From Oscillatoriales cyanobacterium (GTDB lineage: Bacteria > Cyanobacteriota > Cyanobacteriia > Cyanobacteriales > Laspinemataceae), in the NCBI GenBank assembly GCA_011390955.1, contig JAABRM010000072.1, positions 1 through 34,742 on the forward strand: a DNA stretch of 34,742 nt, written 5' to 3'. A program made the position numbers and the translations under genes. Shown in pieces: positions 1 to 34,742 of this stretch (positions are counted from its first letter, which is position 1; every line of letters begins with the position of its first letter). Under the pieces are notes generated by a model. It made no database searches. It was not told the DNA's origin and saw only the letters and a list, made by a program, of their open reading frames with translations.

Positions 1-493
1 CATCTTGTAACACATTAATTTCTAAGTTAGTGCCATTAAACCGCCACAATTCTTTCACCCCTAATGCCTCATAATTATTAAACCGAGTGCGAGAGGTAAT
101 ATCAATCTCGATCGCTAAATCTGGGGGTGGGTCTATAGTTAAATCAATGCGCTTTTTCCCCCGGACTGCTGCCTCGTTTTCTATATAGAAACAGCTATCG
201 GCTTCTAGTCCTTGTTTCATGCTTTCACTTTTAAAGGTTGTAGAAGCGAGATTTCTGAACTCAATTTCTAGTTCCTCTAGCAAAATCTCGACTAAGTTAG
301 TGATAATGGTTTTATCATCTTCATGTTCGGGCAATGGCACCATGATTTCTAAGACTCCCTGACTGTAATTAATTCTTCCTCTCTGTTTTTCCCCAAATTC
401 TTCGAGCATTTGTTCATACATTTGCCAGCTAATATCAGTCATTAGGAGTTGCCGACCGGGGGGAACGACGATTTGTTTGAGTTGGACTTGCAT
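1..493 (-). CDS. Uma2 family (DUF820) putative endonuclease, 3' end outside window
   Basis: Reading the minus strand from the ATG at 491-493 gives about 164 residues with no stop before the window edge, so the C-terminus is missing. It begins MQVQLKQIVVPPG and contains the block DLAIEIDITSRTRFNNYEAL, near identical to the Uma2 protein at 16061-16699, which fixes the assignment. Uma2 proteins have a PD-(D/E)xK-like fold and are expanded in cyanobacteria; their substrates are unknown, so nuclease activity is inferred from fold only. The nearest neighbour is an RTX-protein fragment whose full-length paralogue lies near the second Uma2 copy, hinting at a shared duplication history. Confidence 0.85.
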   Translation of the reverse strand, partial: MQVQLKQIVVPPGRQLLMTDISWQMYEQMLEEFGEKQRGRINYSQGVLEIMVPLPEHEDDKTIITNLVEILLEELEIEFRNLASTTFKSESMKQGLEADSCFYIENEAAVRGKKRIDLTIDPPPDLAIEIDITSRTRFNNYEALGVKELWRFNGTNLEINVLQD

Positions 494-920
494 GGTTTCC
501 TCCAATTCAATTAAAAATTGGCTATCGGTAGCTATGGTTAGAGTGGGCTGGCATAAAAAAACCACCCTACTATTTGTTTTATGATTATCACTGATTATAA
601 CTATAAATCACAGATTTTGCCCGGTTACAGAAAGCCATTTTATGCTAAAAATTTCGGGGTGATTTTATCGATTTGAGCCATGTTTGCGGTAGGGTTTTGC
701 TGGGCGATGCCCACCCTACTGAAGAGCCTGTCGTTAGAGCCTGTGGTTTTTTATGCTTTGATGGCAATTGCCAGTTTTGTAGCAAAACTAATTTGACATT
801 GTTAGCTGTTTACTAGAAAATATACATACACAGCTTTTAGAGCCATGACAGCTTTTACAGCCATGACATATAAAGATTAATTTTAAGAAGAACTGAATAC
901 AGGCAAATTGCTGAGAGGAT
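494..920. other. Intergenic stretch, one degenerate REP palindrome
   Basis: I see no supported gene in these 427 bases. A degenerate member of the GTAG...CTAC palindrome family lies at 689-719 (GTAGGG at the left, CCACCCTAC at the right). Near 840-870 the phrase AGCCATGACA occurs twice, about 21 bases apart. A minus-strand reading frame crossing 788-1021 is low complexity and overlaps the RTX remnant, so it is not called. Confidence 0.5.
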
Positions 921-1289
921 TTGCCAGATGGAAACAATTTTTCCAGATTCGAGTATTTTGTCCAACTTCTTCCGCTACGGACAGCGGAAGAAGTTGGGGC
1001 AAATCCCCTGGGAGTGGACACGATTACGGACTTTAATCCCGCCGAAGATAAGATTCAATTAGATAAAAGAATCTTTGCTTCTTTGGGAGATACAATTCAA
1101 GCCGGTGATGTGGAGGTTGTGACTAATTTTGACCCCGCTACTCAAGGAACGCGGACGGCAAAAATTATCTACGATCCAACCAGTGGTTTAGTTTATTACA
1201 ATCCCACGGCGGAACAAGGAGATGAGATGAAGCTGGTTCAACTCGATTCCAACCTGAATATTACTACGGATGATTTTGAGGTGTTCTAA
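921..1289 (+). pseudogene. C-terminal remnant of an RTX-type calcium-binding protein
   Basis: The frame opens with TTG at 921 and encodes 122 residues. From FEYFVQ onward it matches the last ~115 residues of the full RTX protein at 18666-19763: EVGANPLGVDTITDFNP, EDKIQLDKRIFASLGD, the KIIYDPT block and the terminal DDFEVF are shared. The whole N-terminal half and all calcium-binding nonapeptide repeats are missing, and similarity starts abruptly, so this is probably a truncated duplicate rather than a working gene. No convincing ribosome-binding site precedes the TTG. The retained part is the C-terminal region that in type I secreted proteins carries the export signal. It could be a separately expressed small protein, but that is less likely. 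Confidence 0.7.
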
Positions 1290-1349
1290 TTTAACATTGT
1301 TGTTAAAGATGGGAATAACCACAAAGACACAAAGAACACGGAGAGGTTA

Positions 1350-1757
1350 ATGAGAGAAATTTACTCTTTGTTTTCTTTGTGTTTTTTTCGTTTAAAACTT
1401 CCAGAAGGAAACCCGTTGCGACGTAATCTGCTGGAGATTCTGGCGAATTGGCGAATTAACTTGCAAGTAAATCAAATGAATCAAAATGTAGTAGATGATG
1501 AAGATCGGGAGTTGATTATGAACTTATCACCAGCTTATCTGCGTTGGCGAGAAGAGGCTGTACAAGAAGGGCAGCAAGAAGGGCAGCGCCTAATATTAGA
1601 GAGTATGCTTCAAGGACGCTTTGGGATGATGGATGAGCAGGAGTTATCTTGCTTAATTACGCGGATTTTGCAACTTCCGGGAACCGATCGCACTCAGTTG
1701 CTGCTCAATTTGTCTAATTTGTCCCGCGAGGAATTGTTAGCTCGGTTTGGGATGTAG
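1350..1757 (+). pseudogene. C-terminal remnant of an Rpn/DUF4351-like protein
   Basis: A 135-residue frame. The part from residue ~55 (YLRWREEAVQEGQQEGQR, then a leucine-rich tail ending LSREELLARFG) resembles the C-terminal region of cyanobacterial Rpn-like/DUF4351 proteins, often mislabelled 'flagellar assembly protein H'. These are normally 250-300 residues with an N-terminal PD-(D/E)xK nuclease-like domain, which is absent here. The ATG at 1350 lies inside a repeat (ACCACAAAGACACAAAGAAC near 1318, with its inverted partner near 1372-1389), so residues 1 to about 15 are probably not genuine; an internal ATG at 1476 is an alternative start. Most likely a decayed fragment. Confidence 0.55.
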
Positions 1758-1812
1758 TTTTGCTGGCAATTGCACTTTAGTCCTAATCGCTATCGATGGT
1801 TTTAAAGTAGTT

Positions 1813-1901
1813 AGGACTTACGCAAATCTAGGATTTAATCACTATATATATTGCATGGTGGGCAATGCCCACCCTACATATAGATTAGCTGCGTAAGTCC
1901 T
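1813..1901. mobile_element. 89-bp MITE-like element with AGGACTTACGCA terminal inverted repeats
   Basis: AGGACTTACGCA at 1813-1824 is repeated in perfect inverted orientation at 1890-1901. The interior carries a GTGGGCAATGCCCAC palindrome (1858-1872). The 11-base phrase TTTTAAAGTAG occurs just outside both ends (ending at 1810, and again near 1908-1918), which may be a target duplication or an older repeat. There is no coding capacity, so any movement would need a transposase in trans. Confidence 0.65.
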
Positions 1902-1915
1902 GAGTAGTTTTAAAG

Positions 1916-1943
1916 TAGGGACACTACAATGCGGTGTCCCTAT
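1916..1943. repeat. GTAGGGACAC...GTGTCCCTA palindrome
   Basis: Imperfect hairpin with arms GTAGGGACAC and GTGTCCCTA around a short loop. The same arms recur at 12653-12694, between the two large glycosyltransferase genes. It starts with GTAG like the other REP-type hairpins in this window. Confidence 0.6.
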
Positions 1944-1974
1944 ACTAATAAGAATAGGAGATCGATCGCCCATT

Positions 1975-4596
1975 GTGGATAATTACCAAAAAGAAATCGC
2001 CGAATTAGGTGAAATTCTGTTTGAGCAACGTCGGTGGTCGGAGGCGATCGCGCTCTATGAACAAGCGATCGCGCTTTACCCGAATTCCGCCAGTCTGTAT
2101 AATTATTTGGGTTATGCTCAGTGGCAACAGGGAAATACTGCGGCGGCGATTTCTAGCTATTATCGCGCTATAGAATTAGACCCGAATTTAGCCTCGACTT
2201 ACTATAATTTAGGCAAAATTTGGCAATCGGAAAACGATTGTGCGGCAGCGGTGGCTTGTTTTATTCAAGTAATTAAATTGCAGCCGAATTATATGCCGAT
2301 TTATAGCGATTTGGGCTACTGTTTGATGGCTGAGGGGAAATTGACGGAGGCAATGGCTTGTTTTCGAGAGGCGATCGCTCGTCAGCCCCTATTTGTGGAA
2401 AGTTTCTGTAATGGGGTGGAACAACGTTTAATTGCGGCAAAAACCGAATTAGATGAGTTCGCTCGCGCTAAAATAGCCTGCGCTAAATTTCTCAGGGCTT
2501 TGCAGCAGCAATTTGATGCCCCAGAAGTCCTAGAATATCTATTAGAAACTTATGTTCGTTTGGGCAATGCGGTTTTTGATGGGGGTGGGTATCGGCAAGG
2601 GGCTATTTACTATGAATATGCTTTACAAATTCAGCCAGATCATGCCACGGCTAATTGGCAATTAGGTCAAATTAGAGAAAAACAAGGGCTTTGGCAGGAG
2701 GCGATCGCTTGTTATCTTCAGATTTTAACTTCTAATTCTGGCGCGGAACCATTGTCAGAATTAATCAATTTTGATAATTCAATATTGCCTAAAACTGAAT
2801 CCACTATTCTACCTCAAGGTATTTATCAGTTTACTCAAGACTGGTTGGACTGCCACCGGCAAACCCGATCGTTTCCCCGAAAGCGGGAACCGATATTTTC
2901 GTCTATTATTAGCAATAGAGAACTGCTGTATATTCCGATTAATTGCCCATTAGAAGCATCAAATTATGATACAGCTTTTTTCAGTAGTGTGGAGTTTCTG
3001 GATTCCCGCTTTCGCGGGAATGACATTACTGTGAAGTCCAATGACAGTAGTGTGGAGTTTGTGGATTCCCGCTTTCGCGGGAATGACATTACTGTGAAGT
3101 CCAATGACAGTAGTGTGGAGTTTGTGGATTCCCGCTTTCGCGGGAATGACATTACTGTGAAGTCCAATGACAGTATTGTGGAGTTTGTGGATTCCCGCTT
3201 TCGCGGGAATGACATTACTGTGAAGTCCAATGACAGTATTGTGGAGTTTGTGGATTCCCGCTTTCGCGGGAATGACAATACTGTGAAGTCTAATGACAGT
3301 ATTGTGGAGTTTGTGGATTCCCGCTTTCGCGGGAATGACAATACTGTGAAGTCTAATTACAGTAGTGTGGAGTTTGTGGATTCCCGCTTTCGCGGGAATG
3401 ACAATACCGAAACTGTTTTTAACGTTTCTCAGGTTAAACCTAACGATAATAAAACCTGTGAAGGAATTCACTGCCAAAGCTGTTTAAGCCAAATTAATCG
3501 CTGGTTTAATCCAGTAAATTTAGGCAATGGCTTGGAGCGAGCTTCTTATCCCTGTTACCCCAATAATTTGACTAATTACCCTACTTTTGTGGCGCATATT
3601 CCCGCAGGGAGAGTTTGGATTGCCCCGCAGAAAAGTTCTTGGCAAATTTGCAATGCGATCGCTGTGATTACCCCGGATAATTATCTGTTAGCTGATTTAT
3701 CCCGGTCTTATCCGGGACAGTTGCCCGGTTGCGAAAATTACGACCCTAGAAAACACCGCATTTTTCAGTTAGACACTTTGCCAAAGTTAACAGAAATTGA
3801 TGGTACTGTAGCGATATTATCAGGATTGTCGGGTCATGTCTATTTCCATTGGCTGGTGGATATTTTACCCCGCTGGGAACTATTACGCTTAAGTGGAATT
3901 GATTTAAGCAAGATTGATTGGTTTGTGGTAAATAGCCTCCGGCAACCTTTTCAAAGAGAAACTCTTGAATATCTAGGAATTCCTGAGAGGAAAATTATCG
4001 AAAGCGATCGCTATCCTCATATTCAAGCCCAGCAATTAGTTGTCCCCTCATTTCCGGGATTTTTGGGGTGGCTGCCTCCTTGGGCATTACAATTTCTGCG
4101 ATCGCAGTTTCTCGGATTTTTTGGGAATGGGCTAGAGTTTTCCGAGGCATCCTCGAACAATTATAATTATCCAGAACGCATCTATATTAGTCGAGAAAAA
4201 GCCCAATATCGGCGAGCGATCAATGAAACCGAAGTCGAGGAAACTTTAGAAAAAATTGGGTTTGTGAATATTTTTATCGAGTCTTATTCTGTGCGGGAGC
4301 AAATTCGCTTATTTGCTCATGCTAAAATGATTATAACCGCTCATGGTAGTGGGTTGACTAATATAATTTTCTGTCAACCGAATACGGAAATTATGGAATT
4401 AGTCTCGCCGAATTATATCAAACATTATTTTTGGGTAATTAGCCAGCAACTAGGACTAAAACATTATTATTTAGTCGGAGAATCTTTCGCCTGTTATCCG
4501 CTAAGATATATTATGGATCCTAATCCGCTAACGGAGAATATCTTGGTGAATATTGATAGGTTAAAAAAGGCTTTATCGGCGCTAGATTTGCCATAA
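1975..4596 (+). CDS. TPR protein with C-terminal glycosyltransferase family 61 (DUF563) domain
   Basis: 873 residues from a GTG start; AGGAG lies about 14 bases upstream. Residues ~1-250 are tetratricopeptide repeats (YYRAIELDPNLASTYYNLGK is a typical unit). Residues ~560-860 are a GT61/DUF563 glycosyltransferase: GHVYFHWLVDILPR at 620-633, YISREKAQYRRAINE, and AHGSGLTNIIFCQPNTE from 789. GT61 enzymes transfer sugars in glycoprotein and polysaccharide synthesis; the acceptor here is unknown. Between the domains, residues ~337-477 are seven copies of a 21-residue unit (DSRFRGND core) encoded by seven 63-bp DNA repeats. They form a linker that looks like repetitive DNA tolerated in frame. Downstream TPR and sulfotransferase genes on the same strand suggest a surface-glycan role. 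Confidence 0.88.
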   Translation: MDNYQKEIAELGEILFEQRRWSEAIALYEQAIALYPNSASLYNYLGYAQWQQGNTAAAISSYYRAIELDPNLASTYYNLGKIWQSENDCAAAVACFIQVIKLQPNYMPIYSDLGYCLMAEGKLTEAMACFREAIARQPLFVESFCNGVEQRLIAAKTELDEFARAKIACAKFLRALQQQFDAPEVLEYLLETYVRLGNAVFDGGGYRQGAIYYEYALQIQPDHATANWQLGQIREKQGLWQEAIACYLQILTSNSGAEPLSELINFDNSILPKTESTILPQGIYQFTQDWLDCHRQTRSFPRKREPIFSSIISNRELLYIPINCPLEASNYDTAFFSSVEFLDSRFRGNDITVKSNDSSVEFVDSRFRGNDITVKSNDSSVEFVDSRFRGNDITVKSNDSIVEFVDSRFRGNDITVKSNDSIVEFVDSRFRGNDNTVKSNDSIVEFVDSRFRGNDNTVKSNYSSVEFVDSRFRGNDNTETVFNVSQVKPNDNKTCEGIHCQSCLSQINRWFNPVNLGNGLERASYPCYPNNLTNYPTFVAHIPAGRVWIAPQKSSWQICNAIAVITPDNYLLADLSRSYPGQLPGCENYDPRKHRIFQLDTLPKLTEIDGTVAILSGLSGHVYFHWLVDILPRWELLRLSGIDLSKIDWFVVNSLRQPFQRETLEYLGIPERKIIESDRYPHIQAQQLVVPSFPGFLGWLPPWALQFLRSQFLGFFGNGLEFSEASSNNYNYPERIYISREKAQYRRAINETEVEETLEKIGFVNIFIESYSVREQIRLFAHAKMIITAHGSGLTNIIFCQPNTEIMELVSPNYIKHYFWVISQQLGLKHYYLVGESFACYPLRYIMDPNPLTENILVNIDRLKKALSALDLP
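2868..2893. repeat. Inverted relic of the palindromic repeat inside the GT61 gene
   Basis: TTTCCCCGAAAGCGGGAACC is close to the reverse complement of the core of the array at 3001-3403. It is translated on the plus strand as SFPRKREP, the peptide the array would encode if read on the opposite strand. It is therefore an older, opposite-orientation copy in the same linker. Confidence 0.6.
2986..3405. repeat. Seven tandem 63-bp palindrome-containing repeats, in frame within the GT61 gene
   Basis: GATTCCCGCTTTCGCGGGAA starts at 3001, 3064, 3127, 3190, 3253, 3316 and 3379, an exact 63-base period. Each unit contains the palindrome ATTCCCGC-TTTC-GCGGGAAT followed by GACA and a conserved spacer. 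Copies differ at few bases (for example GACATTACT versus GACAATACT), so the array is recent or homogenised. Because 63 is a multiple of three, the frame is kept. The core has the ATTCCC-N8-GGGAAT layout of the neisserial dRS3 repeat; relatedness beyond layout is not claimed. Confidence 0.95.
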
Positions 4597-4616
4597 ACGA
4601 AAAGACTTGATTTTTT

Positions 4617-5231
4617 TTACCCCCAAACCCGCCGCAAATTCAACACAAAACCCGGTAATACTTCTTCCCCGGATAACTCTGTGGGATTTGCCAATACTTC
4701 TATCTTTACCCTTGGAAGATAGATTTCTACTTGACGATTTTGTGGATCGATTAACCAACCCAGTTTCGCCCCATTGTCCATATATTCTTGCATTTTATCT
4801 TGCAGGGGTTTCAGACTATCAGAACCCGATCGCAATTCCACGACAAAATCCGGGCAAATATTAGCAAAAGTGCCTTTTTCTTCTGGAGTTAATGCATCCC
4901 AACGGGCTTGACTTATCCAAGAAGCATCCGGGGAACGAGTTGCACCATTGGGTAAAATAAAAGCAGTGGAAGAATCAAAAACCTGCCCCAAGTTTTCATT
5001 TTTTTCATCCCAGCGATCGAGTTGTCCGGTAATACTGCTATTTCGTTTTCCCGTTTCCCAGCCGGTTGGTGGATTCACGATTAATTCTCCTTGCGCGGTT
5101 CTTTCTAGTTGTAAGTCTTGATTAGCTATTGCCAGGGCAACAAATTGTTCTTGGGTGACATAAAGCCCAATGGTTTTTGGTAGCTGAAGCGATAGAGTTT
5201 CGCTGTTTGGTTTTACAGGTGTTTGTACCAT
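4617..5231 (-). CDS. Uma2 family (DUF820) putative endonuclease
   Basis: 204 residues with ATG at 5229-5231. Typical Uma2 blocks are visible: SPDASWISQARWDAL, CPDFVVELRSGSDSL (the acidic and E-x-S positions of the PD-(D/E)xK-like core), MQEYMDNGAKLGWLIDPQNR, and a terminal strand containing EEVLPGF. The length is normal for the family, and the gene looks intact. It converges with the GT61 gene, only 20 bases separating the two stop codons. It belongs to a different subgroup from the copies at 1-493 and 16061-16699. Function is unknown; a nuclease-like role is inferred from fold. Confidence 0.88.
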   Translation of the reverse strand: MVQTPVKPNSETLSLQLPKTIGLYVTQEQFVALAIANQDLQLERTAQGELIVNPPTGWETGKRNSSITGQLDRWDEKNENLGQVFDSSTAFILPNGATRSPDASWISQARWDALTPEEKGTFANICPDFVVELRSGSDSLKPLQDKMQEYMDNGAKLGWLIDPQNRQVEIYLPRVKIEVLANPTELSGEEVLPGFVLNLRRVWG

Positions 5232-5562
5232 TTTTGACCTCTTATATACCTATATAATAGAGATGGTGAAGATGAATATTGCTGATTAATTAACCAATTA
5301 TATCAAATTTTTGATGCTGATGAGAGCGATCGCGCTGAGGAACCGGATTTTTGGCAAAAAAATATTTGTAGGCGATCGCGCCAAAAGTCACCATCTTTGT
5401 GATAAAATATTTTCGACGATCTGTTTGAACCAGGTAAGCCTCAGTGTCACCTAGTTACAGATTTAAGAGCGATCGAGTCTTATGTTACAGAATAGCAATA
5501 GTCGATTCGATTTATCCTGTGCGAACATCGAAGTGAAGCTTATTCCTAAATACAGCAAAACT

Positions 5563-5766
5563 ATGATTTCATTACATCCCAATTTTCTTACTCAAAATGG
5601 CCAGAAAATTTTTGCGGTTTTACCTTACGAGGAGTATTTACTGATTCAAGAGATCCTAGAAGATATAGAAGACTTGAATGATTTAAGGCAAGCCAAAGCC
5701 GCCGAAAAAGATGCACCGACTCTGACTCTCGAAACTGTAAAAAAACAACTACAGAAGCAGAAATAA
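5563..5766 (+). CDS. Small antitoxin-like protein (Phd/YefM-type, orphan)
   Basis: From the internal ATG at 5563 this encodes 67 residues starting MISLHPNFLTQNGQKIFAVL, with PYEEYLLIQEILEDIEDLNDLRQAKAAE following. An upstream ATG at 5482 would add 27 residues with no family-like features, so 5563 is preferred. The N-terminal strand followed by an acidic helical tail resembles Phd/YefM/RelB-style antitoxins. No RelE/ParE-like toxin follows: the next 200 bases hold only a repeat-derived frame. It is either an orphan antitoxin or a regulator. The family assignment is tentative. Confidence 0.6.
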   Translation: MISLHPNFLTQNGQKIFAVLPYEEYLLIQEILEDIEDLNDLRQAKAAEKDAPTLTLETVKKQLQKQK

Positions 5767-5807
5767 GGTTGATAGAAGAAAAATCTAGGGTTTCAGGTGA
5801 AGAACGC

Positions 5808-5824
5808 AAGAAACCCGGTTTCTT
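5808..5824. repeat. AAGAAACCCGGTTTCTT palindrome
   Basis: A near-perfect 17-base inverted repeat. It makes the short reading frame over 5769-5975 encode KKPGFF, a recurrent by-product of this kind of repeat. That frame is not called as a gene. Confidence 0.6.
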
Positions 5825-5981
5825 TGTCAAGACCTTGGCAATTTCGATGATTTGTTGGGTTTCGTGGACGGTAGACCCAACCTACGAATTTAGGATTTTA
5901 CTGCAAAAAATTTTTAGGGCGATCGCACCAAAAATCAGCATCTTTGTGGTAAACTTACTTTGGCTACTTGTTTAAAGAACT

Positions 5982-7742
5982 ATGGTAAACCTCAGCGAAA
6001 CTCCAGCAACCAGCCCTGACAGCATAGCTTCCCGTATCGCCCAACTAAATCAACTAGCAGAACTCCATTTAAATGCCGGTCAATTAGACCAGGCACAAGC
6101 TTATTGTCAACAAGCGTTAAACCTTGACCCAAATTGCCCCAGCACTTGCAAAACAGCGGGGAATATTTGCCGATCCCTGGGTCAGGTGGAGGTGGCAAAA
6201 CGCTGGTATCGTCGCGCTATAGAATTAGACCCAAAGATGGCGGAAGCATTAGCCAATTTAGGGACGATTTACGCTGAGGCAAAACAGTGGCAGCAGGCGG
6301 TAAATTATTACCAAGAAGCGATTAAGGTTAAACCAGATTTTGCCGGAGTTTATCGCAATTTAGCCCGGGCTTGGACGATTCTCGGTCAAGCAGCATCAGC
6401 GGCTAACTGTTGGTATCGGGCTTATGAGTTAGAACCCACTGGTGTAAACGCAGCACAATATTTTGAGGTGGGGAATAATTTACTCAAAGCAGGGCAAGGG
6501 ACTGAGGCGATCGCCTGTTACAAAAATGCGATTAAATTGAATCCCAATTGGGCAGAGGCTTATCAAAATTTAGCGGCGGCTTTGCAGCGGGCAGGTGCTT
6601 TAGAGGAGGCGACAATTTGTTATCGTCAAGCGATTGAATTAAAGGCGAAAAAGGCAAAAAATCCACCCACTCCAGAGGATACTTTAGCGGCTGCCAACGG
6701 AGTTTTTTCTAATGGCAATGGGTCTGGTAAATCCGATAATATTTTATCTGTAAAGCGTCCTATCCCAGCCGCCGATTATTTGCAACAAGCGCGAGGTTGT
6801 GGCGATCGCCAACAATGGCAACAAGCTGCGGACTTATGCCAAAAAGCCTTAGCCCTGGAACCGAAAAATGCAGAAGCTTATAAACTGCTGGGCAATAGTT
6901 TTCGGGAATTAGGTAATGTTCAGGAGGCTATACAATCTTATCAAAAAGCCCTATCCCTGCAACCAAAAAATGCGGAACTTTGCCGCGAATTCGGGGATAT
7001 TTTAGCCCAACAGCAGCAATGGGAGGCAGCTATTACCGCTTATCATCGGGCTGTGGAACTTGACCAGAAATTGCCGGGAATGGAAACCAGATTAGCCCAT
7101 GCTTTCCGAGAACGCGCTAACTTAGATTTAACCGCAGCGGCAAGTTTCTATAATCTAGCGATTCAATCTAACGCCTCGGAAATTAAGACCGATCGCCACT
7201 TCCTAGAAATTCAGCCTCACCACCCGGACATTTATTTAAAATTAGGGGATACTTTGGTAAAACAAAATCGCCCAGATGAGGCAATTTCCATTTATCAAAC
7301 GGCGATGCAGCGATTTCCCGATCGCCCGGAAATTTATTTACATTTAGGCAAAGCTTTGACTGCCAAAAACGATCGCGTCGGGGCAATGGCTGCTTACCGT
7401 CGGGCGATCGCACTCGACCCCAATCATTATTGGTCGCATCACCATCTCGGAGATATTTTAGCCGAAGAAGGAAAATTATTAGAAGCGATCGCCAGCTATC
7501 ATCGTGCGATTCAAACGAATCCTTCTCCTTCATTTTGGCATTATCCTAATTTAGGAACAGTTCAAGGAAATCATGGAGAATGGGAAGCAGCGATCGTTTC
7601 TTACTGCAAAGCGATCGAACTTAATCCCAATTATTCTTGGTCCCATAAAAATTTAGGCGATATTCTTGCCGCCCAAGGTAAGATTGATGAAGCAACGGTG
7701 TGTTATCGTCGGGCAATTAAACTCAAACCCAGAATTTTATAA
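5982..7742 (+). CDS. Tetratricopeptide repeat protein
   Basis: 586 residues with ATG at 5982. Almost the whole protein is TPR units: for example AKRWYRRAIELDPKMAEALA, AIACYKNAIKLNPNWAEAYQ, AIQSYQKALSLQPKNAELCR and AMAAYRRAIALDPNHYWSHH, roughly a dozen in two blocks. They are separated by a low-complexity linker at ~224-262 (KAKKAKNPPTPEDTL, then Asn/Gly/Ser-rich). No catalytic domain, signal peptide or membrane segment is seen. It lies between two TPR-fused transferase genes on the same strand and is probably a scaffold for the same surface-glycan process; that is inference from context. The gene ends just before a REP hairpin. Confidence 0.9.
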   Translation: MVNLSETPATSPDSIASRIAQLNQLAELHLNAGQLDQAQAYCQQALNLDPNCPSTCKTAGNICRSLGQVEVAKRWYRRAIELDPKMAEALANLGTIYAEAKQWQQAVNYYQEAIKVKPDFAGVYRNLARAWTILGQAASAANCWYRAYELEPTGVNAAQYFEVGNNLLKAGQGTEAIACYKNAIKLNPNWAEAYQNLAAALQRAGALEEATICYRQAIELKAKKAKNPPTPEDTLAAANGVFSNGNGSGKSDNILSVKRPIPAADYLQQARGCGDRQQWQQAADLCQKALALEPKNAEAYKLLGNSFRELGNVQEAIQSYQKALSLQPKNAELCREFGDILAQQQQWEAAITAYHRAVELDQKLPGMETRLAHAFRERANLDLTAAASFYNLAIQSNASEIKTDRHFLEIQPHHPDIYLKLGDTLVKQNRPDEAISIYQTAMQRFPDRPEIYLHLGKALTAKNDRVGAMAAYRRAIALDPNHYWSHHHLGDILAEEGKLLEAIASYHRAIQTNPSPSFWHYPNLGTVQGNHGEWEAAIVSYCKAIELNPNYSWSHKNLGDILAAQGKIDEATVCYRRAIKLKPRIL

Positions 7743-7751
7743 TCTTCGGTG

Positions 7752-7776
7752 GTAGGGTGGGCATTGCCCACCCTAC
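7752..7776. repeat. Perfect GTAG-type REP hairpin
   Basis: Perfect 25-base palindrome with arms GTAGGGTGGGC and GCCCACCCTAC around ATT, 9 bases after the stop of the TPR gene. It is the clearest single copy of the main REP family of the window and could fold at the mRNA 3' end. Confidence 0.85.
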
Positions 7777-7865
7777 ATTTACTCCTATAAAAACCCCAAA
7801 ATTATTGCCAGCCTAACACCCCCTACCAGCATCCATAGCCACATCAGCCACATCCTATTATTCTC

Positions 7866-9041
7866 ATGTTTGACTTACTCGATCGCCAAATTACCCATTA
7901 TCAAAAAGCCCTGCTGATTAAGCCCGATAACCCTAAAGTTTACTATCACTTAGGAGAGATATGGGAAAAGTTAGAACAGTGGGAAAAGGCGATCGCTTGT
8001 TATCTACAAGTAATTTCTTTGTACAGAGAAACCAGTCAAATTAAGGATATTTTTGCTAAAGCTTATATCCAATTAATCGAGATTAGAGAAAAATGTCCGA
8101 TCGACCAAGCAATTCGGATATACCGTAAATTCGTTGATAAGTACCCGGATTTTTTAATTGCCCATGTTGGCTTGGGAGACTTATTGACTCAACAAGGAAG
8201 CTTAGAAGCGGCTATATATTCTTACAAAAATACAAGTTATCAGCAGCTTTTAGGTTCCCATCCTGAGTTTGTCAAAAATTATTGGCATCCCCAGAATCCC
8301 CGTCAACCCCATTTCTTAATTATTGGCATTGGTAAAGGCGGAACCAGTTCGCTCTATCATTACCTGGTAAAGCATCCGCAAATTTTGCCAGCGATTAAAA
8401 AAGAAACATTGTTTTTCACCGAAAACATCTCTCAAGGATTAGACTGGTATTTAGCACATTTCCCACCAATTCCTAAAGGCGCTGATGTTTTCACTGGAGA
8501 AGCGACTCCTTGGTATCTAGTGAGTTTCGACGTTGAAAAACAAGTTGCTAAATTATTTCCTAACATCAAAATAATCACCCTGTTGAGAAATCCCGTATTT
8601 CGGTCATTTTCTCACTATCAAATGCAACGGAGACTGGGAAAAGAGCATCGGTCATTTGCTGAGGCAATTTCCTCGGAGATGGCAGCGATGAACAAGTTAT
8701 CGTCTCTGGGAAATCCCGATCGCAACTATTGGCAGACAGAAAAAGGTTGTTTATTGTTTAGCCTATACGTTTACTTTATTGAAAAATGGATGGCTGTATT
8801 TCCCTGGGAACAGTTTTTAATTTTAAAGAGTGAAGACTTTTATGCCAATCCAGCAGCCACCCTGACCCAAGTTTTTGAGTTTTTGGGAGTGCCGGATTAT
8901 CCCCTACCAGAATATCCAAATTATAATCCGGGATCGTACAATCCCATCAGTGATGATTTGCGGCAGACTTTAGCCGATTTTTTCCGACCCCACAATCAGA
9001 AGTTAGAGGAATATTTGGGGATGAAATTTGATTGGGATTAA
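7866..9041 (+). CDS. TPR-sulfotransferase fusion protein
   Basis: 391 residues with ATG at 7866. Residues ~1-125 are degenerate TPRs (HYQKALLIKPDNPKVYYHLG, AIACYLQVISLYRE). From ~148 a sulfotransferase domain follows: FLIIGIGKGGTSSLYHYL holds the 5'-phosphosulfate loop of PAPS-dependent enzymes (IGKGGTSS 155-162), and LLRNPVFRSFSHY (239-251) is the 3'-phosphate-binding segment. The C-terminal LILKSEDFYANPAATLTQVF and FEFLGVPDYPLPEYP are also typical. It would transfer sulfate from PAPS to a glycan or related acceptor; the acceptor is unknown. A paralogue with the same architecture lies at 20271-21563. The stop codon sits inside a 31-base direct repeat. Confidence 0.9.
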   Translation: MFDLLDRQITHYQKALLIKPDNPKVYYHLGEIWEKLEQWEKAIACYLQVISLYRETSQIKDIFAKAYIQLIEIREKCPIDQAIRIYRKFVDKYPDFLIAHVGLGDLLTQQGSLEAAIYSYKNTSYQQLLGSHPEFVKNYWHPQNPRQPHFLIIGIGKGGTSSLYHYLVKHPQILPAIKKETLFFTENISQGLDWYLAHFPPIPKGADVFTGEATPWYLVSFDVEKQVAKLFPNIKIITLLRNPVFRSFSHYQMQRRLGKEHRSFAEAISSEMAAMNKLSSLGNPDRNYWQTEKGCLLFSLYVYFIEKWMAVFPWEQFLILKSEDFYANPAATLTQVFEFLGVPDYPLPEYPNYNPGSYNPISDDLRQTLADFFRPHNQKLEEYLGMKFDWD

Positions 9042-9189
9042 TAGTAGGGTGGGCATTGCCCACCACCCGTGGATTTTTTCTCGTTTCTCGTTTTCTCGTT
9101 TTTCTCGTTTTCTCGTTCCCAGGGTTTCTCGTTCTTTCTCGTTCCTAGGCGGAGCCTAGGGATTAATAGTAGGGTGGGCATTGCCCACC
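9034..9189. repeat. 31-bp direct repeats containing REP, flanking a TTTCTCG simple repeat
   Basis: The same 31 bases, beginning GGGATTAATAGTAGGGTGGG, occur at 9034-9064 and 9159-9189. The first copy contains the last codon and TAA stop of the sulfotransferase gene. Between them lie many irregular CTCGTTT/CTCGTTC units (about 9074-9145) and an inverted CCTAGGC/GCCTAGG pair. The arrangement looks like a duplication created by insertion of the simple repeat. Confidence 0.75.
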
Positions 9190-9257
9190 CCGGGGAACGA
9201 GGTTAGTGTAAATTGAATTGAAAGCAAATTTCGATGATTCTGGATATCCCAGACCTT

Positions 9258-9623
9258 TTATTCACTTAAAGGCAAATATTCAATTCGGTCTTGATATTCA
9301 TTCGGGAAAGAAGCTTCAGCAATGATGATTAGCTCTGTTAGTGTTTCACCAATATTGCTGGATGGATCGATGACAAAAATACCCGGTATATGTCGTCCTT
9401 CTTTAAAATGGTCTGCTAAATGTTTGGGCATAGATTTACGATTGTTTGTGACTAAGATAAAATTATGAGTCTCACACCAAATTAAAATGTCTGGGTCAAG
9501 GGTTCCTTTAGGAGGAGCATCTGGGTCGCCAATCATTCTGACAACTAGATCGGGTGCTTGACGCATTAATTGACTTCGGTAAAGGGAGGCAATATGCTCG
9601 TCTAATAAATATTGAATCGTCAT
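9258..9623 (-). CDS. DUF5615 PIN-like protein (probable toxin)
   Basis: 121 residues with ATG at 9621-9623. It begins MTIQYLLDEHIASLYRSQL, has a central DPDILIWCETHNFILVTNNR block and ends with a helix and strand, the layout of DUF5615 PIN-like proteins. The acidic residues D8/E9, D44 and the TNNR segment are consistent with a PIN-type metal site. The gene starts 6 bases after the DUF433 gene ends, so the pair is co-transcribed. DUF5615/DUF433 neighbours are a recurrent toxin-antitoxin-like pair; RNase activity is inferred, not shown. Confidence 0.85.
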   Translation of the reverse strand: MTIQYLLDEHIASLYRSQLMRQAPDLVVRMIGDPDAPPKGTLDPDILIWCETHNFILVTNNRKSMPKHLADHFKEGRHIPGIFVIDPSSNIGETLTELIIIAEASFPNEYQDRIEYLPLSE

Positions 9624-9629
9624 AGTTTA

Positions 9630-9989
9630 TCAATTTATTATGCCAGCGATCGCAGATTCAGAAGATTCTGGCTGAACTTTTGTTTTTACTTTCATTTTGC
9701 GAAATCTTTGCCGTGCCGGAGAAGGATTTTGTTTTTGCTCTTCTCGTTGTTGACGACAAAACTCTAGCCAGTCAGCTAAGTACGCAGTCACCTCTTCTTT
9801 GTTATGTAGATAGTAGAGGATGGTGGCATAAACATCTTCTAAGGTAATGGTTTCAAATTGTTGAGCAATTTCTTCAGGAGTTTTTGCCCGGTAAATGTAC
9901 TCGTAAAGAACGCTTTCGATGCCAATGCGACTGCCTTTGATGCGGATATCATCAGCAGCAATAAAGTTGAAGTAGTCTTGGATTTGCAT
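9630..9989 (-). CDS. DUF433 domain protein (probable antitoxin)
   Basis: 119 residues with ATG at 9987-9989. The segment DDIRIKGSRIGIESVLYEYI, then KTPEEIAQQFETITLEDVYATILYYL, is a clear DUF433 helix-turn-helix-like domain. A basic, low-complexity tail (RQRFRKMKVKTKVQPE) follows. DUF433 proteins are the usual partner of DUF5615 PIN-like proteins and are thought to bind DNA and neutralise the toxin. It is the first gene of the two-gene unit. Confidence 0.87.
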   Translation of the reverse strand: MQIQDYFNFIAADDIRIKGSRIGIESVLYEYIYRAKTPEEIAQQFETITLEDVYATILYYLHNKEEVTAYLADWLEFCRQQREEQKQNPSPARQRFRKMKVKTKVQPESSESAIAGIIN

Positions 9990-10028
9990 AGCAATTTTTT
10001 TTGACTCAGTGTTTCTATCTTATATCAA

Positions 10029-10237
10029 TAGGACTTACGCATCGAATCTACGGATAAGGTGGGCAATGCCCACCGCAATGCCCACCTTACTTATACTACC
10101 GAATTTATGGATCGGTGCGTTACGGCTGGATTTTCAATTAATTTGTAACAGTTTAAGACTTATTGCCAGCCTAACACACCCTACCCGTGGATTTAATGCT
10201 TTTGCAATAGCTACCTGTAGGGTGGGCAATGCCCACC
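10029..10237. repeat. Cluster of MITE and REP fragments
   Basis: AGGACTTACGCA at about 10029-10040 matches the inverted terminus of the MITE at 1813. GTGGGCAATGCCCACC follows near 10058-10074 with a second half copy. A right-half relic of the GGTAGGGTGTGTTAGGCG element spans ~10114-10185 (GGTGCGTTACGGCT ... CCTAACACACCCTACC). A further REP lies at 10217-10237. No gene is supported between 9990 and 10247. Confidence 0.65.
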
Positions 10238-10247
10238 ACCCGTGAAT

Positions 10248-12623
10248 TTAGTGCTTTGGCAATCCCGCTTGTAGGGCGTCAAGTTCGTCTTGGGTTTGCA
10301 ATGCGGTTTGCATCCAAGCTTGGGATTGGGAGGCAAAAATTTTCGCTTGAGTTTGATTTTGCTGAAGTTGCCAAATTTGGTTTTTATTTTGCATTTCTGA
10401 CTGGCAAAGTTGCTCGACACAAGTTAGCAAGAGATGGAGTTGGCGTTGAGTCCATCGGGATACGTCGATTTGCGAGATATATTGACGCAAGTAATATCGT
10501 TCTTTGGGCAAGCTTTCTGGGCGAATCATCTGGGCAGAATCGGGGTCAGAAAGATAGAGAGGATAAGGATAGTAAGCAATTTCTTGACCTGTGGCGATCG
10601 CCGCTGCTAAAATCTGCCAATTTAACCCCAGTAAATTCCGCACTTCGCAATAGGGAAACTCCCGCAACCACTCCACTGTAAATAAGGCGCACAAATCCTG
10701 GGTTTGATTAAATTCCAGTAGTTTGAGTAACGAATTATCATGGCAGTTGATTACTTGCAAATCTTGCCAATCTTGCAAATTTTGGCCTAATTTTATGTCC
10801 GCACAAACCACCGCGATCGCATCTGATTCTCCCGCAGCTTTGACTAACTTTTCTACCATGGTGGGCAGGGCAATGCGATCGCTGGCTAATTGCAAGAAAT
10901 AGTCTCCCGTTGCCAGTTGAACTAACTGATTATAGGCGGTTCCCAAACTTTGATTGTTAGAGGCGATAAACTGATAATTGGGATACTGAGTTTTGGCTTG
11001 GGCGATCGCCTCTGGAATGGGTTCGCTGGCTGGAAGTTGGTAGAGAACAATGACTTCCAAGTTGTCATAAGTTTGTCCGGTCAAACTTTCCAGACAATCT
11101 AAGATTTTTTCCCCATCGGCAAAGCAAGTGACTCCGACGGTGACGCGGGAATTTTGGGGCGGTTGGGGGGCAGATTTAATGAAGGCTTCACTCATAGATT
11201 CAAGTCGGCGATCGAGTAATGTTTGATTGGTTTTTTCTAAGCAGGGGCGATCGGGAATCGCCGGATTTTCGGGACGCGCTGAAATAGCTGCAATAATAGA
11301 TTCAGCCAGAGATTGTGTATCGGTTGGTTGAAACCAGCGTACCCCGTCAGTTCGGGAAATTAAATTTAAAGTTTCGCGAAATCCTCCGGTATCTGAGACT
11401 ACTAAACTTACGGGTGACACTCCCATTTCTAAGGCGGCATTGGGAAAGTTTTCTTGCCAACTGCACAGGCAAACAATTGGGTTTGGTAGCTGACTGACGA
11501 GTTCGATAGCTTGTTGACTGGATAACTCCGGTAAAATTCGATAAGCATAGTTTCCTTTTAATGCGCGATCGAGATATTCCTGACTATCCCAGCCTTTCAA
11601 TTTAGTCGATTCCAACTGGACAATTTTACCGAGAAAAATTATCTCCAGTTTTTCAGAAATATTCGGGTCAAGGAACTGGATTGCTTCCACAAAAGTACAG
11701 AGTCCTTTTCTTTCCTCCAATCGACCGAAAAATCCTAACGGAATTTTTTGATAATTCAAAATATCTCTGACATCATTAAGAGTCGATACCCTGTCTCCCC
11801 CCTTATTAAGGGGGGCTTGGGGGGGATCCAAACGGGGGGAGTTTTTACCGGCTAAGTTTACAATCGGAATAAAATAAGGCAAATGAACTGCATGGGATGT
11901 TTTCCAGCCATAACTTTCTACCTTAGATTTGAGAAAGTGGGAGGGAAAATAAGTCACATCAGCATTTTCATAAGAATATTGCTCATAATGATACGCTTGC
12001 CAAAACCAATGGGGATGATCCACTGCATATCGATGATTGGTTTCTCGCAACCATTCAAACCCACCATGATCGGTAACTCCGATCGGACAACGATTAGGCA
12101 CAACCCCGGATTTTTTTGCCTGAATGGTGCGATACCCGAATCCCCAAATTGCCGGAAATTCCACATAAACCACTGCCTCTGGGAAACTAGCTAAAATAGC
12201 CTGAGTAAAGAACAAACAGCAAAAACTTTCATAGTCAAACCATTGGGCGATCGCCTGTTTTTTACTTTGGGCTAAAATAGCGCGGTGAATGGGCTGAAGA
12301 TTTAATACCTTATCCACTTCTCCCGTAGAAAAAATATGCTGAAGATTGGGTACTTGAGATTTTCCCCCAAACTCGGTGTCATTCTGGCAAAGTAACAGGA
12401 TAATAGACCAACCATCGGCGGCTAAATGTTGGCTTAATGCCTGATAATAAGTACCAATGCCACCATTGCGATAAAATCCCTCAAATTCGCTAGTGGCTAG
12501 AATGGCTACTTTTTGGGTAGAAGCATTGAATTTTGCGTGCAATTGAGGTTGAAAATGGACTTGAGAATAGTCAGGAGACAGGATATGGGTGAGTAAGTCT
12601 TTCATATCGTTACGAACATTCAT
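10248..12623 (-). CDS. Two-domain glycosyltransferase (GT4 + GT2)
   Basis: 791 residues from ATG at 12621-12623. The frame stays open to 12677, but that extension runs into repeat DNA. Residues ~35-470 are a GT-B family 4 glycosyltransferase: SEFEGFYRNGGIGTYYQAL near the N-terminus, FFGRLEERKG as the nucleotide-sugar domain entry, and ENFPNAALEMG with the E-x7-E motif (E391, E399). Residues ~492-680 resemble a GT-A family 2 domain: RVTVGVTCFADGEKILDCLE, SLTGQTYDNLEVIVLYQ and GDYFLQLASDR in the position of the metal-binding motif; the canonical DxD is degenerate here. A coiled, Gln-rich tail ends the protein. A 20-residue insertion (APLNKGGDR) is repeat-derived. Likely cytoplasmic, in glycan assembly; sugars unknown. 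Confidence 0.87.
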   Translation of the reverse strand: MNVRNDMKDLLTHILSPDYSQVHFQPQLHAKFNASTQKVAILATSEFEGFYRNGGIGTYYQALSQHLAADGWSIILLLCQNDTEFGGKSQVPNLQHIFSTGEVDKVLNLQPIHRAILAQSKKQAIAQWFDYESFCCLFFTQAILASFPEAVVYVEFPAIWGFGYRTIQAKKSGVVPNRCPIGVTDHGGFEWLRETNHRYAVDHPHWFWQAYHYEQYSYENADVTYFPSHFLKSKVESYGWKTSHAVHLPYFIPIVNLAGKNSPRLDPPQAPLNKGGDRVSTLNDVRDILNYQKIPLGFFGRLEERKGLCTFVEAIQFLDPNISEKLEIIFLGKIVQLESTKLKGWDSQEYLDRALKGNYAYRILPELSSQQAIELVSQLPNPIVCLCSWQENFPNAALEMGVSPVSLVVSDTGGFRETLNLISRTDGVRWFQPTDTQSLAESIIAAISARPENPAIPDRPCLEKTNQTLLDRRLESMSEAFIKSAPQPPQNSRVTVGVTCFADGEKILDCLESLTGQTYDNLEVIVLYQLPASEPIPEAIAQAKTQYPNYQFIASNNQSLGTAYNQLVQLATGDYFLQLASDRIALPTMVEKLVKAAGESDAIAVVCADIKLGQNLQDWQDLQVINCHDNSLLKLLEFNQTQDLCALFTVEWLREFPYCEVRNLLGLNWQILAAAIATGQEIAYYPYPLYLSDPDSAQMIRPESLPKERYYLRQYISQIDVSRWTQRQLHLLLTCVEQLCQSEMQNKNQIWQLQQNQTQAKIFASQSQAWMQTALQTQDELDALQAGLPKH
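11781..11840. repeat. In-frame palindromic repeat insertion in the GT4-GT2 gene
   Basis: CCCCCCTTATTAAGGGGGGC plus a G/C-rich flank lies inside the coding sequence and is translated as PRLDPPQAPLNKGGDR. The paralogous protein (12749-15169) lacks these ~20 residues at the matching place, between the two Rossmann domains of GT4. The insertion is therefore visible by comparison and sits in a linker. Confidence 0.8.
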
Positions 12624-12652
12624 TACATAACACAAATTTCCAATAATCTTGC

Positions 12653-12753
12653 GTAGGGACACGGCAATGCAGGACACGGCAATGCCGTGTCCCTACCGTT
12701 ACTTACGCATTACCTATATATATTGTAGGGGTGATTCGCGAATCACCCCTACA
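12653..12753. repeat. Two GTAG-type palindromes between the large glycosyltransferase genes
   Basis: GTAGGGACACGGCAATGC with a nested duplicate and its inverted partner ending in GTGTCCCTAC occupies 12653-12694. A perfect 30-base palindrome with centre TTCGCGAA and arms TGTAGGGGTGA/TCACCCCTACA occupies 12724-12753. The second overlaps the stop codon (12749-12751) of the GT4-methyltransferase gene. Confidence 0.8.
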
Positions 12754-15169
12754 TGGTTCTCCGGGATATCTCTTCTGCCGCTAGAGGAATTTCGCCAACA
12801 TTGCCAAACATTTCTCTAGCTTTAATCAATTCCTGTTTAGCTTGGTCTATATCTCCTAAATAAATAAAAGCCATCACTTTAGCCGCCGCAATATTCGGAC
12901 GTAATTTATCGTGACAAATTTGCAACGAGTAGGCAAAAGCCTGATGCACATCTTCCGTAGAAAATATACTAAACGGCGGATTTAAATCTAAAATTAAAGT
13001 ATCCTTGGGTAAGGGCTTAACATATTGAAACACTGCCGCTTGGTAGAGATTGCAATAATGTTTGAAGTATGGCCTCAGTTTGTAAATCAACAGATGGATC
13101 CAAGCCGTGGCATAATGAGCGAAATCATTATAATGAACTAAAGAAGTCATCGGCATTAGATGGGGATAAAAATTTAAGAAAATGCTTTTGGTCAGTTCCC
13201 AGCTTTTCATCGCATCCACAAATAAATATTCGATCGCCCCACCGTTCCAACCAATCTCCGTCACATCTCCCGGATAAACTTTTATCGAGTGACTCCAGGG
13301 GCTAATTCTGCGAGTAAATTCATCTAAAAAGCTATCTCCCGGTTGATATTGACCTTCCAGAGAAGTCCCTTTTACCGTTCGTTCCATATATGGATGCCAA
13401 GTAAATAAGTCATAAGCGTGAATCCGTTTATATTTCAGGGCAACCTGACGATTTCTTTCTAATCCCTTAGCCAGAGAAATAGTTGCCGACCCTAACCAAC
13501 ATCCTAAATCAATGATTTCCCCTTGACCGGAATAAATATTTTCGCCATAATCTTGCAAGAAAATCTGCTCTTGATCTGAGGTCATCCCCAATAACCGAGA
13601 ATAGGATTCTGGGCTAGATAGCTGCTGTTTAGTGACAGTTCCTTGAGTAAAAGCTTGTTTCATATACTCTAGCCGTTGGTTCAGCAAAGATTGATTCACT
13701 GCTGCCAAAAACTCTGGTTTAGCAACAACGGGAATTTCAGGATAAACCTCGATCGCATTAGCAATTTCTGCTGCTAGAGATTGGGAGTTTCCCGATTCAA
13801 ACCATCGCACCTTATCCGATCCGGTTCCCCCCTTATTTATCCCCCTCCCGTCCCCCTTTATCCCCCTCCCGTCCCCCTTTGAAAGGGGGAAGCCAGCGGA
13901 ATAATTTTTTGTTGTCCGGGGGGTTAGGGGGGATCGCCCAATTAAGTTTAAGGTTTCTCGAAAGCCTCCAGTATCTGAGACCACCAAACTCACGGGTAAT
14001 TGTCCCATTTCTAAGGCACTATTGGGAAAGTTTTCTTGGGGACTGGTCAGGCAAACAATTGCCGGGGCTAATTCTTGCACCAGGGCGATCGCTTCCTGGC
14101 TAAATAAGTCCGAGATGATGGTATAATTAAATTTATTATTAAGTTGTTGCTCGATATATTGTTGACTGTCCTGTTTATCGAGTTTCGGGGCATGAAGGGT
14201 GACAGTTTTCCCTAAAAATAACAGGTAAAGTTGCTGGCTAATTTCCTCATCGGCAAATTGCTGGGTAATATGCGCGATCGCCTCCAAAAACGTCAGCAGT
14301 CCTTTCCGTTCTTCCAAGCGACCAAAAAAGACGATCGGGATTTGTTGCCGTTTAAGATTCAAACCAACCCGGTCTAACATCGGTCGTTTTTTATCCAAAA
14401 GTGGCGCGATCGTAAAACAGTAGGGCAAATGAATGGCATGGGTCATGTTCCAGCCATAACTTTTCACTTTTTCCGCCATAAACCAAGACAGGAAAAAGGC
14501 TAAATCGGCATTTTCAAAAGAATATTGCTCGTAGCTATACACCTTTTGATACCAATCCCAGGCGGGATATAAGCTATATTTTTCATGGGCTTCATTTAAC
14601 CACTCTTGACCGCTGTGCATCGTCACCGCTGTCACGCAATTTTTTCTCAACAAACCCGCACGTTTGGCTTGAATTGTCCGATATCCCAGTCCGCACAAAT
14701 CGGGAAATTCCACATAAATAGGAGACTGGCTAAAATGATTGGCGATCGCCTGGACAAAAAACAGAATTCGATAACTTTCTGACTCCACCCATTCCCATTG
14801 CTGAAACCCCGATAAAATCCCTTGGTGAATCTGCTGTAACTGCAAAATCTTTTCCGCTTCATGGGTAGAAAAAATATGGCGAACCGGGGCAACCGTAGAT
14901 TCTCCCTGAAACTCTTTTTCCGTTTTACAGAGAATTAAAATAATATATGCCCCTTCACTGGATAATTTTTCGCTCAAGGTTTTATAATAAGTGCCAATGC
15001 CGCCATTCTTGAAAATACCTTCATATTCTGAAGTCACCAAAATCGCCACATTTTCCGGATCTGGTGATAATTTTTCATCGAAGGTTGCTTGAAAGCGGAC
15101 AGTAAACTCCTTCTCCCAATCCTTTGTCAAAATGTTTGTTTTCGCGAGCAATCTTTGCTGATTCATCAT
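12749..15169 (-). CDS. Glycosyltransferase (GT4) fused to SAM-dependent methyltransferase
   Basis: 806 residues with ATG at 15167-15169. Residues ~40-505 are a GT4 domain clearly paralogous to the neighbouring gene: SEYEGIFKNGGIGTYYKTL, VFFGRLEERKGLLTFLEAI, and ENFPNSALEMG with E379 and E387. Residues ~520-740 are a class I methyltransferase of TylF/MycF-like type: EIIDLGCWLGSATISLAKGL (SAM loop 554-560), then VKVYPGDVTEIGW and YLFVDAMKSWELTKSIF. A helical, TPR-like tail follows. The protein would add and methylate a sugar in one polypeptide; substrates are unknown. Residues 412-450 are a repeat-derived insertion absent from the paralogue. The TAG stop lies inside a REP palindrome. Confidence 0.88.
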   Translation of the reverse strand: MMNQQRLLAKTNILTKDWEKEFTVRFQATFDEKLSPDPENVAILVTSEYEGIFKNGGIGTYYKTLSEKLSSEGAYIILILCKTEKEFQGESTVAPVRHIFSTHEAEKILQLQQIHQGILSGFQQWEWVESESYRILFFVQAIANHFSQSPIYVEFPDLCGLGYRTIQAKRAGLLRKNCVTAVTMHSGQEWLNEAHEKYSLYPAWDWYQKVYSYEQYSFENADLAFFLSWFMAEKVKSYGWNMTHAIHLPYCFTIAPLLDKKRPMLDRVGLNLKRQQIPIVFFGRLEERKGLLTFLEAIAHITQQFADEEISQQLYLLFLGKTVTLHAPKLDKQDSQQYIEQQLNNKFNYTIISDLFSQEAIALVQELAPAIVCLTSPQENFPNSALEMGQLPVSLVVSDTGGFRETLNLIGRSPLTPRTTKNYSAGFPLSKGDGRGIKGDGRGINKGGTGSDKVRWFESGNSQSLAAEIANAIEVYPEIPVVAKPEFLAAVNQSLLNQRLEYMKQAFTQGTVTKQQLSSPESYSRLLGMTSDQEQIFLQDYGENIYSGQGEIIDLGCWLGSATISLAKGLERNRQVALKYKRIHAYDLFTWHPYMERTVKGTSLEGQYQPGDSFLDEFTRRISPWSHSIKVYPGDVTEIGWNGGAIEYLFVDAMKSWELTKSIFLNFYPHLMPMTSLVHYNDFAHYATAWIHLLIYKLRPYFKHYCNLYQAAVFQYVKPLPKDTLILDLNPPFSIFSTEDVHQAFAYSLQICHDKLRPNIAAAKVMAFIYLGDIDQAKQELIKAREMFGNVGEIPLAAEEISRRTM
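13820..13936. repeat. In-frame repeat insertion in the GT4-methyltransferase gene
   Basis: A G/C-homopolymer-rich block with duplicated CCCCTCCCGTCCCCCTTTAT units and a CCCCCTTTGAAAGGGGG palindrome. It encodes about 39 residues (FPLSKGDGRGIKGDGRGINK region) between RETLNLIGR and KVRWFE. The paralogue reads straight across from RETLNLISR to VRWFQ, so the block is an insertion. Confidence 0.85.
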
Positions 15170-15226
15170 TTATCCTATTCGGGTAGGGTGGGCAATGCCC
15201 ACTATCCACTATATATAATAGTATCC

Positions 15227-15415
15227 GGTAGGGTGTGTTAGGCGCTCCATTAATTATTAATCCAATTATAGATTTATAATAGCGCCGTAACGCACCAAAC
15301 ACATATAACCCAATCATGGTTGTCGGCGATTTCATAATAAAAACGGTGCGTTACGGCTCATAAGCAAGTCTAATTTTTGGGTACATAAATTATCCTTCGC
15401 CTAACACACCCTACC
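15227..15415. mobile_element. MITE-like element, 189 bp (copy A)
   Basis: Starts GGTAGGGTGTGTTAGGCG and ends with the inverted CGCCTAACACACCCTACC (the extra bases at the junction vary). The interior holds GCGCCGTAACGCACC and the inverted GGTGCGTTACGGC. No open frame of its own is convincing. Other full or partial copies are at 15534, 15984, 16839, 17761, 17842, 18218, 18560 and 21601. It is preceded by a REP at 15183-15202 and the linker CTATCCACTATATATAATAG. Confidence 0.85.
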
Positions 15416-15438
15416 GCTACTATTAGGGTAGAGTGTTA

Positions 15439-15736
15439 GTAGGGTGGGCATTGCCCACCATCCACTGTATATAATAGTATCCGGTAGGATATGTCTTGGC
15501 GATCGACTAACTATGAATCTAATCAGTGGTAGTGGTAGGGTGTGTTAGGCGCTTCATTAACTATGAATCCAATCATAGACTTATAATAGCGCCGTAACGC
15601 ACAAAACACATATAAACCCAACCAAATAAACCAATTATTTTTTCAGCTATTTTATGAGAAAAATGGTGCGTTACGGCTCAAATGTAAGTCTAATTTTTGG
15701 GGTAATAAAATTATGTTTCGCCTAACGCACCCTACC
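15439..15736. mobile_element. REP plus MITE-like element copies (copy B and a left-end fragment)
   Basis: A REP hairpin at 15439-15459 is followed by the CCACTGTATATAATAG linker, then a diverged left-end fragment (GGTAGGATATGTCTTGGCG, from 15483). A full copy of about 203 bases runs from 15534 (GGTAGGGTGTGTTAGGCG) to 15736 (CCTAACGCACCCTACC). The repeated left end suggests one copy landed in or next to another. Confidence 0.8.
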
Positions 15737-15759
15737 GCTACTATTAGGGTAGAGTGTTA

Positions 15760-16052
15760 GTAGGGTGGGCATTGCCAGCCCGCGACAGGAGTGATAAATT
15801 TGATGACGAAAAATGGTTATTTCATGTAGGGGCGCAATGCTTGCGCCCCCAACGCCAGGACATTTGACCAAGGCGGGAGGACATTTGACCAAGGCGGGAG
15901 GGCGCAAGCGTTGCGCCCCTACAAGTACACCTTGACAGGGGTAGGTGGGGCATTGCCCACCATCCACTATATATAATATCCGATAGGGTGTGTCTTGGCG
16001 CTAAATTAATTATTAATCCAATTATAGATTTATAATAGCGCCGCCGGGCACC
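15760..16052. repeat. REP cluster with a long interrupted palindrome and truncated MITE (copy C)
   Basis: GTAGGGGCGCAATGCTTGCG at 15826 pairs with CGCAAGCGTTGCGCCCCTAC ending at 15924. The loop holds two direct copies of GGACATTTGACCAAGGCGGG. A REP lies at about 15942-15962, then the CCATCCACTATATATAAT linker and the left half of the MITE (from ~15984 to about 16052), cut off next to the Uma2 gene. Confidence 0.75.
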
Positions 16053-16060
16053 ATGTTGCA

Positions 16061-16699
16061 TTAAATTTGCTCTCTAACCCAAGCCCTAAATGCTTTCATG
16101 GTTTTATTCCTGCCTTCAACTTTGCTCCGTTCCAGATATTCAGGAATAATTTTCGTTAAAGAGAGTCCAGGAAAATGAGGACTTTCATCACATTGAATAT
16201 AAACACCATCTTGCAGCACATTAATTTCTAACTTTGTGCCATTAAACCGCCAAAGTTCCCCGACTCCCAAGGCTTCATAATTGTTAAACCGAGTCCGAGA
16301 TGTAATATCAATTTCAATGGCCAAATCTGGAGGCGGGTCTATACTTAAGTCAATGCGCTTTTGACCGCGAACTGCTGCCTCATTCTCGATATAGAAGCAA
16401 TCATCAGCTTCAAGTCCCTGATTCATCCTTTGACTTTTAAACGTCGTGGAACCTAGACTCCGAAATTCAAGATCCCATTCTTCTAGAATTGCTTTTACAA
16501 AGTCAGCAATCATGATTTTATCGTCTTCGTGTTCCGGTAATGGCGCCATGATTTCTAGTATTCCTTGACTGTAATTAATTCGAGACCCGCGTTTTTCTCC
16601 CAAATCCTCTAGCAGGTCTTCGTACATCTGCCAACTAATATCCTTCATTACAAGTTGCTGACCGGGCGGAATGACTAATTGTTCAAGAGTTACTTGCAT
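16061..16699 (-). CDS. Uma2 family (DUF820) putative endonuclease
   Basis: 212 residues with ATG at 16697-16699, full family length. Visible blocks are GSRINYSQGILEIMAPLPEH, EADDCFYIENEAAVRGQKRI, and DPPPDLAIEIDITSRTRFNN with the catalytic-like D-x-n-E pattern, then LWRFNGTKLEINVL and a C-terminal helix. It is a close paralogue of the truncated gene at 1-493. A MITE fragment abuts its 3' end. The family is nuclease-like by fold; its biological role is unknown. Confidence 0.9.
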   Translation of the reverse strand: MQVTLEQLVIPPGQQLVMKDISWQMYEDLLEDLGEKRGSRINYSQGILEIMAPLPEHEDDKIMIADFVKAILEEWDLEFRSLGSTTFKSQRMNQGLEADDCFYIENEAAVRGQKRIDLSIDPPPDLAIEIDITSRTRFNNYEALGVGELWRFNGTKLEINVLQDGVYIQCDESPHFPGLSLTKIIPEYLERSKVEGRNKTMKAFRAWVREQI

Positions 16700-16838
16700 A
16701 TTGTTGACCTTTGCATGGGTTTGTTGTCGGGATACCGCAATACCGCTTCTTCATAAATTTGCGATCGCCTATATTATTGTACCATTGTAATTTTTTTTAT
16801 GGGGGTCATGTGGGCATTTTCCCACCCTACTCCTTAAT

Positions 16839-17009
16839 GGTAGGGTGTGTTAGGCGCTCCATTAATTATTAATCTAATCACATATTTATAATAGCGCCGC
16901 AGGGCACCGAACACAACACAGCTATTTACTAATAAAAATGGTGCGTTACGGCTCAAATACAATTCTTTTTTGGAGTCATCAAATTATCTTTCGCCTAACC
17001 CACACTACC
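16839..17009. mobile_element. MITE-like element (copy D)
   Basis: GGTAGGGTGTGTTAGGCGCT at the left and a slightly decayed CGCCTAACCCACACTACC at the right, with the GGTGCGTTACGGCTC internal block. This 171-base copy fills most of the 16700-17105 interval between two Uma2 genes; the rest of that interval holds nothing I can name. Confidence 0.8.
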
Positions 17010-17105
17010 GTTAATTACAGATTGGCAATAGCACCGCCGAGCAACGAATACCACTCCTGGGAACGATCGCCTATAATCAAACCATGTCCCGTCAAGGAAT
17101 GACCT

Positions 17106-17717
17106 ATGATTTACACTCCATCCAAACTCCTAAGTTTTGAGGAGTTTATGATTCAATATGGGGATAATACCAAATATCAACTGATTGATGGAGAACTTAG
17201 AGATATGGAACCCACAGGGCCTCACGAAGCCGTTGCCGGGAGTATTGCGGGGAGAATTTATCTGGAAATTTTTCGCTCCAATTTCAACTGGTTGGTTCCC
17301 AAAAATTGTTTAATCAAACCTCTATACGCTCAGGCAACAGCCCTGCGTCCTGATGTGATTGTTTTAGATCGAGAGGAGTTGAATCAAGAACCGCTGTGGG
17401 AACAAGAACCAGTGATTTGCAATGGCAATACGATTAAGTTAGTGGCTGAAGTGGTGAGTACCAATTGGCAAGATGATTATGCCCGCAAAGTGGAAGAATA
17501 TGCTCTGTTGAATATTCCAGAATATTGGATTGTGGATTTTCGGGGTTTGGGTGGGTTACAGTTTATTGGTAATCCCAAGCAACCAACTTTTACGGTTTGT
17601 CAATTAGTTGATGGAGTTTATCAGCAGCAACAATATCGCTTGGGAGATGCAATTCATTCAGCTTTATTTCCTGATTTAGAATTGCGACTGGACGACCTGA
17701 TGCCGATCGCCCAATGA
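17106..17717 (+). CDS. Uma2 family (DUF820) putative endonuclease
   Basis: 203 residues with ATG at 17106. Family blocks are KLLSFEEFMIQYGDNTKYQL, GPHEAVAGSIAGRIYLEIFR, LRPDVIVLDREELNQE, IKLVAEVVSTNWQDDYARKV and YWIVDFRGLGG; D and E of the RPDVIVLD and AEVVS segments correspond to the PD-(D/E)xK-like core. The terminal block QFIGNPKQPTFTVCQLVDGV is close to the partial gene at 34579-34742, so those two belong to one subgroup. Intact; function unknown. Confidence 0.9.
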   Translation: MIYTPSKLLSFEEFMIQYGDNTKYQLIDGELRDMEPTGPHEAVAGSIAGRIYLEIFRSNFNWLVPKNCLIKPLYAQATALRPDVIVLDREELNQEPLWEQEPVICNGNTIKLVAEVVSTNWQDDYARKVEEYALLNIPEYWIVDFRGLGGLQFIGNPKQPTFTVCQLVDGVYQQQQYRLGDAIHSALFPDLELRLDDLMPIAQ

Positions 17718-17760
17718 CAAGCAATATTGTTGATTGTTTGTTGTTGGTTATTTGTCCTGT

Positions 17761-18041
17761 GGTAGGGTGTGTTAGGCGCTCCATTAATTATTAATCTAAT
17801 CAGATATTGACAATAGCGCCGTAACGCACCAAAGTGGTAGTGGTAGGGTGTGTTAGGCGCTCGATTAATCATTAATTAAATCAGAGATTTACCATAGCGC
17901 CGTAACGCACCAAACACATATAAACCCAACCAGATAAACCAATTTTTTCAGCTATTTTATGAGAAAAATGGTGCGTTACGGCTCATAAGCAAGTCTAATT
18001 TTTGGGGCAGTCAAATTATCTTTCGCCTAACACACCCTACC
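17761..18041. mobile_element. MITE-like element: left half plus full copy (copy E)
   Basis: A left half (17761 to about 17834) ends in GCGCCGTAACGCACCAAAG, and a full 200-base copy follows at 17842-18041 with both terminal repeats. The head-to-tail order of half and full copies suggests recombination between copies or nested insertion. Confidence 0.8.
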
Positions 18042-18551
18042 GCATATATTCGCCCCATCCCTCTGGTTACGCACGGCTCTGGGAACCCTGCTTTCGAGGC
18101 TCTGCAAGAGTGTGTCTGTATATCCTGGTTTACGGGAGGCAGAGCCTCCAGATGGGCATTCCCAGGGAGACCCTGGGAACGAGAGAACGAGAGAATAGCG
18201 CCGCAGGGCACCAAAGTGGTAGGGTGTGTCTTGGCGCTCCATTAATTATTAATCCAATTATAGATTTATAATAGCGCCGTAACGCACCAAACACATATAA
18301 CCCAATCATGGTTGTCGGCGATTTCATAATAAAAACGGTGCGTTACGGCTCATAAGCAAGTCTAATTTTTAGGGACAAAAATTATCTTTCGCCTAACACA
18401 CCCCACCGCATATATTCCCCCCTTCCCTCTGGTTACGCACGGCTCTGGGAACCCTGCTTTCGAGGCTCTGCAAGAGTGTGTCTGTATATCCTGGTTTACG
18501 GGAGGCAGAGCCTCCAGATGGGCATTCCCAGGGAGACCCTGGGAACGAGAG
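18042..18551. repeat. Two tandem ~366-bp composite units
   Basis: A ~145-base segment (GCATATATTC, then CTCTGGTTACGCACGGCTCT, ending CCAGGGAGACCCTGGGAACG) occurs from 18042 and again from 18408. Between them is a MITE copy (18218-18407). The repeat distance is 366 bases, so the segment plus the MITE behaves as one duplicated unit. Differences are few, so the duplication is recent. Confidence 0.8.
18218..18407. mobile_element. MITE-like element (copy F)
   Basis: 190 bases, from GGTAGGGTGTGTCTTGGCGC to GCCTAACACACCCCACC, nearly identical in its centre to copy A at 15227 (both contain CATGGTTGTCGGCGATTTCA). Confidence 0.8.
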
Positions 18552-18559
18552 ATGATAAA

Positions 18560-18633
18560 AATGGTGCGTTACGGCTCAAATACAAGCCGATTTTTTGGGG
18601 TCATAAAATATCTTTCGCCTAACACACCCTACC
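18560..18633. repeat. Right half of the MITE-like element (copy G)
   Basis: Begins ATGGTGCGTTACGGCTCAAA and ends CGCCTAACACACCCTACC. The left half is missing, replaced by the second copy of the 145-base segment. It lies about 30 bases beyond the 3' end of the RTX gene. Confidence 0.75.
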
Positions 18634-18665
18634 GCTTCGAGTTCATCCCTGATTAAAAATTAAAA

Positions 18666-19763
18666 TTAGAACACCTCAAAATCATCGATGGTGATATTCA
18701 GATTAGGATTGAGTTGAAGCAATTCCATCTCATCCCCTTGTTCTTCATTGGGATTGTAATACACCCGACCTGTGGTGGGGTCGTAGATGATTTTTGCCGC
18801 AGTTCTGGACTGTTGGGGGTCAAAATTAGCAATGATTTCAACTTCACCGGATTCGATCGCATCACCGAGGGAGGCAAAAATTCTTTTGTCCAACTGAATC
18901 TTATCTTCTCCGGGATTAAAGTCAGTAATCGTATCCACCCCCAAAGGATTTGCTCCCACTTCTTCTGCGGTCTGCAATGGGCCTTGCTGGACAAAATACT
19001 CGAAGCGGAAAACATCTGCCCCCGAACCGCCGGTCACGGTATCGTGACCCGCATCCCCGGATAGGGTGTCATTGCCATCACCGCCGAAGACGCGATCGTT
19101 GCCCTGACCGCCATAAACGCGATCGTCGCCAGAACCCCCATCAACGGAATCATTGCCCTGGTTGCCACCGACCGTATCATTGCCATCATCGCCGCTAACC
19201 TGGTCATCGCCTTGACCGCCACTCACCGTATCGGCGCCATCACCACCGGAAACGCGATCGTTCCCTAAATCGCCAAACAGTAAGTCATCCCCATCATCGC
19301 CACTAACGGTGTCATCTCCTTTACCGCCATATCCCGTGTCGTTGCCACCTCCTAAGCTGACTCGATCGTTCCCTTGATTGGCCTCAATGCGATCGTCTCC
19401 ATCACCCGTATTGGCAATGTCATCACCACCGAGGAGTTGGGCAAAGTCATCGGTACTTCCCAGGTTTAACTCATCGAACAGCTCCGTGAGACGAGTTTGC
19501 GAGGGGGATGCCGATGAAAAATTAACTCCTATATCCTGATTTGACGTATCTACAGTCAAGCCACCGGCATCGTTATTAGATGCGATGATTCCCAATTGGG
19601 CTAAACGTTCTAAAACGGGATTGCTGAAGTTTTCATTGTCACCTGTGTTGCTGCCACCTGTGTTCCCGGAACTGTCAGAGTCATCAAGGGAAGTAGGAAG
19701 GCCGAACGGACTAACCGTTGAGGGGTTTACCGGCGCTACTGGTAATAATGTATTATATGACAT
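18666..19763 (-). CDS. RTX-type calcium-binding protein, probably type I secreted
   Basis: 365 residues with ATG at 19761-19763. Residues 1-115 are Ser/Asn/Thr/Gly-rich with no signal peptide. Residues 119-253 hold about 15 glycine/aspartate nonapeptides of the GGxGxDxhx type (GGDGADTVS, GGQGDDQVS, GGDGNDTLS), which form a calcium-bound parallel beta-roll outside the cell. Residues 254-365 are a conserved tail (NPLGVDTITDFNPGEDKIQL, ending DDFEVF), the expected place of the uncleaved type I secretion signal. No catalytic motif is seen, so an adhesin or surface-layer role is plausible but unproven. No type I transporter genes are in the window. A remnant duplicate of the tail is at 921-1289. 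Confidence 0.9.
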   Translation of the reverse strand: MSYNTLLPVAPVNPSTVSPFGLPTSLDDSDSSGNTGGSNTGDNENFSNPVLERLAQLGIIASNNDAGGLTVDTSNQDIGVNFSSASPSQTRLTELFDELNLGSTDDFAQLLGGDDIANTGDGDDRIEANQGNDRVSLGGGNDTGYGGKGDDTVSGDDGDDLLFGDLGNDRVSGGDGADTVSGGQGDDQVSGDDGNDTVGGNQGNDSVDGGSGDDRVYGGQGNDRVFGGDGNDTLSGDAGHDTVTGGSGADVFRFEYFVQQGPLQTAEEVGANPLGVDTITDFNPGEDKIQLDKRIFASLGDAIESGEVEIIANFDPQQSRTAAKIIYDPTTGRVYYNPNEEQGDEMELLQLNPNLNITIDDFEVF

Positions 19764-19878
19764 TTCAGAATATATGCTTAGGGGATTTATCTTTTAGTTG
19801 AGATTCCTTGATATTTTAGATTATTTAACCATGTATTGTCGAGGCGATAATGGCGATTTAGTCCCAGATTTTTATTCT

Positions 19879-19996
19879 AAGTGGTCGGACATAAATAATG
19901 CACGCAAGAGCAACAAAGCTGTCATTCCCGCGCAGGCGGGAATCCAGGTCTTTTTTGGGCGGGTCTTTACTTTACTTTAATTATGTCCGACCACTT
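19879..19996. mobile_element. 118-bp MITE-like element with AAGTGGTCGGACATAA inverted termini
   Basis: AAGTGGTCGGACATAA at 19879 is matched by inverted TTATGTCCGACCACTT at 19981-19996. Inside is ATTCCCGCGCAGGCGGGAAT (about 19923-19942), the same ATTCCC-N8-GGGAAT layout as the array in the GT61 gene. No transposase is encoded. It sits in the 19764-20270 gap, which has no gene. Confidence 0.75.
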
Positions 19997-20095
19997 ATAT
20001 AGTCTTACTTAGTTAGATAAAATTTTTGCGATTATTTTCCGGCGATCGCAAAAAAATCGGTTAATTTGCATTAGGATTATCTTACTTTGGCACAG

Positions 20096-20222
20096 TGGAT
20101 GGTGGGCAATGCGTGGCAATGCCCACCATCCACTATATATAATACCCGGTAGGGTGTGTCTTTCCGCTCGATCGACTATTAATCTAATCAAAGACAAGTA
20201 AGGCTGGCAATACCAGCCCTAC
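20096..20222. repeat. REP, linker and MITE left end, plus a second hairpin
   Basis: A REP with an internal duplication (GTGGGCAATGCGTGGCAATG) is followed by CCATCCACTATATATAATAC and the left end GGTAGGGTGTGTC at 20148, the fourth case of this composite. A separate hairpin with arms AAGGCTGG/CCAGCCCT lies at about 20198-20222, upstream of the sulfotransferase gene. Confidence 0.7.
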
Positions 20223-20270
20223 ATCTAATAGCTACATCTAATAGTTGCCCCATTTTTGTCCCAACCCACT

Positions 20271-21563
20271 ATGAATCTTTTCACTCCAACCTCAACAAAT
20301 ATCCCACAACAGACCCAAACCCTCATCGACCATTATCAAAAAGCCACTCTCATCAAACCCGACTCGGCAACCCTCTATCAAGATATTGGCAATCTTTACC
20401 GAAGTTTACTCGATTTTGAACCAGCCATCGTTTATTATCTGAAAGCCATTGAACTCAAACCCGACCTATTTTCAGTCTATTCTCCCCTGAACTTCCTGCT
20501 ACAATTCATCTGTTGGTCGAGCGAACAGAACAAAAATCAGATTCTTACCCAAGGCATTCATATCCTCAAACAGAATATCATCAACCAACCCAATTTTCCC
20601 TTTGCTCATGTCGTTTTAGGCAGACTCTATGCCCAACAAGGAGAAATAGAAACAGCCAAAGACTGCTATCAAAAAGCTAGTTTTAAACAAATTAACCGTT
20701 CCTATCCTGACCTCATCCAACATTGGAATTCCTCAACTAAACGCCAGCCCGACTTTCTCGTAATTGGCTTATTCAAGTGTGGCACGACCTCTTTTTATAG
20801 CTATCTCATCCAGCATCCACAAATTTTACCCGCCGTCACCAAAGAAATTCGTTATTTTTCCAATTATCCTATCAACGACTTAGAGTATTATCTTTCTCAT
20901 TTTCCAGCAATATCCAATAATAACTATCTCACGGGTGAAGCTACCCCAAATTATTTTCCATTTCCCAACGTAGCCCAACAAATAAAAGATTGGTTTCCCC
21001 AGATAAAGCTCATCCTCTTACTGCGAAACCCTATTGAACGAGCAATTTCTGGCTTTTACTGGGGTAATAAATTTACTTATCAATACTTGAATAAATCCCT
21101 CAATGGCATTCATCACTTAGATATAGACCTTGTACAAGAGAAAATTGCTAACATCAAAGAAAAACAGAAACTCTCGCTCCATAAAAGGATTGAATCAAGA
21201 AATCAGTGGCTTGATTGTTTAAGAGATATCTGGAGACCAAACTCAGATATCAACCATGAAATCGCCTTTCATATTGCTTCTAGTCTCTATCTTGACTATC
21301 TCCCCGAATGGTTTAGGGTTTTCCCTAAAGAGCAAATCTTAATCCTCAGAAGCGAAGACTTATTTACTGACCCAGCAACCACTATGAAACAAGCCTATGA
21401 TTTCCTCGGTCTTCCTGACCATCCCCTGACCGAGTATCGTAACGCTAATCGTAACAAATATCCTCCGATTTCCCCTAGCTTACATCAACAACTCGCTGAC
21501 TTTTTCCGACCCTATAACCAAGAGTTGGAAGACTATTTACACAGGAAATTTCATTGGGATTAA
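20271..21563 (+). CDS. TPR-sulfotransferase fusion protein (second copy)
   Basis: 430 residues from ATG at 20271; an in-frame TTG five codons upstream (20256) is a weaker alternative. Residues ~15-140 are TPR-like (HYQKATLIKPDSATLYQDIG, AIVYYLKAIELKPD). The sulfotransferase domain starts at ~160: FLVIGLFKCGTTSFYSYL has the PAPS 5'-phosphosulfate loop (FKCGTTSF 168-175), and LLLRNPIERAISGFYWG (249-265) is the 3'-phosphate segment. LILRSEDLFTDPATTMKQAY and the FRPYNQELEDYLHRKFHWD end match the paralogue at 7866-9041, including the final WD. A ~55-residue Lys/Gln-rich stretch after the RNP motif is longer than in the paralogue. The acceptor is unknown; sulfated polysaccharide is the likely context. 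Confidence 0.9.
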   Translation: MNLFTPTSTNIPQQTQTLIDHYQKATLIKPDSATLYQDIGNLYRSLLDFEPAIVYYLKAIELKPDLFSVYSPLNFLLQFICWSSEQNKNQILTQGIHILKQNIINQPNFPFAHVVLGRLYAQQGEIETAKDCYQKASFKQINRSYPDLIQHWNSSTKRQPDFLVIGLFKCGTTSFYSYLIQHPQILPAVTKEIRYFSNYPINDLEYYLSHFPAISNNNYLTGEATPNYFPFPNVAQQIKDWFPQIKLILLLRNPIERAISGFYWGNKFTYQYLNKSLNGIHHLDIDLVQEKIANIKEKQKLSLHKRIESRNQWLDCLRDIWRPNSDINHEIAFHIASSLYLDYLPEWFRVFPKEQILILRSEDLFTDPATTMKQAYDFLGLPDHPLTEYRNANRNKYPPISPSLHQQLADFFRPYNQELEDYLHRKFHWD

Positions 21564-21574
21564 GGTGGGTATTG

Positions 21575-21716
21575 CGGTGGGCATTACCCACCTTGATTTT
21601 AATGAAAACGGTGCGTTACGGCTCAAATAGAAGTTTAAGTGTGGAATCATAAAATTATTTTTCGCCTAACACACCCTACCGCATATACATATTCCCCCCT
21701 TTTTCAGGGGGGTTAA
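21575..21716. repeat. REP, MITE right half and C6/G6 hairpin between convergent genes
   Basis: A degenerate REP (GTGGGCATTACCCACC) at about 21578-21594, a right-half MITE (about 21601-21680: GGTGCGTTACGGCTCAAATA ... CGCCTAACACACCCTACC), and a strong hairpin CCCCCCTTTTTCAGGGGGG at 21694-21712. The hairpin belongs to the family inserted in frame at 11781 and 13820. It lies between two converging genes and could slow transcription, but it lacks a clear U tract. Confidence 0.65.
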
Positions 21717-21729
21717 GGCCGATCGCACC

Positions 21730-24700
21730 CTACCCCTGACTGTAAAATCGCCTGCGAATAATCTCCGCCAATCGATCGCGGTGTTGCTCGGATTTAATCT
21801 GATTCAATTCTGCGGTTTTTTGGGACAATTCAGCTTGAAATTCTTCTAGGAGAGCTTGGGCTTGCTGCTGTTGTCGTTCAGATATTTGTAATTGAATTTG
21901 GGTTTGTTGTAGCTGTTGTTGAGATTGCTCTAATTCGGCTTGGGTTTGCTGTAATTGCGTGCGATCGCGCTCTAATTCGGCTTCGGTTTGCTGTAATTGG
22001 GTGCGATCGCATTCTAATTCGGCTTGGGTTTGCTGGTGTTGGGTTTGGGTGGTTTGCAATTGTTTTCGCAGGTGTTCGAGTTCCGCTTGGGTTTGGGAAT
22101 AGTCCTCTTTTAAGGTGGCTAATTCCGTGGTTTTTTGGTGCAGTTGTTCGTTGGCTGCGGTTAACTCTCCTTGCAGTTGACTGCGGGACTGTTCCAGGTG
22201 GGTTTGGAGGGTGGCGAGTTCGGTTTTGAGGCGGGGAATGGCGCGATCGGGATGCAGGGGGTCGAGTTTTTCGGCGATCAGTTCGAGGGTGAGGGGGTCA
22301 TAGGTGTAGGGTTCGGTTTTGATCAGGGTTACGCCGTCGCCTTGGGGTTTTTCGCCAAAAAGAGAGCGTTCATAGAAGTTGTCATCCACTTCATAAATTT
22401 CGATTTGATGCATGCCACTTTCTATTGAAGCAGCGTGAATACAGTATAGTGGTGCATCTTTTGGAATAATAATTAGACAGGTAGGAGCCACCCTTTCAAC
22501 ATTACCCTCATTTGGAGATGCTCCGTGAACTAATCGCCGATCAAAAAGAACTGCTTGACCCGCCTTGAGAGGGACATAGGTTAAGTAGTTTTGCTCGATA
22601 TATGATTGCACTTCCCGATCGAAAGGTAAGCCCGGTTGAGTGTAAGCACGTTTTCTAGGTAGCAACTTATGACTTCCTTTGACAAGACAGATACAACTAT
22701 TTTCGATCTCAACATCACTAAGTGGAGTCCAAATTCCGAGACAGGCGTACAGCGATTCATCAGTAAAAGATGGATCTTGGTGCAAGTTAAGAGATTTATT
22801 ATTAGCATGGGGCGGACGACGAGTCCACGGACAAAAAAGAGTTCGATAGCCAGGTAGTATTAAATCTATTTTAGGAGCGGCAATCATCTTGAAGTAACCT
22901 TCTAAATCTTGCCGATACGATAGGTCAGATGAGAGAAGACTGATAGGCGGTTTGTCTGAATTTACCAGATCCTCTGGTAGCGGATGGGCACGATCGAACT
23001 CCCGTAAATCCTCCAATTCATCAGGGGTTAAAAAGTTTTCCAGCACCACATAACCCTCCGTCTCTAGCTGCTGCTGCATGGCTAGTGTTAACGGCGCGAC
23101 ATTGCTAGGAGTCGGATGGGGTGCTTCAGGAGTGGAGGGGGTGGGGTTGGGCATGGGCGTAAATCCGGCTTTGATGACCTGGAATAGTTCTGTGGTGCGA
23201 ACCTTTATCGACGGGTAGAACAACAGTGCGGTGAGTGCCACAAAGATGAGGAATTGGGGATTTTGCACCGCCAGGGTGATGGCGAGGGCAAGGGGTAGCC
23301 AGACTTCATAGAGGTCGTGGGGGATGATGTTTTGATTTTTGGGTGGGGAGGGGGTGAAGGGATGGGGGGCGGTTTTGATGTTGACGGCGGTGAGGAGCAG
23401 ATAGACGGCAAAAAAGGCGGTTAAGGCGGGGGTGGATTGGCACAGCAGCAGGGCGACCCCACTGAGTAAGAGGAGTTCAACGGGGAAGACGAGGCGGTTT
23501 ATCCACCGTTGGACGGTTTCGGGAGGGCGTTGAGTGACAAAGGTGGTGATTCCCGCGTTGAGGTCATTGGCGCGATCCCAGAGTTGGTGCAGCAAAATGC
23601 CGCGCAGCCCGACGAAAAAGGCATGGGCGGCGGCAACTCCGGTGAAGAGGAGGGCGTTGCGGGGTGGGTCGGGGGTGTGGCTGAGGAGGGGGGCAGCGAC
23701 GAACAGGGTGGGGACGAGGTGCGCTCCGGCAGCATCGCTGAGGATGCCCCAGATGCCCCGTTCTTTCAGGCGCAGGGGTGGGACGGAGTAGAGGGTGGGG
23801 AGCAGGTAGTTGGCGGCGAGGAGGGCGAGGGGAATAGTGCCGAGGTGGGTGAGGAGGGGGGCAGCGAAGCCAATGCCCAGGAAGAGGAGGCAGAGGAGAA
23901 GGCGTTGCCAGGGTTGGAGGTTGGCGGCGGCGTTGGGTTTGTTGGCTTTTTGGTCGGTTTCGATGTCGCAAATGTCGTTGAGGAGGTAGCCGTAGGCGGC
24001 AACGGAGGCAATAGAGAGGAGGGCGGTGAGGGTGGTGAGGGTGGCGGTTGTGGGGGGGAGTTGGAGAAGGAGGGTTTCGGCGTAGGCAATGGTGAGGAGG
24101 GGCGCGATTTTGTAGAGCCACCATTCTTGCGATCGGATTAACCGTGCAAAATCCACGCCCGTTTTTTCCTGTCGCGATCGTTGATGTTTAAGTTTTTTCT
24201 GCCTTGCAACCAGGGCCATCCTTTGTCTTTCGTGTTGGGGATATTTGACAATCTCAACCTGCTCGAAATATCTCTCAAACAGAGTAATCATGTATTCTGG
24301 ATGGGGAGCAATCAGGTTTAAGTGTTGTTTTGTCCGATCCTTTTCAATCCAACTCCAAATAATTCCTTCAAATTGATAAACTCCAACGCCATCGGCTCTC
24401 CCTTCGCTGGTGTAGGGTAACTTTATTTCTCCCGATCCCAGTTCACTAGGATGGAAGATGGGAACAAAGCAAATACCGCGATCTGATGTCCAGCTTACAA
24501 AGTTCTCCACAACTGTCTCAAACTCTGCCAGGGATTTGACATAGCAGTAAGCCCACCACATACAAGAAACTAAGTCCCACTTGCCTTCCCACTCTGGTCG
24601 CTTATCTCTGTAGTCACCTTGAATAAGCGGGATGTTAGGATTGGCTTGTCTGGCAGTTTCCAGCATTGCCGGGGAAATATCTAAACCCGCCCGTTCCACC

Positions 24701-24963
24701 TCTGGAAAGCAGCCTAAAAAGTAGCCCGTCCCGCAAGCTACATCGAGCCATCGGGGATTGTCGCCGATTTCGTCTAGAAGTTGGGCAATGGTTTCCCGCT
24801 CAAAGTCAGCATCGATTTTTGATAGGTCGTTGAGTAGGAAGCGTTGGTTGTAGTTTTGGGCGTAGTTTTGGTCATAAATTTCATGGATACGTTTATTATT
24901 GATGGTATATCTGGGTGCAATTAAATCCCAAAAAATTAGAAAATTGCGGATGTTCAACACCAT
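21730..24963 (-). CDS. Methyltransferase - UbiA prenyltransferase - PhyH dioxygenase fusion with coiled-coil tail
   Basis: 1077 residues with ATG at 24961-24963. Residues ~25-255 are a class I methyltransferase (WLDVACGTGYFLG, SAM loop 74-80; LDISPAMLE). Residues ~275-600 are a polytopic UbiA-family prenyltransferase with the first Asp-rich motif NDICDIETD (329-337) and a second DRAND (463-467) among hydrophobic segments. After a Pro-rich linker (600-622), residues ~625-860 are a PhyH-type Fe(II)/2-oxoglutarate oxygenase: YVVLENFLTPDELEDLREF, metal ligands H728-x-D730 and H813, and R824 for the cosubstrate. Residues ~905-1077 are Gln/Glu-rich coiled coil. The catalytic residues of all three domains look intact. 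It would be anchored in the membrane by UbiA. Substrate unknown; a prenylated or polyprenyl-linked product that is then methylated and hydroxylated is an inference. Confidence 0.85.
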   Translation of the reverse strand: MVLNIRNFLIFWDLIAPRYTINNKRIHEIYDQNYAQNYNQRFLLNDLSKIDADFERETIAQLLDEIGDNPRWLDVACGTGYFLGCFPEVERAGLDISPAMLETARQANPNIPLIQGDYRDKRPEWEGKWDLVSCMWWAYCYVKSLAEFETVVENFVSWTSDRGICFVPIFHPSELGSGEIKLPYTSEGRADGVGVYQFEGIIWSWIEKDRTKQHLNLIAPHPEYMITLFERYFEQVEIVKYPQHERQRMALVARQKKLKHQRSRQEKTGVDFARLIRSQEWWLYKIAPLLTIAYAETLLLQLPPTTATLTTLTALLSIASVAAYGYLLNDICDIETDQKANKPNAAANLQPWQRLLLCLLFLGIGFAAPLLTHLGTIPLALLAANYLLPTLYSVPPLRLKERGIWGILSDAAGAHLVPTLFVAAPLLSHTPDPPRNALLFTGVAAAHAFFVGLRGILLHQLWDRANDLNAGITTFVTQRPPETVQRWINRLVFPVELLLLSGVALLLCQSTPALTAFFAVYLLLTAVNIKTAPHPFTPSPPKNQNIIPHDLYEVWLPLALAITLAVQNPQFLIFVALTALLFYPSIKVRTTELFQVIKAGFTPMPNPTPSTPEAPHPTPSNVAPLTLAMQQQLETEGYVVLENFLTPDELEDLREFDRAHPLPEDLVNSDKPPISLLSSDLSYRQDLEGYFKMIAAPKIDLILPGYRTLFCPWTRRPPHANNKSLNLHQDPSFTDESLYACLGIWTPLSDVEIENSCICLVKGSHKLLPRKRAYTQPGLPFDREVQSYIEQNYLTYVPLKAGQAVLFDRRLVHGASPNEGNVERVAPTCLIIIPKDAPLYCIHAASIESGMHQIEIYEVDDNFYERSLFGEKPQGDGVTLIKTEPYTYDPLTLELIAEKLDPLHPDRAIPRLKTELATLQTHLEQSRSQLQGELTAANEQLHQKTTELATLKEDYSQTQAELEHLRKQLQTTQTQHQQTQAELECDRTQLQQTEAELERDRTQLQQTQAELEQSQQQLQQTQIQLQISERQQQQAQALLEEFQAELSQKTAELNQIKSEQHRDRLAEIIRRRFYSQG

Positions 24964-25081
24964 ATTTCTGGGTTTACAATTTAAACCTTATCGATTGTGT
25001 TTCAATAAAATCTTGAGCATTTTTTTATAGAAAGCTACAGCATTTTCAGAGCAATTGAACGCATTGTTCATATTTGAGAAT

Positions 25082-26095
25082 TCATTCTTCAATCATTTTT
25101 TTTATCCGTTCTACAAGCAATTCACCAATTCCTTTGCCAGCATTTATTGCTGCATCTCTTGGTTCTGGATTCATGAATTTATACTGATTCTTTGCTAGGA
25201 ACCACCCAAGTTTAGATAGAAAGCGTAGTCTCTCTGGAATGTGTTCCATTCCCCGTTCATGCATCGTTTGCATACCATCTATATCTTCCCCTGACAAACG
25301 AGGGAAATTTTGTCCTGTTCGCGCTTCTACTGTCACGTTACGAAACGTAGCAAACATATCCCGCATCTGTTGTGTGTTTATAGGGTCAGCAGATTGGAGC
25401 ACCTTAGTTGGGATCTTTTTGAAAAGAAAATCTTTTAGTCCACCACGTTGAATATATCGACATTGAGCCTTTTTAAGGCATTCATTATTACTCTGTTGCC
25501 CCACATGAGTCAACTCATGGGCCAACAACCCCTGCCCCTCCCTCGACCCCGGCTCATACTCCCCCTTTGCAAAAAACACATCCCGCCCCGCCGTAAACGC
25601 CTTCGCCTGAATACTCCGACTCAACCGATCCGCCGCCCCATCCGTATGCACCCGCACCCCACCAAAATCCTGCCCCATCAACGGCTCAACCCGCGCCCGA
25701 AACGCCCCATCCAACCGCTGACCGCCCCCCCGCGCTGCCCGTAACCCCCGCTCAAACTCCGGCGTAGCCTCCCCAGCAACCCCACCCCCAACCCGCCGCA
25801 CCGGACTAAAGGCCCGGTCTCGTAAACTCGGCACAACCTCCCGTTGCACCGTCCCCTCTGGTATAGGCTCCTGCAACCCCTGCACCACCTCCGCCGCCAC
25901 GCGATCCGCCTCCTGCTCATAACGGTCGTGGGGTTCCCCAATCGTCAAACGCTGCGCCTGCACCGGCAACCCCTGCACCGCCATCCCCGCCTCCGACTTT
26001 TGCTGCGGCGGCATCGCCACCGGATGCCCTGAACCGCCCTCGCGCTTTCGAGTGGGGAGAGGAATATGAGCCTTGCGTTTCACCTGAGCCTTCAT
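25082..26095 (-). CDS. DUF4157 (eCIS core domain) protein with HExxH motif
   Basis: 337 residues from ATG at 26093-26095, preceded by AAGGGTAAGG; the frame is open to 26176, but the ribosome-binding site favours the inner ATG. Residues 1-50 are basic and Pro/Gly-rich. Residues ~50-201 are DUF4157: IGEPHDRYEQEADRVAAEV, VRVHTDGAADRLSRSIQAKA, and LLAHELTHVGQQ with the zinc-type HELTH at 193-197. DUF4157 proteins are frequent in extracellular contractile injection system (eCIS) loci. The remaining 136 residues match nothing I recognise and are encoded by much more AT-rich DNA than the N-terminal part, suggesting C-terminal exchange. It lies 153 bases after an AAA+ gene typical of eCIS clusters. 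It could be a cargo or assembly factor; no tube, sheath or baseplate gene is in the window. Confidence 0.85.
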   Translation of the reverse strand: MKAQVKRKAHIPLPTRKREGGSGHPVAMPPQQKSEAGMAVQGLPVQAQRLTIGEPHDRYEQEADRVAAEVVQGLQEPIPEGTVQREVVPSLRDRAFSPVRRVGGGVAGEATPEFERGLRAARGGGQRLDGAFRARVEPLMGQDFGGVRVHTDGAADRLSRSIQAKAFTAGRDVFFAKGEYEPGSREGQGLLAHELTHVGQQSNNECLKKAQCRYIQRGGLKDFLFKKIPTKVLQSADPINTQQMRDMFATFRNVTVEARTGQNFPRLSGEDIDGMQTMHERGMEHIPERLRFLSKLGWFLAKNQYKFMNPEPRDAAINAGKGIGELLVERIKKMIEE

Positions 26096-26248
26096 CGTGA
26101 CCTTACCCTTAAAATTTGCCCTAATTTTACCGCCAATCCCCCAATATATCGAACACCCCCGTCCATTCGTTACCATTCTTCACAATCCCCCCGTAGGGTG
26201 CGCCATTGCGGTGATAATGTGGGGAAAAAAATCGGTCGCACCTACAAT

Positions 26249-28201
26249 CTACTGTTTCTGTTGCTTAACCCAGCCATTAATTTCATTACTTGTCAAACTG
26301 CGTTGTAACTTAAGGCATTCCCGTCGGGCGGCCTGGAGAATATGTTTCATCATCACAGGTTCATCTGCACCTGCCGCAAAAAACGCTGCATTCAAAGCAA
26401 TATTGCGAATATTTCCCCCCGGCATCTGTAGCTGTCCCAGTTTCTGATAATCTAACCCTTGGGTGGGAGTTTTAGCTGGGAAAGCCCGCCGCCAAATTTC
26501 CATCCGTTGTTCCTGTGCCGGAAACGGAAACTCGACAATAAAACGAATCCGGCGTAAAAAGGCATTATCTAAAGCATTTTTCATATTCGTCGTCAAAATC
26601 GCTAATCCTTGATAGGCTTCCATCCGTTGTAGTAAATAACTAACTTCTACATTCGCATGACGATCGCGGCTGTCTCTTACCTCCGTGCGCTTGCCAAACA
26701 GAGCATCCGCTTCATCAAACAAAAGAATCGCACCCCCCACCGCCGCTGCATCAAAAATTTGAGCTAAATTCTTCTCGGTTTCCCCAATATACTTACTGAT
26801 GGTCGCACTGAGGTCAATCCGATAGAGATCGAGATGAAACTGTTGGGCCAACACTTCAGCCGCCAAGGTTTTTCCCGTCCCGCTTTGCCCATAAAATAGG
26901 GCGGTCATCCCCAAGCCGCGACTCCCTGACTCCATAAACCCCCAGTCGTGATAAACCTTTGACCGATATTGCAGTTGGGTCGCCAATTCAGCAAGCATCT
27001 CCCGTTGCAAATCCGGTAGTACCAAGTCTTCCCATTTTCCCCGACTGGTGATGCGCTGGGCGAGATGGTCGAGACGGGGGCGGGCTTGAGTACGACAAGC
27101 CTGCCAAAGGGCAGAGGCAAGGGGTTCGTCCGGATGAGCTTGAGCGCGATCGCAAGCGGCTTGAATGTCCATCGCGGACAGATCAAACTGAGCAGTCAGT
27201 CGGGTCATCTCGCCATTGAGTTCCGTGGCTGCTGTACCCAGATGAGTTTCCCAAAGTTCCTGTTGTTCTCCACGATTCAGGAACGGAACATCAAAACAGA
27301 TAACAGGACGTTGGGGAAAAAACAAGCGGTTTTGACTGCTGAGAATTGCAGGAGTCTGGAGGGTTTTTACCCAAAGGGATAAAGTGTGAAAGCGGCTGGT
27401 ATCTTCTGGGTTGAGGGAGTCACTGTCAATGAGAAGTAGGCGATCGCTCAAAATAGCCTCCCGTTCCCATCGTCGCCGCAGTTGGTCAAGATCCTGGGGG
27501 TCTGTGGGTAAACTGGCTGCATCGAGAATGCCAAACGAAAAGCCCAAGGTGGAACAGACTTGGGTAACGAGTTGGTACTTTGTGGTGAAGTTAGAACCAC
27601 ACAATTGCAAAATCGGCAATCTATCTTTGGACTGAGACCAAGTGGCGATAATTTGCTCGGCAACTTTGGCTTGAGAGGGAGAGAGGAAACAATCTTGCGG
27701 TTCGGGAAACTGGCATAAGCCCGTCAATCGTTCATCGATCGCAGCTTCCCCTAAAAGATAGCAGAGGATACGGGGGTCAAGGCGCATGGCCGCTTGAGTG
27801 AGGCTAAAACTGGGGGCAAATTCGAGCATTTGCCAAGCTTGCAAGGGATTTTGCGGAGAAAGTACCGACCAAGAGGCATGAGGAAAAATGCTCAAGGCTA
27901 ACCCAAGCGTAGGATAATTTTGTTGGCTATCTCCTTGGATTTTGGCACAGAGAAGAGGAATAGCGCGATCGAGTTCTGAACCGAGAGCCAGTAAGAGGAT
28001 ATCTCGTTCAAAGGGGGAAAGGTCAAATTTACGGACAAGTGCGGCGAAAGGTGTGGTTTCTGAAAGGTTGGAAGGAGGTGAAGCGAGGGGATTGTTTCCC
28101 GATATGGTATTTTCTAAGCATTGATGGAGGCGATCGAGTTCTTGCTGAAGGCTATGCCAGTTTTTTTGATACCAACTGGGTTTGTCATTAGAGACTTTCA
28201 T
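26249..28201 (-). CDS. AAA+ ATPase, eCIS-associated type
   Basis: 650 residues from ATG at 28199-28201; the frame is open to 28261, giving 20 more hydrophobic residues, so the start is uncertain. The N-terminal ~190 residues are helical. Residues ~190-320 resemble a degenerate AAA domain lacking a Walker A lysine in the usual context (LCGSNFTTKYQL, then LLLIDSDSL). Residues ~385-640 are an active AAA+ module: Walker A GQSGTGKT (438-445), Walker B AILLFDEADALFG with D496/E497, sensor-like LTTN and an arginine-finger RRIRF. This double layout matches ATPases found in contractile-injection-system loci (Afp15-like family). It is the first gene of the AAA+/DUF4157/fusion run. A role in assembly or cargo loading is inference. 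Confidence 0.87.
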   Translation of the reverse strand: MKVSNDKPSWYQKNWHSLQQELDRLHQCLENTISGNNPLASPPSNLSETTPFAALVRKFDLSPFERDILLLALGSELDRAIPLLCAKIQGDSQQNYPTLGLALSIFPHASWSVLSPQNPLQAWQMLEFAPSFSLTQAAMRLDPRILCYLLGEAAIDERLTGLCQFPEPQDCFLSPSQAKVAEQIIATWSQSKDRLPILQLCGSNFTTKYQLVTQVCSTLGFSFGILDAASLPTDPQDLDQLRRRWEREAILSDRLLLIDSDSLNPEDTSRFHTLSLWVKTLQTPAILSSQNRLFFPQRPVICFDVPFLNRGEQQELWETHLGTAATELNGEMTRLTAQFDLSAMDIQAACDRAQAHPDEPLASALWQACRTQARPRLDHLAQRITSRGKWEDLVLPDLQREMLAELATQLQYRSKVYHDWGFMESGSRGLGMTALFYGQSGTGKTLAAEVLAQQFHLDLYRIDLSATISKYIGETEKNLAQIFDAAAVGGAILLFDEADALFGKRTEVRDSRDRHANVEVSYLLQRMEAYQGLAILTTNMKNALDNAFLRRIRFIVEFPFPAQEQRMEIWRRAFPAKTPTQGLDYQKLGQLQMPGGNIRNIALNAAFFAAGADEPVMMKHILQAARRECLKLQRSLTSNEINGWVKQQKQ

Positions 28202-28309
28202 AAACTTTTGACAAATTAAAAGATACACCTTTTGGAACATACTAAGCCTAATCAGACCCAAGGCAAAGAAATAAATGATTAAGAATTGACTCCTTTGTCT
28301 GAATACTTA

Positions 28310-28421
28310 GTAGGGTGCGTTAGCAGGGGATAACATGAGGATATAAACAGTTAACTTCACATTCCTGCGTAACGCACCGCAATCCTCAAATTATAATAGG
28401 GATTGGTGCGTTACGGCGCTC
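28310..28421. repeat. GTAGGGTGCGTTAGCAGG palindromic repeat, MITE relative
   Basis: GTAGGGTGCGTTAGCAGG at 28310 is partly inverted as CCTGCGTAACGCACC near 28361-28378. GGTGCGTTACGGCGCTCAT follows to 28421. It shares short blocks with the MITE-like family but has a different centre. It occupies the gap between the AAA+ gene and the TPR relic. Confidence 0.6.
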
Positions 28422-28487
28422 ATCCCATTGATTCTCTTTATTCAACCTTTAAAAAAGCGCGATCGCCACCAGACAGCCCAATTGCCA

Positions 28488-28763
28488 ATGCCCACTCACT
28501 CCCACACCCAAGCCGTTCTCAACCACTACCAAAAAGCCTTAACCTTCTGCCCCCAAACCGCGAAGATCCAAGAACGTATTGCTTGCCTTCACTGGATGCT
28601 CTGGGATATTCCCCAGGCAATGGAACATTACCTCCGAGCAAAGGCGCTCAATCCCCAGGCACAATGGCATCATCGGCAATTATACTTTAGCCTTCAACAC
28701 CTTGCTCGTCAAAAATCCCCTAGACTCCTCGAATTTTGCGATCGCATTATTGGCAGACCCTGA
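28488..28763 (+). CDS. Short TPR protein, probable relic of a TPR-fused transferase
   Basis: 91 residues from ATG at 28488 (the frame is open upstream to 28428). HTQAVLNHYQKALTFCPQTA and AMEHYLRAKALNPQAQWHH form one to two TPR units resembling the N-termini of the two TPR-sulfotransferases (HYQKALLIKPD, HYQKATLIKPD). No enzymatic domain follows: the frame ends at 28763, shortly before a decayed toxin gene on the other strand. It is most likely the stump of a third TPR-transferase gene, though a small adaptor cannot be excluded. Confidence 0.6.
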   Translation: MPTHSHTQAVLNHYQKALTFCPQTAKIQERIACLHWMLWDIPQAMEHYLRAKALNPQAQWHHRQLYFSLQHLARQKSPRLLEFCDRIIGRP

Positions 28764-28793
28764 TTCTAAATAGAATAGCTCACTCTAAGTTCG

Positions 28794-29214
28794 TCATTTC
28801 TCCTGTTCCAAAAACTCTCTAGGAGTCACAATTAATATTTGAGATTCAACTTGGGTTTTTAAGGATAATAAATCGCGATCGCCAGTAATTTAGAAACATT
28901 GCCTGAGAATCGATCGCCAATTCTAAAAACTTGTTGTCATCAACATCTCGACAAATCTCAACCTGAGATTCCACTTGGATAAATTGACTATAATGTTTGA
29001 CAACTCTCAAGAAATATTCTCGTTCTTCATCCGAAATATATTTATCAAACTTGCGCTTGGAAATCCTAGTCACTAATTCTTGATACGTCTCATCACTTTG
29101 AGCAATTTTAAAGCTCTGATAAACTCGATTAAAAACTTTTCGTGCAGTCCCTTATGGACTCAAAACTGCACTGATTAAAACATTGGTATCAATCACAATC
29201 AGCTTAGGATTCAT
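28794..29214 (-). pseudogene. Broken PIN-family toxin gene (VapC-like)
   Basis: Reading from ATG at 29212-29214 gives MNPKLIVIDTNVLISAVLSP, the PIN start with the first catalytic Asp, then a TAA stop at codon 21. The same frame then continues GTARKVFNRVYQSFKIAQSD and VEICRDVDDNKFLELAIDSQ with the later acidic residues. After AMFL one extra A shifts the frame: the other frame supplies ITGDRDLLSLKTQVESQILI and TPREFLEQEK before TGA at 28794-28796. So there are two lesions, a nonsense codon and a one-base insertion, in an otherwise complete PIN toxin of about 140 codons. Its start overlaps the 3' end of the presumed antitoxin by 11 bases. Probably inactive. Confidence 0.85.
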
Positions 29215-29434
29215 CTGCCAGTAATTCCTGGAGAACTTCTTCAGTTAATCCTCTTTGTTGAGCATTTTTGCCAATGCGATCGAAGACAGTCAAAAAATCT
29301 TCTTCCTGGGAGTTTATGCGTTTATCAATTTCCTGTTTGAGCTTGATTTGCTCCTCTTGAGGAAGTTGTTGAACTAGAATTAATATCTGGTCAAAAGTTA
29401 AAGGAAGTTGATAATTGTTGGATGTCATTGCCAT
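29204..29434 (-). CDS. Probable antitoxin partner of the broken PIN toxin
   Basis: 76 residues from ATG at 29432-29434 (another ATG lies two codons later; the frame is open to 29482, but that extension begins inside a REP). LTFDQILILVQQLPQEEQIKLKQEIDKRI is a helical segment common to small cyanobacterial proteins upstream of PIN toxins, and the acidic end GLTEEVLQELLADES overlaps the toxin start by 11 bases, a typical coupling. It appears intact although the toxin is disrupted. No DNA-binding motif is certain. Function is assigned from position and size. Confidence 0.7.
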   Translation of the reverse strand: MAMTSNNYQLPLTFDQILILVQQLPQEEQIKLKQEIDKRINSQEEDFLTVFDRIGKNAQQRGLTEEVLQELLADES

Positions 29435-29465
29435 TTCTTGGTAAAATACAGATAGCTTAATCAAA

Positions 29466-29489
29466 GGATGGGCATTGCCCACCCTACTA
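29466..29489. repeat. REP hairpin at the end of the DUF2281 gene
   Basis: GGATGGGCATTGCCCACCCT plus AC spans 29466-29487. The TAG stop of the next gene upstream (29487-29489 on the plus strand) begins at the last base of the hairpin. Confidence 0.75.
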
Positions 29490-29735
29490 TTCTTGGAGAA
29501 CAGATTTATAATTTACAGAAAGATTTGGCTCGGCACTGATGCAACCAATCATGCCAGATTCTTTGAGAATATCTAGGGTACTCGGTTGATGACGGGGAGT
29601 ATAATCTGAGTGGATTGTTTGTTTTTCTGGTATTGAATAGCGCTTTTTTAATAAATCAATAAAATCCCAGAGTAAAGCTTGCGCTTCTTCTGGTAACTCA
29701 TTGATATCTTTTTGGATTTGTTCAATATGAATCAT
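29487..29735 (-). CDS. DUF2281-like small protein
   Basis: 82 residues from ATG at 29733-29735, with GAGAAG just upstream; three extra residues are possible from 29744. The N-terminus MIHIEQIQKDINELPEEAQA and ALLWDFIDLLKKRY match the short helical domain of DUF2281 proteins, which often sit in toxin-antitoxin neighbourhoods. The C-terminal half (TLDILKESGMIGCISAE) resembles the acidic toxin-binding tail of small antitoxins. No partner toxin follows directly. It lies 11 bases downstream of xisI on the same strand, so it may be co-transcribed. Confidence 0.7.
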   Translation of the reverse strand: MIHIEQIQKDINELPEEAQALLWDFIDLLKKRYSIPEKQTIHSDYTPRHQPSTLDILKESGMIGCISAEPNLSVNYKSVLQE

Positions 29736-29746
29736 TCTTCTCAATT

Positions 29747-30094
29747 TTAGCCCACTGCGTAATCACTCATTTCCCGCATGAAAGGAGGGTGAAACCCTAG
29801 CACAATATCTTGTTTGGGGACACCTAAATCAACTAAATCTGCTGCAATATCATGCTCCGTTGAATTGTAAAAAATCCAGACCTTACCCTGGCGAATATCG
29901 AGATGGATCGCACAATGATGAACCCAACGCTGATGTTGCCAACCCAGATGTACAATTTGATAGCGATCGCGCTGGGTATCAAAAATCGTCTCCACCTCAA
30001 TTTCGCCATAAGCGGGTTTACTTTCGGCATAACCCATCAACAAGTGTTGGACAATTTGTTGATAAGTTTTTAATTGATCCGTTACTCCTTCCAT
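29747..30094 (-). CDS. xisI: XisI family protein
   Basis: 115 residues with ATG at 30092-30094. The sequence VTDQLKTYQQIVQHLLMGYA, then DTQRDRYQIVHLGWQHQRWV and VWIFYNSTEHDIAADLVDLG, ending LGFHPPFMRE, is diagnostic of XisI. XisI and XisH were named as factors needed with the XisF recombinase for excision of the fdxN element in heterocysts. Its start overlaps the end of xisH by 13 bases, indicating translational coupling. No xisF or recombination site was seen, so the pair probably has another role here, as in many non-heterocystous cyanobacteria. Confidence 0.92.
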   Translation of the reverse strand: MEGVTDQLKTYQQIVQHLLMGYAESKPAYGEIEVETIFDTQRDRYQIVHLGWQHQRWVHHCAIHLDIRQGKVWIFYNSTEHDIAADLVDLGVPKQDIVLGFHPPFMREMSDYAVG

Positions 30095-30498
30095 AGGACA
30101 ATTTGCTCCAATTCAATATCATAGACAATAATTTTTACAGAGTTTTCTTGCAGCATTAAAGCCGGAAAATCTAATTGAAAGAAGCTGTTATAGACTAGAT
30201 GGGGGATGGCGAGATAGAGAATGCGATCGGGGTCTTCACGGCGTAAAGCAGCCCGATAGTTAATAAACTGTCCCAACGCTGTATGAAACTCTGAAATTGC
30301 CGATGCACTGGCCAAAAAACTTTTGATTTCAACGGCAATTTTCTCATCTCCTCGCTCTGCTGCTAGTAATCGTTCTGCTCCCAAGTCAATTTCCATATCA
30401 ACCCCACCGACTTTAATTTGAAGGGGATCGTGAGTAACATTCCACCCATCTGATTCAAGCGCTGTCTTAACAACTTGATGAAAGCGATCTTTAGCCAC
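30082..30498 (-). CDS. xisH: XisH family protein
   Basis: 138 residues with ATG at 30496-30498. MAKDRFHQVVKTALESDGWN, then DMEIDLGAERLLAAERG and EKIAVEIKSFL, followed by HTALGQFINYRAAL, is typical XisH. The E-x-D ... VEIKSF arrangement matches a PD-(D/E)xK nuclease-like core (here EID ... EIK). It is full length and intact, and forms an overlapping two-gene unit with xisI. Known family role: excision of the fdxN element together with XisF. An isolated pair like this one has no assigned function; a toxin-antitoxin-like or defence role is speculation. Confidence 0.92.
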   Translation of the reverse strand: MAKDRFHQVVKTALESDGWNVTHDPLQIKVGGVDMEIDLGAERLLAAERGDEKIAVEIKSFLASASAISEFHTALGQFINYRAALRREDPDRILYLAIPHLVYNSFFQLDFPALMLQENSVKIIVYDIELEQIVLWKE

Positions 30499-30600
30499 AA
30501 CAAGCGATCCAATAAGCGAAGTGTAATTCTCAACCTATTATACAAAGTTAAGAGCGATCGCACTCCCTCAATTTCTTGATTTTTCTTAACATTCCCACCC

Positions 30601-32262
30601 ATGACCTTTTCCACCCTCGTTCACCTCCTACAAACTCGCGCCCACCAGCAGCCCAACCAACTCGCCTACACTTTCCTCAAAAACGGCAAAACCCCCACCA
30701 GCCAACTCACCTATCGCCAACTCGACCAAAAAGCAAAAGCGATCGCCGCCTACCTACAAATTCAACTCTCACCAGGGTCTAGAGTTCTCCTCGTTTATCC
30801 CCAAAGTATTGATGCGATCGCCGCCCTGTTTGGTTGTCTTTATGCCGGAGTCATCGCCATTCCAGCCCCAGCCCCAGACACCACCCGACTCAAACGCACC
30901 TTACCCAGACTAGAAGCGATCGCCACTGATGCCAATGCCTCTCTCATCTTAACCACCCACAACCAACTCACTCGCCCAAACCCCGCCCTCACCTTTCAAG
31001 CCAAAAGCTTTGTCAGCCGACTCAACGGCAGCCCCTCACTCTTCCTTCACTACACCCTACAAAACCACCCGCAACTGGCTACCCTCCCTTGGACAGCTAC
31101 CGATAAAATTCCTCTCCACTTCGCCCACCACTGGCAAAACCCCCAAATCGACGGCCATACCCTCGCCTACCTGCAATATACCTCCGGTTCAACCTCCACC
31201 CCCAAAGGCGTGATGCTTGACCACCATAACCTCATCAGCCATTTAGCCGAACTGCAACAAGCAGGGGGTTACGACTCCCACAGCATCACCGTCACTTGGA
31301 TGCCCTATTTTCACGACTACGGCTTAGTTGAGGGCATTCTCCAACCCCTGTACAACGGCACGCCCTGTTATTTAATGTCCCCAACCGCCTTCATCAAATC
31401 CCCGCAACGCTGGCTAGAAGCCATTTCCCACTACCGCGCCACCCACAGCCAAGCCCCCAACTTTGCCTACGCCTATTGCGTGCAGCGCATCACCCCCGAA
31501 CCAGCAACCCTCGATCTCAGCCATTGGCAAGCCGCCGGAAATGCCGCCGAACCCATCAATCCCCAAATTTTAGAGCAATTCTGCCAAAGGTTTCAGCCTT
31601 GGGGGTTTCGTCCCCAAACCTTTGCCCCTGCCTACGGACTGGCAGAAGCCACCTTATTAGTCACCACCAGCCGGAAATCCCAGAGTCCCCTATGCTGCAC
31701 GGTTTCTCAGGAAGCCTTGAGCCAAAATCGCTTTGTGGAAACGGCGATCGGACAAAAACTAGCAAGTTCCGGTCGTTTGTTGGACAATACCCAAGTGGCG
31801 ATCGCCCATCCTGACACCTTAACCCGTTGTCAGCCCGATGAAATCGGGGAAATTTGGGTCGCCAGTGCCGGAGTAGCGCGGGGGTACTGGCAACGGTCTG
31901 ATGTCACCAAAAACACTTTTCAGGCTTACCTCAACGATACGGGAGAAGGGCCTTTTCTGCGATCGGGGGATTTAGGCGCGATTCACAATGGGGAATTATT
32001 TGTGACGGGTCGCCTCAAAGATTTAATTATTGTTCGCGGTGAAAACTACTATCCCCAAGATATTGAATGGGTGGCAGAAAAAAGCCATCCAGCATTGCGT
32101 CAGGGTTATGGGGCAGCATTTGCCGTTGATGTTGATGGGGTAGAACAACTGGTAATTGCCTTTGAGGTTGCCCGTAAAACCCCCAATCTCAAGGATATAG
32201 TAGATGCCATTCTGCGATCGCCGAACAGTTTGAATTATCCCTTTATGGGGTCGTCCTCCTAG
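30601..32262 (+). CDS. Fatty acyl-AMP ligase (FAAL), 3' part shifted out of frame
   Basis: 553 codons with ATG at 30601. It is an adenylate-forming ligase: YTSGSTSTPKGVMLDHHNL from 193 is the ATP loop, WMPYFHDYGLVEGILQPLYN is the FAAL-type substrate segment, and RSGDLGAIHNGELFVTGRLK, then DLIIVRGENYYPQDIEW form the hinge region. FAALs activate fatty acids as acyl-AMP and load them on carrier proteins. The last ~15 residues (RSPNSLNYPFMGSSS) do not fit the family. The expected end (AEQFELSLYGVVLLERGSIL, then KTSSGKIQRQACRKAF) is in another frame from about 32214 and runs straight into the carrier-thioesterase coding region. A one-base deletion near 32212 explains this. It was probably one gene, 30601-33374. 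Confidence 0.87.
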   Translation: MTFSTLVHLLQTRAHQQPNQLAYTFLKNGKTPTSQLTYRQLDQKAKAIAAYLQIQLSPGSRVLLVYPQSIDAIAALFGCLYAGVIAIPAPAPDTTRLKRTLPRLEAIATDANASLILTTHNQLTRPNPALTFQAKSFVSRLNGSPSLFLHYTLQNHPQLATLPWTATDKIPLHFAHHWQNPQIDGHTLAYLQYTSGSTSTPKGVMLDHHNLISHLAELQQAGGYDSHSITVTWMPYFHDYGLVEGILQPLYNGTPCYLMSPTAFIKSPQRWLEAISHYRATHSQAPNFAYAYCVQRITPEPATLDLSHWQAAGNAAEPINPQILEQFCQRFQPWGFRPQTFAPAYGLAEATLLVTTSRKSQSPLCCTVSQEALSQNRFVETAIGQKLASSGRLLDNTQVAIAHPDTLTRCQPDEIGEIWVASAGVARGYWQRSDVTKNTFQAYLNDTGEGPFLRSGDLGAIHNGELFVTGRLKDLIIVRGENYYPQDIEWVAEKSHPALRQGYGAAFAVDVDGVEQLVIAFEVARKTPNLKDIVDAILRSPNSLNYPFMGSSS

Positions 32263-32366
32263 AACGAGGCAGTATTCTCAAAACCTCTAGCGGGAAAATT
32301 CAACGCCAAGCCTGCCGAAAAGCGTTTCTCGTAGGGGTTGATGGCATCAACCCTTGGGAGACTCTG

Positions 32367-33374
32367 GTGACATGGACGCTTGACCAACCCTCTCCAAACA
32401 GCAGCGACCCGCCCCAAAACGAGGCAGAGGAACAGTTAGCGCAAATTTGGCAACAGGTTTTAGGGATTGAGTCCGTCAACCGAACAGATAACTTTTTTGA
32501 ATTAGGGGGAAACTCCCTCAAAGGAGCAATTGTCGTCACAGAAATTGAAAAAGTATTCGGTCAACAAATTCCCCTCGCCAGTTTAACAGAAGCCAAAACC
32601 CTAGAGAAACTCGCCCATCAAATTGTTCAGAAATACTGGCAAAAAGTTAGGTCTCGTTCGTTAGTTTTTGCTCGTCCAGAAGGGAGTAAACGACCTTTAT
32701 TTTTAGTCCATGCGATCGGCGGTCGGGGAGGGACTGCCAATTTAGTCCGCTACCTCGACCCACAGCGCCCGGTTTATGGCTTGCAAGCAGTAGGAATCGA
32801 TGGTGAAAAAGCCCCCCATACTTCAATTCAACCAATGGTAGAACATTATATTCAAGAAATCCAAACCGTTCAGCCTCAAGACCCCTATCTCTTAGGTGGT
32901 CGGTGTATTGGGGGCAATATTGCCTTAGAAATAGCCCAACAGTTAACCCGACGAGGAGAGCAGGTATTATTAGTAGCAATGTTAGATAGTCCCAATCCTT
33001 TGATCGCCGCAGGGCAAAAAAATCAACAATGGAATCATTGGCAATCTTTAGCCAAAGAGCGAAAACGGGAGAACTTCCAAAAACAGGGATTAAGTCCCCA
33101 TTTAATTGAAAATATCCTAAACGTTTTTGAAGCCAACTGGCAAGTAATTATGAGTCATTATCCGAAGATTTATTCAGGGCGCGTCGTATATTTCTCCGCA
33201 GCAGAAAATCAGGCTTTAGGCTTGACTTGGTTCGACCCCATGCAGCCCCAAGGCTGGAATGATTTTGTCGCTGGGGGAATTGAAATCATTAAATTTCCCG
33301 GAAAACACGGAGGATTTAATTTTCAAGTTTTGGGCGAAAAGTTGAATGCTTGTCTAGAACAAATGGACTTGTAA
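32367..33374 (+). CDS. Acyl carrier protein - thioesterase, separated from FAAL by a frameshift
   Basis: The same frame is open from about 32196 and contains the missing FAAL C-terminus; the first ATG is at 32367, giving 335 residues. Residues ~15-90 are a carrier domain with DNFFELGGNSLKGAIVVTEI (phosphopantetheine site Ser50). Residues ~108-335 are an alpha/beta-hydrolase thioesterase: PLFLVHAIGGRGGTANLVRY, then LLGGRCIGGNIALEI, where the nucleophile position is Cys180 rather than Ser, with D207 and H314 (GKHGG) completing a likely triad. Whether translation can start here after the frameshift is unknown. The ancestral protein would activate a fatty acid, load it on its own carrier, then release or transfer it, without chain extension. 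Confidence 0.87.
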   Translation: MTWTLDQPSPNSSDPPQNEAEEQLAQIWQQVLGIESVNRTDNFFELGGNSLKGAIVVTEIEKVFGQQIPLASLTEAKTLEKLAHQIVQKYWQKVRSRSLVFARPEGSKRPLFLVHAIGGRGGTANLVRYLDPQRPVYGLQAVGIDGEKAPHTSIQPMVEHYIQEIQTVQPQDPYLLGGRCIGGNIALEIAQQLTRRGEQVLLVAMLDSPNPLIAAGQKNQQWNHWQSLAKERKRENFQKQGLSPHLIENILNVFEANWQVIMSHYPKIYSGRVVYFSAAENQALGLTWFDPMQPQGWNDFVAGGIEIIKFPGKHGGFNFQVLGEKLNACLEQMDL

Positions 33375-33471
33375 AGGGTAAACAATGCCCAGCCAATAAG
33401 CTCAACTCGCAGCAAAGTCAGTAAACTTTCGTTTGTATGGAGCTTTAAAAGCCAAAACGATATCCTGTTTA

Positions 33472-33711
33472 GCGCGTAGGGTGGGCAATGCCCACCAAAT
33501 CAGCGCGTAGGGTGGGCATTGCCCACCAAATCCGAGCCCACCAAATCAGCGCGTAGGGTGGGCATTGCCCACCAAATCCGAACCCACCAAATCAGCGCGT
33601 AGGGTGGGCATTGCCCACCAAATCCGAGGCATTGCCCACCAAATCAGCGCGTAGGGTGGGCAATGCCCACCAAATCAGCGCGTAGGGTGGGCATTGCCCA
33701 CCCTACTCACC
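33472..33711. repeat. REP array downstream of the RAYT gene
   Basis: GCGCGTAGGGTGGGC starts at 33472, 33503, 33549, 33594, 33647 and 33678, each followed by ATTGCCCACC or AATGCCCACC and mostly by AAATC. Spacings are 31, 46, 45, 53 and 31, the longer ones containing an extra CCACCAAATC half unit. The last copy ends in the fully symmetric CCCACCCTAC and overlaps the RAYT stop codon. The array fills the 33375-33702 gap, where no gene is seen. Confidence 0.92.
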
Positions 33712-34278
33712 CACATAATCAATAATGTCGGAAAAATCAGGAATGTCTGAGAAACACCCCTGACATTGACACGCCCAATCTTCCGAATAAATTCCCTGCG
33801 CCACATAACGAGAAAAACTCGAATATTCCCAAGCATGAGGGCAAGCCACCAGACCATGCTTAACCGGATTGTAATGGATGTAATCCAAATAGTGATTGAT
33901 TTCCTGCCGATCGCACAAACTGCGCTCCCAAAACCGACGCTGCCACACATCCCGCTCTCGATGCTTCCGACGCGAAGCAGAGAGATTCTGGGACATTTCA
34001 GCATCACCCCGGAAAGCACGGGTAAACAAAGCCTTCATGCGACCCACACGAGCGGAATAGTTACAGTCCTGTTCTGGCAATTGCCACAGAAAATGGAGAT
34101 GCTCTGGCAGAACAACCGCAGCCATAATTTTGAACTGTCGCTCTTCTTTGGTTTGAGCAAGGGCATTACGAAGCAGTTGGATATTATTTGGGTTTTGAAA
34201 GAGGGGTTGACGTTGATAGGTGACACAAGTGATAAAAATAATGCTGGCAGGAATCCGAGCACGGCGATATTGAGGCAC
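33703..34278 (-). CDS. REP-associated tyrosine transposase (RAYT, Y1_Tnp family)
   Basis: 191 residues from a GTG at 34276-34278, giving VPQYRRARIPASIIFITCVTY, which matches the usual RAYT start; the frame runs open to 34386, but that part is translated REP DNA. HUH motif PEHLHFLW (His60, His62) and the conserved Tyr block LDYIHYNPVKHGLV are present, as is VWQRRFWERSLCD. RAYTs are single-strand nucleases that recognise REP hairpins with a GTAG or GGAG foot. REP arrays lie on both sides (33472-33711 and 34352-34530), and the TAG stop at 33703-33705 is inside the last REP. The protein looks intact and could be the trans-acting enzyme for the GTAG hairpins across the window. Confidence 0.9.
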   Translation of the reverse strand: MPQYRRARIPASIIFITCVTYQRQPLFQNPNNIQLLRNALAQTKEERQFKIMAAVVLPEHLHFLWQLPEQDCNYSARVGRMKALFTRAFRGDAEMSQNLSASRRKHRERDVWQRRFWERSLCDRQEINHYLDYIHYNPVKHGLVACPHAWEYSSFSRYVAQGIYSEDWACQCQGCFSDIPDFSDIIDYVGE

Positions 34279-34351
34279 GATCGGCGATTTTTTGATGTTT
34301 GGGTTAAGTGTTGGTAGGTAATACCCACAACAATTCAGGATATCGCAACCT

Positions 34352-34530
34352 TGGTAGGGTGGGCATCGCCCACCATTACCCAACATATCGCGATCGTGAT
34401 TTGGTGGGCGATGCCCACCCTACGCTCTGATTTGGTGGGCGATGCCCACCATTACCCAACATATCGCGATCGTGATTTGGTGGGCGATGCCCACCCTGCG
34501 CTCTGATTTGGTGGGCGATGCCCACCCTAC
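34352..34530. repeat. REP array upstream of the RAYT gene
   Basis: Five GTGGGCGATGCCCACC-type hairpins (one reads GTGGGCATCGCCCACC) with a 76-base higher-order repeat: CACCATTACCCAACATATCG begins at 34371 and again at 34447, each followed by CGATCGTGATTTGGTGGGCG. The centre (GAT/ATC) differs from the ATT/AAT centre of the downstream array. Confidence 0.9.
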
Positions 34531-34578
34531 TTGCATAATTTTTACTCCCAAGTTTTTATTCCAAGTTTAACTATTTTC

Positions 34579-34742
34579 CTACAAAGCTAGAGCGAAAATC
34601 TGCTCTGCGGATAATTTGAATTCGGGCAAAGTCGGGGAAACAATTGGACTATTGTCCGTAAAAGCATTCATCTGGTACTCTCCGTCAACCATAAGACAAA
34701 CAAAAATGGTGGGTTGCTTGGGATTACCAATAAACTTTCTCG
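34579..34742 (-). CDS. Uma2 family protein, C-terminal part only (window edge)
   Basis: The minus-strand frame is open from the window edge to TAG at 34579-34581, giving 53 residues: RKFIGNPKQPTIFVCLMVDG, EYQMNAFTDNSPIVSPTLPE, then a short helical end. This matches the C-terminal block of the Uma2 protein at 17106-17717 (QFIGNPKQPTFTVCQLVDGV). The 5' part lies outside the window, so completeness cannot be judged. Confidence 0.8.
   Translation of the reverse strand, partial: RKFIGNPKQPTIFVCLMVDGEYQMNAFTDNSPIVSPTLPEFKLSAEQIFALAL

What the first reader, a model, noticed from the sequence alone, without database searches (positions are those of the whole stretch)
21730..24963. Three-enzyme fusion: SAM methyltransferase, UbiA prenyltransferase and PhyH oxygenase in one 1077-residue protein
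All three domains keep recognisable active-site motifs: DVACGTG, NDICDIETD plus DRAND, and HxD...H...R. They are followed by a long Gln/Glu coiled coil. I do not know of a described pathway using this architecture. A membrane UbiA core flanked by a methylase and a 2-oxoglutarate oxygenase suggests a dedicated enzyme that makes and tailors an isoprenoid-linked metabolite. The UbiA portion (about 23100-24120) is strikingly G-rich on the plus strand compared with its flanks, hinting that this domain was acquired separately.
Basis: partly seen in the sequence, partly recalled or inferred. Interest (0 to 1): 0.75.

Follow-up and report, generated by a model that had tools for sequence, protein, structure and literature searches.

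The report
Fused methylase–prenyltransferase–oxygenase of cyanobacteria
One cyanobacterial protein really does fuse a methylating enzyme, a membrane enzyme that attaches isoprenoid chains, and an oxygenase; it belongs to an apparently undescribed family of mix-and-match enzymes in gene clusters for sulfated, sugar-containing compounds.

Summary
Window 24963-21730 (minus strand) encodes 1077 aa: SAM methyltransferase, UbiA core, PhyH oxygenase, coiled coil. Neither chance nor an assembly join: three relatives share the architecture (L038, L040, L041), one on the complete Oscillatoria acuminata PCC 6304 plasmid, named there only 'phytanoyl-CoA dioxygenase'. Catalytic residues are conserved. The UbiA core belongs to a shuffled family: MT-UbiA-TPR, cyclase-UbiA, PhyH-UbiA-cyclase-TPR, UbiA-cyclase-PhyH-TPR-MT, up to 1556 aa; the cyclase resembles class II terpene cyclases. 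Elsewhere these are separate nearby genes. Neighbours include sulfotransferases, glycosyltransferases and often Wzm/Wzt exporters. Family-mean hydropathy suggests ten membrane helices instead of nine, putting the added domains on the cytosolic side. DNA identity along the gene is blocky (UbiA mostly 86-96%, PhyH 47-65%): modules were swapped. Best reading: a membrane enzyme that prenylates, methylates and hydroxylates a precursor, probably sugar-containing, of a sulfated glycoconjugate. Substrate and product are unknown.

The parts
21730..24963 (-). whole gene, 1077 aa: MT-UbiA-PhyH-coiled coil
   Evidence: same architecture in L038, L040 (= L082, plasmid of O. acuminata PCC 6304), L041
24199..24876 (-). 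class I SAM methyltransferase domain (residues ~30-255); motif I DVACGTG at 24724-24744
   Evidence: Pfam; D74, G78, G80, D95 in 13 of 13 rows with this domain; closest solved relatives are aminosugar N-methyltransferases
23155..24156 (-). UbiA prenyltransferase core (residues 270-603), ten predicted membrane helices; motif 1 NDICDIETD 23953-23979, motif 2 DRANDLNAG 23551-23577
   Evidence: GC3 0.75
22279..23058 (-). PhyH Fe(II)/2-oxoglutarate oxygenase domain (residues 636-895); HQD 22774-22782, distal His 22525-22527, presumed 2OG-binding Arg 22492-22494
   Evidence: Pfam; H728, D730, H813, R824 in 7 of 7 PhyH rows
21745..22239 (-). Gln/Glu-rich coiled coil, residues 909-1073, one predicted helix
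   Evidence: weak hits to Rod_CreS and SMC models
20256..21563 (+). TPR-sulfotransferase, convergent neighbour
   Evidence: Sulfotransfer_1 58.9 bits; 40% over 445 aa to a gene of the O. acuminata plasmid
7866..9041 (+). second TPR-sulfotransferase
   Evidence: 57% over 397 aa to the plasmid gene
10248..12677 (-). glycosyltransferase (GT2- and GT4-type domains)
   Evidence: 74% over 803 aa to the plasmid gene
12749..15169 (-). glycosyltransferase, with a methyltransferase match below cut-off
   Evidence: 86% over 805 aa to the plasmid gene
30601..32262 (+). fatty-acyl-AMP-ligase-like AMP-binding part of a FAAL-ACP-thioesterase gene that is one ORF in relatives and broken here
   Evidence: 95% over 545 aa to the plasmid gene
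32367..33374 (+). ACP-thioesterase part of the same broken gene
   Evidence: 89% over 385 aa to the plasmid gene

Best explanation
A membrane-bound three-step tailoring enzyme for an isoprenoid-bearing glycoconjugate. Shown: three catalytic modules with conserved motifs and a coil in one chain; the UbiA core belongs to a family whose partners (MT, PhyH, class II-type terpene cyclase, TPR) are exchanged between members or encoded near it; neighbours are sulfotransferases, glycosyltransferases, FAAL-ACP-TE and, in many relatives, Wzm/Wzt exporters. Inferred: the ten-helix UbiA core puts its active site, the N-terminal methyltransferase and the C-terminal PhyH and coil on the cytosolic face. The Asp motifs bind Mg2+ and a prenyl diphosphate, and the prenyl group goes to an acceptor head group, probably a sugar or sugar-linked nucleophile. 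The methyltransferase methylates and the PhyH domain hydroxylates the head group or prenyl chain without release from the membrane surface. The coil (TPR in many relatives) holds the enzyme to itself or to its TPR-bearing sulfotransferase partners. Where a cyclase replaces or joins the tailoring domains, the prenyl chain is also cyclised. Recombination at conserved blocks swaps the variable modules and so varies the product.
For: Domains and motifs. Same architecture in three other genomes, one of them a complete plasmid. Alternative fusions. Separate-gene versions: MT beside UbiA in L068; cyclase, PhyH and UbiA in L066 and L067; UbiA, ABC exporter, an MT, PhyH and a sulfotransferase on the Methylomagnum plasmid. 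Class II cyclase identity: SHC 7.9e-13, drimenol synthase 1.2e-11, and weakly ent-CPS (0.0013) across the DxDD region; fold match to AsDMS and MstE from a low-confidence model. Neighbourhood, 28 stretches: sulfotransferase 20 (fragments counted), PhyH 17, MT 15, cyclase 11 (the gene's own domains counted), Wzm plus Wzt 16; six other UbiA loci of the window genome: 0 of 6 for each, though the Wzt model alone matched 2 of 6. Topology: ten peaks, mean K+R 2.3-5.5 in inner against 0.1-0.5 in outer loops, 28 sequences. UbiA's only PDB profile hit at E up to 0.01 is digeranylgeranylglyceryl phosphate synthase. MT nearest to aminosugar N-methyltransferases. Swapping.
Against: No substrate, product or expression data. 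No prenyl-donor gene beside the window gene: a polyprenyl synthetase probe matched 1 of 31 family stretches, and also 1 of 6 control stretches, so that association is not specific. The MT and sulfotransferase of the Methylomagnum cluster are not matched by the family's own MT and sulfotransferase models; they are the same only in broad class. The window genome has no match to the cyclase profile (without a positive control), and no Wzm/Wzt model match in the window; two Wzt_C matches lie on other contigs. PhyH matches are spread over phytanoyl-CoA, sugar, amino-acid and meroterpenoid oxygenases, so its substrate is open. The neighbourhood models were built from some of the same loci. Ten helices rest on hydropathy; at a fixed threshold single sequences give 6 to 10, ten in 13 of 30. 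The full-length structure model is unusable. Confidence was lowered from 0.45 to 0.42 on recheck because of the polyprenyl synthetase control.
Confidence: 0.42

Rival explanations
1. The UbiA module is a polyprenyl-phosphate phosphoribosyltransferase (DPPR synthase/PPPRS type): it loads ribose-5-phosphate from PRPP onto a polyprenyl phosphate to make a pentofuranose donor for an exported glycan, and MT and PhyH tailor that sugar.
For: UbiA-family PPPRS enzymes do occur in glycan pathways (PMC11127046, passages read); this family sits in glycan clusters and its MT resembles sugar methyltransferases.
Against: The UbiA profile hits only digeranylgeranylglyceryl phosphate synthase in the PDB at E up to 0.01, not a DPPR synthase. 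NCBIfam's decaprenyl-phosphate phosphoribosyltransferase model gives 17.3 bits against a cut-off of 234 and ranks below general prenyltransferase, phytyltransferase and chlorophyll synthase models, none of which reaches its own cut-off. Terpene cyclase partners do not fit it. No phosphatase domain such as that of ORF15 showed in the Pfam scans.
Confidence: 0.13
2. WbdD-like chain terminator: the methyltransferase caps the growing glycan, the coiled coil acts as a molecular ruler coupled to the ABC exporter, and UbiA is mainly a membrane anchor.
For: Methyltransferase plus long C-terminal coiled coil, and Wzm/Wzt in 16 of 28 stretches. The features of WbdD are recalled; only part of a reference title was seen.
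Against: UbiA Asp motifs are conserved in 21 of 21 rows apart from one D330N, unlike a mere anchor. The coil is often joined or replaced by TPR. Several fusions show no methyltransferase (L062, L064, L024, L010, L083). No exporter match in the window and none in the (incomplete) gene table of the O. acuminata plasmid.
Confidence: 0.1
3. The UbiA module is a UbiA-type terpene cyclase making a free terpene without an acceptor, which MT and PhyH then decorate.
For: Intramembrane UbiA-type terpene synthases exist (search listing only, PMC9835599).
Against: 11 of 28 stretches hold a separate or fused class II-type cyclase besides UbiA, as in the merosterol pathway, where a UbiA-like prenyltransferase and an SHC-like cyclase act (PMC5618424 passages). 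Glycan, acyl and sulfate neighbours suggest a conjugate.
Confidence: 0.1
4. Assembly join or decaying chimera without function.
For: Some relatives are broken (L009 truncated within UbiA), and the FAAL gene is broken in the window.
Against: Same architecture in three other genomes, among them a complete plasmid record; the gene lies about 10 kb from the nearer contig end; the catalytic residues checked are kept.
Confidence: 0.03

Closest known systems
WP_015163293.1, 'phytanoyl-CoA dioxygenase family protein', Oscillatoria acuminata PCC 6304 plasmid pOSCIL6304.01
   Same: Same three domains and coil; 98% of the query covered at 64.6% identity; same kinds of neighbours (sulfotransferases, glycosyltransferases, FAAL, TPR)
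   Different: Annotated by one domain only; one literature search for it found nothing
Merosterol (mst) pathway of cyanobacteria: UbiA-like prenyltransferase plus the monodomain class II cyclase MstE
   Same: 11 of 28 family stretches pair UbiA with a class II-type cyclase whose weak model matches MstE
   Different: Here domains are fused to MT, PhyH, coil and TPR in one chain and lie in glycan/sulfation clusters; the window genome gave no cyclase match; the acceptor is unknown
PPPRS/DPPR synthase and ORF15 of Citrobacter youngae (UbiA fold in glycan synthesis)
   Same: UbiA fold fused to a soluble domain in a glycan pathway (passages)
   Different: Sequence is closer to isoprenoid-transferring UbiA enzymes; no phosphatase domain seen
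IspH-UbiA fusions of sulfate reducers
   Same: UbiA fused to an enzyme thought to act in the same pathway, a 'Rosetta stone' protein (PMC4746011 passages)
   Different: Different partner; described there as a two-protein fusion
PDB 6ec3 (recalled as the methyltransferase-oxygenase EvdMO1 of everninomicin synthesis)
   Same: 6ec3, named a methyltransferase-domain protein, also matches the PhyH profile: a methyltransferase-oxygenase fusion
   Different: Recalled as soluble and without a UbiA domain; not tested

Membership tests
UbiA prenyltransferase superfamily | Pfam UbiA above gathering score | tested here: met
   56.8 bits, cut-off 34.2
UbiA prenyltransferase superfamily | two Asp-rich motifs, NDxxDxxxD and DxxxD | tested here: met
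   N329, D333, D337, D463, D467 in 21 of 21 rows; D330 in 20 of 21; the same five are listed as present in at least 27 of 28
UbiA prenyltransferase superfamily | nine transmembrane helices | tested here: inconclusive
   family-mean hydropathy gives ten; single sequences give 6 to 10; no usable structure
UbiA prenyltransferase superfamily | prenyl transfer to an acceptor | not testable with these tools
   needs an enzyme assay
PhyH Fe(II)/2OG oxygenases | HxD...H facial triad and 2OG-binding Arg | tested here: met
   H728, D730, H813, R824 in 7 of 7; Pfam 69.5 bits, cut-off 22
class I SAM methyltransferases | motif I (DxxCGTG) and the acidic residue after strand 2 | tested here: met
   D74, G78, G80, D95 in 13 of 13; Pfam above cut-off
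DPPR synthase/PPPRS | match to the DPPR synthase family model or structure | tested here: not met
   17.3 bits against cut-off 234; no PDB profile hit to a DPPR synthase
merosterol-type UbiA plus class II cyclase pathway | class II (DxDD) terpene cyclase partner | tested here: not met
   no profile match in the window genome (no positive control in that call); found in 11 of 28 family stretches
merosterol-type UbiA plus class II cyclase pathway | aromatic acid acceptor | not testable with these tools
   no gene for aromatic acid synthesis was recognised among the neighbours annotated; this was not a systematic search
WbdD-type chain terminators (features recalled) | methyltransferase, kinase and coiled coil coupled to an ABC exporter | tested here: not met
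   no kinase domain; no Wzm/Wzt model match in the window

The most novel reading that the evidence does not exclude
A previously unrecognised class of membrane megaenzymes, built by recombination from a constant ten-helix UbiA core and exchangeable methyltransferase, PhyH, class II terpene cyclase, coil and TPR modules, makes a variable, sulfated, exported terpenoid-glycan: an isoprenoid-based lipid anchor or cap for cyanobacterial surface polysaccharides, diversified like O-antigens.
Probability: 0.25. Interest if true: 0.85.

Novelty: new variant of a known kind. Interest (0 to 1): 0.62.

Why it matters
Each catalytic module is known, but the searches made here turned up no description of UbiA fused to a methyltransferase and an oxygenase, or to a class II terpene cyclase with PhyH and TPR in one chain. 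If the function is right, these are single-chain terpenoid-tailoring enzymes whose variants are natural domain swaps, which helps with engineering and with predicting products. The repeated occurrence with Wzm/Wzt and sulfotransferases would link terpenoid chemistry to exported glycans and make the unknown lipid parts of cyanobacterial surface glycans testable. The O. acuminata plasmid offers a compact, named gene set to knock out or express.

Tried and rejected
Structure of the whole protein: pLDDT 45, pTM 0.29 with a seven-sequence alignment; not used except for the coil. Fold model of the cyclase domain of L010: pLDDT 58.6 from two sequences; its matches are cited only beside the independent profile search.

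Tree with the other UbiA genes of the genome: the first attempt used wrong ORFs for four of the six and its outgroup is discarded. The repeat has long branches, and own_L005 falls in an unresolved fork with family members, so no claim of a clean clade rests on it. The control (the family model finds none of the six at E 1e-8) is used instead.

TM counts on single sequences at a fixed threshold vary from 6 to 10; the family mean is the basis of the ten-helix claim. The shortened L008 and L009, the distant L027 and the duplicate L082 were left out of that mean.

Polyprenyl synthetase as a marker of the pathway: rejected as specific evidence, because its probe also matched one of six control loci.

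Phage collection not searched: not relevant. Chloroflexi scan around L012 not done (one search gave an error). Literature: ten searches; no listed title described this architecture; only open PMC papers are held. Papers: passages seen of PMC11127046, PMC5618424 and PMC4746011; search listing only of PMC9835599 and PMC12365925.
Full report
1. The observation. The frame at 21730-24963 is open on the minus strand only: 1077 aa from an ATG at 24963. Pfam places three enzyme domains above their curated cut-offs: methyltransferase (73-152), UbiA (291-527), PhyH (718-824); a Gln/Glu coil follows. The composition claim is largely right: GC reaches 0.69 and plus-strand GC skew +0.54 over the UbiA part, though the coil part is G-rich too (skew about +0.35); GC3 is 0.75 in UbiA against 0.47 and 0.43 on either side.

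2. Not chance and not an assembly join. Three other genomes carry the same four-part architecture: L038 (G633), L040 (G631), L041 (G639, a genome in one contig). L040 is the Oscillatoria acuminata PCC 6304 plasmid pOSCIL6304.01 (inferred from equal contig and record length, 64128 bases, and equal match scores), where the protein is annotated only 'phytanoyl-CoA dioxygenase family protein'. The window is a whole contig of 34742 bases, with the gene about 10 kb from the nearer end.

3. A shuffled family. The UbiA core was sought in sampled genomes, the window's own counted in: 5 of 14 in the family, 17 of 388 in the order, 8 of 388 in the class, 5 of 386 in the phylum; samples overlap and thresholds differ. 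The two other genomes of the window's genus have no match, so the gene is patchy. Architectures: MT-UbiA-PhyH-coil (window, L038, L040, L041); cyclase-UbiA-coil (L010, Laspinema olomoucense; its far C-terminus is masked); MT-UbiA with coil and/or TPR (L011, L021, L022, L023, L042, L043, one gene of L061); PhyH-UbiA-cyclase-coil-TPR (L062, L064, L083 of Nostoc sp. C052); PhyH-UbiA-cyclase-PhyH-coil-TPR (L024, 1510 aa); UbiA-cyclase-PhyH-TPR-MT (L063, 1556 aa). Stand-alone UbiA genes: L012, L025, L026, L027, L065, L066, L067, L068, L069, L071, L084. L008 is cut by the stretch's end and L009 is truncated within UbiA, followed by a PhyH fragment with coil and TPR. In the tree the cyclase-UbiA gene L010 is sister to L040 (MT-UbiA-PhyH, support 100/97), and the cyclase-side UbiA of L061 lies inside the MT-UbiA-TPR group (100/99): partners have been exchanged around a common core. 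Long branches make the deep part of that tree unreliable, and the UbiA cores are themselves partly mosaic.

4. The cyclase partner. The ~350-aa toroid that is fused to or near UbiA in 11 of 28 stretches carries DxDD in 6 of 8 aligned copies (DxDT in one copy each of L069 and L071) and in the four fused copies read. Its profile matches class II terpene cyclases in the PDB: squalene-hopene cyclase 7.9e-13, drimenol synthase 1.2e-11, weakly AstC (0.00014), and ent-copalyl diphosphate synthase across the DxDD region (0.0013). A weak model matches drimenol synthase and MstE, the merosterolic-acid cyclase of Scytonema. PMC5618424 (passages read) states that a UbiA-like prenyltransferase and an SHC-like cyclase make a cyclised meroterpenoid in the cyanobacterial merosterol pathway. 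The window genome gave no match to the cyclase profile (without a positive control).

5. Separate-gene versions. L066 and L067 hold PhyH, cyclase and UbiA as separate genes with Wzm/Wzt; L068 holds a separate MT beside UbiA. The Methylomagnum ishizawai plasmid (L084) has polyprenyl synthetase, radical SAM, AsnB, UbiA, a glycosyltransferase-like gene, ABC permease and ATPase, a methyltransferase, PhyH, two transposases and a sulfotransferase in one stretch. Its UbiA and PhyH match the family models, but its methyltransferase and sulfotransferase do not, so they are the same only in broad class. The polyprenyl synthetase would fit a prenyl diphosphate donor, but the probe matched only this one of 31 family stretches (two of them the same locus) and also one of six control stretches.

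6. Neighbourhood. In 28 stretches (25 genomes or records; many cut short by contig ends) models built from members of these loci found sulfotransferase in 20 (fragments counted), PhyH in 17, MT in 15 and the cyclase in 11 (fused or near), and Wzm with Wzt in 16. Six other UbiA loci of the window genome, 20 kb each, gave 0 of 6 for sulfotransferase, PhyH, MT, cyclase, FAAL and Wzm; the Wzt model alone matched 2 of 6. The models were trained on some of these loci, so the counts are favoured. Glycosyltransferases recur. The window shares with the O. acuminata plasmid two glycosyltransferases (74% and 86%), the FAAL-ACP-TE gene (95% and 89% for its two parts, broken in the window), TPR-sulfotransferases and TPR genes. 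No Wzm/Wzt match was found in the window and none is in that plasmid's incomplete gene table.

7. Topology. Averaged over 28 family sequences, hydropathy shows ten peaks; Lys+Arg average 2.3-5.5 in the inner loops and 0.1-0.5 in the outer ones. PMC11127046 (passages) gives nine helices for archetypal UbiA proteins, and the other six UbiA genes of this genome give eight or nine by a simple single-sequence method, by which 13 of 30 family members give ten and the rest six to nine. Ten helices would return the C-terminus to the cytosol, where PhyH would find iron and 2-oxoglutarate and where MT and the UbiA active site lie. This is inference from sequence.

8. Mosaic history. In 150-base steps against L038, DNA identity is 77-89% over residues 1-150, 61-64% over 151-250, 89-96% from 301 to 650, 47-51% over 651-850 (PhyH) and 80-86% from 851. 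Against L041 the UbiA C-terminal part drops to 52-80%; against L040 the 5' part of the gene is diverged and identity rises inside UbiA near the first Asp motif. At protein level L038 has UbiA 92% but PhyH 46%; L041 has coil 90% but PhyH 52%. So the second half of MT, probably its acceptor side, and the PhyH module were replaced between conserved blocks. The GC3 jump in UbiA (0.2 or more over the N-terminal domain) is present in the window, its six closest relatives and L022, and absent or smaller in L011, L042, L024 and L062 (12 genes examined): the composition belongs to some lineages of the core, not to all.

9. What the tailoring domains act on. The MT profile is closest to aminosugar N-methyltransferases: the best eight distinct sequences run from 1.5e-15 to 2e-11, then a step to 4e-8; several of the eight bear the same molecule name and look like variants of one enzyme, so they stand for about three enzymes (the names DesVI and TylM1 and the role of CalS10 are recalled). 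PhyH matches are mixed: phytanoyl-CoA dioxygenase, SnoK and EvdO2 (recalled as sugar-linked), ectoine hydroxylase, and PrhA/SptF (recalled as meroterpenoid oxygenases), with a weak match to TIGR04324 'sporadic carbohydrate cluster' oxygenase (29.7 bits, cut-off 150). PhyH is also fused to glycosyltransferases in L061 and L083 and to a methyltransferase in L026. A sugar head group is therefore likelier than a purely terpenoid target, but this rests on similarity of binding cores.

10. Mechanism and verdict. I commit to a cytosolic-face membrane enzyme that prenylates a (probably sugar-linked) acceptor and tailors it in place, within a pathway that adds sulfate, sugars and perhaps an acyl group, and in many relatives exports the product. 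Domain content, conserved motifs, family, neighbours and mosaicism are shown; donor, acceptor, order of steps, topology and export are inferred. The phosphoribosyl rival is weakened, the chain-terminator rival by conservation of the UbiA motifs and by members without MT. Each module is known; the fusion and the shuffled family are a new variant of a known kind as far as the open literature searched shows.

Noticed in passing
window 30601-33374: FAAL-ACP-thioesterase gene is one ORF of 925-942 aa in L008 and the O. acuminata plasmid but is broken into two overlapping frames here.
   Followed up: partly
window 28428-28763: N-terminal remnant of a TPR-sulfotransferase, 79% identical over 101 aa to the plasmid's sulfotransferase.
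   Followed up: no
window 25082-28261: An eCIS_core protein and an AAA ATPase lie directly upstream; L022 has an AAA-like gene of the same cluster beside its UbiA gene.
   Followed up: no
window 2959-3477: Array of near-identical repeats inside the TPR gene 1975-4596, giving the peptide repeat DSRFRGNDITVKSN on one strand and VIPAKAGIHKLH on the other.
   Followed up: no
window 23509-24141 (+) and 23564-24124 (-): Long overlapping open frames inside the GC-rich UbiA module, most likely by-products of its composition.
   Followed up: no
window 921-1289 and 18666-19763: Two ORFs share a C-terminal stretch; both match the 'calcium-binding protein' of the O. acuminata plasmid.
   Followed up: no
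L061, two UbiA genes at 6354-8108 and 12945-15164: The C-terminal parts of the two UbiA cores are identical in the alignment while the N-terminal parts differ, suggesting gene conversion.
   Followed up: no
L012 (Chloroflexi MAG): Wzm/Wzt, UbiA, two P450s, a DxDD cyclase-like gene and a sulfotransferase-like gene in one run, a set resembling the one predicted for sulfated sponge meroterpenoids in PMC5618424.
   Followed up: partly
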